Positions 1-57,321 are shown, counted from the stretch's first letter. The stretch: DNA of 57,321 nucleotides from Aminivibrio sp. (GCF_016756745.1 NZ_JAESIH010000065.1:1-57321), one strand, 5' to 3'. Made by a program: numbers and translations. The notes: generated by a model not told the origin, from the letters alone.

Positions 1-1349
1 CCCTGGCAGCGGCCCATGGAGGCCCGGGCCCTGTACTTTATGCTCACCAGCGTCCTGGCGCCGAGAGGATTGGCGATGGCGTCCAGGATCTCCTGCTTGG
101 TGATCTTTTCGCACCGGCAGATGATCTCGCCGTAGTTGGGGTTGTCTGCGATGAGGGCCGCTTTCTCGTCCGCCGGCAGCTCGGAGAAGAGGAGGGGACT
201 GCCCGGCCGCACGGGATTGAAGGAGGCGTCGGGGACGAGAGGGATGTGCTTCTCCACCATTGCCCGGACCATCTCGGCTATGGCCGGAGCGCACGTCAGG
301 CCGGGACTTTCGATGCCTACCAGGTTGATGAATCCCCGGACGTCCTTCCGGTCCTCGATGACAAAATCCTTGTTCCCCCCCTCTTCGGGGGGCGTCTGCT
401 TCGGGCGGATGCCGGCGAAATTCCGTATATAATCCGTCATGAGGATCTCGGGAAGGAGTTCCCGTCCCTCCCTGCGGAGTTCCTGCATCACGTCGGCGGT
501 GCATCCGTAGTCCTCCGGGTCGTTGAGGTATTCGGCGCTGGGCCCGATGAGGATGTTGCCGTCCACGGTGGGGGTAAGGTGAATTCCCAGCCCGGGTGCG
601 TTCTTCTTCGGCGCGGGGTAGATCAGGGCCTTCAGGGTGCCGTCGAGGCGCCTGTCCAGGACGTAATACTCGCCCCGGCAGGGGTAGATCACGTAATCGG
701 TGATCCCCGCCATGCGGCACACCTCTGCGGAGAAGAGTCCGGCGGCGTTCACCAGAACTTTCGCCGTGAAAGTTTCCCCTGACCCGGTTCCCACAGACCA
801 GCCGCCCCCCGCGAGGGAGGAAAGGGCGGTCACCCGCTGCCCGAGGTGAAAGTTCACCCCGTTGGCGAGGGCATTCTCCGCAAGGCCGATGGTGAGCCCG
901 TAGGGGGAAATGATGGAACTGCTCGGGGAATGAAGGGCAAGGGATCCTTCCACGCCGGGCTGGATCTGCTGCATCCGCTCCCTGCCGACGAGCTCCAGTC
1001 CCGGGACACCGTTGGCCTCCCCCTGCTCCTTCAGCCTGTGGAGGGCGGCTTCGTCCTCGTCGTCCAGCGCCACCGTCAGCTTGCCTATCCGCTTGATCTT
1101 CACCTTGAGATCCCGACAGAGATCGTCCATCATATGATTGCCTTTCACGTCGAGAACCGCCCTGAGCGTCCCAGGAGTGTAGTTGAAGCCCGCATGGAGC
1201 ACGCCGCTGTTCCGGCAGCTCGTCCCCAGGCCGACATCCATCTCCTTCTCGACGACGGCCGCCCTCACCCGGAACCTTGAAAGTTCCCTGGCTATGGCGC
1301 AGCCCACTACTCCTCCTCCAATGACAAGAACGTCGTACTCCCAAGCCAC
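1..1349 (-). CDS. GlpA-like FAD-dependent oxidoreductase with BFD-type [2Fe-2S] domain (3' end outside window)
   Basis: The frame is open from a GTG at 1349 to the window edge (about 449 residues seen, C-terminus missing). Residues 7-16 form a Rossmann FAD-binding start (VLVIGGGVVG), followed by a DAO-type fold. Near residue 411 a C-x-C pair (CRCEKIT), and near residue 447 a GRCQ stretch, match the cysteine-rich BFD-like [2Fe-2S] domain found at the C-terminus of anaerobic glycerol-3-phosphate dehydrogenase GlpA and relatives. Family knowledge: such flavoproteins oxidise glycerol-3-phosphate or 2-hydroxy acids and pass electrons to a partner. The exact substrate cannot be read here; L-2-hydroxyglutarate oxidase-like activity is an alternative. 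No strong Shine-Dalgarno precedes the GTG, so the start is less sure than the family. It is divergent from the FadR-type regulator at 1525, which probably controls it. Confidence 0.8.
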   Translation of the reverse strand, partial: MAWEYDVLVIGGGVVGCAIARELSRFRVRAAVVEKEMDVGLGTSCRNSGVLHAGFNYTPGTLRAVLDVKGNHMMDDLCRDLKVKIKRIGKLTVALDDEDEAALHRLKEQGEANGVPGLELVGRERMQQIQPGVEGSLALHSPSSSIISPYGLTIGLAENALANGVNFHLGQRVTALSSLAGGGWSVGTGSGETFTAKVLVNAAGLFSAEVCRMAGITDYVIYPCRGEYYVLDRRLDGTLKALIYPAPKKNAPGLGIHLTPTVDGNILIGPSAEYLNDPEDYGCTADVMQELRREGRELLPEILMTDYIRNFAGIRPKQTPPEEGGNKDFVIEDRKDVRGFINLVGIESPGLTCAPAIAEMVRAMVEKHIPLVPDASFNPVRPGSPLLFSELPADEKAALIADNPNYGEIICRCEKITKQEILDAIANPLGARTLVSIKYRARASMGRCQ

Positions 1350-1524
1350 CCTGTAACACCCGCTTTCGGAAAAGCTTCTGGTCGACCAAGGTATTCCAAT
1401 CAAACCGATTTTATATTATCATGGTATCAGGAAGGAAGACAAGGGGAATCAACAGAAAACTTCAAGTTCTTTTTTTAACTTATTGTCGGGCCCAAAAACC
1501 ATTCTGAACTGCAGGGAGGACTCC

Positions 1525-2283
1525 ATGAACGAAACGCGAAAGGACCTTATCAGGCGCTTGACGGACCTCGTGTCACAGGGCGACGTGGTCTCGGAGGGCA
1601 AACTGCCTTCGGAACGGGAGCTCGCCGCGCTGCTCGGTACCAGCAGGCCCCTTCTGAGAGAAGGGCTTATCGCCCTCGAAGCCCTCGGCCTGCTGGAGAT
1701 CAGGGACAGGCAGGGAATCTTCCTCGCCGAGGGAAACCCGGACGAGATCAGGAGAGTTCTCGGCCGGGCCCAGGTGTGGCCCATGGAAGCGCTCTCCCAG
1801 GTCATGGAGGTGCGGCAGCTCCTGGACCCCGGCGCCGCCGCGCTGGCAGCCCTGCGGCGGAAGGAGCGGGACCTGGAGAAAATGGACGAATGCATCTCCA
1901 TGCTCGAAAAAATCCACAAAGAGCAGGATCCTCACGAGGCCCCTCTCGGAGCCTACTGGAACACAGTCCTCCACGCCACCATCTTCAAGGCAACGGGGAA
2001 CACCCTCCTTTTCAGGCTCTACGAATCTCTCCTCGAGATGTCCGAAAAGGGAATTTCCGCCATGAGGATGGAAGTCCTCGATTCGGCGGCCCCGGATAGA
2101 ACGGAGAAAATTCTCGAGCAGCACAGAGATCTCGTGTCGGCCATCCGGGATCAAGACCTCCTCCGTGCCCGGGAGGCCGCCAGGCTCCACCTGAAGTTCA
2201 CCATCGACACTCTCGTGGAACTGAGCAGGGTCACACCGCTTTCCAACTTTTTCGCCCAGAGAATGGATTCTGTCCTGAAGTAA
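1525..2283 (+). CDS. FadR/GntR-family transcriptional regulator (FCD type)
   Basis: A 252-residue protein. The start at ATG 1525 is chosen because AGGGAGGA lies just upstream; a TTG at 1483 is also in frame but has no such site. The N-terminus carries a winged helix-turn-helix (residues about 25-65, with RELAALLGTSRPLLREGL) and the rest looks like the all-helical FCD ligand-binding domain, usual for regulators of organic-acid and sugar-acid metabolism. It is transcribed away from the FAD oxidoreductase at 1349, and the 175-bp intergenic region (1350-1524) presumably holds both promoters and the operator. Ligand unknown. The gene ends directly in a strong hairpin shared with the convergent chemoreceptor gene. 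Confidence 0.88.
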   Translation: MNETRKDLIRRLTDLVSQGDVVSEGKLPSERELAALLGTSRPLLREGLIALEALGLLEIRDRQGIFLAEGNPDEIRRVLGRAQVWPMEALSQVMEVRQLLDPGAAALAALRRKERDLEKMDECISMLEKIHKEQDPHEAPLGAYWNTVLHATIFKATGNTLLFRLYESLLEMSEKGISAMRMEVLDSAAPDRTEKILEQHRDLVSAIRDQDLLRAREAARLHLKFTIDTLVELSRVTPLSNFFAQRMDSVLK

Positions 2284-2327
2284 ACTGAAGCGGCGGACCT
2301 GTACAAACCGGTCCGCCGCTTCAGTTT
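2282..2327. terminator. Bidirectional intrinsic terminator between convergent genes
   Basis: A perfect 18-bp stem (AAACTGAAGCGGCGGACC at 2282-2299 and its complement at 2310-2327) with a 10-nt loop. It overlaps the stop codons of the regulator (ends 2283) and of the convergent chemoreceptor (ends 2326). The AAA/TTT edges allow it to work on either strand. Confidence 0.8.
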
Positions 2328-4482
2328 ACTCGGTCGGGACGAGCCCCGCAGCTTCCCCTTCCGGCCCCTTTTCCGGCTCCCCTTCTTTCGACAGGATGAA
2401 CCGGGACAGGAGCTTCCGCATGCGCTCGGCCCTGTCCGCCATGACCGACGCTTCCCTGGCCACCCCCTCCGACGCCGATGCCGTCTCCGCCGAGGCTCCC
2501 CGGATGGCATCCACCCTCTGGACTACGTCGATGGTGGCATTGGAGAGCTGGTCGATAGCCCCGGCCATTTCCTCGCTTGCGGAAGCCTGGGACCTTGAAA
2601 GCCCTGCGATGTGGGCGATTGCTTCCTCGATCCCGGCGATTTCGCCAAGCACGCCGGACAGCCTGCCCTGGGCGTCCGCCGCTTCGGCCACGGTGGACTG
2701 CATCACCCTGCCGGTCTCTTCGGTCACATCCATGGATTCCCGGGCATTTCCGTGGAGGGTGGTGATGAGGGCCGCCACTTCCCGGGCCGCCTTGCTGGAG
2801 TCTTCGGCGAGCTTCCGCACCTCGTCGGCCACCACGGCGAATCCGCGGCCCGCTTCCCCGGCCCGGGCTGCCTCTATGGCGGCGTTCAGCGCCAGGAGGT
2901 TCGTCTGGTCGGCGATGGAGGTGATTACCGTGACAAAACCGGAGATTTCCTCTACGGAATCTGCGAGGGCCCGGATCTTCTCCATGTTCGTTCCGGACTT
3001 CCCCCCGACGGCGCGCACTTCCCGGATGACTTCCTCCACTCTTTCAACCGCTTCCTTCGCCATGGCCGCCGTCTGGTTCGCCGCAGCCGCGCAGTCGGAC
3101 GAAGCCTTGGCCGCCGCCTGGGCGCCCGCAGCCATTTCCTCCACACCGGCATTCGACTCCTCGAGGGCGGCGGAGTTGCTCTCGGAGATGGAGGCCACCT
3201 GCTCGAGGGAACCCCTCACTTCCTCCACCGAGGCGTTGGTCTCCTGTGAAAGGGCTGCGAGGGTTTCCGCTCCCCTGGCCACCTCTTCTGCCGCAGCCAC
3301 GATCTCCCTCACGGCTTCAGCCTGGCTCGTCGTCATCCTGGCCAGCGCGTCGGCCAGCGCGCCTATCTCGTCAGCCGAATCATACTGAAAATCATCCCTC
3401 GCCACGGTCAGGTCGCCGTTCCCCGCCCGCTCGGCCAGGCTCACGGCCCTGCCGAGAGGACGGGTGATCATGCGGGTGATGATCACCGCCACCACCATTC
3501 CGACAAGAACGGCGATAAAAACGGAAAGGAGGAGCATGTTCGAGACGCTCCGGGCCTGGTCGGTCACCACTCCCGATATTTCAAGCGTTCTGTCGACGCT
3601 GAACTTCATCACGTCTCCCGCCGCCGCAAGGACAGCTTCCCCAGCGGCGGTGCGTTCTTGGCCCAGGTTCTCGAGGTTTGCCCAGGCCATTGAAAAGTCG
3701 TCGAGGGCCTGCTCGTACTCTTCCGCGTCTTTCGTCGCTTTTTCGAGGTTCCTGATCAGTTTTTCCTCAAAGGCGGTCTTCCTGACTTCGGACAGAATGT
3801 CGCGAACGTCCTTGAGTTCCTTTTTCGCCTGGCCGATCATCTCCGTTTTTTTGTTCGCTATGGCAGTAAGGGTCACGTATTCCGCCCTGTGGACGGCCTC
3901 CACCAGCGTGTCGAGAAGGGCAATGTTCTCAAGCCTGGCGGGCGCGTTGCCCCGGGAGACGGGGTCGTTCAGATCTTTTTCCATGGCGTCCTTTTCATCA
4001 TACAGCAGGTCGTAGGCAATCTTTCGCATGGATTCTCCCGACTCGGCTGCCTTCCTTCTCTGGGCGGCCATAGAGGCGATCATCTTCTGAGATTCCTCAA
4101 GCAGTCTCCGGTATTCGGCAACCTGCTCGCCGGATTTCTTCACGCCTTCGGCAAGACGTTCAAGGCCGGGATGGGCTGAGGCATGCTCCCAGGCTTTCTT
4201 CAGAATCCCGTCAAGGGCCTCGAAATCCCCGAGGGCTGCCTGGAGGTCCCGATAGCTGTCCGCCAGGACGTAGGTGCGGATGTGGAGCATGAGGCTCTGA
4301 ACAATGTTCTCAATTTCATTGGAAAGTTCGATTCCGGGGACGTACCGCTGTTCGAGAGTGCCCACCTCGGATATCACGTTGTCCATATTGCGCCAGGCAA
4401 ACCACCCGGCCGCGGAAAAAATGACGAGCACAGCTGCGAATCCGGCAGTGAGCTTTGTTCCTATTTTCATGTTCTTCAGCAA
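2326..4482 (-). CDS. Methyl-accepting chemotaxis protein
   Basis: A membrane chemoreceptor of about 718 residues. The start is set at TTG 4482 because GAGGTGAG lies 4 nt upstream; ATG 4470 (MKIGTK...) is the alternative. Much longer readings upstream run through a repeat element and are spurious. Order of parts: an N-terminal transmembrane helix (about residues 12-32), a four-helix-bundle-like periplasmic sensor, a second transmembrane helix (about 314-338), HAMP, then a cytoplasmic methyl-accepting domain with the conserved hairpin tip ([19 protein letters not shown] near 520-545). It would signal through CheA/CheW to the flagellar motor; no che genes are adjacent, although a CheY-like regulator lies at 33.8 kb. 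Ligand not predictable. Confidence 0.9.
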
Positions 4483-4649
4483 ACGTCTCACCTCGAAGAA
4501 GAAGGATGGCGGAAGGACCCTTTTCCCCCGCGCCGGGGGCGCCCCGGGGCTTTCCGGAATGACAAAGACTATATCATGAATCACTCTTGTCCAAAATAGG
4601 AATTTGAGAAGAGTCACCGACCACCGCCATGGACAAGCAAGACGGAGGA

Positions 4650-5110
4650 GATCACGAAAAAGCGCCCAGGTGCCGGGCCCGACCGGGACGAACGGGCCGT
4701 GATCCGCGTCGCGCTCGACGTCAGCGCACAGAAAGAGCTCGAAGAGGAGATTCTCCTTAAACGAGACCCTAAATCCGCAGGCAGAGGGAGTGTCGCCGGG
4801 CACAGCGCCCGGGGGAGAGAAACCGACACGGATGTCGGTTTCACAAGCAGGCAACCGGCGAACGCAGGGAGCCGTGTTGATCGCTTGGGCAGTTGTCAAG
4901 GACGACAATCTGCACCCCCCGCCCAAGCGTTCCCCGGTGACACTCCCTCTGCCTGAAAAACCTGCGGATTTAGGGAGACACAACCCTATCGACGGGATCT
5001 CGAACAGGACATATTTCAACAGGCCTTCCTCTTCTCCCTCGTAGAGGCACAGAGAACGGGAGCGACGCCGGCCTTTCCGCAGGCAAGGCCGACGGGGAGG
5101 CGACTGCTGC
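4650..5110 (+). pseudogene. Decayed PAS-GGDEF (diguanylate cyclase-like) gene split by a repeat element
   Basis: Left of the repeat element the plus strand reads [16 protein letters not shown], typical of the end of a PAS/PAC domain. Just right of the element it reads [11 protein letters not shown], typical of the first helix of a GGDEF domain (family form: LTGLxNRxxF), and then [16 protein letters not shown] in a second frame. Removing the element and one 5-bp direct repeat joins the two halves almost in register, with about one nucleotide of frameshift. No intact GGDEF signature remains, so the gene is dead. Family assignment rests on short motifs. Confidence 0.5.
4768..4974 (+). repeat. 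CCTAAATCC-TIR element, copy A (207 bp) with 5-bp target duplication
   Basis: Terminal inverted repeats CCTAAATCCGCAGG and CCTGCGGATTTAGG bound a palindrome-rich, non-coding interior. The flanks are identical 5-mers, GAGAC at 4763-4767 and GAGAC at 4975-4979. Internal modules are GAAACCGACA...TGTCGGTTTC (hairpin), a GCAGTTGTC...GACAATCTGC hairpin, and subterminal GGCAGAGGGAGTGTC...GACACTCCCTCTGCC arms. It sits inside a PAS-GGDEF gene remnant. Confidence 0.9.
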
Positions 5111-5170
5111 AGATTCCAGGGAAAAGCCCGACAGGCAGTCTCTCCCCGGCGACTGCAAGAGAAAATCATA

Positions 5171-5197
5171 CGAGGCCCCCAAAAGAAGGGGGCCTCG
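5171..5197. terminator. Terminator hairpin downstream of the minus-strand sugar-acid operon
   Basis: A perfect 10-bp stem (CGAGGCCCCC / GGGGGCCTCG) with a 7-nt loop, 23 bp past the glycerate kinase stop codon on the minus strand. On that strand a short T-containing run follows (TATGATTTT). Confidence 0.65.
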
Positions 5198-5219
5198 TTC
5201 CGTCTTTCGCAGTGAGCGG

Positions 5220-6485
5220 CTATCTGCAGAGCACAATGGTGAGGTCGTTCACGTTGGTTCCGGTCGGCCCCGTTTTGACAAGGCCGCCGCAGGCGTCGAG
5301 CGCATGGTAGGAGTCGTTGTCGGCGAGCAGCGCCTCCGCGTCGAGCCCAAGGTCGGCAAGTCTACCGATCGTCCCGCCGTCCACAACGCCTCCCGCCGCG
5401 TCCGTCGGTCCGTCGGTGCCGTCGGAACCGACGGAGATCACAACCGTATCCGCAAGCCCCTTGATGCCGAACGCCGCGGCCAGGGCCATCTCCTGGTTCC
5501 GTCCGCCCTTTCCCTTCCCTTTGAGCCGGACGATCGTCTCCCCGCCGAGGAGCAGGGCGCACGGCGGCGACGCCGGATTCCCGGACAACCGGATCTCCTT
5601 CGCCATGGCGGCGATGAAGGCCCCCGCCTCGCGTGCCTCGCAGTTCAGCATCGTCGTCAGCAGGAGCGGCGTATACCCGAGGGCGGCGGCCTCGCGCTCC
5701 GCAGCTTTACAGAGCGCCGTCACGCTCCCGGTGATGACCGTTGTGACATTTGTAAGCGATTTCGGGGTCTCCTTCTCCAAAGCCTCTTGAAGCACCGTGC
5801 TCAGCGATAGCCCGTACTTTTCGACGATCCTCGACGCATCGGCGCTCGTCGAACCGTCAGGATACGCCGGTCCGGAGGCGATGCTGTCGAGCCTGTCGCC
5901 AAGGACGTCCGAGAGTACCACCGAAAAGACGTGCGCCGGAGCGACGAACTGGGCGAAACGCCCTCCTTTCACCGAAGAAAGCCGTTTCCGTATCGTATTG
6001 ATCTCGACGATGTCCGCGCCGCATGCAAGCAGCTGGTCGGTCACTCCGACCAGATCATCGAGGGTTATCCCCTCCCTCGGCTTCTCGAAGAGGGCCGAAC
6101 CCCCACCGGAGACGAGGAAAAGCACCGTATCCTCTGCTGAGAGCCCGCTGACCCTTTCGAGCGCACGGGCTGTGCCCTTAATCGTGTTCTCGTCCGGAAA
6201 CGGGTGTCCCGCCTCAAAAATCTCGATACCCTTTATCGGGCCGTTGCTGTGCCCGTACTTCGTCACGACGACGCCTCCGTCCAGCCGGTCTCCCAGTGTG
6301 TCAGCGGCGGCCTTCGCCATCCGCCACGCCGCTTTGCCGATGGCCGTGAGCACGATCCTCCCTCCGGACCTCGCACGGGCTGAAAAAGCCTCACCGCGCA
6401 GCGCCGCCTCCACAGCGTTTTCCGGGAGCACGGCCTCTATGGCCTTCTGTGCAATTTTCAAGGCATCCTGACGAACATCCGTCAT
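5220..6485 (-). CDS. Glycerate 2-kinase (MOFRL family)
   Basis: A 421-residue protein, the usual length for type II glycerate kinases (GckA/TtuD). It has the N-terminal DUF4147 domain with a [10 protein letters not shown] stretch (around residue 127) and the C-terminal MOFRL domain with [15 protein letters not shown] and [16 protein letters not shown]. The reaction is D-glycerate + ATP to 2-phosphoglycerate, feeding lower glycolysis. ATG 6485 is preceded by GGAGGAGGAG. It is the last gene of a six-gene minus-strand run that starts with a LarA homologue, followed by a terminator hairpin. Here it likely salvages glycerate released from a longer sugar acid or from a hydroxyacid. Confidence 0.92.
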
Positions 6486-6504
6486 TCATTCTCCTCCTCC
6501 GTTT

Positions 6505-7725
6505 TTATTTCGCGTCCGTCAGTACGGAGAAACACTCCGCCATCGTCCGTTCACCGCCGAACGCGCCGGCCTTTGTAACCACGGGAAGGCCGTGGTATTC
6601 TCCTCCCCTGAGGCGGACGAGCGGAATTCCAGGCTCAATCTCCTTCACAAGGTCGGTCCCCCCGGCTCCCAGCGCCCAGACGATCCAGATGGCGACTTCC
6701 CCTCCGGTGATAAACATCCCGGAGACGCGAGCAGACTTCAGGACCGACGGAACAACAGCGGCGAGACTCCGGCAGATTGTTTCGGACGCATTGGCGTTCC
6801 GCCCCTCCTCGATCTGCTCTTCGTCCAGCGATGACGCCAGAAGGACGCTCCTGCCGCTCCGAAGCAATCCCGAGACGGTATGGGAGAGGCGCCGCTCCTC
6901 GGAGGCGACGTCGTGCAGCAGCGCACGGATATTCACCAGAACAGGAGCGACGTCCTTCTCCTGCAGAAGCGTCCGTGCCTGGAGGGCGCTCCTCGGGCTC
7001 ATGCTCCCGACCACGAAAAACGCCGGACTGCTTCGGCTCACCAGGGCCTCGGCCATCCCTGCCGACCCCACCCAGAGGATGTCCTCGGGCGGCAGCGCGG
7101 CGCACATGCCATTCACAATCAGCTCAAGATCGCCGTCCGTCTCGACGTCGAAGGAGTACGAGCCGGCGTTGCCTGCAGCCCTCAGAATCTCCGGAATCTC
7201 CCCTGCCCGGATTTCGGCGAGCGAGACGTTCCGGACCTCGAGCGAACCGCCGCCGCGCAGCGTTTCCTGCAGTGACGAGGTAGTCACCGGCTTCCGCGGA
7301 TCCTTCCCCATCTCGGTATCGGCCACGGGAATTCCGTCGAGGAGCAGCAGACCTTCCCGCACGGTGCGTTTATTTCTGGGGTAGGCCGGGGTGAACGCTG
7401 TCACGGAAAAGCCGAGCGTCTCCCGCAAGACGGCTGTTTCGGCGGCTATGTTGCCTCGCAGCGTCGAGTCGACCTTCTTGTAGATCACTCTCTTCCCTCG
7501 CAGAGGCAGCAGGTATTCCGCCACCGTCTTCAAACAGGCGACCGCCTCCTGAGCGGGAATGTTCCGCGACTCGGTATCCACGACGACGACTCTCTCGCCC
7601 TCAATCGTGGAGAGCGCCGAAGGATCCAGGATCACCGAAGCGTCGTACCCCGCCTTCAGGAACTGAATTCCAGTGTCGTTCGAACCGGTGAAGTCATCGG
7701 CGACGACGATATACCGTGCATTCAT
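6505..7725 (-). CDS. Four-carbon acid sugar kinase family protein (DUF1537)
   Basis: A 406-residue protein with the N-terminal signature YIVVADDFTGSNDTGIQF and a C-terminal nucleotide-binding half (residues about 240-400, including MFITGGEVA). Start ATG 7725 follows GGGGGGAG; a longer reading to 7845 is not supported. Characterised relatives (OtnK, DtnK, LtnK) phosphorylate D-erythronate, D-/L-threonate or 2-oxotetronates with ATP. None of the usual partners (PdxA2 dehydrogenase, OtnC aldolase, OtnI isomerase) is adjacent; instead it sits 19 bp upstream of glycerate kinase and downstream of a KdgT-type permease. Substrate therefore open. Confidence 0.85.
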   Translation of the reverse strand: MNARYIVVADDFTGSNDTGIQFLKAGYDASVILDPSALSTIEGERVVVVDTESRNIPAQEAVACLKTVAEYLLPLRGKRVIYKKVDSTLRGNIAAETAVLRETLGFSVTAFTPAYPRNKRTVREGLLLLDGIPVADTEMGKDPRKPVTTSSLQETLRGGGSLEVRNVSLAEIRAGEIPEILRAAGNAGSYSFDVETDGDLELIVNGMCAALPPEDILWVGSAGMAEALVSRSSPAFFVVGSMSPRSALQARTLLQEKDVAPVLVNIRALLHDVASEERRLSHTVSGLLRSGRSVLLASSLDEEQIEEGRNANASETICRSLAAVVPSVLKSARVSGMFITGGEVAIWIVWALGAGGTDLVKEIEPGIPLVRLRGGEYHGLPVVTKAGAFGGERTMAECFSVLTDAK

Positions 7726-7892
7726 ATGTCTCCCCCCGTTTCTTTCCTTGCGGTTGTACGACATGCCGTCGGCGGTGCGGACTGCGGCCGGCATGATTTC
7801 GTCGATCTCCTCGGCGGCGAAGAGACCACTCTCTCTCCGCCGCACGGGTTGAGCCCGGCAACCGCGACGCAGGGCGGACCGGTTCGCTGAAA

Positions 7893-8882
7893 TCAGTTGC
7901 CTTCTTCTTTAGCGACGTTGTTGTGCTGCTTGCAGATCCTGCTGAGGAAGTCGACCAGCAGCGGACAGAGGATCGCGGTGATGACAATCGACGCACCGAC
8001 CTGCACCGTCGCCGCAGCCGCGTACGGGGCCCATGTCGGATCGACGGCCGCTATCGCCGCAGGCGTTCCGGCGGCGTTGCCTGCCGTTGTGCCGATACTC
8101 GCGCCGACCGCATCGCTCCGCTTCTCTCTCGACGGGATGAGGTACTTATAGGCAAAGAAGCCGCCTATTCCCGTGACGAGCAGGGTCATAAGGCCGAGCG
8201 CGATGCCGGGGATTCCGGCCTTCGCGATATCCATCAGGTTGAGCCCCGCTCCGAGCGGGAAAGAGAAGAAGGGGATGGAGAGCATGACACCCGGGGCGAG
8301 GAATTCCCGCATGTCCTCGTCGAGATTGCCAAGGATCATACCGATGACGATCGGGACGACAACCGCCACCATCGCGATGATGGGTATGTTGGCCAACCCT
8401 GTCATCCCCATGGCCACCATGGTGAAGAAGGGACCGTCGTTCGTGGAGATGATGGCCACGGCGCCGATGTCGGAGGCGTCACCGTACTTCTGGGCGAGCG
8501 CGGTGTAGAGGCCACCGTTCGAGTTCGCCATGGCTGCGATGAGGGCGAGGGGGGTAAGACCGAAAAGAGAAGCCTCCGGCCCCATGAGCTTCCCCACGAC
8601 AAGCCCTATCGAAATGCCAAGAAGGATCTTGACGGTGTTCAGCACGAACCCCTTCCAGAGAGCGACCCCGGCCGTCTTGATCGTGATCTGCGCGCCGCTG
8701 CAGAAGAGGAGCACTGCGATGAGAGGGAGCGCTCCTTGTTTAAAGAGCGCGGTGGTAAAACTGCCGATCATGAGCGACTTCGGGGCAAAAGTGTTCACAA
8801 TTGCGCCGAGAAGCAGGAAGACCACCATGAGTCCGCCGGGCACCTTCTGTATCGTCTTGAGAATCGGAACTTTACCGCCCAT
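7893..8882 (-). CDS. 2-keto-3-deoxygluconate permease family transporter (KdgT-like)
   Basis: A 329-residue, very hydrophobic protein of about ten membrane segments, matching the KdgT family in length and pattern (for example KVPGGLMVVFLLLGA near the N-terminus, and AAMANSNGGLYTAL, IISTNDGPFFTMVA in the middle). ATG 8882 is chosen because AAGGAAG lies 9 nt upstream; a GTG at 8891 would overlap that site. Family members are cation:sugar-acid symporters in the cytoplasmic membrane. Position between the dehydratase genes and the kinase suggests it imports the acid the operon degrades. Confidence 0.88.
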   Translation of the reverse strand: MGGKVPILKTIQKVPGGLMVVFLLLGAIVNTFAPKSLMIGSFTTALFKQGALPLIAVLLFCSGAQITIKTAGVALWKGFVLNTVKILLGISIGLVVGKLMGPEASLFGLTPLALIAAMANSNGGLYTALAQKYGDASDIGAVAIISTNDGPFFTMVAMGMTGLANIPIIAMVAVVVPIVIGMILGNLDEDMREFLAPGVMLSIPFFSFPLGAGLNLMDIAKAGIPGIALGLMTLLVTGIGGFFAYKYLIPSREKRSDAVGASIGTTAGNAAGTPAAIAAVDPTWAPYAAAATVQVGASIVITAILCPLLVDFLSRICKQHNNVAKEEGN

Positions 8883-8927
8883 AGTATGCACCTTCCTTTT
8901 AAAAAGTCATTTGGGATAGGAGCCTCT

Positions 8928-10085
8928 TCAAAAAGTCGACGTCAGTTTGTAGATACCGAACTCCATGTGTTTCAACGCTTCCGCTTTGGTGAGTTTTCCA
9001 TTGCAGGTCTGCAGGATCTCCGCGAAGACGCGCTCCCCCACCTCCGGTATGGATTCGACGCCGTCGATGATCGTCCCCGCGTTGATGTCGATATTCTCCT
9101 CCATCATGACGTAGGTCTTGGGATTGCCCGTGATCTTGATCACCGGGGCAAGGGGGAAGCCGGTCGGCGAGCCGCGCCCCGTAGTGAAAATCACTATCTG
9201 GGAGCCTCCTGCGACCATGCCGGTGATGGATTCGATATCCTGTCCCGGCGTGTCCATGACATAGAGCCCCTTGCCCGGAGGTCGTACGCCATACTCCAGC
9301 ACACCTTCGAGCGGGCTGGAACCCCCCTTGTAGATGCATCCGAGCGACTTCTCCTCGATGGTGGTCAGCCCTCCCCGGATGTTGCCCGGCGTGGGCTGGC
9401 TTCCCCGCATGTCGACGCCCATAGCGTTCGCCTTCGCCTCACAGGCGCGGACGATCTCCAAGAGCTTGTCCGCCACCTCCTTCGAGACGGCTCTGCGGGC
9501 AAGGATATGCTCCGCGCCGATGAGCTCCGTAGTCTCCGAGAGGATGGACGTTCCTCCCAAGCCTATCACCTTGTCCGACACATAGCCGTGTACCGGGTTC
9601 GCCGCGAGTCCCGACGTCGTGTCCGAACCGCCGCACTCCAGCGCGAGCACCAGCTCCGAGACGTCCGCCTCCTCGCGGGTCATCATCGCCACTTCTTGGC
9701 TGATCGAACGGGCTATGCGGAGCCCCTGCTCCTGCGCCTTGAGCGTGCCGCCGCACTCCTGAATGACCAGTGACTCCACCCGCTTGCCGGACTTTGCAAT
9801 CTCCTTGTGGAGACGCTCCGCCTGCACGCTTTCGCACCCCAGCCCGATCACCAACACCGCCGCTACGTTGGGGTTCGTCCCAAGACCGGCAAGGGTCCGG
9901 GCGGTGACTTCAAGATCCGGACCTATCTGGGCGCACCCGTGCTGGTTCGGAAGCGCTATCGCCCCTTCCACTTGTTCCGCGATTCGGGCCGCGACCGTCG
10001 AGGCGCACACTGACGCGGGGATGACCGCAATGTGGTTTCGGATTCCCACACGTCCGTCCGGACGGACATACCCCATAAACTTCAT
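8928..10085 (-). CDS. UxaA-family dehydratase large subunit (altronate/galactarate dehydratase or SuyB-like)
   Basis: A 385-residue protein matching the C-terminal catalytic part of the UxaA/GarD family (GYVRPDGRVGIRNHIAVIP at residues 5-23, NQHGCAQIGPD, ECGGSDTTSGLAANP). The metal or Fe-S-dependent enzymes of this family eliminate water from hexonates/hexarates or, in SuyAB, sulfite from sulfolactate. In this genome the SAF domain is a separate gene just upstream, with ATG 10085 overlapping its stop codon by 4 bp, the split layout also seen in SuyAB. Substrate cannot be decided between a sugar acid and sulfolactate from sequence alone. Confidence 0.85.
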   Translation of the reverse strand: MKFMGYVRPDGRVGIRNHIAVIPASVCASTVAARIAEQVEGAIALPNQHGCAQIGPDLEVTARTLAGLGTNPNVAAVLVIGLGCESVQAERLHKEIAKSGKRVESLVIQECGGTLKAQEQGLRIARSISQEVAMMTREEADVSELVLALECGGSDTTSGLAANPVHGYVSDKVIGLGGTSILSETTELIGAEHILARRAVSKEVADKLLEIVRACEAKANAMGVDMRGSQPTPGNIRGGLTTIEEKSLGCIYKGGSSPLEGVLEYGVRPPGKGLYVMDTPGQDIESITGMVAGGSQIVIFTTGRGSPTGFPLAPVIKITGNPKTYVMMEENIDINAGTIIDGVESIPEVGERVFAEILQTCNGKLTKAEALKHMEFGIYKLTSTF

Positions 10086-10408
10086 GATGTTTGGCCTCCT
10101 TTCGCGGATGTTCTCCCTGCGGCCAGATCACCCCGTCCTCGGAGACTTTCGAGATTGTGCACATGGACATGGGCGCCGGCTCTGATAGGTTCGGTAGCGC
10201 GGCCGATCACCTCGCCGTATTTCAGCACATCCCCTCCCTCAGGAATGTCAACGAGCGCAAATTTGTGTCCGAAGGGTATGGCGTCTACCAGCTTCATGGT
10301 CTTCATGCGTCCGTTGCACTCGAAAGACACATCGTTCCCGGCGCTCAGATCCGTGAGCGCCGTGGCGACACTGTCCTTGTCATGTGTCATAAGGGCTTCC
10401 CGTTTCAA
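10082..10408 (-). CDS. UxaA-family small subunit, SAF domain
   Basis: A 108-residue protein with the SAF fold seen at the N-terminus of altronate dehydratase and in SuyA (FGHKFALVDIPEGGDVLKYG, then GEVIGRA and a terminal AHVHVHNLESLRG). It partners the large subunit encoded immediately downstream with translational coupling (ATGA overlap). The TTG at 10408 follows GGGGGAGG; an internal ATG at 10390 (MTHDKD) is possible. It lies about 75 bp after the LarA homologue stop codon. Confidence 0.82.
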   Translation of the reverse strand: MKREALMTHDKDSVATALTDLSAGNDVSFECNGRMKTMKLVDAIPFGHKFALVDIPEGGDVLKYGEVIGRATEPIRAGAHVHVHNLESLRGRGDLAAGRTSAKGGQTS

Positions 10409-10483
10409 ACAACCTCCCCCCTCCCCCTGCAGGATAAAAAAACTACCTCTCGTTTTTTACTGACGCGCGTCCACCTCCTCTTC

Positions 10484-11767
10484 TCAGGAAGAGAACGCAT
10501 CAACAATCACTGCCACGCCGTCCGGGATGACGGTGACCGATGCGTCCGGTTTCCGGAGAATCCGCTCCGCCATCGACAAGGCCTCCTCCAGAGACGGGGC
10601 CCACTGCATGTTGAGATACTCCACCATCTCCTTGGGGGCTGAGGTCACCATGATCACGGTAAAATCCATCAGTACTCTGGCGAATATCTGGATCTGCCAC
10701 TGATCCGGCTCCGTCTGATTTCTCCCCCTCGCCATGATCATCTCCATGATCCCCTTCGGCGTCGGAATCGTCTCGAACGTCCGGTAGAAGGCCTCGCCGC
10801 CGTGCCCGTCGCTGCATTCGGCGGCGACGATGATAACGCCTCCCTTCCTGCACGACGCCTCGCCGGCGGTCATGCTCTTCACCGCCTGGTAGAGATTCTG
10901 GTCCAGAGGATACCCTGCGTTGCTCGTGATGACAATGTCGGCGGGAACGGCCTTGACCCTGCCGTACTTGGCGACGAACTCGCACCCCTTCTCGTGCGCC
11001 GCTTCCATGTCGCCGCTGAAGGCCGCCACGATATGCTTCTCCGCGTCGATGACCACGTTGCAGACGAACGCCAGCCCGACCTTGCGGGCAGCAAAGACCA
11101 TATCGATGTGGATGGGGTTGCCCTCGAGGATTCCGGTTCTGGCCCTTTCGTGCGCGATAAACTCCGCGCAGTGGTTCGCCATCACCGTTGTGTAGCTCGC
11201 CACGCCGGGGAGTACGCTCTTGCGGCCACCTGAGAAACCGGCGAAGAAGTGCGGCTCAATGAACCCCTCCGCGACAAGCAGGTCCGCCTCGACTGCCAGT
11301 TTATTGAGTATCAAATCGCCTCCGGAAGGAAGGGTCCCTACGTGAACGAGGCTCGTATCGTCATGGCTGTCGTGGACCACAATGCGTTCGTTCTTCACGA
11401 TCTCGGGACCGTACTTCTTCAGGAGCTCCTCCGGGGTGGTAGCCCGGTGGCCTCCGGTAGAGACCAGGATAGTGATTTGTGCATCGGGGTTTCCCGCCCG
11501 CACCTCTTCGAGAAGGAGAGGCATGATAATGGCGCTTGGGACGGGGCGCGTATGGTCGCTTGAGATGATCACGACGTTCTCTTTCCCCTTCGCGAGGTCT
11601 CGCAGACGAGGGGATCCGATCGGGTTGTCGAGGGATTTTCTGACGATTTCGCGCTCCGGCGCATCGGCTTTCAGTTCATGAAGACTCGAAACGAGAACCG
11701 CTTTCAGACGGCTGTCAGGTATATCGCAGGAAAGAGTCGATGTTCCGTAAGGAATGGATACTCTCAT
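10484..11767 (-). CDS. LarA-family nickel-pincer racemase/epimerase
   Basis: A 427-residue protein of the lactate racemase family (DUF2088). Residues that hold or serve the nickel-pincer cofactor in Lactobacillus plantarum LarA (His108, His174, Lys184, His200) correspond here to His107 (GGHR), His173 (EPH), Lys183 (GGRKS) and His199 (ANH), all present with a constant offset of one. ATG 11767 follows AAGGAGG. Characterised homologues racemise lactate, malate, phenyllactate or epimerise sugar acids at C2. As first gene of the operon with a dehydratase, permease and two kinases it likely inverts a 2-hydroxy acid into the form the dehydratase accepts. The LarBCE cofactor genes are not in this window. 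Confidence 0.9.
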   Translation of the reverse strand: MRVSIPYGTSTLSCDIPDSRLKAVLVSSLHELKADAPEREIVRKSLDNPIGSPRLRDLAKGKENVVIISSDHTRPVPSAIIMPLLLEEVRAGNPDAQITILVSTGGHRATTPEELLKKYGPEIVKNERIVVHDSHDDTSLVHVGTLPSGGDLILNKLAVEADLLVAEGFIEPHFFAGFSGGRKSVLPGVASYTTVMANHCAEFIAHERARTGILEGNPIHIDMVFAARKVGLAFVCNVVIDAEKHIVAAFSGDMEAAHEKGCEFVAKYGRVKAVPADIVITSNAGYPLDQNLYQAVKSMTAGEASCRKGGVIIVAAECSDGHGGEAFYRTFETIPTPKGIMEMIMARGRNQTEPDQWQIQIFARVLMDFTVIMVTSAPKEMVEYLNMQWAPSLEEALSMAERILRKPDASVTVIPDGVAVIVDAFSS

Positions 11768-12020
11768 AATCTTCCGCCTCCTTAGGTAATAGTTGTTACG
11801 CGCCGCCACACCGCAGACTGACGACTGATATTCCATGTCGCTTTAAGAAACTCCTGAACAAGAACTGATCCGGCGTCCGACAGCTGAACCTTGACGGCTG
11901 AGCTCGTTTCCTGTGTTCTTTTCACCCCATATTCCCGCTCTATGGCCGGCCTTTTGCGTCTTTCAGCGTTATTTCCTGTTTTTGACGGTCTTGTGCCTGT
12001 TTTTGAATACACTAAATACA

Positions 12021-12498
12021 CTACGTCCCGCGCGACGCCGGGAGGCCCCTTCTGACCATGTACAAGTTCGGCAGGGCAAAGAGCACGGAGGCGAAGTTCA
12101 TGTTCTTCGCCAGGCCCCTGTATCCGCCTTCGAAAAGCCGACTATCCTTTTCGCGACAAGAAAGAGGCACTCCCCGCTGCTTCCCGTTTTCGGGCAGCAG
12201 GCGGTTCGTTTCTTTTTCTTCTTCGGTGAGCTTTCTGTTTTGGGTTCCCTTCGTCCGGATCAGGTCCAGCGTCCGGGGCACCTTTTTCACGATTTCTTTC
12301 GTCTTGCCCATGGAGGCCGAGTCGCCGTAAACAGCCTTTTCGGGCCTTGGGATAGAAGGGCTCGATAAGGGGATAGAGTTTCTTCCAGGGAACGACCCGT
12401 CCATTTCCGCGAGGAATTTTCCCCGCTTCGCGAATTTTTTGTATTTTTCGAAGGTGAAGGCGTTTGCGAGCGTTTTCCGGCGGTTCATCGCTCCTCAT
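12021..12498 (-). pseudogene. IS5-family transposase remnant, internally deleted and frameshifted
   Basis: One frame begins like the N-terminus of IS5-group transposases (RGKFLAEMDG; a neighbouring frame continues VVPWKKLYPLIEPFYPK), then jumps to late-domain sequence (AVYGDSASMGKT..., NRKLTEEEKETNRLL) and ends YRGLAKNMNFASVLFALPNL, the typical IS5 C-terminus. The length is about half of an intact transposase. The central DDE catalytic region is missing and the pieces lie in two frames, so the gene cannot act. It sits between the LarA operon promoter region and a CCTAAATCC-TIR element. Confidence 0.8.
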
Positions 12499-12584
12499 CT
12501 CCCTGTATGGCCTGGAGTTGGAAACAACTGCCTCAGCATTATTTTACTACTTCATAAGATCGGAAGACAATGTGCCGGAAACTT

Positions 12585-12844
12585 TCTAAATCCGCACCTC
12601 AGCGGGGAGCGCCACCGGAACTCGCTTGGGCCGCCGGTTCAGATTGTCGTCCGTGACAACTGCCCGGGCGAGTCCTGCGGCTCCCTGCGTTCGCCGGCTG
12701 CCTGCCTGTGAAACCGACATCCGTGTCGGTTTCTCTCACCTCAGACGCCCTCCCCCAGGGGATAATCTCTTCGCCCCTGGGGGAGGGCGAATTCACCGTA
12801 TGCCCGGTGACACTCCCTCTGCCTGAAAAATTAGCGGATTTAGG
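12585..12844 (-). repeat. CCTAAATCC-TIR element, copy B (260 bp, inverted orientation)
   Basis: Left end TCTAAATCCGCACC (first base diverged) and right end GCGGATTTAGG. It holds all modules seen in the other copies but in reverse order: the TTGTCGTCC...GACAA hairpin, GGCTCCCTGCGTTCGCCGGC, GAAACCGACA...TGTCGGTTTC, plus a CCCTCCCCCAGGGG...CCCCTGGGGGAGGG hairpin ending in GAATTCACC. No clear 5-bp duplication remains, which fits an older insertion. Confidence 0.82.
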
Positions 12845-12858
12845 CTTCGCACGCAGTC

Positions 12859-12887
12859 TTGACAATACCGCGCGAAGGTTATAGAAT
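12859..12887 (+). promoter_or_regulatory. Sigma-70-type promoter of the cyclic glucan synthase gene
   Basis: TTGACA at 12859-12864, 17-bp spacer, TAGAAT at 12882-12887. It lies 15 bp after the end of repeat copy B and about 90 bp before the ATG at 12977, giving a long AT-rich leader. Confidence 0.6.
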
Positions 12888-12976
12888 TATAATGTAATTT
12901 TAGAAATTTTCTGATTAAAATTCAACATGCTCTGAACACCTTTCCTTTCTTACGTTCGGCAGAAGGAGACATCGAA

Positions 12977-15900
12977 ATGGATTTCAAATACCTTTGGAAA
13001 AAAATCTCGTCCTACATGAGTATGCGCGACTTGCACGCCTCCTGCGCGCGGGACGCAGAAGAAGATTCTTCAGTGAATGACGGCGACGGAAACCAGCTTT
13101 TCCGTCGGGCCCAGGAAACCTCCTTCGGAGCGGAGCTGTTAAGTGCCGATCAGATGGAGCGGCATGGAAAGATTCTTGCACACAGGCATCGTGTGAAATC
13201 CGGACATCCTCGGGATTCTCTTCTGCCCATGCTGGATGGAAACGAGAAGCTGCTTCGTGAAGCCTACGCCCAGCTGGCGGATGATGCAGAGGCCGGGCGC
13301 AGGATAGTGCCGGCCGGGGAATGGCTGCTTGACAACTTCCATTTGATAGAGGATCAGATCAGGACGGCCAGACGGCATTTGCCGAAGGGGTACAGCCGGG
13401 AACTGCCGTATTTGACAGGCGTTTCACCGGAGGAGTTTCCCCGTGTGTACGACATAGCCAGGGAGACGATTTCGCATTCCGACGGGCGGGTGGATCCGGA
13501 AAACCTCGTCCGTTTCGTCGAGTCCTATCTTTCGGTGACGCCCCTCAAGCTGGGGGAACTTTGGGCTATCCCCATCATGCTGCGGCTGGCACTGATAGAT
13601 AACCTCAGGCAGGTTGCGGATCGCATACTCGCCGCACGGGCGTATCACAACCTTGCGGAATACTGGGCCGATCAGATGATAGATGTTGCGTCGCAGGATC
13701 CCAAGAACCTCATTCTTCCCATCGCCGATATGGCCCGTTCGGATCCGCCGATGGACGTCTCGTTTGTCGCAGAGCTGACTCGTCGTCTCCAGGGACGGGG
13801 GGCCGCTCTCGCTCTTCCTTTGACGTGGATGGAACAGCAGTTGTCGGAGAGCGGCCTGACGATCGAGCAGTGCGTGCGCTCCGAAAATCAGCGCCAGACG
13901 GTGGACCAGGCTTCAATAAGCAACATCATCGGCAGTCTCCGCTTTTTAGGGGCGATGGACTGGCCCGAGTTCGTCGAGAAGATGAGTATCGTTGAGCATG
14001 TCCTGACCGAGGACCCCGCCGGAATTTACCGCAGGATGGATTTTACCACCCGCGACCGGTATCGCCACGTTGTGGAGCGGATCGCTAAGAACAGCCCGTT
14101 TTCCGAGATTGACGTCGCACGCACTGCGATACGTCTTGCCCGCGAAGGAGCGGCCGAAAGAGGTGTCGGTGACAAAACGGCGCACGTGGGATTCTATTTG
14201 ATCGACGAAGGAACGGCACGTCTTGAACGGGAGTCGGGGGTCCGGTTTTCGCCTGCCTGCGGAGCAGCGGGACTCTGCCGCCGCTATCCCCTGACGATCT
14301 ATCTCGGGAGCATCCTGTTGTTGAGCGCCGCTCTTTCGGGAGGGCTCGCAGCGAAAACCTTCCTCGACGGAACGGCGACAGGGGCGGCAATTCTGCTTGG
14401 ACTGCTCTCCCTCCTCTGCGCCGGTCACCTGTCGATCGCTCTTGTAAACTTGCTGGCGACGTTGATGTCTTTGCCGCGCCTGCTGCCGCGCATGGATCTT
14501 TCCAAGGGCATCCCGGCGGAGCTGTTGACGCTGGCGGTGACCCCGACGATGCTCAGCAGTGTGTCCAACGTCGAAGACCTGGTCGCGGCAATGGAAGTCC
14601 GATTCCTGGCCAATAGGGATGATCACATCCTCTTTGGCCTGCTCACCGATTTTCGGGATGCCGCGGAAGAAACGTCCCCGGAAGACGCGTTTCTCCTGGA
14701 GACGGCCCGGGAAAAAATCGAAGCGCTGAATAAAAAGTACCGGAGGTCGGAGGGAGACATTTTTTTCCTGTTTCATCGCCCCCGCCGATGGAATCCCCAG
14801 GAAGGGGTATGGATGGGCTATGAGCGAAAAAGGGGAAAGCTTGCCGCGCTGAACGCCTTTCTCCGCGGCGGGGGCGAGGAGGCTTTCTCCCTCGTCGTGG
14901 GTGAGACGGCGGTACTTTCCGGGGTGAAGTATGTGATCACTCTCGACACCGATACCCAGCTCCCAAGAGATTCTGCCCGGCAGTTTGTCAGCGCCATGGC
15001 GCATCCGCTCAATCAGCCCAGGTACGACGAAGAGCGGAGGCGCGTAACAAGCGGATACGGTATTCTGCAGCCGCGCGTGGCGGCGAGCATTATCGGCACG
15101 AACCGGTCGAGGTACGCTCGACTGTGGGCAAGCGAACTCGGCATCGATCCGTATACGAGGGCCGTCTCGGATGTGTACCAGGATCTGTTCGGCGAAGGCT
15201 CGTTCATCGGCAAGGGAATTTACGATGTTGACGCGTTCGAGCAGGCTTTACGGGGGCGCTTCCCCGAAAACCGTATTCTCAGCCACGATCTGCTGGAGGG
15301 GTGCTACGCCAGGGCCGGCCTTTTGAGCGATGTGCAGCTTTACGAGGAGTACCCTTCCCGCTACGAAGCGGATGTGAGCCGGCGTCATCGATGGATTCGC
15401 GGGGATTGGCAGATCGCGCAGTGGATTATGCCCTATGTTCCGGAAGCGGACGGAAGGCTGCGGAAGAATCCGCTCTCCATGCTCTCTCGCTGGAAAATCT
15501 TCGACAATCTCCGCCGCAGCCTGATGGCCCCGGCCCTTATGCTCCTGTTGGCGGCAGGCTGGTTTCTTACTCCCTCGCCGCTCTTCTGGACTATGACGGC
15601 GGCGGGCGTCATCCTGGTCCCTTCCTTGATCTCCTCCGCCCTGAACCTCTTTTCAAAGCCGGACGATGTTACACCCCGGCAGCACTTTGCGGCAGCTCTG
15701 GATTTGACGGCGAGGGGCTTCGCCCGGGATGCGTTCACGTTCATCTGTCTGCCTTACGAGGCATTCTTCAGCGTGGATGCGATCATGCGGACGCTTATCC
15801 GGATGGCGGTCACGAAAAGGCCCATGCTCGAATGGAATCCATCGGGAGATCCGGGGCGTGCCGGACGCAAGGATCTCATAGAGTCCTATCGGACCATGTG

Positions 15901-18900
15901 GATTGCGCCGGTCATGGCCGCAGTCGTGTTCTTCGCGGCCGTTGCGGCCGGAGGGAGGGCGCTGTTCATCGCAGCCGGTCCCGTACTCACGCTCTGGTGC
16001 GCTTCGCCCGCAGTCGCCTGGTGGACAAGTCGCCCGCTGACTCGACGCCGTACGCTTCCGACAGAGGAACAGAGAGGATTTCTGCGGAGAATCGCCAGGA
16101 AAACATGGTCATTTTTCGAGACGTTTGTCGGCCGGGAGGACAACTGGCTGCCTCCCGACAACTATCAGGAGATCCCCGTCGAGGTAATCGCGCATCGCAC
16201 GTCGCCCACCAACATGGGAATCGCCCTGCTGGCCAATCTTTCCGCCTTTGATTTCGGTTATATTTCTGCCGGGAGGCTGCTTGAACGGACGGCGCGGACT
16301 CTTCATACCATGGAGGGCCTTGAACGCTACCGCGGACACTTCTACAACTGGTACGATACGCGCGACCTGAAACCGTTAACGCCTCTCTACGTTTCAACGG
16401 TGGACAGCGGTAACCTCGCAGGGCACCTGTTGACGTTACAGCGGGGAATGCTGGAGCTTCCCGACCAAAAAATTATCGACCCCCGTTTTTTCGATGGGTT
16501 GAACGATACCCTCGAAATCATCGCCGAGGCCGCGGAGGAGCCTTCGGGAAGCGATGCCCCTCCCTGGCTCTCCCGCCTTCGCCTGGACATGGAATCCGTG
16601 CTCTCCTCACGGCCCCGGACGCCCGCAGCTTTGAGGGGTTCCCTGGAAAGGCTGGGGGAATCGGCTGCGGCCGCTCTCTCCGAGGAGAACGACAGAGACG
16701 CCGCGAACCATCGGGTGTTGTGGCTCCAGGCCTTTTCATCACAGTGCCGGGATGCGCTTGACGAGCTGACGTTTCTCCTTCCCTGGGCGATGAATTCCTC
16801 CTTCGGGAATATCCTCGAAGGCCCTTCCGATCTTGATTCTCTTCCTACACTGCGTGAACTGGCGGCCATGGAGGAAAAAATTCTCCCTTCCATCGAACTG
16901 CGGCGTGCCGCCTGCTCTTCGGAGGAGCGGGACGAACTCGATACGCTCGAAAGTCTTCTCGCGGAGTCCGGAAAACGCGCCCTCGAGAGGATGGAGGCCA
17001 TCGAAGAAATCGTTCGTCTGTGCGACGAGCTTGCCCGGATGGAATACGGTTTCCTGTACGATCAAACACGCCATTTGCTGACTATCGGCTACAATGTCGA
17101 TGAACGGCGTCCGGACGAAGGCTCCTACGATCTTCTGGCTTCGGAGGCGCGGTTCGCCACGTTTGTGGCCATTTCGCAGGGACAGCTGCCGCAGGAGAGC
17201 TGGTTTGCCCTGGGACGACGGCTCACCGTCGCTGGAGGGCTTCCGACGCTGCTCTCGTGGAGCGGTTCCATGTTCGAATACCTGATGCCGCTTCTGGTGA
17301 TGCCGACCTACGAACACACGCTGCTCGACGAAACATACAAAGCGGTCGTGGCCAGGCAGATCAAACACGGGAAGATGCGAAATGTCCCCTGGGGTATCTC
17401 GGAATCGGGGTACAATGCATTCGATGTTCACCTCAACTATCAGTACAGGGCGTTCGGCGTGCCTGGCCTGGGAATACAGCGGGGACTTGCCGAGGATCTG
17501 GTGATCGCGCCCTATGCTTCGATGCTCGCCCTCATGGTGGCCCCGGAAGAGGCGTGTTCCAATCTCGAGCGCCTTTCCGCCGAAGGCTTTGAAAGCCGGT
17601 TCGGCTTCTACGAAGCTATCGACTACACTCCGTCCCGTCTGCAGCGCAACCAGACCAGCGCGACGGTTCGCTCCTTCATGACCCATCATCAGGGAATGGG
17701 GCTGCTCTCCCTGGCAAACCTGCTTCTGGATCGTTCAATACAGAGGCGATTCGAGTCCAATCCGCTGTTTCAGGCGGCGCTCCTGCTGCTCCAGGAGCAG
17801 ATTCCCAAAGCGACGTCGTTCTATGTTGACGCAATCGAACGATTCGAGTCCCGGACTGTTTCGGGTATCCCGGAGACAACCATACGCATTTTCCGTACTC
17901 CGGATACGCCGAGCCCGGAAGTGCAGATGCTGTCGAACGGAAGGTACCACGTTGCGATAACGGCTTCTGGCGGCGGATACACCCGCTGGAAGGAATTAGC
18001 GGTGACCCGTTGGCGGGAGGACCCCACCCGGGACAACTGGGGTGCTTTCTGTTACATCCGCGACACGGAAAGCGGCGACTTCTGGTCGAATACTTATCAG
18101 CCGACGCTGAAACGCCCTGAGCAGTACGAGGCCATTTTCTCGGAGGAACGTGCGGAGTTCCGCGTCCGGAATCACGGATACGACATCTATACCGAGATCG
18201 CCGTCTCGACCGAGGACGATATCGAGCTGCGCCGCCTCCGCATCACCAACCGCGCGAGCGTGCGCCGCGAGGTCGAGGTAACCAGCTATGCGGAGGTCGT
18301 TCTCGCTCCGCCTGCGGCGGACGCCCTTCACCCCGCTTTCAGCAATCTTTTTGTACAGACCGAGATACTCCGCGGAGAGCGGGCTATTCTCTGCACCCGC
18401 CGTCCGCGGGTCGACGGAGAGGAAACCCCCTGGATGCTTCATATGATGACGGTGCGAGGGGCATCGGCTGGAGAAGCCTCCTACGAGACCGACCGGATGA
18501 AGTTCATCGGGTATGGAAACAGCGTCGAGAATCCGCAGGCGCTGGAACGGAGCGACGGCAACCGTCCGGAGCCGCTCTCGAACAGCGAGGGTTCGGTGCT
18601 TGATCCTATCGTCGCCATCCGATGCCGGATAGCCCTCGACCCGGAAGAGTCGGTCACGGTGAATATCGTCTCGGGTATCGGCGAAACCCGGAAACAATCG
18701 ATGGATATGATTGGAAAATATCAGGATAGGCGTCTCGCGGACCGCGTCTTCGATCTTGCGTGGACTCACGGACAGGTGCTGCTGCGTCAGTTAAATGTTT
18801 CGGAGGCTGAAGCCGGCCTTTATGCGCGCCTGGCGGGTTCGATCCTCTACGCCAATGCGGCCTTTCGAGCCGAACAGAGTCTCCTCGTCAAAAACCGCAG

Positions 18901-21817
18901 GGGCCAATCGGGACTCTGGGGGTACGCTATATCCGGAGATCTCCCGATCGTGCTTCTGCGCATAGCCGATCCGGCCAATATCGACCTTGTGCGCCAGCTT
19001 GTGCAAGCTCATGCGTACTGGCGCCTCAAGGGGCTGGCCGTCGATCTCGTGATCTGGAACGAGGACCAGGGGGGGTACCGGCAGCTTCTTCACGACAGCA
19101 TCATGGGATTTATCTCCTCGGTTGTCGGAGTAAGTTTTGCCGATAGGCCGGGCGGTATCTTCGTCCGGATTGCGGAGCAGATCGCGGAGGAAGACCGCGT
19201 CCTATTCCAGACGGTCGCACGCGTCATTGTCTCCGACGCCTGGGGAACTCTGGAGGAGCAGATCGACGGCCGAACTTCCGCGAACGTTTCGGTCCCCCTC
19301 TTTGTTCCCGTTCGCCCCCCTCTTCCCGAACACCTTCCGCCGGTTCCGTCCCCGCGCAGCGATCTCTCGTTCTGCAACGGACTGGGCGGATTCACTCCCG
19401 ACGGGCGCGAGTACGTCATCACGACCGCCCGCGGACTGCTGACCCCGGCGCCATGGGTAAACGTCCTGGCCAATCCGGATTTCGGAAGCGTCGTCACCGA
19501 GAACGGTTCCGCCTGCACGTGGAGCGAAAACGCCCACGAATTCCGCATCACTCCATGGGAGAACAATCCTGTGAGCGCTTCGGGCGGCGAGGCGTTCTAT
19601 CTTCGCGACGAGGAACGCGGACACTTCTGGTCGCCCGCTCCGTTCCCGTGCCGGCGATCGACTCCGTACGTCACCCGGCACGGATTCGGCTACAGCGTCT
19701 TCGAGCATACGGAGCGCGATATCCGTTCCGAACTGTGGATGTACGTTGCCCTGGACGCGCCGGTCAAGTTCTTCGTGCTCAGGGTACGCAACCTCTCGGA
19801 GCATCCCCGCCGCCTCTCCGCCACAGGGTATATCGAGTGGGTGCTGGGCGATCTTCGTCCAAAATCGAATATGCACGTAATCACGAAGTTCGAACCGAGC
19901 AGCGGCGCGCTCTTCGCGCGCAATCCGTACAATACGGAGTTTCCCGGCAGAACAGCTTTCTTCGACGTGGACGAGCCGCTGCGGAGCGTCACCGGAAGCC
20001 GGACCGAGTTCCTTGGACGCAACGGCACGGTGAGCGCCCCGGCCGCCATGAAGCGCGTCGGTCTCTCAGGCAGGACCGGGGCGGCTCTGGATCCCTGCGC
20101 CGCGATTCAGGTCCGGTTCGATCTGGCCGCCGGACAGGAGCGCGAAATAATCTTCAGGCTCGGGGCGGGCAAAGACGCCGACGAGGCAACCAGGCTGGTT
20201 GCCCGTTTCAAGGGAACAACCACCGCCGATGAAGCTCTTGACGCCGTCCGGCAGTACTGGACGCGCACCCTCGGCGTGATCAGCGCCGAAACGCCCGACC
20301 GTTCCCTGGACATTCTGTTCAACGGCTGGCTCCTGTACCAGACTCTGGCGTGCCGCATGCGGGCGCGAAACGCGACATACCAGTCGGGAGGGGCCTTCGG
20401 TTTTCGCGACCAACTGCAGGATGCTATGGCGCTAGTTTATGCAGAACCCCGCCTTGTTCGCGATCATCTGCTCCTGTGCGCGTCTCGTCAGTTCCCCGAA
20501 GGGGATGTGCAGCACTGGTGGCATCCGCCGACCGGGCGCGGGGTACGGACCCGCTGTTCCGACGACTATCTCTGGCTTCCACTGTCAACGTCCCGATACG
20601 TCGCCGTGACAGGAGACGTCGGGGTGCTGGACGAAACCGTCAGTTTCCTACAAGGCCGTCCGCTCAACGCTGAAGAAGAGTCCTATTACGACCTGCCCGG
20701 TCGTTCCGAAGAGACAGCGAGCCTCTACAAACACTGTATTCTGGCCATAGAGAAAGGACTTGCGTTCGGTGAGCGGGGGTTACCGCTCATGGGCTCCGGC
20801 GACTGGAACGATGGTATGGACAAGGTAGGGGCCCAGGGGAAGGGCGAGAGCGTGTGGCTTGGGTTTTTCCTCTACGAAGTGCTTTCGCGTTTCGCGGGGC
20901 TTGCCCGCACTTATGGCGACGCATTGTCCGCCGAACGGTGCGAACGGGAAGCTGCTGCCCTGCGTCTCAATATAGAGAAAAGCGGATGGGACGGAGAATG
21001 GTATCGGCGCGCCTACTTCGACGACGGCACTCCTCTCGGATCGGCGGAAAACAGCGAGTGTCGAATCGATTCGATCTCCCAGAGCTGGTCGGTTCTGTCC
21101 GGGGCGGGGGATCCTGACCGCTCGCTCATGGCCATGGAAGCGGTGGATAGGCACCTTGTCCGCAGGGAACACCGTCTGGTTCAACTGCTGGACCCGCCTT
21201 TCGATACTTCGGAGCCTAATCCAGGCTATATTAAGGGGTACGTTCCCGGCGTACGGGAGAACGGAGGCCAGTACACCCACGCCGCTGTCTGGGTCGCGAT
21301 GGCCTTCGCCCGTCTGGGAGATGCGCGCCGCGCGTGGGATATTTTCTCGATGATCAATCCGGTAAACCACGGTCGGACACCCGGCGAGGTAGCTATCTAT
21401 AAAGTGGAACCGTATGTCGTCGCGGCAGATGTGTACGCCGCTCCGCAGCATGCGGGGCGCGGCGGATGGACATGGTACACGGGATCAGCGGCATGGATGT
21501 ACCGTTTGATCGTGGAGTCGCTTTTGGGACTCGTGCTCGAAGGGGATACGCTTCGCTTCGTTCCGTGTCTTCCTCCCGAGTGGGAGGAATGCACGATACA
21601 CTACCGGCATCTGGATACGGTCTATCATATCAGGATGCTGCAAAACACCGCCGTTCGCGAGGGGGCCCTCTCTTCCCCCTTTGGTACGACTCACCATGAA
21701 AACGCGGCACTGCAGGTCACTGTAGATGGCGCCGAGCGGAGCGGCGGTATCGTGCCGCTCGTGAACGACCGGCGCGAACATGCGGTGGAAGTGCGGTTCC
21801 CGGCTGCGAACCGTTAG
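12977..21817 (+). CDS. ndvB: Cyclic beta-1,2-glucan synthase (NdvB/ChvB/Cgs family)
   Basis: A single 2946-residue reading frame, slightly longer than the rhizobial and Brucella enzymes (about 2830-2870). ATG 12977 follows AAGGAG. Domains in order: N-terminal cytosolic region; membrane helices near residues 435-500; a GT84 glycosyltransferase domain with DTDTQLPRD near residue 657 and RHRWIRGDWQIAQW near 805; further membrane helices near 850-890 and 975-1010; a glucoamylase-like central region; then tandem carbohydrate-binding and GH94 phosphorylase-like modules with GSGDWNDGMDKVG near 2607, where the catalytic aspartate lies, and WTWYTGSAAWMYR near 2835. Known role: initiates, elongates and cyclises beta-1,2-glucan from UDP-glucose, regulating chain length by phosphorolysis, on the inner membrane. 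No exporter (NdvA) is adjacent. Repeat elements flank the gene on both sides. Confidence 0.93.
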   Translation: MDFKYLWKKISSYMSMRDLHASCARDAEEDSSVNDGDGNQLFRRAQETSFGAELLSADQMERHGKILAHRHRVKSGHPRDSLLPMLDGNEKLLREAYAQLADDAEAGRRIVPAGEWLLDNFHLIEDQIRTARRHLPKGYSRELPYLTGVSPEEFPRVYDIARETISHSDGRVDPENLVRFVESYLSVTPLKLGELWAIPIMLRLALIDNLRQVADRILAARAYHNLAEYWADQMIDVASQDPKNLILPIADMARSDPPMDVSFVAELTRRLQGRGAALALPLTWMEQQLSESGLTIEQCVRSENQRQTVDQASISNIIGSLRFLGAMDWPEFVEKMSIVEHVLTEDPAGIYRRMDFTTRDRYRHVVERIAKNSPFSEIDVARTAIRLAREGAAERGVGDKTAHVGFYLIDEGTARLERESGVRFSPACGAAGLCRRYPLTIYLGSILLLSAALSGGLAAKTFLDGTATGAAILLGLLSLLCAGHLSIALVNLLATLMSLPRLLPRMDLSKGIPAELLTLAVTPTMLSSVSNVEDLVAAMEVRFLANRDDHILFGLLTDFRDAAEETSPEDAFLLETAREKIEALNKKYRRSEGDIFFLFHRPRRWNPQEGVWMGYERKRGKLAALNAFLRGGGEEAFSLVVGETAVLSGVKYVITLDTDTQLPRDSARQFVSAMAHPLNQPRYDEERRRVTSGYGILQPRVAASIIGTNRSRYARLWASELGIDPYTRAVSDVYQDLFGEGSFIGKGIYDVDAFEQALRGRFPENRILSHDLLEGCYARAGLLSDVQLYEEYPSRYEADVSRRHRWIRGDWQIAQWIMPYVPEADGRLRKNPLSMLSRWKIFDNLRRSLMAPALMLLLAAGWFLTPSPLFWTMTAAGVILVPSLISSALNLFSKPDDVTPRQHFAAALDLTARGFARDAFTFICLPYEAFFSVDAIMRTLIRMAVTKRPMLEWNPSGDPGRAGRKDLIESYRTMWIAPVMAAVVFFAAVAAGGRALFIAAGPVLTLWCASPAVAWWTSRPLTRRRTLPTEEQRGFLRRIARKTWSFFETFVGREDNWLPPDNYQEIPVEVIAHRTSPTNMGIALLANLSAFDFGYISAGRLLERTARTLHTMEGLERYRGHFYNWYDTRDLKPLTPLYVSTVDSGNLAGHLLTLQRGMLELPDQKIIDPRFFDGLNDTLEIIAEAAEEPSGSDAPPWLSRLRLDMESVLSSRPRTPAALRGSLERLGESAAAALSEENDRDAANHRVLWLQAFSSQCRDALDELTFLLPWAMNSSFGNILEGPSDLDSLPTLRELAAMEEKILPSIELRRAACSSEERDELDTLESLLAESGKRALERMEAIEEIVRLCDELARMEYGFLYDQTRHLLTIGYNVDERRPDEGSYDLLASEARFATFVAISQGQLPQESWFALGRRLTVAGGLPTLLSWSGSMFEYLMPLLVMPTYEHTLLDETYKAVVARQIKHGKMRNVPWGISESGYNAFDVHLNYQYRAFGVPGLGIQRGLAEDLVIAPYASMLALMVAPEEACSNLERLSAEGFESRFGFYEAIDYTPSRLQRNQTSATVRSFMTHHQGMGLLSLANLLLDRSIQRRFESNPLFQAALLLLQEQIPKATSFYVDAIERFESRTVSGIPETTIRIFRTPDTPSPEVQMLSNGRYHVAITASGGGYTRWKELAVTRWREDPTRDNWGAFCYIRDTESGDFWSNTYQPTLKRPEQYEAIFSEERAEFRVRNHGYDIYTEIAVSTEDDIELRRLRITNRASVRREVEVTSYAEVVLAPPAADALHPAFSNLFVQTEILRGERAILCTRRPRVDGEETPWMLHMMTVRGASAGEASYETDRMKFIGYGNSVENPQALERSDGNRPEPLSNSEGSVLDPIVAIRCRIALDPEESVTVNIVSGIGETRKQSMDMIGKYQDRRLADRVFDLAWTHGQVLLRQLNVSEAEAGLYARLAGSILYANAAFRAEQSLLVKNRRGQSGLWGYAISGDLPIVLLRIADPANIDLVRQLVQAHAYWRLKGLAVDLVIWNEDQGGYRQLLHDSIMGFISSVVGVSFADRPGGIFVRIAEQIAEEDRVLFQTVARVIVSDAWGTLEEQIDGRTSANVSVPLFVPVRPPLPEHLPPVPSPRSDLSFCNGLGGFTPDGREYVITTARGLLTPAPWVNVLANPDFGSVVTENGSACTWSENAHEFRITPWENNPVSASGGEAFYLRDEERGHFWSPAPFPCRRSTPYVTRHGFGYSVFEHTERDIRSELWMYVALDAPVKFFVLRVRNLSEHPRRLSATGYIEWVLGDLRPKSNMHVITKFEPSSGALFARNPYNTEFPGRTAFFDVDEPLRSVTGSRTEFLGRNGTVSAPAAMKRVGLSGRTGAALDPCAAIQVRFDLAAGQEREIIFRLGAGKDADEATRLVARFKGTTTADEALDAVRQYWTRTLGVISAETPDRSLDILFNGWLLYQTLACRMRARNATYQSGGAFGFRDQLQDAMALVYAEPRLVRDHLLLCASRQFPEGDVQHWWHPPTGRGVRTRCSDDYLWLPLSTSRYVAVTGDVGVLDETVSFLQGRPLNAEEESYYDLPGRSEETASLYKHCILAIEKGLAFGERGLPLMGSGDWNDGMDKVGAQGKGESVWLGFFLYEVLSRFAGLARTYGDALSAERCEREAAALRLNIEKSGWDGEWYRRAYFDDGTPLGSAENSECRIDSISQSWSVLSGAGDPDRSLMAMEAVDRHLVRREHRLVQLLDPPFDTSEPNPGYIKGYVPGVRENGGQYTHAAVWVAMAFARLGDARRAWDIFSMINPVNHGRTPGEVAIYKVEPYVVAADVYAAPQHAGRGGWTWYTGSAAWMYRLIVESLLGLVLEGDTLRFVPCLPPEWEECTIHYRHLDTVYHIRMLQNTAVREGALSSPFGTTHHENAALQVTVDGAERSGGIVPLVNDRREHAVEVRFPAANR

Positions 21818-22086
21818 AACGCCGCCGGAAAAGTGTCTTGCTGGAATAATTCCATAGGAGAGCAGAGGAAAGGCGCCCATCGTCCAGGTCAGGCGTTTCC
21901 GGCGTGCCGCCTTTTCCTCGTTGATCTTCAGTCCGAGTCCGCGATAGTCTCTTCGGTCGGACATGGTAATTTTCGGCCTCCGCCACAGCGCCCGTCTGTT
22001 CGGGAGCCATGAATAATCAATCTCATTGCTTTCAGAAGAGAAACACGACTTCCTGGAGAAACGCCCGGAGACGCGAAACAGATAAC
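21818..22086. other. Intergenic stretch with a short segment shared with the 28.6 kb region
   Basis: No credible gene. On the minus strand positions about 21890-22000 carry RGLGLKINEEKA-like coding potential, and about 80 bp here (ending CGGCCTCCGCC on the plus strand) match 28635-28718 with a few differences and one small indel. Probably two remnants of the same lost sequence. Confidence 0.45.
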
Positions 22087-22272
22087 CCTAAATCCGCAAA
22101 TTTTTCAGGCAGAGGGAATGTCGCCGGGCATAAGGTGAATTCGCCCCGCCAGGGGCGAAGAGATTATCCCCTGGGGGACAGCGCCCGGGGGGTGCAGTTG
22201 TCAAGGACGACAATCTGCACCCCCCGTCCAAGCGTTCCCCGGTGACACTCCCCGCTGGGGTGCGGATTTAGG
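22087..22272 (+). repeat. CCTAAATCC-TIR element, copy C (186 bp) with 5-bp target duplication
   Basis: Ends CCTAAATCCGCA and TGCGGATTTAGG. Direct repeats ATAAC at 22082-22086 and 22273-22277. The interior has the GGTGAATTCGCC...GGGGCGAAGAGATTATCCCC module and the GGTGCAGTTGTC...GACAATCTGCACC hairpin but lacks the GAAACCGACA palindrome present in copies A, B, D, E and H. Confidence 0.9.
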
Positions 22273-22291
22273 ATAACATCCTGCGCCTCCC

Positions 22292-22353
22292 GGACTGAAC
22301 AAACGAAGGGCGGAGGGAGCAAACGCTCCCTCCGCCCTTCGTTTGTTCAGTCC
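22292..22353. terminator. Very strong terminator of the orotate-type operon
   Basis: A perfect 29-bp stem (arms 22292-22320 and 22325-22353) with a 4-nt AAAC loop, starting 4 bp after the transporter stop codon on the minus strand. Confidence 0.82.
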
Positions 22354-22356
22354 TGT

Positions 22357-23817
22357 CTACGCCTTCGCGAAGAAGCGGTTCAGACGTTCTTCTTCTTCGC
22401 CCTTCGTCATCATGGAGATCAGGACGACGAGCAGCAGGTTTGCGAAGAAGGCCCAGAGAAATCCAGGATACCCCATCGGCGCGATCTTCATCACCCTGGT
22501 GTAGAAGAGAATCAGGATGCCGACCGTCATGCCGGCGGTCACCCCGGCACGGTTGCACTTGCGCCAGTAGAGCCCGAGGATAAAAGCGGGTGCAAGCTGC
22601 GCCAGCCCGGTGTAGGCCACGTCGATGACGACGCTGACGAGGGCCTGCGGCGGCCGCAGCGCGATGCCGACCCCCAGAAGGACGATGAACACGGTCAGGA
22701 TACGGGATATTCTGAGGTTCTGCCCTTCCTCCATCTTTCCCTTGAAGAGCTTGTAGATGTCCTGCGAGAAGAGCTGCGAGCTGACCAGGATCATGGAGTT
22801 GATCGTTGAAAGGCCCGCAGCCAGCGACGCCGCGATGATGACTGACGCGACGAACCAGTTGGTGTACTTGTTCATCAGCATGGGAAGCACCGTGTCGGGA
22901 ACGACCTGCCCGGTGAGCAACACATGGCCGGAGAGGCCGATGAAGAGCGTGGCGGTGGCGTAAATCACGATCTGCGACAGGGGGATGCTCATCGCGGAGT
23001 TCGCGATCGCCTTTGCGTCCTTCGCCATCAGCGAGCGCATCCAGACGTGGGGGCAAAGCCAGATGCCGAAAGGCAGCACGATAAACTGCATCATCCAGTT
23101 CTTGTCGTTGTAGAGCCCCTTGGGTCCGGGCCGGGAGAGCAGTTCCGGCGATTTTTCGGCAACTGCGGTGAACAGCTTGACAATGCCGCCCGACGGCCCG
23201 ACGGCGATCCATGCGGCAATGACGATGCCGACAATTAGAATTACCGCTTGGATGGCGTCGGTCAGCACCACGCTTTTGGCGCCTCCGATAACGACATAGA
23301 GAAGCGAGAAAAAGGCGATGATAGCAAGTCCAGCGATATAGGGCACCTCGCCGCGCGTGATCACATCTATGGCGCGGGCGCTTCCCACATACTGCATGGC
23401 GAGGAAGACAACAGTCATCAGGGCCGAGATCGCTGCGGACCAGACTTTCAGGAAGCGGCTGTCGAACCTGTCTTCAAAGTAGTCTCCTATGGTCATATAG
23501 CCGTACTTCCTGCCGAGCCCGTTGATTTTCGAACCGAAGTAGATCACCATCAGGGCGCACCACCCCTGGGAGAGTACGAGCACGATAAATCCGACGCCGT
23601 GCAGATAGTACATGCCGGGGGCGCCCAGGAAGGCGAAGGTGCTCTGCATGGCGGCGATCATCGTCAGGGGGAGAAGCACGGAGCTGACGCCTCGGTTGGC
23701 GAGGAAGAAACCCTCGACGTTCTTTACACTCTGCGACCTCACGCTGTAGAGCGTCACACCGAGAAGGATGAACAGGTACGCGACAATGACAATAAAACTC
23801 TGCATTCCTATGCTCAT
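22357..23817 (-). CDS. Sodium:solute symporter (SSS family)
   Basis: A 486-residue protein with about 13 hydrophobic segments and SSS-family features (VRSQSVKNVEGFFLANRG near the N-terminus; NSAMSIPLSQIVIYATATLF centrally). These carriers couple sodium entry to uptake of organic solutes; PanF and related permeases are the nearest familiar type. ATG 23817 abuts the stop of the small membrane gene and follows GAGGAGGG; an internal ATG at 23805 is possible. It is the last gene of the operon that also encodes PyrD, PyrK, dihydroorotase and an N-carbamoyl amino acid hydrolase, so orotate, dihydroorotate or a hydantoin-like substrate is inferred. A broken second copy of its 5' end lies at 31.0-31.2 kb. 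Confidence 0.88.
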   Translation of the reverse strand: MSIGMQSFIVIVAYLFILLGVTLYSVRSQSVKNVEGFFLANRGVSSVLLPLTMIAAMQSTFAFLGAPGMYYLHGVGFIVLVLSQGWCALMVIYFGSKINGLGRKYGYMTIGDYFEDRFDSRFLKVWSAAISALMTVVFLAMQYVGSARAIDVITRGEVPYIAGLAIIAFFSLLYVVIGGAKSVVLTDAIQAVILIVGIVIAAWIAVGPSGGIVKLFTAVAEKSPELLSRPGPKGLYNDKNWMMQFIVLPFGIWLCPHVWMRSLMAKDAKAIANSAMSIPLSQIVIYATATLFIGLSGHVLLTGQVVPDTVLPMLMNKYTNWFVASVIIAASLAAGLSTINSMILVSSQLFSQDIYKLFKGKMEEGQNLRISRILTVFIVLLGVGIALRPPQALVSVVIDVAYTGLAQLAPAFILGLYWRKCNRAGVTAGMTVGILILFYTRVMKIAPMGYPGFLWAFFANLLLVVLISMMTKGEEEERLNRFFAKA

Positions 23818-24033
23818 TTACTTTCCCTCCTCTTTTTTCCGCTGCTCGGCAAGCCAGCTTTTGGTCACCCGGGACAAAAAGACAAAGTTGACGACAACAA
23901 GAATCCACCAGTAAAAAAGCGGGAACGGAAGCCAGCCGAAGAGATACGGTTCCGGCCGGGCAGTGAAGGGAAACGGCAGTGCGGCGGCGCAGAGAAGCAC
24001 CAGAAAGATCCAGAATACCTTCTTGTTGCTCAT
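23818..24033 (-). CDS. Small two-helix membrane protein, DUF3311-like partner of the symporter
   Basis: A 71-residue protein with two membrane helices (VFWIFLVLLCAAALPFPF and LFYWWILVVVNFVFLS) and a short charged tail ending KKEEGK. Genes of this size and layout commonly sit directly upstream of SSS transporter genes; the stop codon here touches the transporter start codon. Assigned to the DUF3311-like group by size, topology and position. Presumably an accessory subunit; function unproven. Confidence 0.7.
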   Translation of the reverse strand: MSNKKVFWIFLVLLCAAALPFPFTARPEPYLFGWLPFPLFYWWILVVVNFVFLSRVTKSWLAEQRKKEEGK

Positions 24034-24090
24034 ATCGTTACCTCCTTATGCGACTCTCCCCGGCGACTGCCGGGGTTTCCGACTGAACGC

Positions 24091-25014
24091 CTACGCGATG
24101 ATACTTCCGATGAACTCCGAGACGGAGGCGATTTCCTGCGTGTGCAGATACGAGGCGATCCCGTCGACGATACGTTCCATGATGGCCGGATCGGAGAAGT
24201 TCGCTGACCCCACCTGAACGGCGGTCGCCCCGGCCATCAGGTATTCGAGCGCGTCCTTCGCCGTGCAGATGCCGCCCGAGGCGAGCACAGGCAGCGACAC
24301 GGCCCGCGACACGTTGAAGACATGGCGCATCGTGAGCGGCTTGATCGCCGGGCCGGAAACGCCCCCGTACGTGTTTCCGAGGACGGGTCTGCGCGTCCGC
24401 AGATCAACAACCATGCCGATATACGTATTGGCGACGGTCAATGCGTCGGCTCCTCCGTCGGCAGCTGCTTTCGCGATTTCCACGATATCGGTGACGTTGG
24501 GGGTCAGTTTGACGATCACGGGACGCGCCGAACGAACCTCGCGCCGGACGCTCTCCGTGACCTTCCGTGTATCGTCGGGGGACATACCGAACGCCCGCCC
24601 GCCGCATTCGAGATTCGGACAGGAGACGTTGATCTCGTAAGCAGCAATGCCTTCCGCCCGCTCCAGAAGCGCGACAGACCTCCCGAAATCGTCGAGCATG
24701 GTATTTGAGATGCTCACGATCAACGGCACGTCAAAATTCCTCATCTCGGGGAGTTTCCGCTCGATGAACTCCCGCACGCCCGCGTTCTGGATACCGACTG
24801 CGTTGATGACGCCCGAACGAACCTCCGTGATACGCGGCGGCGGATTGCCCTGCCTGGGGTTTTGCGTCACGCTCTTCGCGACAACCGCGCCGATCCTGGA
24901 GAAATCGACATGCTCTCCGTACGGGGCGGTACCGAACGTCCCCGAACCATTCATGACCGGATTCCGCAGTACGAGAGAACCTATTTTCACCGACATATCC
25001 ACGGCACTGTTCAC
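24091..25014 (-). CDS. pyrD: Dihydroorotate dehydrogenase, class 1B catalytic subunit
   Basis: A 307-residue FMN enzyme. The start is GTG 25014, which overlaps the pyrK stop by 4 bp and follows AAGGAGG; ATG 24996 is an internal alternative. Family marks: KIGSLVLRNPVMNGSGTFG near the N-terminus, NISNTM-like VSISNTM, EINVSCPNLECGG with the catalytic-loop cysteine, and VKLTPNVTDI. Class 1B enzymes work with PyrK and couple dihydroorotate/orotate to NAD(H), a reversible reaction that can run toward dihydroorotate in orotate-fermenting anaerobes. It is cotranscribed with dihydroorotase and a carbamoyl hydrolase rather than with pyrB, pyrE, pyrF or carAB, which argues for a catabolic role. Confidence 0.92.
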   Translation of the reverse strand: MNSAVDMSVKIGSLVLRNPVMNGSGTFGTAPYGEHVDFSRIGAVVAKSVTQNPRQGNPPPRITEVRSGVINAVGIQNAGVREFIERKLPEMRNFDVPLIVSISNTMLDDFGRSVALLERAEGIAAYEINVSCPNLECGGRAFGMSPDDTRKVTESVRREVRSARPVIVKLTPNVTDIVEIAKAAADGGADALTVANTYIGMVVDLRTRRPVLGNTYGGVSGPAIKPLTMRHVFNVSRAVSLPVLASGGICTAKDALEYLMAGATAVQVGSANFSDPAIMERIVDGIASYLHTQEIASVSEFIGSIIA

Positions 25015-25751
25015 ACAATCACCTCCTTCACATTGAAACATGGCCCGTCGTGACAGACACGCTTGTACCCCTCGACGGTGTTCACCCCACACCCGTAGCA
25101 GGCCCCCAGGCCGCACCCCATCCGCTCCTCCAGCGTTGCAAATGCCTCGACGTCCATCTTCTGGAGCATGCGGATCAACCGCTTCGAGCCGCATGTGTAG
25201 ACCACGTCCGGCTTTTCTTGGGCAAGAATCCGCTCGACGTTTTCGGGAGCGCTGCTCCCGTCGCCATCGAAGAGCTTATAGAGCCTCTTCGAAAACCCTT
25301 CGACACCTCCGTCGACCAGATCGGCGTTCTTGTCCTTGAAGCTTCCTACGGTGACGACCTCTCGCCCCTTTTTTGCAAGCGTTTCGCCCAGAAAGACCAG
25401 CGACGCCAGTCCGACCCCCCGGGCAAGCAGCAGCGCACGCGTCTTTTCAGAGACCGAGAAGGCGTTTCCTTTCGGCCCCAGAACGTCGATCCCCGCTCCG
25501 GCCTCGAGCGAGGCGAAAAGATGGGTCCCCTCGCCGACAATCTTGTACATCACCTGCACCAGATTTCCGTCCAGCCGGTAGAACGTAAACGGCCGCCGCA
25601 GCAGCATCCCCTCCTTCAGCGCATCCGGAGCGGAAACGCTCAGGAACTGACCCGGACGGGCATCCCGGAGGGAATCCGCCCGAAAGGCCATCAGCATGTA
25701 GCCGGGTTTCACCTCGTAGTTGTACAGGAGCTTCGTCCTTTCAACCCTCAT
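25011..25751 (-). CDS. pyrK: Dihydroorotate dehydrogenase electron transfer subunit
   Basis: A 246-residue ferredoxin-reductase-type protein: N-terminal FAD domain (RRPFTFYRLDG near residue 52), NAD-binding middle, and a C-terminal [2Fe-2S] cluster with cysteines in ERMGCGLGACYGCG and RVCHDG (about residues 212-235). It carries electrons between NAD(H) and the FMN of PyrD in a heterotetramer. The start overlaps the end of the dihydroorotase gene by 11 bp and its stop overlaps pyrD by 4 bp, so the three are translationally coupled. Confidence 0.92.
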   Translation of the reverse strand: MRVERTKLLYNYEVKPGYMLMAFRADSLRDARPGQFLSVSAPDALKEGMLLRRPFTFYRLDGNLVQVMYKIVGEGTHLFASLEAGAGIDVLGPKGNAFSVSEKTRALLLARGVGLASLVFLGETLAKKGREVVTVGSFKDKNADLVDGGVEGFSKRLYKLFDGDGSSAPENVERILAQEKPDVVYTCGSKRLIRMLQKMDVEAFATLEERMGCGLGACYGCGVNTVEGYKRVCHDGPCFNVKEVIV

Positions 25752-26976
25752 AGACGATCTCCCCTCCTGAAACGGTATACTTCACCTTTCCCTTGAGCCT
25801 GCTTCCTATAAACGGCGAGTTGCGCGACTTCGACAGCGTGCCGCTCACGGTCCACTCTTCGTCCGTGTCGAAGACGACGATATCCGCCCGTTTCCCCGGT
25901 GCGAGAGTCCCCCTGTCGAAACCGTACAGGCGGGCCGGGTTGAGCGACATTTTCCGGACAAGCTCGGGAAGGGAGAGACGCCCCGGAGCGACGAGATTGG
26001 TCACGGCAAGAGCGAACGCAGTCTCAAGGCCGATGATCCCGCTCATCGCTTTTTCGAGCGGGACGTCCTTCTCGTGCGCGGCGTGGGGCGCGTGGTCGGT
26101 GGCGATACAATCGATCGTTCCGTCGGCCAGCCCCTCGATCAACGCCTGCCTGTCCTCTTCCGTCCGGAGAGGAGGGTTCATCTTCGCATTGGGGCCGAAC
26201 TGCCGCAGCGCATCCTCCGTCAGGCTGAAATGATGCGGTGTGACCTCCGCGAACACGCTCGCCCCGCGGCGCTTGCCCTGCCGGAGAAGCTCCACCGAGG
26301 CGGCGGAACTCAGATGCTGAATATTCACCTTCGCCCCCGTTGCCAGCGCCAATTCGATGTCCCTGGCCACCAGCACGTCCTCCGCGATATGCGGCGACGT
26401 GGCGTTCACTCCGTTTGCCGTGATGAGCGACGGGTCCTCCTCGTGAAAACTGAGCGGGACCATTGCTTCCCTTGCAGCCCGCATGGCCCGCAACACCAGA
26501 CCGGCATCCATCAACGGCTTTCCGTCGTCGGAGAATCCGACCGCTCCAGCGTCGAGCAGTGCCTTCATGTCGACCAGATCCTTCCCGCCGAGTCCGCGGG
26601 TAATCGCCCCGACTGTGAGCACTTCGATCTTCTCCGCCGCCGCCTTGTGCATGAACTCCCGCACCAGCTCGGGGGAGTCCATCGCGGGCGAAGTGTTCGC
26701 CATGCAGACCACGGTGGTGAAACCGCCCGCCGCCGCGCAGAGCGCCCCGGAATGGATATCCTCCTTGTACGTGAAGCCGGGATCGCGGAAGTGACAGTGA
26801 ATATCGACGAAGCCTGGGGCGACGGTCAACCCGCTCGCGTCTACCTTCCGCGCTCCGTCGGGGCAGCGCACATCCGGCCCGATCTCCGCCACCCTGCCGT
26901 CCCGTGTGAGGATGTTGCTCCGTCCGTTCAAACCGCTCGCCGGGTCCACTACATAGCCGTCGGAAATGAAAAGCAT
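25741..26976 (-). CDS. pyrC: Dihydroorotase (class I amidohydrolase)
   Basis: A 411-residue amidohydrolase with the metal motif HCHFRDPG (His60, His62), GGFTTVVCMANT, KMNPPLRTEED and the late IATDHAPH motif with the catalytic aspartate, all typical of class I dihydroorotase rather than hydantoinase. It interconverts dihydroorotate and N-carbamoyl-L-aspartate. ATG 26976 follows AAGGAG; it overlaps the carbamoyl hydrolase gene by 28 bp. In this operon it would open the ring in the degradative direction and hand carbamoyl-aspartate to the next enzyme. Confidence 0.92.
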   Translation of the reverse strand: MLFISDGYVVDPASGLNGRSNILTRDGRVAEIGPDVRCPDGARKVDASGLTVAPGFVDIHCHFRDPGFTYKEDIHSGALCAAAGGFTTVVCMANTSPAMDSPELVREFMHKAAAEKIEVLTVGAITRGLGGKDLVDMKALLDAGAVGFSDDGKPLMDAGLVLRAMRAAREAMVPLSFHEEDPSLITANGVNATSPHIAEDVLVARDIELALATGAKVNIQHLSSAASVELLRQGKRRGASVFAEVTPHHFSLTEDALRQFGPNAKMNPPLRTEEDRQALIEGLADGTIDCIATDHAPHAAHEKDVPLEKAMSGIIGLETAFALAVTNLVAPGRLSLPELVRKMSLNPARLYGFDRGTLAPGKRADIVVFDTDEEWTVSGTLSKSRNSPFIGSRLKGKVKYTVSGGEIVYEG

Positions 26977-28190
26977 CGGTCATTCTCCTTCCAGTTCGTA
27001 CTCAAAAACTCGTGCAAAAGACGCGCGCCCAGAAACACGTCGTCTATCTCGGCGTGCTCTTCCGGACTATGACTCACACCGTCGCGGCAAGGGATGAAGA
27101 CCATCCCGGAAGGCGCGTACGGCGCTATCTTCATCGCATCGTGCCCGGCCCCGCTGGGCATCGTCATGAAATCCGCGCCCAGCCTTTCCGCCGAGGAGCA
27201 CAGCCCGTGCACAATGGACGGATCCATCATCACCGGCATGGACGAAGAGATCTCCTCGAAACGGAAGCGGACCCCCCGCCTCCTCCCGATCTCCGCGACT
27301 TCCTTCCGTATAGCGTCAACAGCGCGCCGCACGCTCTCCGCGTCGATACCGCGCACATCGACCCCAAGGGACGTACATCCGGGGATGACGTTCAACGCGT
27401 TGGGCTCGTTTCGAATAATTCCGACGGTCGCCACCGTCGCAAATTCGCTTTCCGCCTCGCCGCAGCGTTCGACGGCGAGTAGCGCCTCGCCCGCCGCGCA
27501 CAGCGAATCCTTCCGCATTCCCATCGGTGTGGCCCCCGAGTGATCCTGCCGTCCCTCAAAGAACACACGGAAACGAACGGGGGCGGCGATTGCGCTGACG
27601 ATACCCAGCTTCTTCCCCGCAGCCTCCAGGACGCGTCCCTGTTCGATATGCAGCTCAAGATACGCCAGAATATCCGAGGGAGCAGAAACATTATCCGGCG
27701 TATACCCCTTCTCCTTCATCGCGTCGTAGAGACTTTTTCCGTCAGCGTTTTTCGCGATGTGCAGCGTCTCCGGGTCGATCATCCCAACAAAAAGCGCACT
27801 TCCCACCGTCGCCAAGCCGAAAGCGGAGGACTCCTCGCAGCGGAATGCGACCGTCTCCAGCGGGATGGAACGTTTCTCCGCACCGAACTCCGCCATCGTC
27901 AGGAGTCCCGCGAGCACGCCCGCAACTCCGTCATAGCGTCCTCCTTCGGGGACGGAGTCGAGATGGGAGCCGATCAGCACCCTGCCTCCCGCCTTCGCGC
28001 CCGGAAAAGAGATAAAGGTATTCCCAAAGGAGTCTTCCGTGGCGATCAAACCAAGCTCCTCAGCGAAACTCCGCAGCAGAGCATGCATTTCGTCCTCTTC
28101 ATCGGAGTATCCCAAGCGGGTGACGCCCCGTTTCGCCGCTCCGACGGGGTACATTCGGGCAAACCAGTCTTTCAGCATACCGACATCCAT
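26949..28190 (-). CDS. N-carbamoyl-L-amino acid hydrolase (M20 family; candidate ureidosuccinase)
   Basis: A 413-residue protein with the two-metal M20 layout of N-carbamoyl amino acid hydrolases and allantoate amidohydrolases: IGSHLDSVPEGGRYDGVAG, a catalytic ECEESSAFG-like CEESSAFG, LHIEQGRVLE, and a late PSGAGHDAM motif. ATG 28190 is chosen because AAGGAGGG precedes it; a longer in-frame reading to 28451 lacks a site. The family cleaves N-carbamoyl amino acids to amino acid, CO2 and ammonia. As first gene of the operon with dihydroorotase and PyrDK, carbamoyl-L-aspartate is the most economical substrate, giving L-aspartate. Confidence 0.9.
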   Translation of the reverse strand: MDVGMLKDWFARMYPVGAAKRGVTRLGYSDEEDEMHALLRSFAEELGLIATEDSFGNTFISFPGAKAGGRVLIGSHLDSVPEGGRYDGVAGVLAGLLTMAEFGAEKRSIPLETVAFRCEESSAFGLATVGSALFVGMIDPETLHIAKNADGKSLYDAMKEKGYTPDNVSAPSDILAYLELHIEQGRVLEAAGKKLGIVSAIAAPVRFRVFFEGRQDHSGATPMGMRKDSLCAAGEALLAVERCGEAESEFATVATVGIIRNEPNALNVIPGCTSLGVDVRGIDAESVRRAVDAIRKEVAEIGRRRGVRFRFEEISSSMPVMMDPSIVHGLCSSAERLGADFMTMPSGAGHDAMKIAPYAPSGMVFIPCRDGVSHSPEEHAEIDDVFLGARLLHEFLSTNWKENDRCFSFPTAM

Positions 28191-28456
28191 CAAAAACCCT
28201 CCTTTGCACACAGTTGCCGGAGATACAATCAAAGAGTCTCCGTAACCAAATTCCGGGAAAAATCCGTATTTTTCAACTCCGTGATGTACAATAGACGCGG
28301 CAAAAGCTTTCTTCCGAACTGCCGGCTCGTCCGCCGGAGAACCACTGGCTGGTTTGGGGGTTCCGCAGGCGATCGCGGAAAACTCCCAGTACGGGGAACC
28401 GCACACGGACAAGCGGGGGAGGAAAATCCGGAGCGCATTCGAACGAAACATTGTCG

Positions 28457-28485
28457 AGTTTATTCATAGATTCTCTGAATTGCAA
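28457..28485 (-). promoter_or_regulatory. Candidate promoter of the orotate-type operon
   Basis: On the minus strand TTGCAA (28485-28480), 17-bp spacer, TAAACT (28462-28457). It would leave a 5' untranslated leader of about 260 nt before ATG 28190. AT-rich sequence with ATCGATATATAG just upstream (28515-28535) could bind the nearby LysR regulator. No expression evidence. Confidence 0.35.
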
Positions 28486-28547
28486 CACACTAAAAAACAA
28501 TTAAGCCAATAAATTGATTCTATATATCGATTTATTCTTAAAGTAGA

Positions 28548-29135
28548 GTGAGAAGGCCCACATCGTTCAGCTCAAGCACTTCCGGAGTGTCCGCCCTTCC
28601 TCTTAGGGGCAAAGAACACCCGGATCGTCCGATGTCCACCTTTTCCTCGTTGATCTTCAGTCCGAGTCCGGTGATACCCTCCTCTTCGGTTGGGCATTGT
28701 AAATCTCGGCCTCCGCCTTATATTTTTCCTTCCCACGGGGCGCAATCCCGGACCAGGGAGGCCTCCCGTGTTCCATATACGTCCTTCGATGCGTGCCGCC
28801 CCTAATCACCACAGCCGAGGCGATGCCTGTTTCTTTCCGTTGCTTCGGTCATCGGAGTCAGGCTTCTCCTTGTTAGGCAGGATCACCGACGACAACCGCG
28901 TTTTCGAGATCACCGCCGGTTCGCTTGCGCTGCGGCCCCCAGCTTCACTTGACTCGTTCAGCAGTCTTTTCCGGCTCGACTGACGCCCCGGATCGCCCCT
29001 GCGCACCTACCGGCGGCTCCGCAGTGGACTGGAAATTCTGCGGGAGGATCTTGCACCTTCCTGATCCGCCTATGACTTTTGCGGTGCATCTCAACTTCCG
29101 CAGTGCCTTGGCCTCCGAAAAAACCGTTGGAATGA
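28548..29135 (-). other. Possible group II intron RNA remnant and decayed sequence
   Basis: No gene is supported. Read on the minus strand, about 29100-28730 resembles the 5' RNA part of bacterial group II introns in composition and short phrases (GAAGGTGCAAGATCCTCC, GACTGCTGAACGAGTCAAG, GGAAAGAAACAGGCATCG, TATGGAACACGGGAGGCC), but no reverse transcriptase frame follows and no domain V was identified. 28635-28718 is shared with about 21.9 kb. Confidence 0.35.
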
Positions 29136-29348
29136 CCTAAATCCGCAGGTTTTTCAGGCAGAGGGAATGTCGCCGGGCATAAGGTGAATTCGCCCCGCCA
29201 GGGGCGAAGAGATTATCCCCTGGGGAGGGCGCCCGGGCCGAGAAACCGACACGGATGTCGGTTTCAGGTGCAGTTGTCAAGGATGACAATCTGCACCCCC
29301 CGCCCAAGCGTTCCCCGGTGACACTCCCCGCTGAGGTGCGGATTTAGG
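29136..29348 (+). repeat. CCTAAATCC-TIR element, copy D (213 bp) with 5-bp target duplication
   Basis: Ends CCTAAATCCGCAGG and GTGCGGATTTAGG. Direct repeats AATGA at 29131-29135 and 29349-29353. It contains the GGTGAATTCGCC module, the GAAACCGACA...TGTCGGTTTC palindrome and the GGTGCAGTTGTC...GACAATCTGCACC hairpin in the same order as copies A and E. Confidence 0.92.
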
Positions 29349-29359
29349 AATGACTGAAT

Positions 29360-29660
29360 AAAATGACAGGAAGGCCCCTGTTTTGTAAAATAGTTGTCGT
29401 GAAATAACAAAACTACAAAAAGGAGGCCTTCCCGTGACTTCCTTTTCACATCATGCCGATTCAGACGACGATACTCTTTTTTCCGCCGCGGCGTTTTTTC
29501 GCACCTTCGGCATCTCCTGCCTCTTCAACTGCTCAGCCGGGGCGGGAAAGGGAATTCCGCACGCCAGGGTCCTGCATTTTCTCTTCGTCCTCGTCTTCCT
29601 CTGGAAGACCTTCTTCGACACGTCCTTGACCGATCGCTCTTCCGGAAATGCTGAAGTCGG
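29360..29660 (+). pseudogene. IS4-type transposase 5' remnant
   Basis: From GTG 29434 (after AAGGAGG) the frame reads FFRTFGISCLFN..., GKGIPHARVLHFLFVLVF, the usual N-terminal region of an IS4-superfamily transposase group, then loses similarity after about 70 residues and ends at 29841. The DDE residues are absent. Upstream, GGAAGGCC (29370) and GGCCTTCC (29424) are inverted and may belong to the insertion-sequence end. It begins about 10 bp after repeat copy D. Confidence 0.55.
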
Positions 29661-29854
29661 CAATCCGCGCCGGGATGGAGTTGAGGGAAGCTTTTTCGGA
29701 GCTGATGTACGCGTAATGCTCATACGAAAAACACCCGGCTTCCTGAAGAACAGGATGGGCGTTTTATCTGCTTTTTCCTTGTCATCACACCGATTTAGGG
29801 TTTTCAACATCCTGAGAAAGTTGACTTCCGAATATAGCTGAAAGGGGATTCGCA

Positions 29855-30778
29855 ATGAATCTTGATCGAATGAAAGTGTTTTGCTGCGTCGTTGAGAAGG
29901 GTTCGTTTCGGACTGCAGGCGAGGCCCTGTATCTCTCGCAGCCTTCCGTGAGCTACCATGTCTCCGCTCTGGAAGAGGAGTACAAGGTGCGCCTCCTGCA
30001 CCGGAACCGCAACGGTATCTGTCTTACTCCCGAGGGCAGGGCCCTCTATATGCTCGGGAAGGAAATGCTGCTTCTCGCCGACTCGCTCCCGAACCGTTTG
30101 CGGGCCCTCGAACTGCTTGAGTGCGGCGCCCTGTCCATCGGCGTCACCAACCATATCGCGCATGCGATCCTGCCCGAGACGCTCAAGGAGTTTCACAAGG
30201 ACTTTCCCAACATCAACGTTTCGGTATTCACCGGGATGACCATCGACGTGATCGCGAAACTCAAGTCCGGAGAGGTGGAGTTCGCAATCGCGGGAAAGAA
30301 CTTCGCCTGCTCCAACGACCCGGAGCTGACGGTCAGGGCGCTCTGCCACGAAAAGCTCGTCTTCATCGTTCCCAAGGGGCATCGTCTGGAGGGGAAATTC
30401 GTCGAACCCAAAGATCTGGAGACGATCACCGTGATAGGATACGTTGCGCCGCATCCGCTTTCCTACTTCGTTGACAGGGTGCTTATGAACAACCGGATCA
30501 AGCCGTTGAAAAAAGTGGAGGCGGACTCCATTGACCTTATCGTGAAATTCGTCGAAGAGGGGTTGGGCGCGGGCATCGTCTCGGAAAGCGGCGTGAGGAA
30601 AAAACTACGGAAAGGATCCGTCGGGCCGGCCTACATACCGGGGCTCGAAACAATGCAATGGGATATGGACTTTCTGTACGTCACGTCCCGTGGCCTTTCG
30701 TACGCGGGGTGGGAGATGCAACACCGCATCTCCACATCGATAGGCGCCCTTCTGGGGTGCGAAATCTCCCCCCAATGA
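29855..30778 (+). CDS. LysR-family transcriptional regulator
   Basis: A 307-residue LysR regulator. The N-terminal winged helix includes GSFRTAGEALYLSQPSVSYH (residues about 17-36) and LTPEGR; the rest is the periplasmic-binding-type effector domain (residues about 90-300, including VSVFTGMTIDVIAKLKSGEV). ATG 29855 follows AAAGGGG. It is transcribed away from the orotate-type operon, separated by 1.6 kb of decayed and mobile sequence, and is the only regulator near that operon, so it is the best candidate activator. Alternatively it belonged to the lost gene set represented by the EutS-like fragment downstream. Confidence 0.88.
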   Translation: MNLDRMKVFCCVVEKGSFRTAGEALYLSQPSVSYHVSALEEEYKVRLLHRNRNGICLTPEGRALYMLGKEMLLLADSLPNRLRALELLECGALSIGVTNHIAHAILPETLKEFHKDFPNINVSVFTGMTIDVIAKLKSGEVEFAIAGKNFACSNDPELTVRALCHEKLVFIVPKGHRLEGKFVEPKDLETITVIGYVAPHPLSYFVDRVLMNNRIKPLKKVEADSIDLIVKFVEEGLGAGIVSESGVRKKLRKGSVGPAYIPGLETMQWDMDFLYVTSRGLSYAGWEMQHRISTSIGALLGCEISPQ

Positions 30779-30839
30779 AAAATTTCGCTATATCGATAAC
30801 AAGATGGATGATTTATCGCTTTTTTCAGAACTTACTTGA

Positions 30840-31012
30840 AAGATTGAAGGAGACGACTCCAAGAGGGACGGGACCAAGGCGAGGGTGATTCATGAGTACA
30901 TATCGGGAAAGCAGGTGACGCCGGCGCACACGATCTGCAACCCCGGCCACGTGCTGTGTTCGCTGATCGGTGTGGAAAAGTATGGCGCCATCGGCATCAT
31001 GACCGTCATTCC
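30840..31012 (+). pseudogene. EutS/PduU-like microcompartment shell protein fragment
   Basis: The frame open from 30840 reads RVIHEYISGKQVTPAHTICN..., then YGAIGIMTVIPGEG. This matches residue by residue the N-terminal half of the permuted BMC-domain proteins EutS and PduU (family form: IIQEFVPGKQVTLAH ... AIGIMTLTPGE). It stops at PGEG, where the sequence switches to an antisense piece of the SSS transporter gene. About 60 of some 110 residues remain and there is no convincing start codon. No other microcompartment gene is in the window. Confidence 0.72.
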
Positions 31013-31013
31013 C

Positions 31014-31189
31014 GGCGAAGGTACTCTGCATGGGGACGATCATCGCCAGGGGGAGAAGCACGGAGCTGACGCCGCGATTGGCGAGGAAGAAACCCTCGAC
31101 GTTCTTCACACTCTGCGACCTCACGCTGTAGAGCGTGACACCGAGAAGGATGAACAGGTACGCGACAATGACAATAAAACTCTGCATTT
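31014..31189 (-). pseudogene. Duplicated 5' fragment of the SSS transporter gene
   Basis: About 175 bp are roughly 95% identical to 23628-23805, coding for the first ~57 residues of the symporter (MQSFIVIVAYLFILLG... to ...PMQSTF). The reading then runs antisense into the EutS-like fragment. It is cut 2-3 bp upstream of its ATG by a lone CTAAATCCGCAGG repeat end. Non-functional. Confidence 0.85.
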
Positions 31190-31202
31190 CTAAATCCGCA
31201 GG
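31190..31202 (+). repeat. Lone CTAAATCCGCAGG repeat end
   Basis: A 13-bp match to the left terminal inverted repeat of the element family, directly abutting the truncated transporter fragment. No partner end is found nearby. 31203-31401 otherwise holds no recognisable feature. Confidence 0.55.
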
Positions 31203-31401
31203 TTCCGTCCCCCAACGGAAGCGGAAAGACGCTCAAACGGGGGAATAAACCCTTTTCGTTTCCCCGTTCCACGGTTTTCCCTCCTTTTCAGGCGGTTGAA
31301 GCTCTTTTCCCGTTTTGCGGGTAAACTCCATCCGCCCGGAAGATCTGCGCCGTCCTCCGGAAGCTCAAGGAAAGGTAGTAACCCTTCTTTTCCCGCCGGG
31401 A

Positions 31402-32166
31402 TCATGCCTCTCCGGCGGACGCTCCTCCGGAAACGGGAAGGGCGGCGCCGTCACCGTTCCTGTTCAGAATGAAGTCCAGCCCCTTCGGGGTAAAGTTAAG
31501 CACCAGCTCCGGGGGGAAATCCATCTCCCTGAGAAGATCCATGCAGTTGTTCATCTCCCCCACGTCGTACCAGATGTGGGCATCGCTTCCCAGCACCACG
31601 GGCACGTCATGACGGCGGCAGAATTCCAGCATGGTCCGGGCGTTCTTCACGCCGTTTTGCCGCCCCGAGCCCGGGCAGAAACTGGAATTGTTGACCTCGA
31701 GGACCACACTCTCCCGCTTTGCCGCCAAAACCAGCTCTTCGTAGTCAAGAGGGTAGCGGTCATCGTCCGGATGGCCGATGATCTTCACATAAGGGTTTGC
31801 CATGGCGCCGACCAGGGCCCTGGTATTCTGTTCCGTGGTCCCGAAGGGGATACAGGGCGGGTGGAGGCTCGCGACGGCATATTCCAGCTTCCCCAGGATA
31901 TCCTCCCCTGCGTCGAGGGAGCCGCCGTAGTCAATTATGTTCGCCTCGATGCCCTTCACGATCCTGATCCCCAGGAGGGACTCCCGGATCACCTTGTAGT
32001 TCCCGAAATAGAAGGAATGGCACGTGCCGGGCATGGCTGGGGCGTGATCGGAAATGCCGAGGGCGGTGAGCCCCCGTTCCACGGCCGCCTCGATATTCTC
32101 CTTCAGTGAGCTGTAAGCGTGCCCGCTCGCAATGGTGTGGGTGTGCAGGTCAAATAGAGGGTTCAT
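31402..32166 (-). CDS. PHP-domain phosphatase/hydrolase (YcdX-like)
   Basis: A 254-residue PHP-domain protein. Metal-binding motifs in family order: DLHTHTIAS (residues 5-13), GISDHAPAM, GIEANI, ASLHPP, GHPDD, EVNNSSF and GSDAHIW. Length and motif order fit the YcdX type (trinuclear zinc phosphatase family). ATG 32166 follows AAGGAG. Divergent from the methyltransferase gene at 32375, sharing a 208-bp intergenic region. Substrate unknown; cytosolic. Confidence 0.85.
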   Translation of the reverse strand: MNPLFDLHTHTIASGHAYSSLKENIEAAVERGLTALGISDHAPAMPGTCHSFYFGNYKVIRESLLGIRIVKGIEANIIDYGGSLDAGEDILGKLEYAVASLHPPCIPFGTTEQNTRALVGAMANPYVKIIGHPDDDRYPLDYEELVLAAKRESVVLEVNNSSFCPGSGRQNGVKNARTMLEFCRRHDVPVVLGSDAHIWYDVGEMNNCMDLLREMDFPPELVLNFTPKGLDFILNRNGDGAALPVSGGASAGEA

Positions 32167-32374
32167 TGGTTCTCCTTGAGATTTCTCCTGTAATCGTTCG
32201 GATTCTATTCGGTCCTTTCGTTCTTTTGTACACCAGGGACGCCCCCCTGTCCAGACCGTTTCCTGCACAATGGGAACAAAAACGCGAAGCGAGAAGAAGA
32301 AACTCCGGGGATGATTTTTTCCGCCCTTTGAGCCACAATAAAGAGGGTTGGAACACGATGGGAGGAGAGAAACC

Positions 32375-32860
32375 ATGCTGTACGTGCGGGAAACGATCGT
32401 CGGCCCTATGGCCATAGGAAGCGACGGGGAATTCATCACCCACCTCCGCCTGCCGAAAAACACGGCGGAACGTGGCGGTTTCGAAAAAAAGGAGCCGCCT
32501 ATAGTGAAGGAGGCCTTCCGGCAGCTTGAACTCTACCTCGCCGGAAAGCTGAAGAAGTTCGACCTTCCCCTGAAGGCCGAGGGAACCACTTTCATGAAAA
32601 CGGTGTGGGAAAAACTCGTGGAGGTCCCCTACGGAAAGACGGCAAGCTACAAGGATCTCGCCATCGCCTCGGGAAACCCGAAGGCGGTCAGGGCTGTGGG
32701 CATGGCCAATGCGAGGAACCCCATCGCCATCTTCATTCCCTGCCACAGGATCATAGGGGCGAACGGAAAGCTCGTGGGCTACGGCGGCGGACTTGAACTG
32801 AAAACGTGGCTCCTCGAACTGGAGGCGGCCCACTCCCTGGAGGAGTTCTCCGGCCCCTGA
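32375..32860 (+). CDS. ogt: Methylated-DNA--[protein]-cysteine S-methyltransferase
   Basis: A 161-residue DNA repair protein. The active-site motif IPCHRIIG places the methyl-accepting cysteine at residue 123; the preceding helix-turn-helix (YGKTASYKDLAIASGNPKAVRAVG) binds DNA and ANARNP is also conserved. It removes alkyl groups from O6-alkylguanine in a single-use reaction. ATG 32375 follows GGGAGGAGAG; an in-frame GTG-type reading from 32348 is less likely. Confidence 0.93.
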   Translation: MLYVRETIVGPMAIGSDGEFITHLRLPKNTAERGGFEKKEPPIVKEAFRQLELYLAGKLKKFDLPLKAEGTTFMKTVWEKLVEVPYGKTASYKDLAIASGNPKAVRAVGMANARNPIAIFIPCHRIIGANGKLVGYGGGLELKTWLLELEAAHSLEEFSGP

Positions 32861-32869
32861 ACCGGGTCA

Positions 32870-33246
32870 GGACTCCCCCTTCCCCTGGAAAAAAACGGTC
32901 CCGAAGGGCCGCTTCCCCTTCCACCGGCAAAGGGAGCCGTTGAGCAGGATGATTCCCCCGGCCGGAGCCGAGGAACTCCTCCAGGGGAGGCTGGTTCATG
33001 GCGAGGAGAACGTCCACGTACCGCGACACACGGATCGCCGATCTCGCCAACGGAAACGGCGGCCGAGCAATTCGTCGTTCCTCCCCTCGGCAGGAAGAAG
33101 ACGCCGACGGCGGGCATGTCCTCGTGGGACACGTACTCCGGAATCTCGTTCCGGGACGTTATGGGATACCCTGAGAAGAACCGGCATCCCCTCGGCATTG
33201 CCGCTTCCGAGACAGCCTCGTTTCCTTTCAGGGACTGTTTTTCCAT
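32870..33246 (-). pseudogene. Remnants of 2-oxoacid:ferredoxin oxidoreductase alpha and gamma genes
   Basis: From ATG 33246 about 40 residues match the N-terminus of KorA/VorB-type alpha subunits (LKGNEAVSEAA..., GCRFFSGYPITSRNEIPEY). The sequence then jumps to gamma-subunit motifs: RGGTTNCSAAVSVGEIGDP, then in a second frame YVDVLLAMNQPPLEEF, then in a third APAGGIILLNGSL. The rest of alpha, all of beta (TPP subunit) and the start of gamma are deleted, and at least two frameshifts follow. The ferredoxin-type subunit gene at 33290 lies directly upstream, as in kor/vor operons. Confidence 0.72.
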
Positions 33247-33289
33247 GATTCCTTCCCTGCGGGAAGCGCGGACGGATCCTGCGATTTCA

Positions 33290-33505
33290 TCATTTTTTCA
33301 GTTGTATGGCATGCATGGGGCACACGGCGATACAGAACCCGCAGAGAACGCACTTCTCTGGATGAACAACGATTACGGGCCTGCACCCGCAGGCGTTCGC
33401 CTCCTCCCGGAAGGCTATCACACCCCTCTTGCAGATATCCATGCACAGGCCGCATCCCCTGCACTTTTCCGGGTCCAGAAAGATGTGTACCGGCGGCTTT
33501 TTCAT
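33290..33505 (-). CDS. 4Fe-4S dicluster ferredoxin-like subunit (KorD/VorD type)
   Basis: A 71-residue protein with two clusters, CRGCGLCMDICKRG (residues about 15-28) and CVLCGFCIAVCPMHA (about 52-66). Length and position immediately upstream of the alpha-subunit remnant fit the delta subunit of a 2-oxoacid:ferredoxin oxidoreductase. The gene is intact but its partners are destroyed, so it is probably a survivor of a decayed operon. The Shine-Dalgarno (GGCAGG) is weak. Confidence 0.75.
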   Translation of the reverse strand: MKKPPVHIFLDPEKCRGCGLCMDICKRGVIAFREEANACGCRPVIVVHPEKCVLCGFCIAVCPMHAIQLKK

Positions 33506-33761
33506 CCTGCCGACAGGTGGCTTTCAAAGCGCTCATCAATATGCCTGTGAACCTGCTCCATTCTCTCTTTTCCCCTTCCGGTGCACGCCATTTGGGCCTA
33601 TTCTATTGCATCTCTCCGGAAGATGTCCAATCTTTCCAGCCCTTTATGCGAGAGGAATGGCCGAAAATTCCCCCGAAAACCATCATTTCAACGGGAATGG
33701 TCATGATATAATTCAGACAATACCCTCTCCCCCGGGAGAATTCCATCTGGGAGGCTTTCCT

Positions 33762-34145
33762 TTGAACGAAAAAACATATTCCGTGCTTATCTGCGACGAC
33801 TCCGCGATGATCCGGAAAACGCTCAGGTTCATTCTTGAAGAGTGGGGCGTAAGAAACATATTCGAGGCCAGGAACGGCAGTGAGGCCGTGGACATTTACC
33901 GGGAGCGCCACCCCGATCTCGTGTTCATGGATATCGTCATGCCTGAAAAATCAGGCCTCGACGCCCTGGTGGAAATCAGGGAGGAGGATCCTTCGGCCCG
34001 GGTCGTCATGGCGTCGACGACAGGCACGAAGAAAAACCTCATGACCGCCATCGACGCGGGAGCCTTCGATTTCATCCAGAAACCCTTCGAGAAGGACATT
34101 ATCCACACCATCCTCCGGAGAATTCTGAAAGGAGAATTGGACTGA
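33762..34145 (+). CDS. CheY-like single-domain response regulator
   Basis: A 127-residue receiver domain. Acidic pocket Asp12/Asp13 (CDDSAM), phosphorylation site Asp57 (VFMDIVMP), conserved Thr86 (MASTTG) and Lys107 (IQKPFE). The start is TTG 33762, preceded by GGGAGG at 7 nt. It overlaps by one base with the next gene, which carries a CheX-like domain, so the pair likely forms a phospho-regulator with its phosphatase. No output domain is fused. Confidence 0.88.
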   Translation: MNEKTYSVLICDDSAMIRKTLRFILEEWGVRNIFEARNGSEAVDIYRERHPDLVFMDIVMPEKSGLDALVEIREEDPSARVVMASTTGTKKNLMTAIDAGAFDFIQKPFEKDIIHTILRRILKGELD

Positions 34146-35023
34146 TGTTTTCCCGGCATTTCGGCCAATTCCTTCTTCAGGAGGGCATCGTCACTCCGCA
34201 GACTCTTTCCCGGGCGCTCGCCAGGCTGAGCGATGCCCGCCCCCTGGTGGGAATTCTCGCCCTGGCACGGGGCTATATGACCCCGGCCCAGGTGAGGGAA
34301 GTCAACAGGATCCAGAAGACGGAAGACAAGCGGTTCGGCCAGATCGCCATAAAGAAGGGCTACCTCACGGCTGAGCAGCTGGAAGAACTTCTTTCCGCCC
34401 AGAAGAACGAGCACGTCCTCCTGGGGCAGATTCTCGTGGAGGACCGGATTCTCTCCCATGAGGGACTGGTCAGGGCCCTCGAAATGTACAGGGAAAAATC
34501 GGGCCTTTCTCCCGAAGGGTACGAAGCCATGACAGGCGGCGACACCGACAGGGCCGTGGCCTCGATCCTCGCCGGACAGCCCGGCGGGAAAACCCCCCTC
34601 GTCAGGACCTGGGCGGAACTCTTCGTCAGGAACGTCATCCGCTTCGTGGACCCAGCCGCAGCTCTCGATCCCCTGGCCGAGAAAGGGAACGGGAAACTCA
34701 TCACCTTTCTGCAGCCCATGAAGGGTGACCGGGAGCTTGCCGTCTTCATCTCCGCCGAGGAACCCGTCCTGGCCGACCTGGCCCGGAGATTCTCCGACCT
34801 TGCGTCCGGCTCGTACGACGAAATGGCCCGGGCAGCCGTGGAAGAGTTTCTCAACGTGAGCAACGGCCTCTTCACCGTCAACTGCTCCGACAGGGGCATC
34901 GAGCTCGACCTTCTGCCTCAGGAAGAGGTGTCCGGCGACGATCCCCGCCTCCGGAAAAAACCGGACGGCCTGCTCCCGCTGCTCCTGCCCGAAGGGATCC
35001 TCTGGGCGGGAATTCTTTGCTGA
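34145..35023 (+). CDS. MshEN-like plus CheX-like two-part protein
   Basis: A 292-residue protein. Residues 1-125 hold two helical repeats of the type found at the N-terminus of GspE/PilB ATPases (QFLLQEGIVTPQTLSRAL and GQIAIKKGYLTAEQLEELL), here without an ATPase. Residues about 150-285 resemble the CheX/CheC-class phosphatase domain (ELFVRNVIRF, AAVEEFLNVSNGLF, GIELDLLP). It is translationally coupled to the CheY-like gene. Inference: it dephosphorylates or is controlled by that regulator. The stop codon lies about 25 bp before a repeat element that has lost its left end, so the C-terminus may have been altered by that event. Confidence 0.65.
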   Translation: MFSRHFGQFLLQEGIVTPQTLSRALARLSDARPLVGILALARGYMTPAQVREVNRIQKTEDKRFGQIAIKKGYLTAEQLEELLSAQKNEHVLLGQILVEDRILSHEGLVRALEMYREKSGLSPEGYEAMTGGDTDRAVASILAGQPGGKTPLVRTWAELFVRNVIRFVDPAAALDPLAEKGNGKLITFLQPMKGDRELAVFISAEEPVLADLARRFSDLASGSYDEMARAAVEEFLNVSNGLFTVNCSDRGIELDLLPQEEVSGDDPRLRKKPDGLLPLLLPEGILWAGILC

Positions 35024-35046
35024 TCCCGGAAAGACAGAGCAGACCG

Positions 35047-35286
35047 GTGGTGAATTCGCCCTCCCCGGGGGCGAAGCGATCTCGCTCCGCGCTCTTTGCG
35101 GATGGATCCCCTGGGGAAGGGCGCCTGAGGGGGAGAGAAACCGGCATGGATGTCGGTTTCACAGGCAGGCAGCCGGCGAACGCAGGGAGCCGCTGGACTC
35201 GCCTGGGCAGTTGTCACGGACGACAATCCGCACCCCTCCGCCCAAGCGAGTTCCGGTGACACTCCCCGCTGGGGTGCGGATTTAGG
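35047..35286 (+). repeat. CCTAAATCC-TIR element, copy E (about 240 bp, left end missing)
   Basis: The right end GGTGCGGATTTAGG and all internal modules are present (GGTGAATTCGCC, a longer GGGGCGAAG...ATCCCCTGGGG hairpin, the GAAACCGGCA...TGTCGGTTTC palindrome with one mismatch, GGCAGCCGGCGAACGCAGGGAGCC, the GCAGTTGTC hairpin). No CCTAAATCC is found at the left side, so the left terminus was lost and no target duplication can be read. Confidence 0.82.
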
Positions 35287-35300
35287 AACGACATTTCCCC

Positions 35301-35328
35301 TTGACAAATACTCCCGGAAGGCTAAAAT
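35301..35328 (+). promoter_or_regulatory. Promoter of the aro leader
   Basis: TTGACA at 35301-35306, 16-bp spacer, TAAAAT at 35323-35328, about 50 bp ahead of the leader peptide ATG and 15 bp after the end of repeat copy E. Confidence 0.65.
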
Positions 35329-35377
35329 GATCCATCAACATCATCCTGCGGAACATTGCAAAAAAAGGAGACGGCCC

Positions 35378-35542
35378 ATGACCAAGCTGACGGTTTTCAC
35401 GAACAGCCATTTCGACGGCGGATTTTTCGGGTTCGCGTTTACCGGCGGCCTGTGGCTTTATTGCGCCACCGGCCCGGCTTTCCGTAGAGATCCGTCTTCG
35501 GCCTCTTCGTATCCGCCATCCCCTGGAGCAGCGCAAGTCTAG
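35378..35542 (+). CDS. Aromatic-rich leader peptide of the aroF-aroB operon
   Basis: A 54-residue reading frame with its own AAGGAG site 8 nt upstream. Residues 7-28 contain seven phenylalanines, one tryptophan and one tyrosine (for example FDGGFFGFAFTGGLWLY). No family match is recognised. It lies between a good promoter and an intrinsic terminator, directly upstream of DAHP synthase, as leader peptides of attenuated amino acid operons do. Ribosome stalling for lack of charged tRNA-Phe (or Trp/Tyr) is the inferred signal. Confidence 0.6.
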   Translation: MTKLTVFTNSHFDGGFFGFAFTGGLWLYCATGPAFRRDPSSASSYPPSPGAAQV

Positions 35543-35614
35543 GGAAGCACCGGAACAAAGAAAAGGAACAATCGCCGGAACCGGGTTTCTACACCCCGGT
35601 TCCGGCGTTTTTTT
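35447..35614 (+). promoter_or_regulatory. Candidate transcription attenuator upstream of aroF
   Basis: Three alternative RNA pairings can be drawn. A pause hairpin pairs GGCCTGTGGC (35447-35456) with GCCACCGGCC (35465-35474), straddling the end of the Phe/Trp/Tyr codons. The terminator pairs CGCCGGAACCGGG (35573-35585) with its complement (35595-35607), followed by seven T. An antiterminator could pair CCCGG..TTTCC (35473-35483) with GGAACCGGG of the terminator arm. This is the classic leader logic; no folding calculation was run. Confidence 0.55.
35573..35614 (+). terminator. Intrinsic terminator in the aroF leader
   Basis: A 13-bp perfect GC-rich stem with an 8- to 9-nt loop and a run of seven T, only 36 bp before the aroF start codon. 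Its placement ahead of the gene marks it as regulatory. Confidence 0.85.
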
Positions 35615-35649
35615 ACGGGAACGCATACTGAAAGGGGGCAGGAAGAATC

Positions 35650-36687
35650 ATGATAGTGGTCGAAATGGCGCAGAACAGTACGGGAATTGATCTGGAGCGG
35701 GTGCGCGAATCCGTGGAACGGGGCGGAAAGAGCTGCCGGGTCGTGTCCGGGAGAGAAACATCTTATATCGTTGCGTCCGACGGAACGGACACATCATGCA
35801 TCAGCGCCCTTCCCGGAGTCCGAAAAGTGAATGCCGTTCCCTGCTGCTACCCCCTCGCCAGCCGTGCGGTGCATCCCGGGTCCACGCCGGTGAAGATTGC
35901 CCCCGGCGTGGTTCTCGGAGAAGGTGACCCCATTGTCATGGCCGGTCCCTGCGCCGTCGAAAGCAGGGACCAGCTTCTGGAAACGGCCCTGGCCGTCCGG
36001 AAGGCGGGAGCCGGGGTGCTCCGCGGGGGTGCCTTCAAGCCCCGGTCTCACCCCTACGCTTTCCAGGGGCTCGGAAGCGAGGGGATCGCCCTTCTGAAGG
36101 AAGCCGGGAAAGCCTCGGGGCTCCCGGTGATCACCGAAGTGATGTCCCCCGAGGAGGCGGAATGGGTGGCCCCCCACGTGGACATCCTCCAGGTGGGGGC
36201 GAGAAACATGCAGAATTTCAGCCTCCTCAGGGTGCTCGGCCGACTGGACAGGCCCGTGCTTCTGAAGCGAGGTATGGCCGCCACGGTAGAGGAATGGCTC
36301 CAGGCCGCGGAATACATCCTTGCGGGAGGCAACGACCGGGTCATATTGTGTGAGCGGGGCATCCGGAGCTTCGACCGGAACACCCGGAACACCCTGGATC
36401 TGGGGGTCATCCCCCTGCTCAAGTCCCTGACCCACCTCCCCGTTGTGGCGGACCCGAGCCACGCTACGGGCAGGAGAGACCTGGTGCTCCCCATGAGCCT
36501 CGCCGCTATCGCAGCAGGCGCCGACGGCCTGCTCGTAGAAGTTCACTGCGACCCCGGGACCGCCCTCTGCGACGGTCCCCAGTCCCTCGACCCGGAAGAA
36601 TTCTCCCGGCTCATGACGGCGGCGAAAAGAATCATGGAAGCGGTCCGGGGGGAGGGAACTCCGTGGGAAAGAATGCTCGCCAGATAA
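35650..36687 (+). CDS. aroF: 3-deoxy-7-phosphoheptulonate synthase (DAHP synthase, type I-beta)
   Basis: A 345-residue protein. Residues 1-70 form a ferredoxin-like regulatory domain, then the KDO8PS-like barrel (MAGPCAVES, RGGAFKPRSHPYAFQGLG, LLKRGMAATVEEWL, VVADPSHATGRRDLV, VEVHCDPGTALCDGPQSL). It condenses phosphoenolpyruvate and erythrose-4-phosphate, the first step of the shikimate pathway. ATG 35650 follows AAAGGGGGCAGGAAG. It is followed by aroB with a 25-bp overlap and preceded by an attenuator-like leader. The extra N-terminal domain in related enzymes binds an aromatic end product, so both transcriptional and allosteric control are likely. Confidence 0.95.
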   Translation: MIVVEMAQNSTGIDLERVRESVERGGKSCRVVSGRETSYIVASDGTDTSCISALPGVRKVNAVPCCYPLASRAVHPGSTPVKIAPGVVLGEGDPIVMAGPCAVESRDQLLETALAVRKAGAGVLRGGAFKPRSHPYAFQGLGSEGIALLKEAGKASGLPVITEVMSPEEAEWVAPHVDILQVGARNMQNFSLLRVLGRLDRPVLLKRGMAATVEEWLQAAEYILAGGNDRVILCERGIRSFDRNTRNTLDLGVIPLLKSLTHLPVVADPSHATGRRDLVLPMSLAAIAAGADGLLVEVHCDPGTALCDGPQSLDPEEFSRLMTAAKRIMEAVRGEGTPWERMLAR

Positions 36688-37793
36688 CCGGCCGGGCGGA
36701 AACCACGGAGCCTGGAGACATCCGACTCCGGTGCGGCTCTTTTCCCACAAGGGTCGTCGTCGGCAGGGGACTCCTCCCCCGGCTGAACTCCCTGACCGGG
36801 CGGGATGAATGCCCCTTCGTGGTGGCCGATGAAATCACCGGGCCCCTTTTCGGGGACTATCCCGGAAACCGAAAGAGCATGCACCTCATCCCCCGGGGGG
36901 AGAAAGGGAAAAGTCTTTCCAGTATCGGCGGTATCTACGCATCTCTCGCCGGGTGCGGAATGGAGCGTACGGACACGATTCTCGCCCTTGGAGGAGGCGT
37001 CGTGGGCGACGCGGCCGGCTTCGCGGCCGCAACCTGGATGCGGGGCATCCGGCTCATCCAGTGTCCCACCACCCTCCTCGCCCAAGTGGACAGCGCGATC
37101 GGCGGGAAGACCGGCGCGAATCTCCCGGAGGGGAAAAATCTCGTTGGGGCCTTCCATCCCGCCGAATGGGTCCTCTCGGACGTAGAGTGCCTCCGCTCCC
37201 AGAAGGAGGAAGACTTCCGGCAGGGGCTCGCCGAAGCGGTGAAATACGGGGTGGGTGAGGACTGGAGCTTCCTTTCCCGGCTCGAGGAGAGCGCAGGCCC
37301 CATCCTGAGGCGCGACTGCGGGGTTCTTCTCCGGCTTGTTTCGGAATGCTCAAGGATAAAGCTTGCGGTGGTCTCGGAAGACGAACAGGAGCAGTCAGGC
37401 GCCCGGGCCCGGCTGAACCTCGGCCATACAGTGGGGCACGCCCTCGAAGCGGCCTCGGGGTTCAGCCGCTGGAAGCACGGCGACGCCGTGGCTGCGGGGC
37501 TGATGATCGCCGCAAGGGCGGCATCCCGACTCGGAGAGCTGCAGGAGAGCACCGCCCGAAGAATCGGGAGACTGCTCCGTTCTTTCGGCCTTCCCCTGAT
37601 GCCCGATCTCCCCTGGGACGAAATAGCCCCGTACCTGATCATGGACAAGAAATTTTCCGGCGGTTCCCCCCGGCTGGTGATTCCCGAAGAGGGGAAACCA
37701 TGCCGCCTCAGGGACGACATACCTCTTTCGCTCCTTCGGGAGGTCTACGAAGAAGGAACCGCCCCGCTGGACGGGACGTCTTTTTGGAGGTAA
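36663..37793 (+). CDS. aroB: 3-dehydroquinate synthase
   Basis: A 376-residue protein with the family pattern: ILALGGGVVGDAAGFAAATW (NAD binding, around residue 105), PTTLLAQVDSAIGGKTGANL (metal/phosphate region), LNLGHTVGHALE with a zinc-binding histidine, and DKKFSGGSPRLVIPEEG near the end. It converts DAHP to 3-dehydroquinate, the second shikimate step. GTG 36663 overlaps the aroF end by 25 bp. Residues 1-30 are an extra, poorly conserved extension. Confidence 0.93.
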   Translation: MGKNARQITGRAETTEPGDIRLRCGSFPTRVVVGRGLLPRLNSLTGRDECPFVVADEITGPLFGDYPGNRKSMHLIPRGEKGKSLSSIGGIYASLAGCGMERTDTILALGGGVVGDAAGFAAATWMRGIRLIQCPTTLLAQVDSAIGGKTGANLPEGKNLVGAFHPAEWVLSDVECLRSQKEEDFRQGLAEAVKYGVGEDWSFLSRLEESAGPILRRDCGVLLRLVSECSRIKLAVVSEDEQEQSGARARLNLGHTVGHALEAASGFSRWKHGDAVAAGLMIAARAASRLGELQESTARRIGRLLRSFGLPLMPDLPWDEIAPYLIMDKKFSGGSPRLVIPEEGKPCRLRDDIPLSLLREVYEEGTAPLDGTSFWR

Positions 37794-37819
37794 TCTTATT
37801 CCGGAAAGGAGGTGGAAAA

Positions 37820-38296
37820 ATGGGCAAACTGACAGGAAAGAAACTGCTACTCCTCGGTGAGCGGGACGGCGTTCCCGGACCTGCCATGGAGGCATGCCTG
37901 AAGGGGAGCGGCGCTTCCATCGAATTCTCCGTGACGGAGTGCTTCGTCTGAACCGCCGCCGGAGCGATGGACCTGCAGAATCAGCAGCGCATCAAGGATG
38001 CCGCTGAGAAATTCGGAGCGGAAAACGTTGTGGTCATCCTCGGTTCCTCCGACGCCGAAGGCGCGGAGATCTACGCGGAGACCGTAACCAACGGCGATCC
38101 GACCTTTGCAGGCCCTCTCGCGGGAGTCTCGTTGGGACTCCCCGTGTACCACATTTTCGAACAGGATATTCGCGAAGAGTGCGATCCCGCAGAATGGGAA
38201 GCGCAGATCAGCATGATGGAAATGGTCCTCGACCCCGACGCCCTCGCGGCGGCGGTGAAGGGCATCCGCGAACAGTTCAGCAAACATTCGCTCTGA
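37820..38296 (+). CDS. grdA: Glycine/sarcosine/betaine reductase component A, selenoprotein
   Basis: A 158-residue protein if the in-frame TGA at 37949-37951 is read as selenocysteine. That codon is number 44, in the motif Cys-Phe-Val-Sec (residues 41-44) followed by TAAGAMDLQNQ, exactly the GrdA redox centre. The frame continues with strong family similarity (GPLAGVSLGLPVYHIFEQD) to 38296. ATG 37820 follows AAAGGAGGTGG. GrdA carries the Se-carboxymethyl intermediate for the substrate-specific GrdB-type components and GrdC/D acetyl-phosphate formation, letting glycine act as electron acceptor. Those partner genes are not in this window; it follows aroB by only 26 bp. Annotation software would split it into two short frames. 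Confidence 0.93.
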
Positions 38297-38305
38297 GAGA
38301 GCGTA

Positions 38306-38384
38306 AAAAGCCCCCGGAAATGAACTGCCTCCCGTGCCGGTTTTACCGGGCTCCGGTGGAGCGGTTCACAAGCGGGGGTTTTTT
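38306..38384 (+). terminator. Terminator of grdA
   Basis: A long interrupted stem pairs AGCCCCCG with CGGGGGT and TGAACTGCCTCC with GGAGCGGTTCA around a CCGGTTTTACCGG inner hairpin, followed by six T. Confidence 0.6.
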
Positions 38385-38406
38385 GTTTGGCAAAACGGTT
38401 CAGATT

Positions 38407-38441
38407 AAAAAATACCCCGGTCCGGGCCCGGGGTATTTTTT
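38407..38441. terminator. Bidirectional terminator between grdA and tdh
   Basis: AAAAAATACCCCGG (38407-38420) pairs with CCGGGGTATTTTTT (38428-38441); A-tract and T-tract make it effective on both strands. It ends 5 bp before the tdh stop codon. Confidence 0.85.
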
Positions 38442-38446
38442 GCAGA

Positions 38447-39391
38447 TCATTTCTTTTCTTTCAGCCTCAACAGCATGTCTTCAGTCATGCGGTCCAGGTC
38501 GTACTCCGGGGCGAATCCCCACTCCTCCCTGGCGGCACTGCAGTCCAGCGAGTCCGGCCAGGATTCGGCTATGCTCTGCCGGAGAGGATCCACGTCATAA
38601 TCCATGGTGAATTCGGGCATTACTTTGCGGATGGACGCGGCGATCTCCTCAGGCTCGAAGCTCATGGCTGATACGTTGAAGGCGTTCCGGTGAACGAGCT
38701 TCGACGGGTCGGCCTCCATGAGCTTCACCACCGCCGCGAGGGCATCGGGCATGTACATCATGTCCATGTAGGTTCCCTTCGCGATGAAGCTGGTGTAGCT
38801 GCCTTTCCTGACGGCATCGTAGTAGATGTGTACCGCGTAGTCCGTGGTGCCGCCGCCGGGAAGGGCCTCGTAGCTGATCAGGCCGGGGAAGCGGAGTCCC
38901 CGGGTGTCCATGCCGAATTTTTTGTGGTAATAGTCGCAGAGCAGCTCCATGGTCACCTTGGCCACGCCGTAGATGGTGGTGGGGCGCTGGATGGTGTCCT
39001 GGGGGGTGTTCTTCGCCGGCGTGGTGGGGCCGAAGGCCGCGATGGAGCTGGGGAAGAAGAAGGCCGCCCCCCGTTCCCGGGCCGCTTCCAGGGCGGTGCA
39101 GGAGCCGCATACGTTGATGTCCCACGACAAAAGAGGATCACCCTCGCCCTTGGCGGAGAGGACCCCGGCCAGGTGGATCACCGTGTCGGCCCGGAAGGAG
39201 CCCAGCAGGTCAGAAAAAGCCTTTCCGTCCCGTACGTCGAGCAGCTCGAAGGGCCCCCCCTCGGAGACGGGGCCGGGAATGTTTCTCCTGGCAGTGGCGA
39301 GCACGTTTTCCGCGCCGTAGATTTTCCTCAGGAAGGGGGTGAGCTCGACGCCGATCTGGCCGCCCGCCCCCGTGACGACGATCCTCTTCAA
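38447..39391 (-). CDS. tdh: L-threonine 3-dehydrogenase, short-chain (NAD-epimerase) type
   Basis: A 314-residue SDR-fold protein: NAD motif GAGGQIG (residues 8-14), active-site YGVAK around residue 138, and [12 protein letters not shown], typical of the epimerase-type threonine dehydrogenase rather than the zinc type. TTG 39391 overlaps the kbl stop by 4 bp (TTGA) and follows GGGGG; longer readings to 39679 overlap kbl extensively and are rejected. It oxidises threonine to 2-amino-3-ketobutyrate, which kbl cleaves to glycine and acetyl-CoA. A related UDP-sugar epimerase role is excluded mainly by the kbl linkage. Confidence 0.88.
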
Positions 39392-40575
39392 GATATGACC
39401 CCCATTTCCCTGCCCACGGCGGCGAATTGTTCCACGGCGAACCGGAGGTCGTCCTCGGAATGGGCCGCCGAGACCATTGCCCGGATGCGGGCGGTTCCTC
39501 TGGGAACCGTGGGGAAGACGATGGCGGTGGCAAAGACCCCCCGCTCGAAAAGCTTCGCGCTGAAGGCCTTCGCGTCGGACGCCTCGCCGATGATCACCGG
39601 GGTGATGGGCGTTTCGCTGTGCGCCGTGTCGAAGCCCAGTGCCCCGAGTTCCCTCTTCAGGAAATCTCCGTTGCTCCACAGCTTCTTCACCAGGGTCTCG
39701 CTCTCCCGGAGGATTTCCACGGAGGCGAGGTTCGCCGCCACGTCGGGAATGGTGAGGGCACTGCTGAACAGGTTCGGCCGGGCTTTCTGGCGCAGGTAGT
39801 CCACGAGCACGGCGCTTCCGGCTGCCATGCCGCCCATGACGCCGAAGGCCTTGGACATGGTGCCTATTTCCACGTCCACCCGGCCGTGGAGGTTGAAATG
39901 ATCCACGATGCCCCGGCCGCCCCGGCCGAGGACGCCTTCGCCGTGGGCGTCGTCCACAGCCACGATCACGCCGTGTGCCTCACAGAGCTCCACGATCTCG
40001 GGCAGCTTCGCCACGTCACCGTCCATGGAGAACACGCCGTCGGTGATGAGGAGCTTCTTTCCCTTCACGTCACTGTTTTCCTCAAGTTTTTTCTTCAGGT
40101 CGGCCATGTCGGAATGCTCGTACCGGACCACCTTCGCCTTCGACAGCCTGCACGCGTCGATGATGGATGCATGGTTCAGGGAATCGCTGAAGATCAGGTC
40201 ATCAGCGCCTCCGGCCAGGGTGGGGATCACCGTGAGGTTTGCGCAGAATCCGGACTGCACCACGATGGCGGCCTCCGCCCCCTTGAAGGCGGCGAGCTTT
40301 TTCTCCAGCTCGATGTGGGGCGACATGGTACCGGCAATGGTCCTCACCGCGCCGGGGCCCACGCCGTACCTGTCGGTGTATTCCTTCACCTTGGCGACCA
40401 GCCGGGGATCGTTGCAGAGGCCGAGGTAGTTGTTGGAGCAGAGATTCAGATATTTCTTTCCGTCGATATGAACCCACGCCCCCTGAGGGCTTTCAAGCGT
40501 CCGGATGGTGCCGTAGAGCCCGGCCTGCTTCATGGCGTCAAGCTCTTCCGAGAGGAATTTCATGGGAACGGCCAT
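39388..40575 (-). CDS. kbl: Glycine C-acetyltransferase (2-amino-3-ketobutyrate CoA ligase)
   Basis: A 395-residue PLP enzyme of the alpha-oxoamine synthase family. The Schiff-base lysine is Lys242 in [22 protein letters not shown] and SNNYLGL are also present. ATG 40575 is preferred (AAAAGGAG about 8 nt upstream); a GTG at 40584 would overlap that site. With Tdh it turns threonine into glycine plus acetyl-CoA. Together with grdA next door this gives a source of glycine for the glycine reductase. Divergent from the GntR gene at 40725. Confidence 0.92.
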
Positions 40576-40724
40576 GGTAACCACTCCTTTTCGTTTTTTT
40601 GGAATCCTTTTCCCAAGTATGGTGATGAGCGGATGTTCCTGTCAATGGAGTATAATTTCCATGGCATTCCTATAATCTTCGCGGGGAAAATATATTATTT
40701 TGACTGTACCAAGGAGGAATTCCC

Positions 40725-41414
40725 ATGAACGAAGAAATGACCCTCGAAGCCCTGGCGGAGCGCATGAGCGGCGACAGCTCGGCGCCCTACTATATCGCCG
40801 GGGTGCTCCGGGAGGCCATCTACCGGGGGATTCTTCCCGAGGGGAAACCCCTCCACCAGGCCCAGCTCGCCCTTCGCCTCGGTGTGAGTCCCATTCCCCT
40901 CAGGGAGGCCCTGCGCCTGCTCGAGACCGAGGGGCTGGTGGCCTTCCAGGGATACCGGGGCGCCGTGGTCACCGCCCTCTCGGTGGAAGAGGCGAGGGAA
41001 CTGTACGAAATGGTCTCCGCCCTGGAGACGAACCTCCTCAAGATCGCCTTTCCCTGCATCACCAGACGCATCGTGGACGACGCCGGGAAGATTCTCGATC
41101 TCATGGACGATGAGCAGGACTGCATCCGCTGGCGGGACCTCAACCAGATGTTCCACAACCTCCTCTTCGAGCCCGCCGACCGTCCCCTCACCCTGGACAT
41201 GCTTGCCAGGCTCCGCCAGAAGACCGACCGGAACATCCGCATCCACCTCGCCTCCATGCGGGAGGAGTCCCAGCGGCAGCACCGGGCCGTCCTTGCGGCG
41301 GTAGCCGCCGGAGACCTGCCCGCCGCCCTGGAGGCCCTCGCGGATCACCTCGCCTACACCTCCAATGACCTCCAGTCCTGCATGAGGCTCGAGCAGGGAA
41401 AGAAAAAAAGGTGA
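40725..41414 (+). CDS. GntR-family regulator (FCD type)
   Basis: A 229-residue regulator with an N-terminal winged helix (QAQLALRLGVSPIPLREALRLLE, residues about 45-70) and an all-helical FCD domain (metal-binding pattern with Asp and His residues such as RDLNQMFHNLLFEPADRP and QHRAVLAAVAAGD). ATG 40725 follows AAGGAGG. It shares a 149-bp intergenic region with kbl-tdh, containing two TATAAT-like boxes on the plus strand (40651 and 40671), so it most likely controls threonine catabolism and itself. Confidence 0.88.
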   Translation: MNEEMTLEALAERMSGDSSAPYYIAGVLREAIYRGILPEGKPLHQAQLALRLGVSPIPLREALRLLETEGLVAFQGYRGAVVTALSVEEARELYEMVSALETNLLKIAFPCITRRIVDDAGKILDLMDDEQDCIRWRDLNQMFHNLLFEPADRPLTLDMLARLRQKTDRNIRIHLASMREESQRQHRAVLAAVAAGDLPAALEALADHLAYTSNDLQSCMRLEQGKKKR

Positions 41415-41630
41415 CCGGTCTGCACGGGATGAATTGCAGCCCTTCTCTTTTTTCACCTGAAACGGTTCTTGTTCTTTCCTTTCTCCCTGCGCTTTGAGCC
41501 GTTTCTCTCCCCTGAAATCGTGTAAAATAGAACGTATTCAGTCAGAAGACCGGAACCGTCGGGTCTTTTCTGCGCCTTCAGCAGCGGGCGGGGCTTGTGT
41601 GTATGGGGTTTGTACCCGGAGGTACCCTTG

Positions 41631-42947
41631 ATGTCTTTTCGCTACAATATAGTTGGAATTCTTGCCCTGATTCTTGTCAGCGCCTTTTTTGCCGTGTCGG
41701 AGATTTCGCTCGCCGCAGCCCGTAAAATCAAGCTCAAACTCCTGCTGAAGAAAGGAGATCACCGGGCACAGAGAGTCCTCGATTTGCAGGAGAACCCGGG
41801 ACACTATTTCACCGTCATCCAGATCGGCCTGAACGCCGTGGCCATCCTCGGAGGCGTCATGGGCGAATCCGCCCTCTCCCCCTACATTTCCTCCTGGCTT
41901 CAGCCCTTCTATGACGGTCCGGCACTCCAGACGGTCTCCTTCGCCATCTCCTTCTGCCTCGTGACGGGGGCTTTTATCCTTTTTGCGGACCTTATCCCGA
42001 AAAGAACGGGGATGACAGAGCCCGAGCGCTTCGCCCTCGCCGTAACCGCCCCCATGACCGTCTGCATGAAGCTCTTCGCCCCCCTGGTCTGGTTCTTCAA
42101 CGGCCTGGCCGACATGATTTTCAGGCTCTTCCGCATTCCAGTCGTCAGGCGGGACGACATCACGTCGGACGACGTCATGGCCATGGCCGACGCCGGAGCC
42201 CAGGCAGGCGTCTTTCTGAACAAGGAGCAACACCTCATCGCCAACGTCTTCGAGCTGGACACGAGAGGGGTGGCTTCGGCCATGTCGTCGAGGAACGACA
42301 TCGTCTTCCTCACCCTGGGCGAGTCCGAAGAGAGCCTCTACGCAAAGATAACGGAGAAGCCCCACGGCAAGTATCCCGTCTGCGAGAGGGACTCCATCGA
42401 CACTGTCATGGGGTACGTGGATTTGAAGGACATCCTCCCCCGGATTGCGCAGGGAAACAAGATCTCCCTGCGGACCGACCCCATCGTCCGGAAGATCCTT
42501 CTCCTGCCCGATACGCTGTCCCTCTTCGAGGCCCTCGAGCGTTTCCGCGACGCCAGGGAGGACATGGCCGTCATCGTGAACGAATACGCCCTTGTCGTGG
42601 GGCTCCTCACGCTGCAGGACGTGATGAGCACCGTCATGGGCGAGCTGATCAGCCCCTTCCAGGAAGAGCTTATCGTGCAGCGGGACGAGAATTCCTGGCT
42701 GGTGGACGGGACGACCCCCATAGAGGACGTGATGCAGGCCCTGGATATCGACGAGTTCGAAGGATGGGAGCATTACGAGACCATCGCCGGATTCATCATG
42801 TACATGCTCCGGAGGGTCCCCAAGCGGACCGACTCGGTGGAGTACGGAAACCACAAATTCGAAGTGGTGGATATCGACAACTACCGGATCGACCAGATAC
42901 TTGTGACCCGAATCCACGGGGAGGGACCGGAGCCCGGCGGCCGGTGA
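41631..42947 (+). CDS. CNNM/CorC-type membrane protein (DUF21 plus CBS pair)
   Basis: A 438-residue protein. The N-terminal DUF21 membrane domain (residues about 1-190; first helix NIVGILALILVSAFFAVSEI) is followed by two CBS domains (about 215-335) and a C-terminal CorC_HlyC domain (about 350-432, ending VVDIDNYRIDQILV). The family exports or senses Mg2+/Co2+ in the cytoplasmic membrane. ATG 41631 follows GGAGG. Stands alone, with a probable terminator downstream. Confidence 0.88.
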   Translation: MSFRYNIVGILALILVSAFFAVSEISLAAARKIKLKLLLKKGDHRAQRVLDLQENPGHYFTVIQIGLNAVAILGGVMGESALSPYISSWLQPFYDGPALQTVSFAISFCLVTGAFILFADLIPKRTGMTEPERFALAVTAPMTVCMKLFAPLVWFFNGLADMIFRLFRIPVVRRDDITSDDVMAMADAGAQAGVFLNKEQHLIANVFELDTRGVASAMSSRNDIVFLTLGESEESLYAKITEKPHGKYPVCERDSIDTVMGYVDLKDILPRIAQGNKISLRTDPIVRKILLLPDTLSLFEALERFRDAREDMAVIVNEYALVVGLLTLQDVMSTVMGELISPFQEELIVQRDENSWLVDGTTPIEDVMQALDIDEFEGWEHYETIAGFIMYMLRRVPKRTDSVEYGNHKFEVVDIDNYRIDQILVTRIHGEGPEPGGR

Positions 42948-42952
42948 CTTCG

Positions 42953-43021
42953 CCGGAAGGCGGCGGGCTTCAGTCCGGAATGCAGCGATTTCCCCGGGGC
43001 GCACGGCTTCCGGGTTTTTTT
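42953..43021 (+). terminator. Probable terminator after the CorC-type gene
   Basis: An outer stem CCGGAAG (42953-42959) / CTTCCGG (43006-43012) encloses GC-rich inner pairs and is followed by eight T (43014-43021). Confidence 0.45.
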
Positions 43022-43235
43022 GCGGGGCGGCGAAGTCTTCCTGCGCTCATCCTTCGGGCCTCCCGGCGGAGGAAAATCTCCGTCCCCCAGGTGGTACCGC
43101 TATCCTTTCATGGACGAGGAAGAGCCCTTTTTCCGGCATAAAAATGTGCAACGTAACCGGAACATCCCGGAAACTTTTCCGTTACGAATTTCCTCTACAC
43201 TTGGTTCAAAAAGACAGCATTTTAGGAGGAAGCCG

Positions 43236-44387
43236 ATGCTGATAGCGTATGCCACAGCCGGAAACGGGCACAGGTCGGCCGCAGCGGCCATAGCCGAGAG
43301 TGTCCATGCTGCAGGAAGAATTGGAGTTTTGGTCGATGTTCTCGATTTTTGCGACCCTGTGTTTCGTTTATGTTATTCCGACGTGTACCAGATGGCCGGC
43401 AAACACTCCCACGGAATTTGCGGAGCGATGTACAGGCTCACCGATATTCACCCCGACAAGAGTCCCATCGTCAGGATGATCGACAGGATCAGCCTGAACA
43501 GAACACGACCTTTCGCCGATTTCATAAAAAAGACCACTCCCGAAGCCTTTGTAGCCACTCACTTTCTGCCGATGTCCATTGCCGCCCGGATGAAAAAACA
43601 CGGCCTGTACAGCGGCCCGTTGTTCGCCGTCATCACGGACTATGATCTTCATCACTTGTGGTTTTCCGAAGAGGTCGATTGTTACTTCGCCGGAAGCGGG
43701 GAAATCGTGAACAGGCTTACCGGTATGGGTGTTCCTCCCGAAAGGATTGTGCTCTCGGGGATACCCGTCAGGAGAAAGATTGCCGAAGCGGCTCACGGCA
43801 TGGCCAGGCCGGCAGGCTCCTCTCTTTCCGTTCTCTTTCTGGCGAGCTCCATAGCGGACGACAAGGCAGTTCAGATCGTGGACCTTCTTCTTTCTCTTCC
43901 CGGGGAATTGAACCTTAAAGTCATCTGCGGAAGGAACAGAAGCCTCCTGAAAACGCTTGAAAAGCACCCGCTCCTGGGGAAAGCAGGCTTTGAAGCGCTC
44001 GGTTTCACTGAAGACATCCATCGTCATTACGCTGAAGCCGATCTGCTTGTTACCAAGCCTGGAGGTTTGACGGTCGCCGAAGCCCTCTGCTTCGGCCTGC
44101 CCATGATTTTCGTTTATCCCATACCGTTTCAGGAGACCAGAAATGCGGAGTTCATCCAGAAGCAGGGAGGTGGCTGGGCCGTTTCGGACCTGGTTTCCCT
44201 CGGCCGAATGGTGCGCCTCCTGTCGTGCGAAAGGGGCCTCCTGGCGAAGGCCGGAACGGCCTGTTCAAGGATTGCGCGTCCAGGAGCGGCAAAGATCATC
44301 GCCGATGAGGTGGCAAGAAGATCGTTCCACTCCGCCGGCTGCGGATGTGATGCCGATTCCGTCCTTCAGGCGACGGGGACACGGTGA
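43236..44387 (+). CDS. Glycosyltransferase of the MGDG synthase / UgtP (GT28) type
   Basis: A 383-residue protein. N-terminal glycolipid-acceptor domain starts MLIAYATAGNGHRSAAAAIAES and includes VATHFLPMSIAARMKK; the C-terminal GT-B half has GFTEDIHRHYAEADLLVTKPGGLTVAEAL and PMIFVYPIPFQETRNAEF, the sugar-nucleotide site of MurG/MGDG synthases. ATG 43236 follows TAGGAGGA; upstream in-frame sequence is not coding-like. Probably adds sugars to diacylglycerol or another lipid at the inner membrane. Its stop overlaps the start of a metallophosphatase gene by 4 bp. Confidence 0.85.
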   Translation: MLIAYATAGNGHRSAAAAIAESVHAAGRIGVLVDVLDFCDPVFRLCYSDVYQMAGKHSHGICGAMYRLTDIHPDKSPIVRMIDRISLNRTRPFADFIKKTTPEAFVATHFLPMSIAARMKKHGLYSGPLFAVITDYDLHHLWFSEEVDCYFAGSGEIVNRLTGMGVPPERIVLSGIPVRRKIAEAAHGMARPAGSSLSVLFLASSIADDKAVQIVDLLLSLPGELNLKVICGRNRSLLKTLEKHPLLGKAGFEALGFTEDIHRHYAEADLLVTKPGGLTVAEALCFGLPMIFVYPIPFQETRNAEFIQKQGGGWAVSDLVSLGRMVRLLSCERGLLAKAGTACSRIARPGAAKIIADEVARRSFHSAGCGCDADSVLQATGTR

Positions 44388-45226
44388 CGGCGATGGACTA
44401 TAGAAGCGTGTTCGTATCCGATGTTCACCTGGGGACGCGATGGAGCAAGGCCGAGGAGCTTGCATGCTTTCTTTCCTCGATCAGGTGCGAAAAACTCTTC
44501 CTGGTGGGGGACATCATCGATGGCTGGAAGCTCAGGAACAATCCCCGCTGGCCCCGGTCCCACAATCTTGTGATCCGGAAAATACTCAAGATGGCGAAGA
44601 AAACGGAAATTTTTTATATCACGGGCAATCATGACGAATTCGTGGACGAGTTCGAAGGCTACGATTTCGGCGGCATCAGGATCTGCAAAAGAGCTGTGCA
44701 CATCACTGCGGACCAAAGGCGGTTCATGGTCATTCACGGTGACGAATTCGACGTGGTCGTCAAATACAGGAAATGGCTCGCCCTCCTCGGAGACACGGCC
44801 TATACATTTTCACTGTACCTCAACAATATCCTCACCATGGTGCGCTCCCGGTTGGGACTTCCCTACTGGTCCCTTTCACAGTACCTGAAACACAGGGTGA
44901 AGGACGCTGTGGCCTTCGTGGGGGACTTCGAGGATACATTGCTCGCAGAAACAAGAAGAGAACATCTTCATGGGGTCATCTGCGGGCACATACACCACCC
45001 GGCGATCCGGAACCTGAAAGATGCGGTCTACTGCAACACGGGAGACTGGGTTGAAAGCTGCTCCGCTCTTGTCGAACACCAGGACGGGGCTTTCGGGATC
45101 GTGAGGTGGAACGGGGAGAAAATAATCGAAGATGTGTCCGAAAGGCCAAGACTTCTTCCGGGTGATCCCCCTTCCTCCACTGAGGCGGCACAAGAGAAAA
45201 AGAAAAGCGTTCCTGTGGCTGTATAG
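44384..45226 (+). CDS. LpxH-like metallophosphatase (UDP-2,3-diacylglucosamine diphosphatase family)
   Basis: A 280-residue calcineurin-like phosphoesterase: SVFVSDVHLG, LVGDIIDGW, TGNHDEF, VIHGDEFD and CGHIHHPAI supply the two-metal site. The extended spacing and the YLNNILTMVRSRLGLPYWSLS region resemble LpxH/LpxH2 proteins and a related group acting beside glycosyltransferases. GTG 44384 overlaps the preceding stop (GTGA); ATG 44393 is possible. Coupling to the GT28 enzyme suggests a joint lipid or cell-envelope role; true LpxH activity is not certain. The last about 25 residues are low complexity. Confidence 0.8.
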   Translation: MTAMDYRSVFVSDVHLGTRWSKAEELACFLSSIRCEKLFLVGDIIDGWKLRNNPRWPRSHNLVIRKILKMAKKTEIFYITGNHDEFVDEFEGYDFGGIRICKRAVHITADQRRFMVIHGDEFDVVVKYRKWLALLGDTAYTFSLYLNNILTMVRSRLGLPYWSLSQYLKHRVKDAVAFVGDFEDTLLAETRREHLHGVICGHIHHPAIRNLKDAVYCNTGDWVESCSALVEHQDGAFGIVRWNGEKIIEDVSERPRLLPGDPPSSTEAAQEKKKSVPVAV

Positions 45227-45397
45227 CGGCCTATATCATCGGCTGGTCCGTGACCCGGGACGATCTTGCCCGGTATCCTCACCTGAACATGGCGGAGACC
45301 CCGGAGGCAGATGGCCCCGAAAGCTATCTCCTTGTTCGAAAGAGGATCAGGGGCACGGAAGAAAATATACCGGCGGCCCAAGCGTTCCCCGGTGACA
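45227..45397 (+). pseudogene. Unidentified C-terminal gene fragment running into a repeat element
   Basis: A frame different from the preceding gene reads YIIGWSVTRDDLARYPHL... LLVRKRIRG without a start codon, then enters the repeat copy F, which supplies the stop (TGA at 45404-45406 region). Codon use and composition look coding, so it is probably the tail of a deleted gene. Family not recognised. Confidence 0.35.
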
Positions 45398-45422
45398 CTC
45401 CCCGCTGAGGTGCGGATTTAGG
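45369..45422 (+). repeat. CCTAAATCC-TIR element, copy F (right 54 bp only)
   Basis: Matches the right end of copies C, D and E (CCAAGCGTTCCCCGGTGAC..., GCTGAGGTGCGGATTTAGG). The left part is missing. Confidence 0.8.
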
Positions 45423-45479
45423 CTTCCGAAGAACCAGACGCAGGTGTGGCGGAAAAGTCCGCACAGCGGCGGCATTTTT

Positions 45480-46172
45480 CTATTTCAGCAGAGGGCAGCC
45501 GCAGCGGAAGCAGACGTCGTCTCCGATGTCACATTTCGTGGCACAGGCATTGCAAAAGATGATGCTGTCCCGGGACTTGTCGTATTTCTCGTAAGATTTC
45601 AGCCCGCCGTGGTGCCGTACCCTGTCCCCCACCTGGTAATAGTTGTAGAGGGTGTCGTCGTCGTCCACGACAATGTAGTGCTTCTTTCCGCCGTCGGAGC
45701 GAATCTCCACCGTGTATTCCGTGTAGTTCACCCAGTAGTAGTCGTTCTTGTTGTTGCCCGCGCTCTGTTTGCGCCGCTTCTGCTTCACTTTCTTGTCAGT
45801 GACCACGCCGTCCCAGGTGGTGCTTCTCTTTCTGCCCACAATCTGGAAAAAAGCGATAGCGAGAAACATGCCCCCGATTCCAAGGCCGATGTAGAGGGAC
45901 TCGGGGTTTTCCATGCCCCCCGCTCCGGTCTCTCCGGCGATGTAAAAGCCGGCGACGGCAATGACGGCCAGCCCGCCTGCAAAGATGGAGGACCACCGGT
46001 TGGTGTTCTTCAGGTATTTCTGAAATGCAGGGTCGTAGATCTTTTCCGAGTACCCCACCCGACCGCCTCTTTTTCCATTCCCGAAGACGGCCGGGGCCTC
46101 CTGCTCCTCCCCGCAGGCAGGGCAGAATTTCGCCCCATCCGCCGGATCCGCTCCGCACTTGGAACACTGCAT
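45480..46172 (-). CDS. Double zinc-ribbon membrane protein of unknown function
   Basis: A 230-residue protein. An N-terminal zinc ribbon (CSKCGADPADGAKFCPACG), two membrane helices near residues 63-82 and 91-113 (IFAGGLAVIAVAGFYIAG, GLGIGGMFLAIAFFQIVG), a DUF3592-like beta-rich soluble middle (WVNYTEYTVEIRSDGGKKHYIVVDDDDTL), and a second C-terminal ribbon (CNACATKCDIGDDVCFRCGC). ATG 46172 follows AAAGGGG; the GTG at 46181 overlaps that site. Function unknown. Confidence 0.7.
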   Translation of the reverse strand: MQCSKCGADPADGAKFCPACGEEQEAPAVFGNGKRGGRVGYSEKIYDPAFQKYLKNTNRWSSIFAGGLAVIAVAGFYIAGETGAGGMENPESLYIGLGIGGMFLAIAFFQIVGRKRSTTWDGVVTDKKVKQKRRKQSAGNNKNDYYWVNYTEYTVEIRSDGGKKHYIVVDDDDTLYNYYQVGDRVRHHGGLKSYEKYDKSRDSIIFCNACATKCDIGDDVCFRCGCPLLK

Positions 46173-46779
46173 GAATGCCACCCCTTTCGGTAATGAACTT
46201 CTCAGCTACTGAAAAAACAGGCTTGAAACGTGTCCTCGGATTCCGCCATCCCGAGGAGCGCTTTTGCGGCACTATTTCCGCCATCCCGAGGAGCGCTTTT
46301 GCGGCACTATTCCTGTCATCCTGAGGGCGCTTCTTGCCCGAAGGATCTCGGGGTTGATTTGAAGGTCGTTAAAACCGCGATCCTTCCCTCACCCCGCTCA
46401 TGATACTTCCGATTGTATCATCAATCCTACGCGAAACATTCGTTTTTGTCATGAATCCGCCGGACAGTCTCCACAAGTTTTCCCTCTGCTTCTTTCGTTC
46501 TCTCCTGGCGGATGAGTCCTTCAGCCGGCCGTAGTAGCCGCTCATGTGTGTTTCGAGCACCCGGCACATCTCCTCAACAGGGTATTTCTCGTCAGGACGA
46601 CAGAAAGAATGACGCTCAAACTGCTGCCCGGGATGATATAATACAAATGTTCGATAATGGTAACTTTAGCGAATTGAGAATTTCCTCTTTCCGGAGGGGC
46701 GTCTTCGTGCCCCGGAAAGAGGAACGGAAAAAACAACAGGCAGGCCCCCGGGCTCTGTGCTTCGCAGGAGGGTTATAAA
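46173..46779. other. 600-bp gene-free stretch with a 35-bp tandem repeat
   Basis: A perfect 35-bp direct tandem repeat (unit begins TTCCGCCATCCCGAGGAGCG) occupies 46241-46275 and 46276-46310, followed by a related CATCCTGAGGGCGC...GCCCGAAGGATCTCGG stretch of the kind often dispersed in bacterial genomes. A 66-codon minus-strand frame at 46369-46569 has no recognisable family. TATAAT at 46634-46639 may belong to the promoter of the next gene. Confidence 0.6.
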
Positions 46780-47961
46780 TTGAGACTCATAGGAATACTG
46801 ATCACCGTCACGCTGGCAGCGCACTACTCCTATATCTATGTCAGGCTGCGCAACGCCGTCGGACCGGGATGGAAATGGACGGTCCTGTACGCGGCCTTCG
46901 CGCTCTTCCTTGTTTTCGGGTCACGAGCGCTCTGGCAGGTGGACCTGGGGGATTATCCCGAATTTCGGAAGGTGCTGTCCTATTCCGTCTATATGGGACT
47001 GGCCTTCTTCTTCATCCTTTTCACGGCCTTCGTCGCTATCGACATGGTACGGTTTCTGGCGTGGCTGGCCGACACCCTGTTCTCCACGGACCTGAGAGGG
47101 CTGCTTCCCTCACCGAGGGGCCGGGCATGGGCGGCGGTGGGGTTCGCTCTTCTGGTTTGCGCCTACGGATGGTTTGAAGCCCTCAACGTGCAGCCGAGAC
47201 ACGTCACCATCGAAACGAAAAGGCTTCCGGCAGGAACGGACCGGATCCGCATCGCCCAGATAACCGATGTTCACCTGGGATGGATCATCCAGGAGAAACG
47301 GCTCGACCGCATCCTCTCCGTGGTCCGGGCGGCGGAACCGGACCTGGTGGTCAGCACCGGGGATCTCGTGGACGACAATATGGAGTTTCGCGACGAGGAG
47401 ATCGCGCTCTTCAGGGGGTTGATCCCGCCCCTCGGCATCTATGCCGTCACCGGCAACCATGAGTACCACGCGGGCGTCAGGCAGGCCGTGGAATTCAACG
47501 AGCGGGCCGGGATGAAAGTGCTGCGGAACAAATACCATTCCGTCGGCGGACTGGTCCTCGTCGGCATGGATGATCCTTCGGCCCGGCATTACGGCGAGGC
47601 CGCCCCGCCGGAACAGGCCATTCTGGCCTCCCTGCCCGGCGACCGCTTCGTGGTGCTGCTGAAACACCAGCCGAAGGTGGAGCCGGAATCGGTGGGGCTC
47701 TTTGACCTCCAGCTCTCGGGACACACCCACGGAGGGCAGATCTGGCCCTTCTACTGGCTCACCCGCATGGTGTACGAATACCGTCCCGGACTGCGGACCC
47801 TGACCCCCTCTTCCAGGGGTGGAGAGGCCTATGCCGCTGAAAATTCCAGGGAGAGTTCCATCTACGTCAGCAATGGAGCGGGAACCTGGGGACCGCCGCT
47901 TCGGTTCTTCGCTCCGCCCGAAGTGACGATTTTCGACATCGTCAGAAAAAACGGGAGCTGA
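46780..47961 (+). CDS. Membrane-anchored metallophosphoesterase (YaeI/YkuE-like)
   Basis: A 393-residue protein with about four N-terminal membrane helices (residues about 3-125), then a calcineurin-like domain: ITDVHLGWI, STGDLVDDN, TGNHEYHAG, LKHQPKVEP and LSGHTHGGQIWP. The start is TTG 46780 with GCAGGAGGG upstream. Relatives dephosphorylate membrane-associated substrates (YkuE acts near the cell wall; YaeI-like proteins on lipids). No operon partner; the specific substrate is unknown. Confidence 0.85.
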   Translation: MRLIGILITVTLAAHYSYIYVRLRNAVGPGWKWTVLYAAFALFLVFGSRALWQVDLGDYPEFRKVLSYSVYMGLAFFFILFTAFVAIDMVRFLAWLADTLFSTDLRGLLPSPRGRAWAAVGFALLVCAYGWFEALNVQPRHVTIETKRLPAGTDRIRIAQITDVHLGWIIQEKRLDRILSVVRAAEPDLVVSTGDLVDDNMEFRDEEIALFRGLIPPLGIYAVTGNHEYHAGVRQAVEFNERAGMKVLRNKYHSVGGLVLVGMDDPSARHYGEAAPPEQAILASLPGDRFVVLLKHQPKVEPESVGLFDLQLSGHTHGGQIWPFYWLTRMVYEYRPGLRTLTPSSRGGEAYAAENSRESSIYVSNGAGTWGPPLRFFAPPEVTIFDIVRKNGS

Positions 47962-48014
47962 CGGGGAAAAATCCCTTTCAGCCCCGTTTGCGCTGCAGAT
48001 GATGAGGCGGTTTT

Positions 48015-48329
48015 CTACTTCTCCTCCATGAGCTCGATGATGGCGCCATCCTTCCGGACGAAGCAGAGCCGGCAGGCGCCTCCATCCATCTTCGGGACGA
48101 TGATCTCGTCGGCCGGGGCTGCGCACTTCTCGATGGAATCGATCTTCGCAGCCACGGGAACGTCGTGGCGCATAGTCTCGGGGAAGACCGTCCCGGGAAG
48201 GAAACGGGCGTATTCCATGGCGAAGGGTGACTTTTCCGGCGGGGTGACATAGACCTCCCCTCCGGGGACGTACGTCTCACCCTCTTTGCTCTGGGTGGTG
48301 GGGATGCCGATATGGACGATCTCGAACAT
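48015..48329 (-). CDS. Conserved small protein, VOC/glyoxalase-like
   Basis: A 104-residue protein beginning MFEIVHIGIPTTQSKEGETY and ending LCFVRKDGAIIELMEE, a beta-alpha pattern and ending like one half of a vicinal-oxygen-chelate fold, though metal ligands are not obvious. ATG 48329 is preceded by GGGGAGAG, of which the GGGG comes from the end of repeat copy G. Divergent from another VOC-like gene. Function unknown. Confidence 0.55.
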   Translation of the reverse strand: MFEIVHIGIPTTQSKEGETYVPGGEVYVTPPEKSPFAMEYARFLPGTVFPETMRHDVPVAAKIDSIEKCAAPADEIIVPKMDGGACRLCFVRKDGAIIELMEEK

Positions 48330-48340
48330 GGTATCTCTCC

Positions 48341-48417
48341 CCTAAATCCGCACCCTAAAAAATAAAAAACCTCTCTGGACTGTTCGTAGAACAAGGGAAC
48401 GAACCTGCGGATTTAGA
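48341..48417. repeat. Short, atypical CCTAAATCC-TIR element, copy G (77 bp)
   Basis: CCTAAATCCGCA at the left and CCTGCGGATTTAGA at the right enclose 50 bp that do not match the interior of any other copy (AT-rich, with CCCTAAAAAATAAAAAACC). No target duplication. Either a deletion derivative or a different family member sharing only the ends. Confidence 0.7.
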
Positions 48418-48525
48418 CTGCCCTTCCCGGCCATTGAAGAAAATCTGTTTACAGGAGAAAATAGCGGAGGGACAGGGCCGGATTTCGGCTGCCTGTCCCT
48501 CTATTTCAACCAGGAGGTATTCGTC

Positions 48526-49167
48526 ATGGGCTGCATTCTGGATCATATCGCCGTTGCGGCGCCCACTCTCGAAGCGGGAGCCGCCTTTGTCACGAAAACT
48601 TTGGGTGTCTCACCCCAGGCAGGGGGCGAGCATCCCCGCATGGGAACCCACAATCTGCTTCTGCGTCTGGGCGACCTGGTGTACCTCGAGGTCATAGCGG
48701 CAAACCCGGCGGCCCCGGCCCCGGGTCGCCCCCGATGGTTCGCCCTGGATTCCCTTCCCGGGAACGCCGTCCCCTTCCTCGCCGCGTGGGTGGCCCGGAC
48801 CGAAGACATCCGGACCTGGGCGGAAAAGTCACCGGAGCCCCTGGGGCCGGTGGAATCCATGTCCCGGGGGACGCTGCAATGGCTCATCACCATCCCCGAA
48901 GACGGTTCTCTCCCGCTTGGAACGGGCCCCGCCCTCATCCAGTGGCAGCCCGGAGTTCATCCAGCGTCGAAGCTCCAGGACCATGGACTTCACCTCGTCG
49001 GACTGGACATCCATCACCCCGATCCGAAGCGGGTTTCCCGGCTGCTGGAATCCCTGGCCATGGAAGGCCCCTTGTCGGTGAAGTCCCTTCCCGGAGGAGC
49101 GGCCCCATACCTGGAGGCCCGCATCGAGACCCCCCGGGGCGTCCGGGTTCTCCGGTCGGCCGAGTAG
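48526..49167 (+). CDS. VOC superfamily protein (glyoxalase-like domain)
   Basis: A 213-residue protein with DHIAVAAPTLEAGAAFVTKTLG at the start, GTHNLLLRLGDLVYLEVIA and a second half beginning GLHLVGLDIHHPDPKRV, consistent with the Glyoxalase_3-like group. Potential metal ligands are His7, Glu56 and His near 161. ATG 48526 follows AGGAGG. It precedes the carboxypeptidase gene by 15 bp, so the two are probably cotranscribed. Substrate unknown. Confidence 0.78.
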   Translation: MGCILDHIAVAAPTLEAGAAFVTKTLGVSPQAGGEHPRMGTHNLLLRLGDLVYLEVIAANPAAPAPGRPRWFALDSLPGNAVPFLAAWVARTEDIRTWAEKSPEPLGPVESMSRGTLQWLITIPEDGSLPLGTGPALIQWQPGVHPASKLQDHGLHLVGLDIHHPDPKRVSRLLESLAMEGPLSVKSLPGGAAPYLEARIETPRGVRVLRSAE

Positions 49168-49182
49168 GGAGGGAAGCCCTTC

Positions 49183-50688
49183 ATGGCCGGCATGGAAAAA
49201 AAGCTGGAGGAGCTGAAAGCACGGCTCCGTGAAGTGAACGACCTGAACAACGCCGGGGCGGTGCTTTACTGGGACCAGGCCACGTACATGCCTCCCGGCG
49301 GGGCGGAGGCCCGGGGGCGCCAGATGGCCACGCTGGCCAGGATCGCCCAGGAGAGGTTCACCGCCCCTGAAGTGGGCAGGCTGATCGACGATCTGCTCCC
49401 CTACGCAGGAAGCCTTCCCCCCGATTCGGATGACGGCTGCCTGGTCCGGGCGGCGGACCGGGAATACCGAAAGGCCGTCCGGGTGCCTGCGGATTTCCTG
49501 GCGGCTTTCTCGGAGCATTCCGCCCTTTCCTACCAAGTGTGGACCGAAGCCCGTTCCGCCGACGATTTCAAAAGAATTCTTCCCCTGCTGGAGAAGACCC
49601 TGGACCTGAGCCGCCGCCTGGCGGACTTTTTCCCGGGATATGACCACATCGCAGACCCGCTCATCGACTTTTCCGACTACGGCATGAAGGCGGGAAGCGT
49701 CAGGAAGGTCTTCGGGGAGCTCAGGGAACAGCTCGTGCCGCTGGTGCGGGCAGCCGCGTCCCGTCAAGCGGCCGATGATTCGTGCCTGAAGGGACATTTC
49801 CCCAAAGACCGGCAGCTCGACTTCGGGAAGATGGTCATCGGGATGTTCGGCTACGATTTCGCCCGGGGTCGGCAGGATTTGACCCACCATCCCTTTGAGA
49901 CGCGGTTTTCCGTGGGGGACGTGCGCATCACCACCCGGATCGACGAAGGGGACTTCGCCTGCGGTTTCTTCTCCACCACCCACGAGTCGGGGCACGCCCT
50001 GTACGAGCAGGGGGTGGACCCCGCCCTGGAGGGAACCCTCCTGGCGGAGGGGACCAGCTCCGGGGTGCACGAGTCCCAGTCCCGCACGTGGGAAAACCTG
50101 GTTTCCCGGAGCATGCCCTTCTGGGAGCACTTCTACCCGGAACTGCAGAAAGTCTTTCCGGACCGCCTGGGGACCGTTCCCCTGGAGACCTTCTACCGGG
50201 CGGTGAACAGGGTGGAACCATCCCTCATCCGCACCGAGGCCGACGAGCTGACCTACAACCTCCACGTCATGATCCGCTTCGAGCTGGAGCTGAAGATGCT
50301 GGAGGGAAGACTCGAAGTGAAGGACCTTCCGGAGGCGTGGAACGCCGCCTACCAGGAGAATCTCGGGATCGCCCCGGAGAACGATGCCGACGGCTGCCTG
50401 CAGGACGTCCACTGGTTCGGCGGACATATCGGCGGGGCCTTCCAGGGGTACACCCTGGGAAACATCCTCTCCGCCCAGTTTTTCGCGGAGGCCCTGAAGG
50501 CCCTCCCCGGGATTCATGACGACATGCGCCGGGGCAGCTTTTCAGCCCTTCACGGATGGCTGCGGGAGAATATCTACCGCCACGGCAGCAAGTACACCGC
50601 CCCCGAGCTGATCGAACGGGTCACGGGCAGGGGACTGGACATCGGGCCGTACATCCGGTACCTGCGGGAAAAGTACGGAGAACTCTAA
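49183..50688 (+). CDS. M32 family metallocarboxypeptidase
   Basis: A 501-residue zinc carboxypeptidase of the thermostable carboxypeptidase 1 type. The zinc motif HESGH is at residues 267-271 (STTHESGHALYEQG), with HESQSRTWENLV downstream supplying the third ligand, and the family-typical YWDQATYMPPGG at the N-terminus and FGGHIGGAFQGYTLGNI near the end. It removes C-terminal amino acids from peptides in the cytosol, fitting a peptide/amino acid fermenter. ATG 49183 follows GGGAGGGAAG. A terminator hairpin follows. Confidence 0.93.
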   Translation: MAGMEKKLEELKARLREVNDLNNAGAVLYWDQATYMPPGGAEARGRQMATLARIAQERFTAPEVGRLIDDLLPYAGSLPPDSDDGCLVRAADREYRKAVRVPADFLAAFSEHSALSYQVWTEARSADDFKRILPLLEKTLDLSRRLADFFPGYDHIADPLIDFSDYGMKAGSVRKVFGELREQLVPLVRAAASRQAADDSCLKGHFPKDRQLDFGKMVIGMFGYDFARGRQDLTHHPFETRFSVGDVRITTRIDEGDFACGFFSTTHESGHALYEQGVDPALEGTLLAEGTSSGVHESQSRTWENLVSRSMPFWEHFYPELQKVFPDRLGTVPLETFYRAVNRVEPSLIRTEADELTYNLHVMIRFELELKMLEGRLEVKDLPEAWNAAYQENLGIAPENDADGCLQDVHWFGGHIGGAFQGYTLGNILSAQFFAEALKALPGIHDDMRRGSFSALHGWLRENIYRHGSKYTAPELIERVTGRGLDIGPYIRYLREKYGEL

Positions 50689-50723
50689 GGCCCCGGGAAC
50701 CGACACACCCCCGGTATTTTATT

Positions 50724-50764
50724 CCCCCCTCGGCGGAGAAGCATCCCGCCGGGGGTTTTCTTTT
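50724..50764 (+). terminator. Terminator of the carboxypeptidase gene
   Basis: CCCCCCTCGGCGG (50724-50736) pairs with CCGCCGGGGG (50747-50755), followed by TTTTCTTTT. Confidence 0.65.
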
Positions 50765-50862
50765 CCGGGAGCAGTGCCTAAAATGTCAGAAAGACCTAAA
50801 AATCCATTCTCATGGGAGGTGAATTCCACGTAATTCTATAATAATACAACTTTTAATTGGTC

Positions 50863-50890
50863 TTGTCATATTGACATTTCGTAGTATTAT
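50863..50890 (+). promoter_or_regulatory. Promoter and overlapping palindrome upstream of etfB
   Basis: TTGTCA (50863-50868), 16-bp spacer, TATTAT (50885-50890). The -35 box overlaps an inverted repeat TGTCA-TAT-TGACA (50864-50876), a shape that GntR/FCD regulators often bind. The 130 bp before it are AT-rich and hold no gene. Confidence 0.45.
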
Positions 50891-50930
50891 GCTTTTTTAT
50901 TCGCTTTTTATTTTGACAGGAGGTGCGGCC

Positions 50931-51728
50931 GTGCGGATCGGTGTGCTGGTGAAGCAGGTTCCCGCGACGGAAAACGTCAGGATCGACGAAGAGACGGGAA
51001 CCATGGTGCGGGAAGGCGTAGAGGCGGAGCTGAACCCTCTCGACCTTCACGCCGTGGAGGAGGCGGTCAGGCTGAAGGACCGCCTCGGAGAAGGGACGGA
51101 GATCACGGTGATCTCCATGGGTCCCCCCCAGGCCCAAAAAGCGGTGCGGGCCGCCATCGCCATGGGGTGCGACAGGGGGCTGCTGCTCTCCGACAGGCGG
51201 TTCGCCGGGTCCGATACCCTGGCCACCGCCAGGACCCTCGCTGCGGGAGTGAAAAAGGCAGGGGGCTTCGACCTCCTGCTCTCGGGCGAACGGGCCACCG
51301 ACGGCGAGACGGGGCAGGTCGGCCCCGCCGTCGGGCAGATCCTCGGGCTGTCGGTGCTCACCTTCGTGAGCGCCGTAGAATCGGCCGGAAAGGGCTCCCT
51401 TGTGGTCCGCCGGGCAGTGGAGGGAGGGCACGAGCGGGTCGAGGCTCCTCTTCCCGCCATGCTCTCGGTGGTGAAGGAGATCAACACTCCCCGGCTGTGC
51501 ACCCTGGGAGGAAAGATCCGGGCGAAGAAGACGGAGATCCCCGTTCTCGGGGCGGACGATCTTCCCCTTCCCGCGGAGCATCTCGGCCTTTTGGGCTCGC
51601 CGACAAAAGTGGTGAAGGTCTCCTATCCCCAGATCACCCGGTCGGGAAAAAAAGTATCCGCAGCAGACAGCGTGGACGGCGCCGTAGAGGAGATCCTCAG
51701 CGTGCTCCGGGGCTGCGGGATCGTGTAG
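50931..51728 (+). CDS. etfB: Electron transfer flavoprotein beta subunit
   Basis: A 265-residue protein. GTG 50931 follows AGGAGG; earlier in-frame codons encode a hydrophobic stretch that is really the promoter region. Family marks: RIGVLVKQVPATENVRID, LNPLDLHAVEEAVRLKD, ISMGPPQAQKAVRAAIAMGCD and GERATDGETGQVGP. It binds AMP or FAD and pairs with EtfA. It is followed by etfA and an FAD-linked oxidase gene in one operon, pointing to a dedicated ETF for a lactate- or glycolate-type dehydrogenase. Confidence 0.92.
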   Translation: MRIGVLVKQVPATENVRIDEETGTMVREGVEAELNPLDLHAVEEAVRLKDRLGEGTEITVISMGPPQAQKAVRAAIAMGCDRGLLLSDRRFAGSDTLATARTLAAGVKKAGGFDLLLSGERATDGETGQVGPAVGQILGLSVLTFVSAVESAGKGSLVVRRAVEGGHERVEAPLPAMLSVVKEINTPRLCTLGGKIRAKKTEIPVLGADDLPLPAEHLGLLGSPTKVVKVSYPQITRSGKKVSAADSVDGAVEEILSVLRGCGIV

Positions 51729-51740
51729 GAGGAAACCGCC

Positions 51741-52733
51741 ATGAACGAAGAATACCGCGGAGTCTGGACCCTCAGCGAAGTGAGGGATGGCCGGATTCAT
51801 CCCGTTTCATACGAGCTTCTCGCCTGGGGCAGGGACCTTGCCGACACCCTGGGCGTGCCCCTTTCGGCGGTGCTTCTCGGCTCCGGCGTTACGGAACAGG
51901 CCCCTGAGCTGGTGGCCCACGGAGCGGACCAGGTGTACGTGGTGGATGACCCCAGGCTGGCTCATTTCAAGGCGGACAGCTTTTCCAAGACCCTGGCCGA
52001 GCTGGTGAACCGCCACAGGCCCGAAATTTTCATCGCCTCGGCCACATCAGCCGGCAGGACCGTAATGCCAGTGCTCTACGCAGACCTCGAGACGGGACTG
52101 ACGGCGGACTGTACCGAACTGGGCATCGACACGGAGGAACGCCTGCTGATCCAGACCAGGCCCGCCATCGGGGGAAACGTTATGGCGGACATCAAGACGC
52201 CCCTCAGAAGGCCCCAGATGTGCACCGTGAGGCCCCGGTCGAAGAAACCCCTTCCTCCGGACCAGTCGCGGACCGGAAAGATCATCGCCGAAAAGGTCGC
52301 TCCCGGCTCCCTCTCGTCGGTGATGAAGCTTCTGGAGTTCCTGCCGGAGAAGAACGTGGGCGTACCCCTGCAGGACGCCGAGGTTATCGTGGCGGGAGGA
52401 AAAGGGATGAAGAAAGGGACGAATTTCGCCCTGCTCGAGGAACTGGCAGGCCTTCTCGGAGGCTCCGTGGGCGCGTCGAGGACGGCCGTTGACCTTAACT
52501 GGGCGCCCTATTCCTCCCAGGTGGGGCTGTCGGGCAAATCGGTGACACCGAAACTCTACATCGCCTGCGGCATCTCCGGGGCGGTGCAACACCTCGCCGG
52601 GATGTCCGCATCCGATACGGTCATCGCCGTCAATACCGACCCGGAGGCCCCCATCTTCCGGGTGGCGGACCTGGCCATCGTGGGCGACGCTCTGGAAGTG
52701 ATCCCCGCGCTCATAGGGAGGCTGAAATCATGA
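51741..52733 (+). CDS. etfA: Electron transfer flavoprotein alpha subunit
   Basis: A 330-residue protein with the C-terminal FAD domain motif VGASRTAVDLNWAPYSSQVGLSGKSVTPKLYIACGISGA written in family order (SQVGLSGKSV; ACGISGAVQH; VAVNTD). It has no N-terminal ferredoxin-type cluster domain, unlike LctC of acetogens. ATG 51741 lies 12 bp after etfB and follows GGAGGAAA; the stop overlaps the oxidase start by 4 bp. Confidence 0.92.
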   Translation: MNEEYRGVWTLSEVRDGRIHPVSYELLAWGRDLADTLGVPLSAVLLGSGVTEQAPELVAHGADQVYVVDDPRLAHFKADSFSKTLAELVNRHRPEIFIASATSAGRTVMPVLYADLETGLTADCTELGIDTEERLLIQTRPAIGGNVMADIKTPLRRPQMCTVRPRSKKPLPPDQSRTGKIIAEKVAPGSLSSVMKLLEFLPEKNVGVPLQDAEVIVAGGKGMKKGTNFALLEELAGLLGGSVGASRTAVDLNWAPYSSQVGLSGKSVTPKLYIACGISGAVQHLAGMSASDTVIAVNTDPEAPIFRVADLAIVGDALEVIPALIGRLKS

Positions 52734-54187
52734 CGGGAACCTTTTTCGGAAACACCGACGCCCTTCGGGAGCGATACGGAAAAATCACCCCGGAGATTCT
52801 CCGGGAGATACAGGAGGCTGCCGGAGCGAAGAACGTGGTGGCCGGAGACCCGGATGCCCTGGAGAGCTACGCCTCCGACGAGGCGGGCATCATGTTCACC
52901 TCCATGCCGGACGCCGTGGTGAAGGCGGAAGGCGCCGAACAGGTGGCGGCGGTCATGAAGGTGGCGTCGAAGCACAGAATCCCGGTCACCCCCAGGGGCG
53001 CGGGAAGCGGCCTCGCCGGGGCGGCAGTGCCCCTGTGCGGCGGCATCGTCCTCTCCCTCGAGAAAATGAACCGCATCCTCGAAATAGACCCGGTGAACCG
53101 GGTGGCCGTGGTGGAGCCCGGCGTGGTGACCAACGAACTGTGCAAGGCGGTGGCCGAGGAAGGGTTTCTCTACGCGGGATACCCCATGAGTACCGAGACG
53201 AGCTTCATCGGCGGCAACGTGGCCACCAACGCCGGGGGAGGCAAGGTCATCCGCTACGGCAACACCCGGCGGCACGTTCTCGGCCTGGAAGTTGTCCTCC
53301 CCACGGGTACGGTGCTGAACCTCGGCGGCAGGATCCGGAAGGACACATGGGGGTACAGCCTCATGCAGCTCATGGTCGGTTCCGAGGGTACCCTGGGGAT
53401 CATCACCAAGGTCATCGTAAACCTCGAGCCGAAGCCCGGGAAGACGGTGAACCTCCTGGTGGCCTTCCCGGACCTGGATACGGCGGTGGACAGCGTGGCG
53501 AAGGTGGTCCGCACGGGGATCAGCGTCATATCCTGCGAGCTGATGGACAAGCTTTCGGTGAACATCGCCGCCTCCCACGTGAACACGGTGCTCCCCTACC
53601 AGGACAGGGCCGATGCCTTCCTCCTCATCCAGATCGAGGGCGACACGGACGAACGGCTCGAGGAAGGGTACGAGAAGGTGGGAACCCTCTGCCTCGAGAA
53701 CGGGGCCCTGGAGGTCTTCGTGGCGGAGAGCCGGACCGAGTCGGGCATGGTCTGGAACATCCGGCAGAACCTCGCCGAGGCCATGAGGGCCCATGATCCC
53801 TACTGCTCCCTGAGCGGCGACATGGTGGTTCCCCTGTCCGCCGTCCCTGAGATGGTGGAGGAGATCCGGAGGGCGGGAAAGGAACGGGGTATCACCGTGG
53901 GCATCCTTGGCCACATCGCCGACGGGAATCTGCATCCCATCATCTTCAAGCCCGCCGATATGGAGCCCATGGAATGGGCGGAGTACGCCGAGGCCTTTTA
54001 CGACGATCTCACCTCCGTGGCAGTGCGCCTCGGCGGCGTGGGCAGCGGAGAGCACGGCATCGGCTACGTGAAGATGCCCATCTTCCTCCACTCCAAGCCC
54101 GCAGAGGAAATCGAGATCATGAGAGGAATCAAGCGATCCTTCGACCCCGACGGAATCCTGAACCCCGGAAAACTGCTCGGCAGCTGA
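52730..54187 (+). CDS. FAD-linked oxidase, GlcD/D-lactate dehydrogenase type
   Basis: A 485-residue flavoprotein: PCMH-type FAD domain (PRGAGSGLAGAAVPLCGGIVLS near residue 88, YPMSTETSFIGGNVATNAGG near 150, YGNTRRHVLGLEVVLPTG) and a C-terminal oxidase domain (GHIADGNLHPI, SGEHGIGYVK, FDPDGILNPGK). Family members oxidise D-lactate or glycolate. ATG 52730 overlaps etfA by 4 bp. The EtfBA-GlcD order matches the lactate dehydrogenase/ETF complexes of anaerobes; whether electron confurcation with ferredoxin occurs is not visible because EtfA lacks an iron-sulfur domain. Confidence 0.9.
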   Translation: MTGTFFGNTDALRERYGKITPEILREIQEAAGAKNVVAGDPDALESYASDEAGIMFTSMPDAVVKAEGAEQVAAVMKVASKHRIPVTPRGAGSGLAGAAVPLCGGIVLSLEKMNRILEIDPVNRVAVVEPGVVTNELCKAVAEEGFLYAGYPMSTETSFIGGNVATNAGGGKVIRYGNTRRHVLGLEVVLPTGTVLNLGGRIRKDTWGYSLMQLMVGSEGTLGIITKVIVNLEPKPGKTVNLLVAFPDLDTAVDSVAKVVRTGISVISCELMDKLSVNIAASHVNTVLPYQDRADAFLLIQIEGDTDERLEEGYEKVGTLCLENGALEVFVAESRTESGMVWNIRQNLAEAMRAHDPYCSLSGDMVVPLSAVPEMVEEIRRAGKERGITVGILGHIADGNLHPIIFKPADMEPMEWAEYAEAFYDDLTSVAVRLGGVGSGEHGIGYVKMPIFLHSKPAEEIEIMRGIKRSFDPDGILNPGKLLGS

Positions 54188-54191
54188 CAGG

Positions 54192-54227
54192 TTTGTCCGG
54201 GGCCCCGATCCGGGGGCCCCGGACAAA
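54192..54227. terminator. GC-rich hairpin after the oxidase gene
   Basis: A perfect 15-bp stem (TTTGTCCGGGGCCCC and complement) with a 6-nt loop, 5 bp after the stop codon. The plus strand lacks a long T run beyond it, so it may attenuate rather than end transcription into the transporter gene. Confidence 0.6.
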
Positions 54228-54268
54228 GAAAGTTCTGAACGGGAGACACGAGAGGAGCAGGGAACGAG

Positions 54269-55390
54269 ATGAAATCGAAGAGTGATATTGGAATCCTGGC
54301 AGTGGCTTTTGTCTGGTTCACAACCCACTTCGGCGGCGGTTTCGCCAGCGGAAGACAGATCGTTGACTTTTTTGTATCCTACGGATGGTACGCCCTGATC
54401 ACCCCCGTCCTGTCCGTCGCCATCGTCACGGTGGTGCTCTATTATGTGTGGAGCTTTGCCGTAACCTACAAAACGTTTGACTACAGGGCATGGGGCAATC
54501 TGTATTTCAAACCCTTCGAAGCCATCTTCTCCAACGCCTACGAAGTCATGTACATTCTCATTCTTCTCATCGCGTCGGCGGTGGCCTTCGCCACCGGGGG
54601 CACGGTGATGAAGCAGATCCTCGGGACGCCCTACGTTATGAACACGGTGATCGTGGCGGTCTTCATCTTCTTTCTGACTATCTTCGGCGCGGAGATGGTG
54701 CGCAGGGCCGCCTCCACGATGGCGGTGATCATCATTGCGGGCATGACTTTCATTTACGTGGCGAACCTCGTGACGAACTTCCCCAAGCTGCTTGAGATCA
54801 TCCGCACCGCCCCATCCCCGAAGGGCTTTTTAGAGGCTTTCTGGGCGTCCATGAAGTATGCCGGTTTCCAGGCATGCGCCATGGGAGCCTACATCGCCGT
54901 GGCCGACGCGCTGAAAACCAGGGAGGACGCCATGAAAACGTCGGTCTGGGGATTCATCATCAACGCCGGGGTGCTCTGGCTTGCCACGGCGGGAGTCCTT
55001 CTCCACTACCCGGACATCCTCCAGGAGAGCGTTCCCGTGCTGTACGTGGCGGCCCACGGGGGCGGCGGCGCTTTTGGCACGGCCATCGTCTCCCTGCTCA
55101 TCTTCCTTGCGGTCATCTCCACCGGCGTGAGTCTCATCTTCGGCGGCGCCAGGCGCATCGTGGCCTTCTGGGGAAGAACCCGCGGGGCATCCGCCGCGGG
55201 GGACAGGAAGGTGAACATCATCGCATCCCTGGTCTACGTCCTCCTCACCTGGGGCATCGCCCTGTTCGGCCTGATCCAGCTGGTCGCACGAGGATACGGC
55301 TACCTGGGAACCCTTTCCTTCCCATTGCTCATTCTCCCGGTCATCGCCATCGGCCTGCTCCGGTCAAAGAGCTGGGGCAAGGAGGCCTGA
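54269..55390 (+). CDS. YkvI-like membrane transporter
   Basis: A 373-residue protein with about ten membrane helices, starting MKSKSDIGILAVAFVWFTTHFGGGFASGRQI, the pattern of YkvI-family carriers in the APC superfamily (TTHFGGGFASG resembles the substrate/sodium site of helix 1). ATG 54269 is preceded by GAGGAGCAGGGA. It follows the etf-oxidase operon and may import the oxidised acid; no direct evidence for the substrate. Confidence 0.75.
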   Translation: MKSKSDIGILAVAFVWFTTHFGGGFASGRQIVDFFVSYGWYALITPVLSVAIVTVVLYYVWSFAVTYKTFDYRAWGNLYFKPFEAIFSNAYEVMYILILLIASAVAFATGGTVMKQILGTPYVMNTVIVAVFIFFLTIFGAEMVRRAASTMAVIIIAGMTFIYVANLVTNFPKLLEIIRTAPSPKGFLEAFWASMKYAGFQACAMGAYIAVADALKTREDAMKTSVWGFIINAGVLWLATAGVLLHYPDILQESVPVLYVAAHGGGGAFGTAIVSLLIFLAVISTGVSLIFGGARRIVAFWGRTRGASAAGDRKVNIIASLVYVLLTWGIALFGLIQLVARGYGYLGTLSFPLLILPVIAIGLLRSKSWGKEA

Positions 55391-55416
55391 AGAACCTTCC
55401 GGAGGAAGGGAGCGGA

Positions 55417-55524
55417 ATGGCCGGTGGAAAAAACTATTCCCCGCATGGAAGACTCAGGGGTTTCGCCGGTCTGCGGGTCTTTTTCCGCATTTCACGCACC
55501 GCGGACGAAACCCAGGAAACCTAA
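55417..55524 (+). other. Short frame truncated by repeat copy H
   Basis: ATG 55417, with GGAGGAAGGG upstream, opens a 35-codon frame (MAGGKNYSPHGRLRGFAG...) that is stopped by the TAA inside the element end CCTAAATCC. It may be the start of a gene broken by the insertion, or chance. No family recognised. Confidence 0.25.
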
Positions 55525-55683
55525 ATCCGCAGGCAGCGGGAGTGTCACCAGTGCTCGCTTGGGCCGCCGGTGCAGATTGTCGTCCTTGACAACTGCACCT
55601 GAAACCGACATCCGTGTCGGTTTCTCGGCCCGGGCGCTGTGCCCGGCGACACTCCCTCTGCCTGAAAAACCTGCGGATTTAGG
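55520..55683 (-). repeat. CCTAAATCC-TIR element, copy H (164 bp, inverted) with 5-bp target duplication
   Basis: Ends CCTAAATCCGCAGG and CCTGCGGATTTAGG. Direct repeats GGAAA at 55515-55519 and 55684-55688. The modules (TTGTCGTCC hairpin, GAAACCGACA...TGTCGGTTTC, GGGCGCTGTGCCCGG) are in reverse order relative to copies A, C, D and E. Confidence 0.92.
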
Positions 55684-55764
55684 GGAAATCTGACGGCTTG
55701 ACCTTTTCTGACCGGTCATGATAGACTCATCTAACAAAGATTCTATTTCGGAGGTGAATACATC

Positions 55765-56277
55765 ATGGAAAGAAAAGGAATAATCACAATGAGTGGAAAC
55801 CCCATTACCCTGGTGGGGCCCGAATTGAAGGTCGGAGACAAGGCCCCCGACTTTACAGTGCTTGACCAGAACATGACCCCGAAGTCCCTGAAAGACTTCG
55901 ACGGCAAATTCAAGGTCATCTCGGTCACCCCGTCCCTGGACACTCCCGTGTGCGACCTGCAGATTCATTGGTTCAACGAGGATGCGGCCAACCAGCCTGC
56001 CGACGTGGCGGTGCTGAACATTTCCATGGACCTGCCCTTCGCCATAAAGCGGTTCTGCGCCACCGGAGGCATCGACAAGGCCGTGGCCCTTTCCGACCAC
56101 AGGGACGCTTCCTTCGGGACCAACTGGGGCGTGCTCATGAAAGAGCTCCGTCTTCTGGCCCGGTCCGTCTTCGTGGTGGACAGGGAGAACGTGATCCGGT
56201 ACGTGCAGATCGTCCCTGAACAGACCACCGAGCCTGACTACGAGGCCGCCCTCAACGCCCTGAAGGCGCTGATGTAG
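55765..56277 (+). CDS. tpx: Thiol peroxidase (Tpx, atypical 2-Cys peroxiredoxin)
   Basis: A 170-residue peroxiredoxin. The peroxidatic cysteine is Cys63 in TPSLDTPVCDLQ, and the resolving cysteine is Cys98 in RFCATGGI; GNPITLVGPELKVGDKAPDF at the N-terminus is typical of Tpx. It reduces hydroperoxides using thioredoxin. ATG 55765 follows GGAGGTGA. The gene stands alone 81 bp after repeat copy H and is followed by a terminator; a useful oxidative-stress function in an anaerobe. Confidence 0.94.
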   Translation: MERKGIITMSGNPITLVGPELKVGDKAPDFTVLDQNMTPKSLKDFDGKFKVISVTPSLDTPVCDLQIHWFNEDAANQPADVAVLNISMDLPFAIKRFCATGGIDKAVALSDHRDASFGTNWGVLMKELRLLARSVFVVDRENVIRYVQIVPEQTTEPDYEAALNALKALM

Positions 56278-56298
56278 CCCTCTTTCCGGCACTGCGCG

Positions 56299-56332
56299 GC
56301 GGGGCCCGGTTTTCTTCGGGCCCCGCTTTTTT
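56299..56332 (+). terminator. Intrinsic terminator of tpx
   Basis: GCGGGGCCCG (56299-56308) pairs with CGGGCCCCGC (56317-56326), loop GTTTTCTT, then six T. Confidence 0.88.
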
Positions 56333-56350
56333 CTTCGTTCCGGAAGCCTG

Positions 56351-57223
56351 TCATTCTTCCGTGCTGAGAAGTTTTCTTGCCACATCCTCCAGGACCGCCG
56401 AGACGGAGGCCACTTCCTCGCCCGAGGCTGCGATCCCCTCGATGAGACGGGCCTGCTCCTTGATGATTTTCAGCAGGACCTCCGTGTTTTCGTTGATTTC
56501 GTAGGTTGACGTGCGGAAGTAGTCGAGGATCTCCCTGATGCGCTTCGCCGATTCCGTGGACCGGACGGCGAGTTTTCTCACCTCGTCGGCCACCACACCG
56601 AAGCCCTTTCCCAGTTCCCCTATCCTGGAAGCCTCTATGGAGGCGTTGAGCCCGAGAAGGTTGGTCTGCTTGGCCACTCCTTCGATGATTCCCACCACCT
56701 GCTCAGTGCCGGCAACCCGCTCCACCGCCGTACCGGTGATGGAAATGAGGGTTTCCCCGGCGGCGCGCATCTCCTCCATCCGGCCGTTCATGGACTGGAG
56801 GGCGTCGGCGATCTGGCTTGTGGAGGCCCGAAGGGTTTCGGACGTCTCCCTGAGTGTGTTCTGCCGTTCCACGTTTTCCGCCAGGATGACGCAGCCCACC
56901 GCTTCGCCACCAGCGTCGAACACAGGCATGGAGTGGGCGATGTAGGGGATGCCGAAAGGGGACTCTTCCTTCCCGAACTCCTTGACTATGGGCCGTTTCT
57001 CCTTCATGCACCGGTTCCCGGCCGATCCCTCGGCGAGCCTGTCTCCCGGTTTCCTGTTGAAGTTAATCGTTCTGCCCGGCACGTAGGTGATGTAGGCGTC
57101 GCCCTCGATGACGGCAAAACTCATGTCGCCGGGGATGAACCTGTGGATGATACGGGCCGCTCCCGCAAGGGCCCTCAGGGCCTCCCGGCCCTCCAGCGTG
57201 CGAATTTCCCCGATTTCGTTCAT
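56351..57223 (-). CDS. Soluble methyl-accepting chemotaxis-type protein with PAS-like sensor
   Basis: A 290-residue cytosolic protein with no membrane helix. Residues about 20-125 form a PAS-like single sensor domain (FAVIEGDAYITYVPGR, MPVFDAGGEAVGCVILAE), followed by a short methyl-accepting domain with the hairpin tip KQTNLLGLNASIEASRIGE and [13 protein letters not shown]. The signalling bundle is much shorter than in membrane receptors. ATG 57223 follows GGGAAGGTGG; a GTG-type start at 57271 is possible. Similar proteins sense intracellular or redox cues; ligand unknown. Confidence 0.85.
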   Translation of the reverse strand: MNEIGEIRTLEGREALRALAGAARIIHRFIPGDMSFAVIEGDAYITYVPGRTINFNRKPGDRLAEGSAGNRCMKEKRPIVKEFGKEESPFGIPYIAHSMPVFDAGGEAVGCVILAENVERQNTLRETSETLRASTSQIADALQSMNGRMEEMRAAGETLISITGTAVERVAGTEQVVGIIEGVAKQTNLLGLNASIEASRIGELGKGFGVVADEVRKLAVRSTESAKRIREILDYFRTSTYEINENTEVLLKIIKEQARLIEGIAASGEEVASVSAVLEDVARKLLSTEE

Positions 57224-57321
57224 GGTGACCACCTTCCCCGGTTGCCCGTTCGATTTTATTTTCCGCCCCATATTTTATATTACAGTAACGTTTCTTCCGA
57301 TAAAAGAGGATACAATAAACC

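What the first reader, a model, noticed from the sequence alone, without database searches (positions are those of the whole stretch)
5220..11767. Uncharacterised LarA / split-UxaA / DUF1537 / glycerate kinase operon
The LarA homologue keeps all four cofactor residues at the expected positions. It heads an operon with a two-gene UxaA/SuyAB-type lyase, a KdgT permease, a tetronate-type kinase and glycerate 2-kinase. No aldolase or dehydrogenase is present, so none of the published tetronate, hexuronate or sulfolactate routes fits completely. It may degrade a 2-hydroxy acid whose C2 stereochemistry must first be inverted.
Basis: partly seen in the sequence, partly recalled or inferred. Interest (0 to 1): 0.65.

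Follow-up and report, generated by a model that had tools for sequence, protein, structure and literature searches.

The report
Glycerate and threonate-type acid catabolic operon
A six-gene bacterial operon that probably feeds on small sugar acids (glycerate and four-carbon relatives) using a nickel-cofactor racemase; its apparently missing dehydrogenase was deleted here, and an intact copy survives elsewhere in the genome at the site of an older, decayed version of the same operon.

Summary
The operon is real: larA, uxaS, uxaL, kdgT, a DUF1537 kinase and a MOFRL glycerate 2-kinase, all on the minus strand, closed by one terminator, in a Synergistota genome.

Relative G042 has pdxA (PdxA2 type) between kdgT and the kinase; here only a frameshifted scrap remains (7786-7874). 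An intact PdxA sits alone on contig C33, at the ancestral larA-pdxA-DUF1537-GK locus, where larA is a remnant and the kinases are gone. Two operon copies have decayed reciprocally, so the pathway is probably completed in trans.

LarA has Gln at the LarA1 T359 position, like the glycerate-preferring LarAH43. The nearest orthologue (95%) forms a two-gene larA-GK operon. LarA beside lactate genes carries Glu instead (7 of 7 in Synergistota, 18 of 19 in Clostridia).

Best reading: LarA racemises glycerate for the kinase; DUF1537 plus PdxA convert a D-threonate-type acid to DHAP; KdgT imports; UxaSL dehydrates a short aldonate. All activities are inferred. Altronate is disfavoured (separate uxaA-uxaB-uxaC on C58), and sulfolactate too (four Fe-site cysteines kept). 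"Invert C2, then dehydrate" survives as a rival, because larA-uxaSL operons recur in Clostridia.

The parts
10484..11767 (-). larA: Ni-pincer-nucleotide 2-hydroxyacid racemase of the lactate-racemase (LAR) group, Gln at the LarA1 T359 position; proposed glycerate racemase
   Evidence: NCBIfam NF033504 637 bits against cut-off 460; Pfam Lar_N and LarA_C; all cofactor residues kept and Q359
10082..10408 (-). uxaS: SAF-domain small subunit of a split UxaA/GarD-type lyase (start TTG 10408 or ATG 10390)
   Evidence: Pfam SAF; 4-bp overlap with uxaL
8928..10085 (-). uxaL: large subunit of the UxaA/GarD-type dehydratase with the four Fe-site cysteines C27, C51, C84, C151
   Evidence: Pfam GD_AH_second and GD_AH_C; alignment with GarD 6u7l; cysteines invariant in A2
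7893..8882 (-). kdgT-family permease, proposed importer of small aldonates
   Evidence: Pfam PF03812 390 bits; below the KdgT equivalog cut-off
7786..7874 (-). pdxA remnant: PdxA residues 200-228 with a frameshift near residue 213; both ends of the gene deleted
   Evidence: DNA alignment with the G042 operon; two tblastn segments at E about 3e-4 against the whole window
6505..7725 (-). DUF1537 four-carbon acid-sugar kinase, nearest to D-threonate kinase DtnK (below that model's cut-off)
   Evidence: Pfam SBD_N and NBD_C; NCBIfam DtnK 272 bits, OtnK 116; PDB 4xfm E 8e-39
5220..6485 (-). MOFRL-family (class II) glycerate 2-kinase, the only one found in the genome
   Evidence: Pfam DUF4147 and MOFRL; PDB 2b8n glycerate kinase E 2e-139; single genome match
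5170..5198 (-). intrinsic terminator closing the operon
   Evidence: 11-pair stem, 9 G-C pairs, T-rich tail

Best explanation
This is a catabolic operon for C3/C4 aldonates that needs no aldolase. KdgT imports the acids. LarA, with its nickel-pincer cofactor, interconverts L- and D-glycerate, and the MOFRL kinase turns D-glycerate into 2-phosphoglycerate. The DUF1537 kinase phosphorylates a tetronate of the D-threonate type, and a PdxA2-type dehydrogenase oxidises and decarboxylates it to DHAP. That dehydrogenase was once part of the operon, has been deleted from it here, and is now supplied in trans from contig C33, the ancestral locus of the same operon, where the reciprocal genes were lost. 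UxaSL dehydrates a short L-2-hydroxy aldonate (L-glycerate to pyruvate, or D-threonate to 4-hydroxy-2-oxobutyrate). Shown by sequence: gene content, the pdxA remnant, intact PdxA with a larA remnant at C33, and residue and context patterns. Inferred: every substrate. My separate estimates: LarA on glycerate 0.6; DUF1537 plus PdxA on a tetronate 0.65; PdxA acting in trans 0.6; UxaSL on a C3/C4 acid 0.5.
For: (1) G042 has larA-uxaS-uxaL-kdgT-pdxA-DUF1537-GK, 81-96% identical gene by gene; the window has a pdxA scrap at the same place. (2) G000:C33 keeps an intact PdxA, 93% identical to G025's operonic PdxA, with a deletion-fused larA remnant and no DUF1537 or GK, between the flanks of G025's larA-pdxA-DUF1537-GK operon. 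The other DUF1537 kinase in the genome has its own PdxA beside it on C58, so the window kinase and the C33 PdxA are each without another partner. (3) LarA has Q359 as in LarAH43, which is best on glycerate (PMC11770544). G043's 95%-identical LarA forms a two-gene operon with GK. Lactate-operon LarAs carry E359: 7 of 7 in Synergistota and 18 of 19 in Clostridia. (4) [PrpR-type activator]-uxaS-uxaL-kdgT-DUF1537-pdxA recurs in Bacillota, Synergistota and Sumerlaeota. (5) R. eutropha KdgT imports D-threonate, and D-threonate kinase plus 4-phospho-D-threonate dehydrogenase give DHAP; UxaA/GarD-family AraD enzymes dehydrate D-threonate (PMC10079672; family placement PMC6336799). (6) LarC is in the genome.
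Against: No activity has been measured. DUF1537, KdgT and UxaL all score below the cut-offs of named equivalogs. The Q/E pattern has few independent contrasts (two starred pairs, both agreeing, p 0.5), and G025/G026 carry E beside pdxA-DUF1537-GK. Most Clostridia Q-type LarAs have no telling neighbour. Glycerate kinase need not have a racemase: T. tenax GK keeps 30% activity on L-glycerate (PMC2063504). Genome-level presence of GK does not track Q-type LarA (GK in 129 of 188 genomes). A dehydratase and a kinase for the same tetronate would be partly redundant.
Confidence: 0.5

Rival explanations
1. LarA acts first as a C2 epimerase of the UxaSL substrate (for example D-erythronate to D-threonate), giving the L-2-hydroxy, (2S,3R) configuration that UxaA/GarD enzymes and the D-threonate kinase need.
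For: larA-uxaS-uxaL adjacency in 8 of 8 P297/C359 LarAs of Clostridia and in Synergistota G110. LAR-group enzymes epimerise 4-deoxytetronates, though weakly (PMC11770544). Characterised UxaA-family substrates share the (2S,3R) configuration.
Against: The larA-uxaSL operons of Clostridia use a different LarA subtype (P297/C359 against V297/Q359 here). LarAH43-type enzymes are about 700-1400 times weaker on 4-deoxytetronates than on glycerate. larA occurs with GK and without UxaSL, DUF1537 or PdxA in G043.
Confidence: 0.2
2. Non-phosphorylative Entner-Doudoroff-like route: UxaSL dehydrates an imported C5/C6 aldonate, an aldolase encoded elsewhere cleaves it, and LarA plus glycerate kinase handle the L- or D-glycerate made from the glyceraldehyde fragment.
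For: MOFRL kinases are the signature of branched ED pathways (PMC2063504). uxaSL pairs with GK alone in G031 and lies beside AFOR in L047.
Against: No aldolase is seen in the widespread five-gene cassette or in the larA-uxaSL-GntP-GK operons examined. The operon's kinase and dehydrogenase point to C4 acids.
Confidence: 0.15
3. Sulfolactate operon: UxaSL is SuyAB and LarA is a sulfolactate racemase.
For: Two-gene architecture as in SuyAB; sulfolactate is a C3 analogue of glycerate.
Against: UxaL keeps all four cysteines that PMC6336799 reports as conserved in UxaA/GarD dehydratases except sulfo-lyase. No sulfonate or sulfite genes were seen in the operon or its relatives, and the kinases would be unexplained.
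Confidence: 0.04
4. Plain altronate dehydratase linked by chance to unrelated genes.
For: Family resemblance to UxaA/GarD.
Against: A conventional single-chain UxaA lies beside a UxaB-type mannitol dehydrogenase, with UxaC nearby, on C58. The uxaSL-kdgT-DUF1537-pdxA set is conserved across phyla.
Confidence: 0.04

Closest known systems
LAR-group lactate racemases of the LarA superfamily, in particular LarAH43 (Q359; PMC11770544)
   Same: All cofactor and catalytic residues, V297, W358 and Gln at position 359; above the NF033504 cut-off
   Different: Operon with glycerate kinase, DUF1537 kinase and UxaSL instead of lactate dehydrogenase and permease
D-threonate catabolism of Ralstonia eutropha H16 (KdgT importer, D-threonate kinase, 4-phospho-D-threonate dehydrogenase; PMC10079672)
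   Same: KdgT-family permease and DUF1537 kinase; PdxA2-type dehydrogenase in the relatives' operon and in trans here
   Different: Adds UxaSL, LarA and glycerate kinase; pdxA decayed in the window; the kinase is below the DtnK cut-off
UxaA/GarD dehydratase superfamily (D-altronate, galactarate, D-arabinonate, D-idonate dehydratases; PMC6336799)
   Same: Same domains and the four Fe-site cysteines
   Different: Split into two genes; 54-95% identical relatives sit mostly with kdgT-DUF1537-pdxA or, in Bacillales, with FAH hydrolase and aldehyde dehydrogenase
Class II (MOFRL) glycerate 2-kinases
   Same: Full-length match to the 2b8n glycerate kinase
   Different: Paired with a LarA racemase, which I found described nowhere in the papers searched

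Membership tests
LAR group of the LarA superfamily | Conserved NPN-binding and catalytic residues, two catalytic His | tested here: met
   D72 R75 H108 H174 K184 H200 Y294 Q295 K298 W358 all present
LAR group of the LarA superfamily | NCBIfam NF033504 cut-off | tested here: met
   637 bits against 460
LAR group of the LarA superfamily | NPN biosynthesis genes in the genome | tested here: met
   LarC at G000:C84; LarB and LarE not searched
LAR group of the LarA superfamily | Lactate metabolic context | tested here: not met
   No lactate genes beside it; those occur with E359 LarAs
LAR group of the LarA superfamily | Racemase activity and substrate | not testable with these tools
   Needs NPN-loaded purified enzyme
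D-threonate kinase (DtnK) / DUF1537 | DUF1537 domains | tested here: met
   SBD_N and NBD_C above cut-offs
D-threonate kinase (DtnK) / DUF1537 | DtnK equivalog cut-off | tested here: not met
   272 bits against 450; so filed only as a DUF1537 kinase nearest DtnK
DtnK-PdxA2-KdgT pathway | Intact PdxA2-type dehydrogenase in the operon | tested here: not met
   Only a remnant at 7786-7874; intact PdxA at G000:C33
KDG permease (KdgT) | KdgT equivalog cut-off | tested here: not met
   227.7 bits against 453.8; Pfam family cut-off met
UxaA/GarD dehydratase superfamily | Domains and four conserved Fe-site cysteines | tested here: met
   the criterion
Sulfolactate sulfo-lyase SuyAB | Two-gene structure without the four conserved cysteines | tested here: not met
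   Split, but the cysteines are kept
Altronate dehydratase UxaA | Link with uxaB and uxaC | tested here: not met
   uxaB and uxaC lie at C58 with another, single-chain UxaA
Class II (MOFRL) glycerate 2-kinase | DUF4147 and MOFRL domains, full-length match to a glycerate kinase | tested here: met
   activity not testable

The most novel reading that the evidence does not exclude
LarA plus UxaSL plus glycerate kinase is an aldolase-free glycerate module in which UxaSL is a natural glycerate (or D-threonate) dehydratase, an activity not known from any UxaA/GarD enzyme in its own pathway, and a C2 racemase decides which of two fates (2-phosphoglycerate or 2-oxoacid) each enantiomer meets. The module has fused with the widespread uxaSL-kdgT-DUF1537-pdxA cassette.
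Probability: 0.25. Interest if true: 0.65.

Novelty: new variant of a known kind. Interest (0 to 1): 0.5.

Why it matters
It gives a concrete substrate hypothesis for a Q359-type LarA, a group whose physiological role the LarA authors leave open. It also links LarA to glycerate kinase, DUF1537/PdxA2 and a split UxaA lyase by gene context repeated in two phyla. The cross-phylum uxaSL-kdgT-DUF1537-pdxA cassette makes the role of split UxaA enzymes directly testable. The reciprocal decay of two operon copies shows how a pathway can look incomplete when only one locus is read.

Tried and rejected
The DUF1537 PNAS paper is not held, so its pathways are cited through PMC10079672. Genome-level co-occurrence of LarA and GK is uninformative, because GK is in 129 of 188 genomes. 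The tree-corrected Q/E test has too few independent pairs. Cassette UxaLs are not one clade: 9 changes, at least 5 forced, so neighbourhood rather than sequence carries the argument. A literature search for the whole gene set found nothing. Plasmid hits show uxaSL-kdgT without the kinase in E. albertii and a fused UxaA-kdgT in Paraburkholderia, so uxaSL and kdgT are a pair on their own. No structure prediction was run, since the active-site residues could be mapped onto solved LarA structures at high similarity.

Full report
Anatomy. The window is contig C65 of a 2.94-Mb genome that belongs to Synergistota: its nearest named relatives are Synergistaceae/Synergistales MAGs. The reported region is a co-directional minus-strand run. 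larA is at 11767-10484, uxaS at 10408-10082, uxaL at 10085-8928, kdgT at 8882-7893, a DUF1537 kinase at 7725-6505, and a MOFRL glycerate 2-kinase at 6485-5220. The only strong terminator is behind the last gene.

The missing dehydrogenase. In relative G042 the same operon, 81-96% identical gene by gene, has one more gene between kdgT and the kinase. It is a 328-aa PdxA that scores above the TIGR00557 cut-off, and its closest solved structures include 2hi1 and 6e85, the D-threonate 4-phosphate dehydrogenase. In the window that place is a 167-nt gap. It aligns to PdxA residues 200-228 in two pieces joined by a frameshift, with both ends of the gene deleted. So the gene was once there and decayed.

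Where it went. The genome keeps an intact PdxA alone on C33, 93% identical to the operonic PdxA of same-genus G025. In G025 and G026 that locus is larA-pdxA-DUF1537-GK between an HD/GGDEF gene pair and a GGDEF gene followed by a FadR-TRAP cluster. In the window's genome the flanks are the same. The larA there is reduced to fragments (residues 66-92 and 406-422), however, and the kinases are gone. The window operon itself is 86-96% identical to members of another genus (uxaS 81%), against 56-75% for its same-genus counterpart and 45-68% for most flanking genes between the two genera. The simplest history is that the window operon was acquired from outside and the two copies then decayed reciprocally. 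The window kinase and the C33 PdxA are each other's only unpaired partner, since the genome's other DUF1537 kinase, on C58, has its own PdxA. Action in trans is an inference.

What LarA does. All cofactor and catalytic residues are present. At the position that PMC11770544 links with specificity (T359 of LarA1) it has Gln, as in LarAH43, whose best substrate there is glycerate. In Synergistota, LarA beside the lactate dehydrogenase-Etf genes, mostly with a lactate permease too, has Glu in 7 of 7 cases. LarA beside KdgT, DUF1537, PdxA or GK mostly has Gln, the exceptions being G025/G026 (Glu) and the uxaSL-linked G110 (Ser). In 391 Clostridia genomes Glu goes with lactate genes in 18 of 27 and Gln in 1 of 19 (Fisher p 4e-5, not corrected for kinship). 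A tree-based test had only two independent pairs, both agreeing. The closest LarA orthologue (95%) is in a two-gene operon with glycerate kinase (G043). The window's GK is the only one in its genome. A glycerate racemase feeding D-glycerate 2-kinase is therefore the best reading, though such kinases tolerate some L-glycerate.

What UxaSL does. UxaL belongs to a clade (99% SH-aLRT) with copies in Thermosediminibacter, Clostridium and Acetomicrobium. There it stands in the cassette uxaS-uxaL-kdgT-DUF1537-pdxA, often behind a PrpR-type sigma-54 activator; the cassette also occurs in other Bacillota and in Sumerlaeota. Ralstonia KdgT imports D-threonate, and two UxaA/GarD-family AraD enzymes dehydrate D-threonate. 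In Clostridia a second LarA subtype (P297/C359) lies next to uxaSL in 8 of 8 loci, three of them with glycerate kinase and one also with a tartronate-semialdehyde-reductase-like gene. These contexts agree on C3/C4 acids but do not choose between L-glycerate and D-threonate. The four cysteines kept by dehydratases and reported as absent in sulfo-lyase are present. A separate uxaA-uxaB-uxaC set makes altronate unlikely.

Verdict. The operon is a new combination of known enzyme families, with a likely glycerate and tetronate role and a dehydrogenase supplied in trans. No substrate has been shown.

Noticed in passing
G000:C58, L079 8481-10699: A second DUF1537-PdxA pair with a TRAP transporter, 26% and 40% identical to the window kinase and to G042's operonic PdxA.
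   Followed up: partly
L312, L313, L314, L315, L316, L317, L319, L320 (Clostridia): LarA subtype P297/C359 always next to uxaS-uxaL, sometimes with GntP permease and glycerate kinase; LarAH42 of PMC11770544 has C at this position and only weak activities, so its true substrate may be the UxaSL substrate.
   Followed up: partly
window 2326-4803: A chemoreceptor (MCP) lies directly downstream of the operon; in G031 (L042 3336-5390) an MCP with a Cache domain also lies near uxaSL-GK.
   Followed up: no
G000:C92 and C93 (L059, L060): Two short contigs nearly identical in gene content, each with a LarA paralogue 36% identical to the window LarA; a duplication or a strain mixture.
   Followed up: no
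L229 5657-10324 (E. albertii plasmid): uxaS-uxaL-kdgT with a sigma-54 activator but no annotated kinase or pdxA, on a plasmid.
   Followed up: partly
L078 117-1670: A nitrilase-family gene 92.6% identical to that of G042/G043, although most neighbours are 45-68% identical between these genera.
   Followed up: no
window 12977-21817: A single 2946-aa open reading frame upstream of the operon on the other strand; not characterised here.
   Followed up: no
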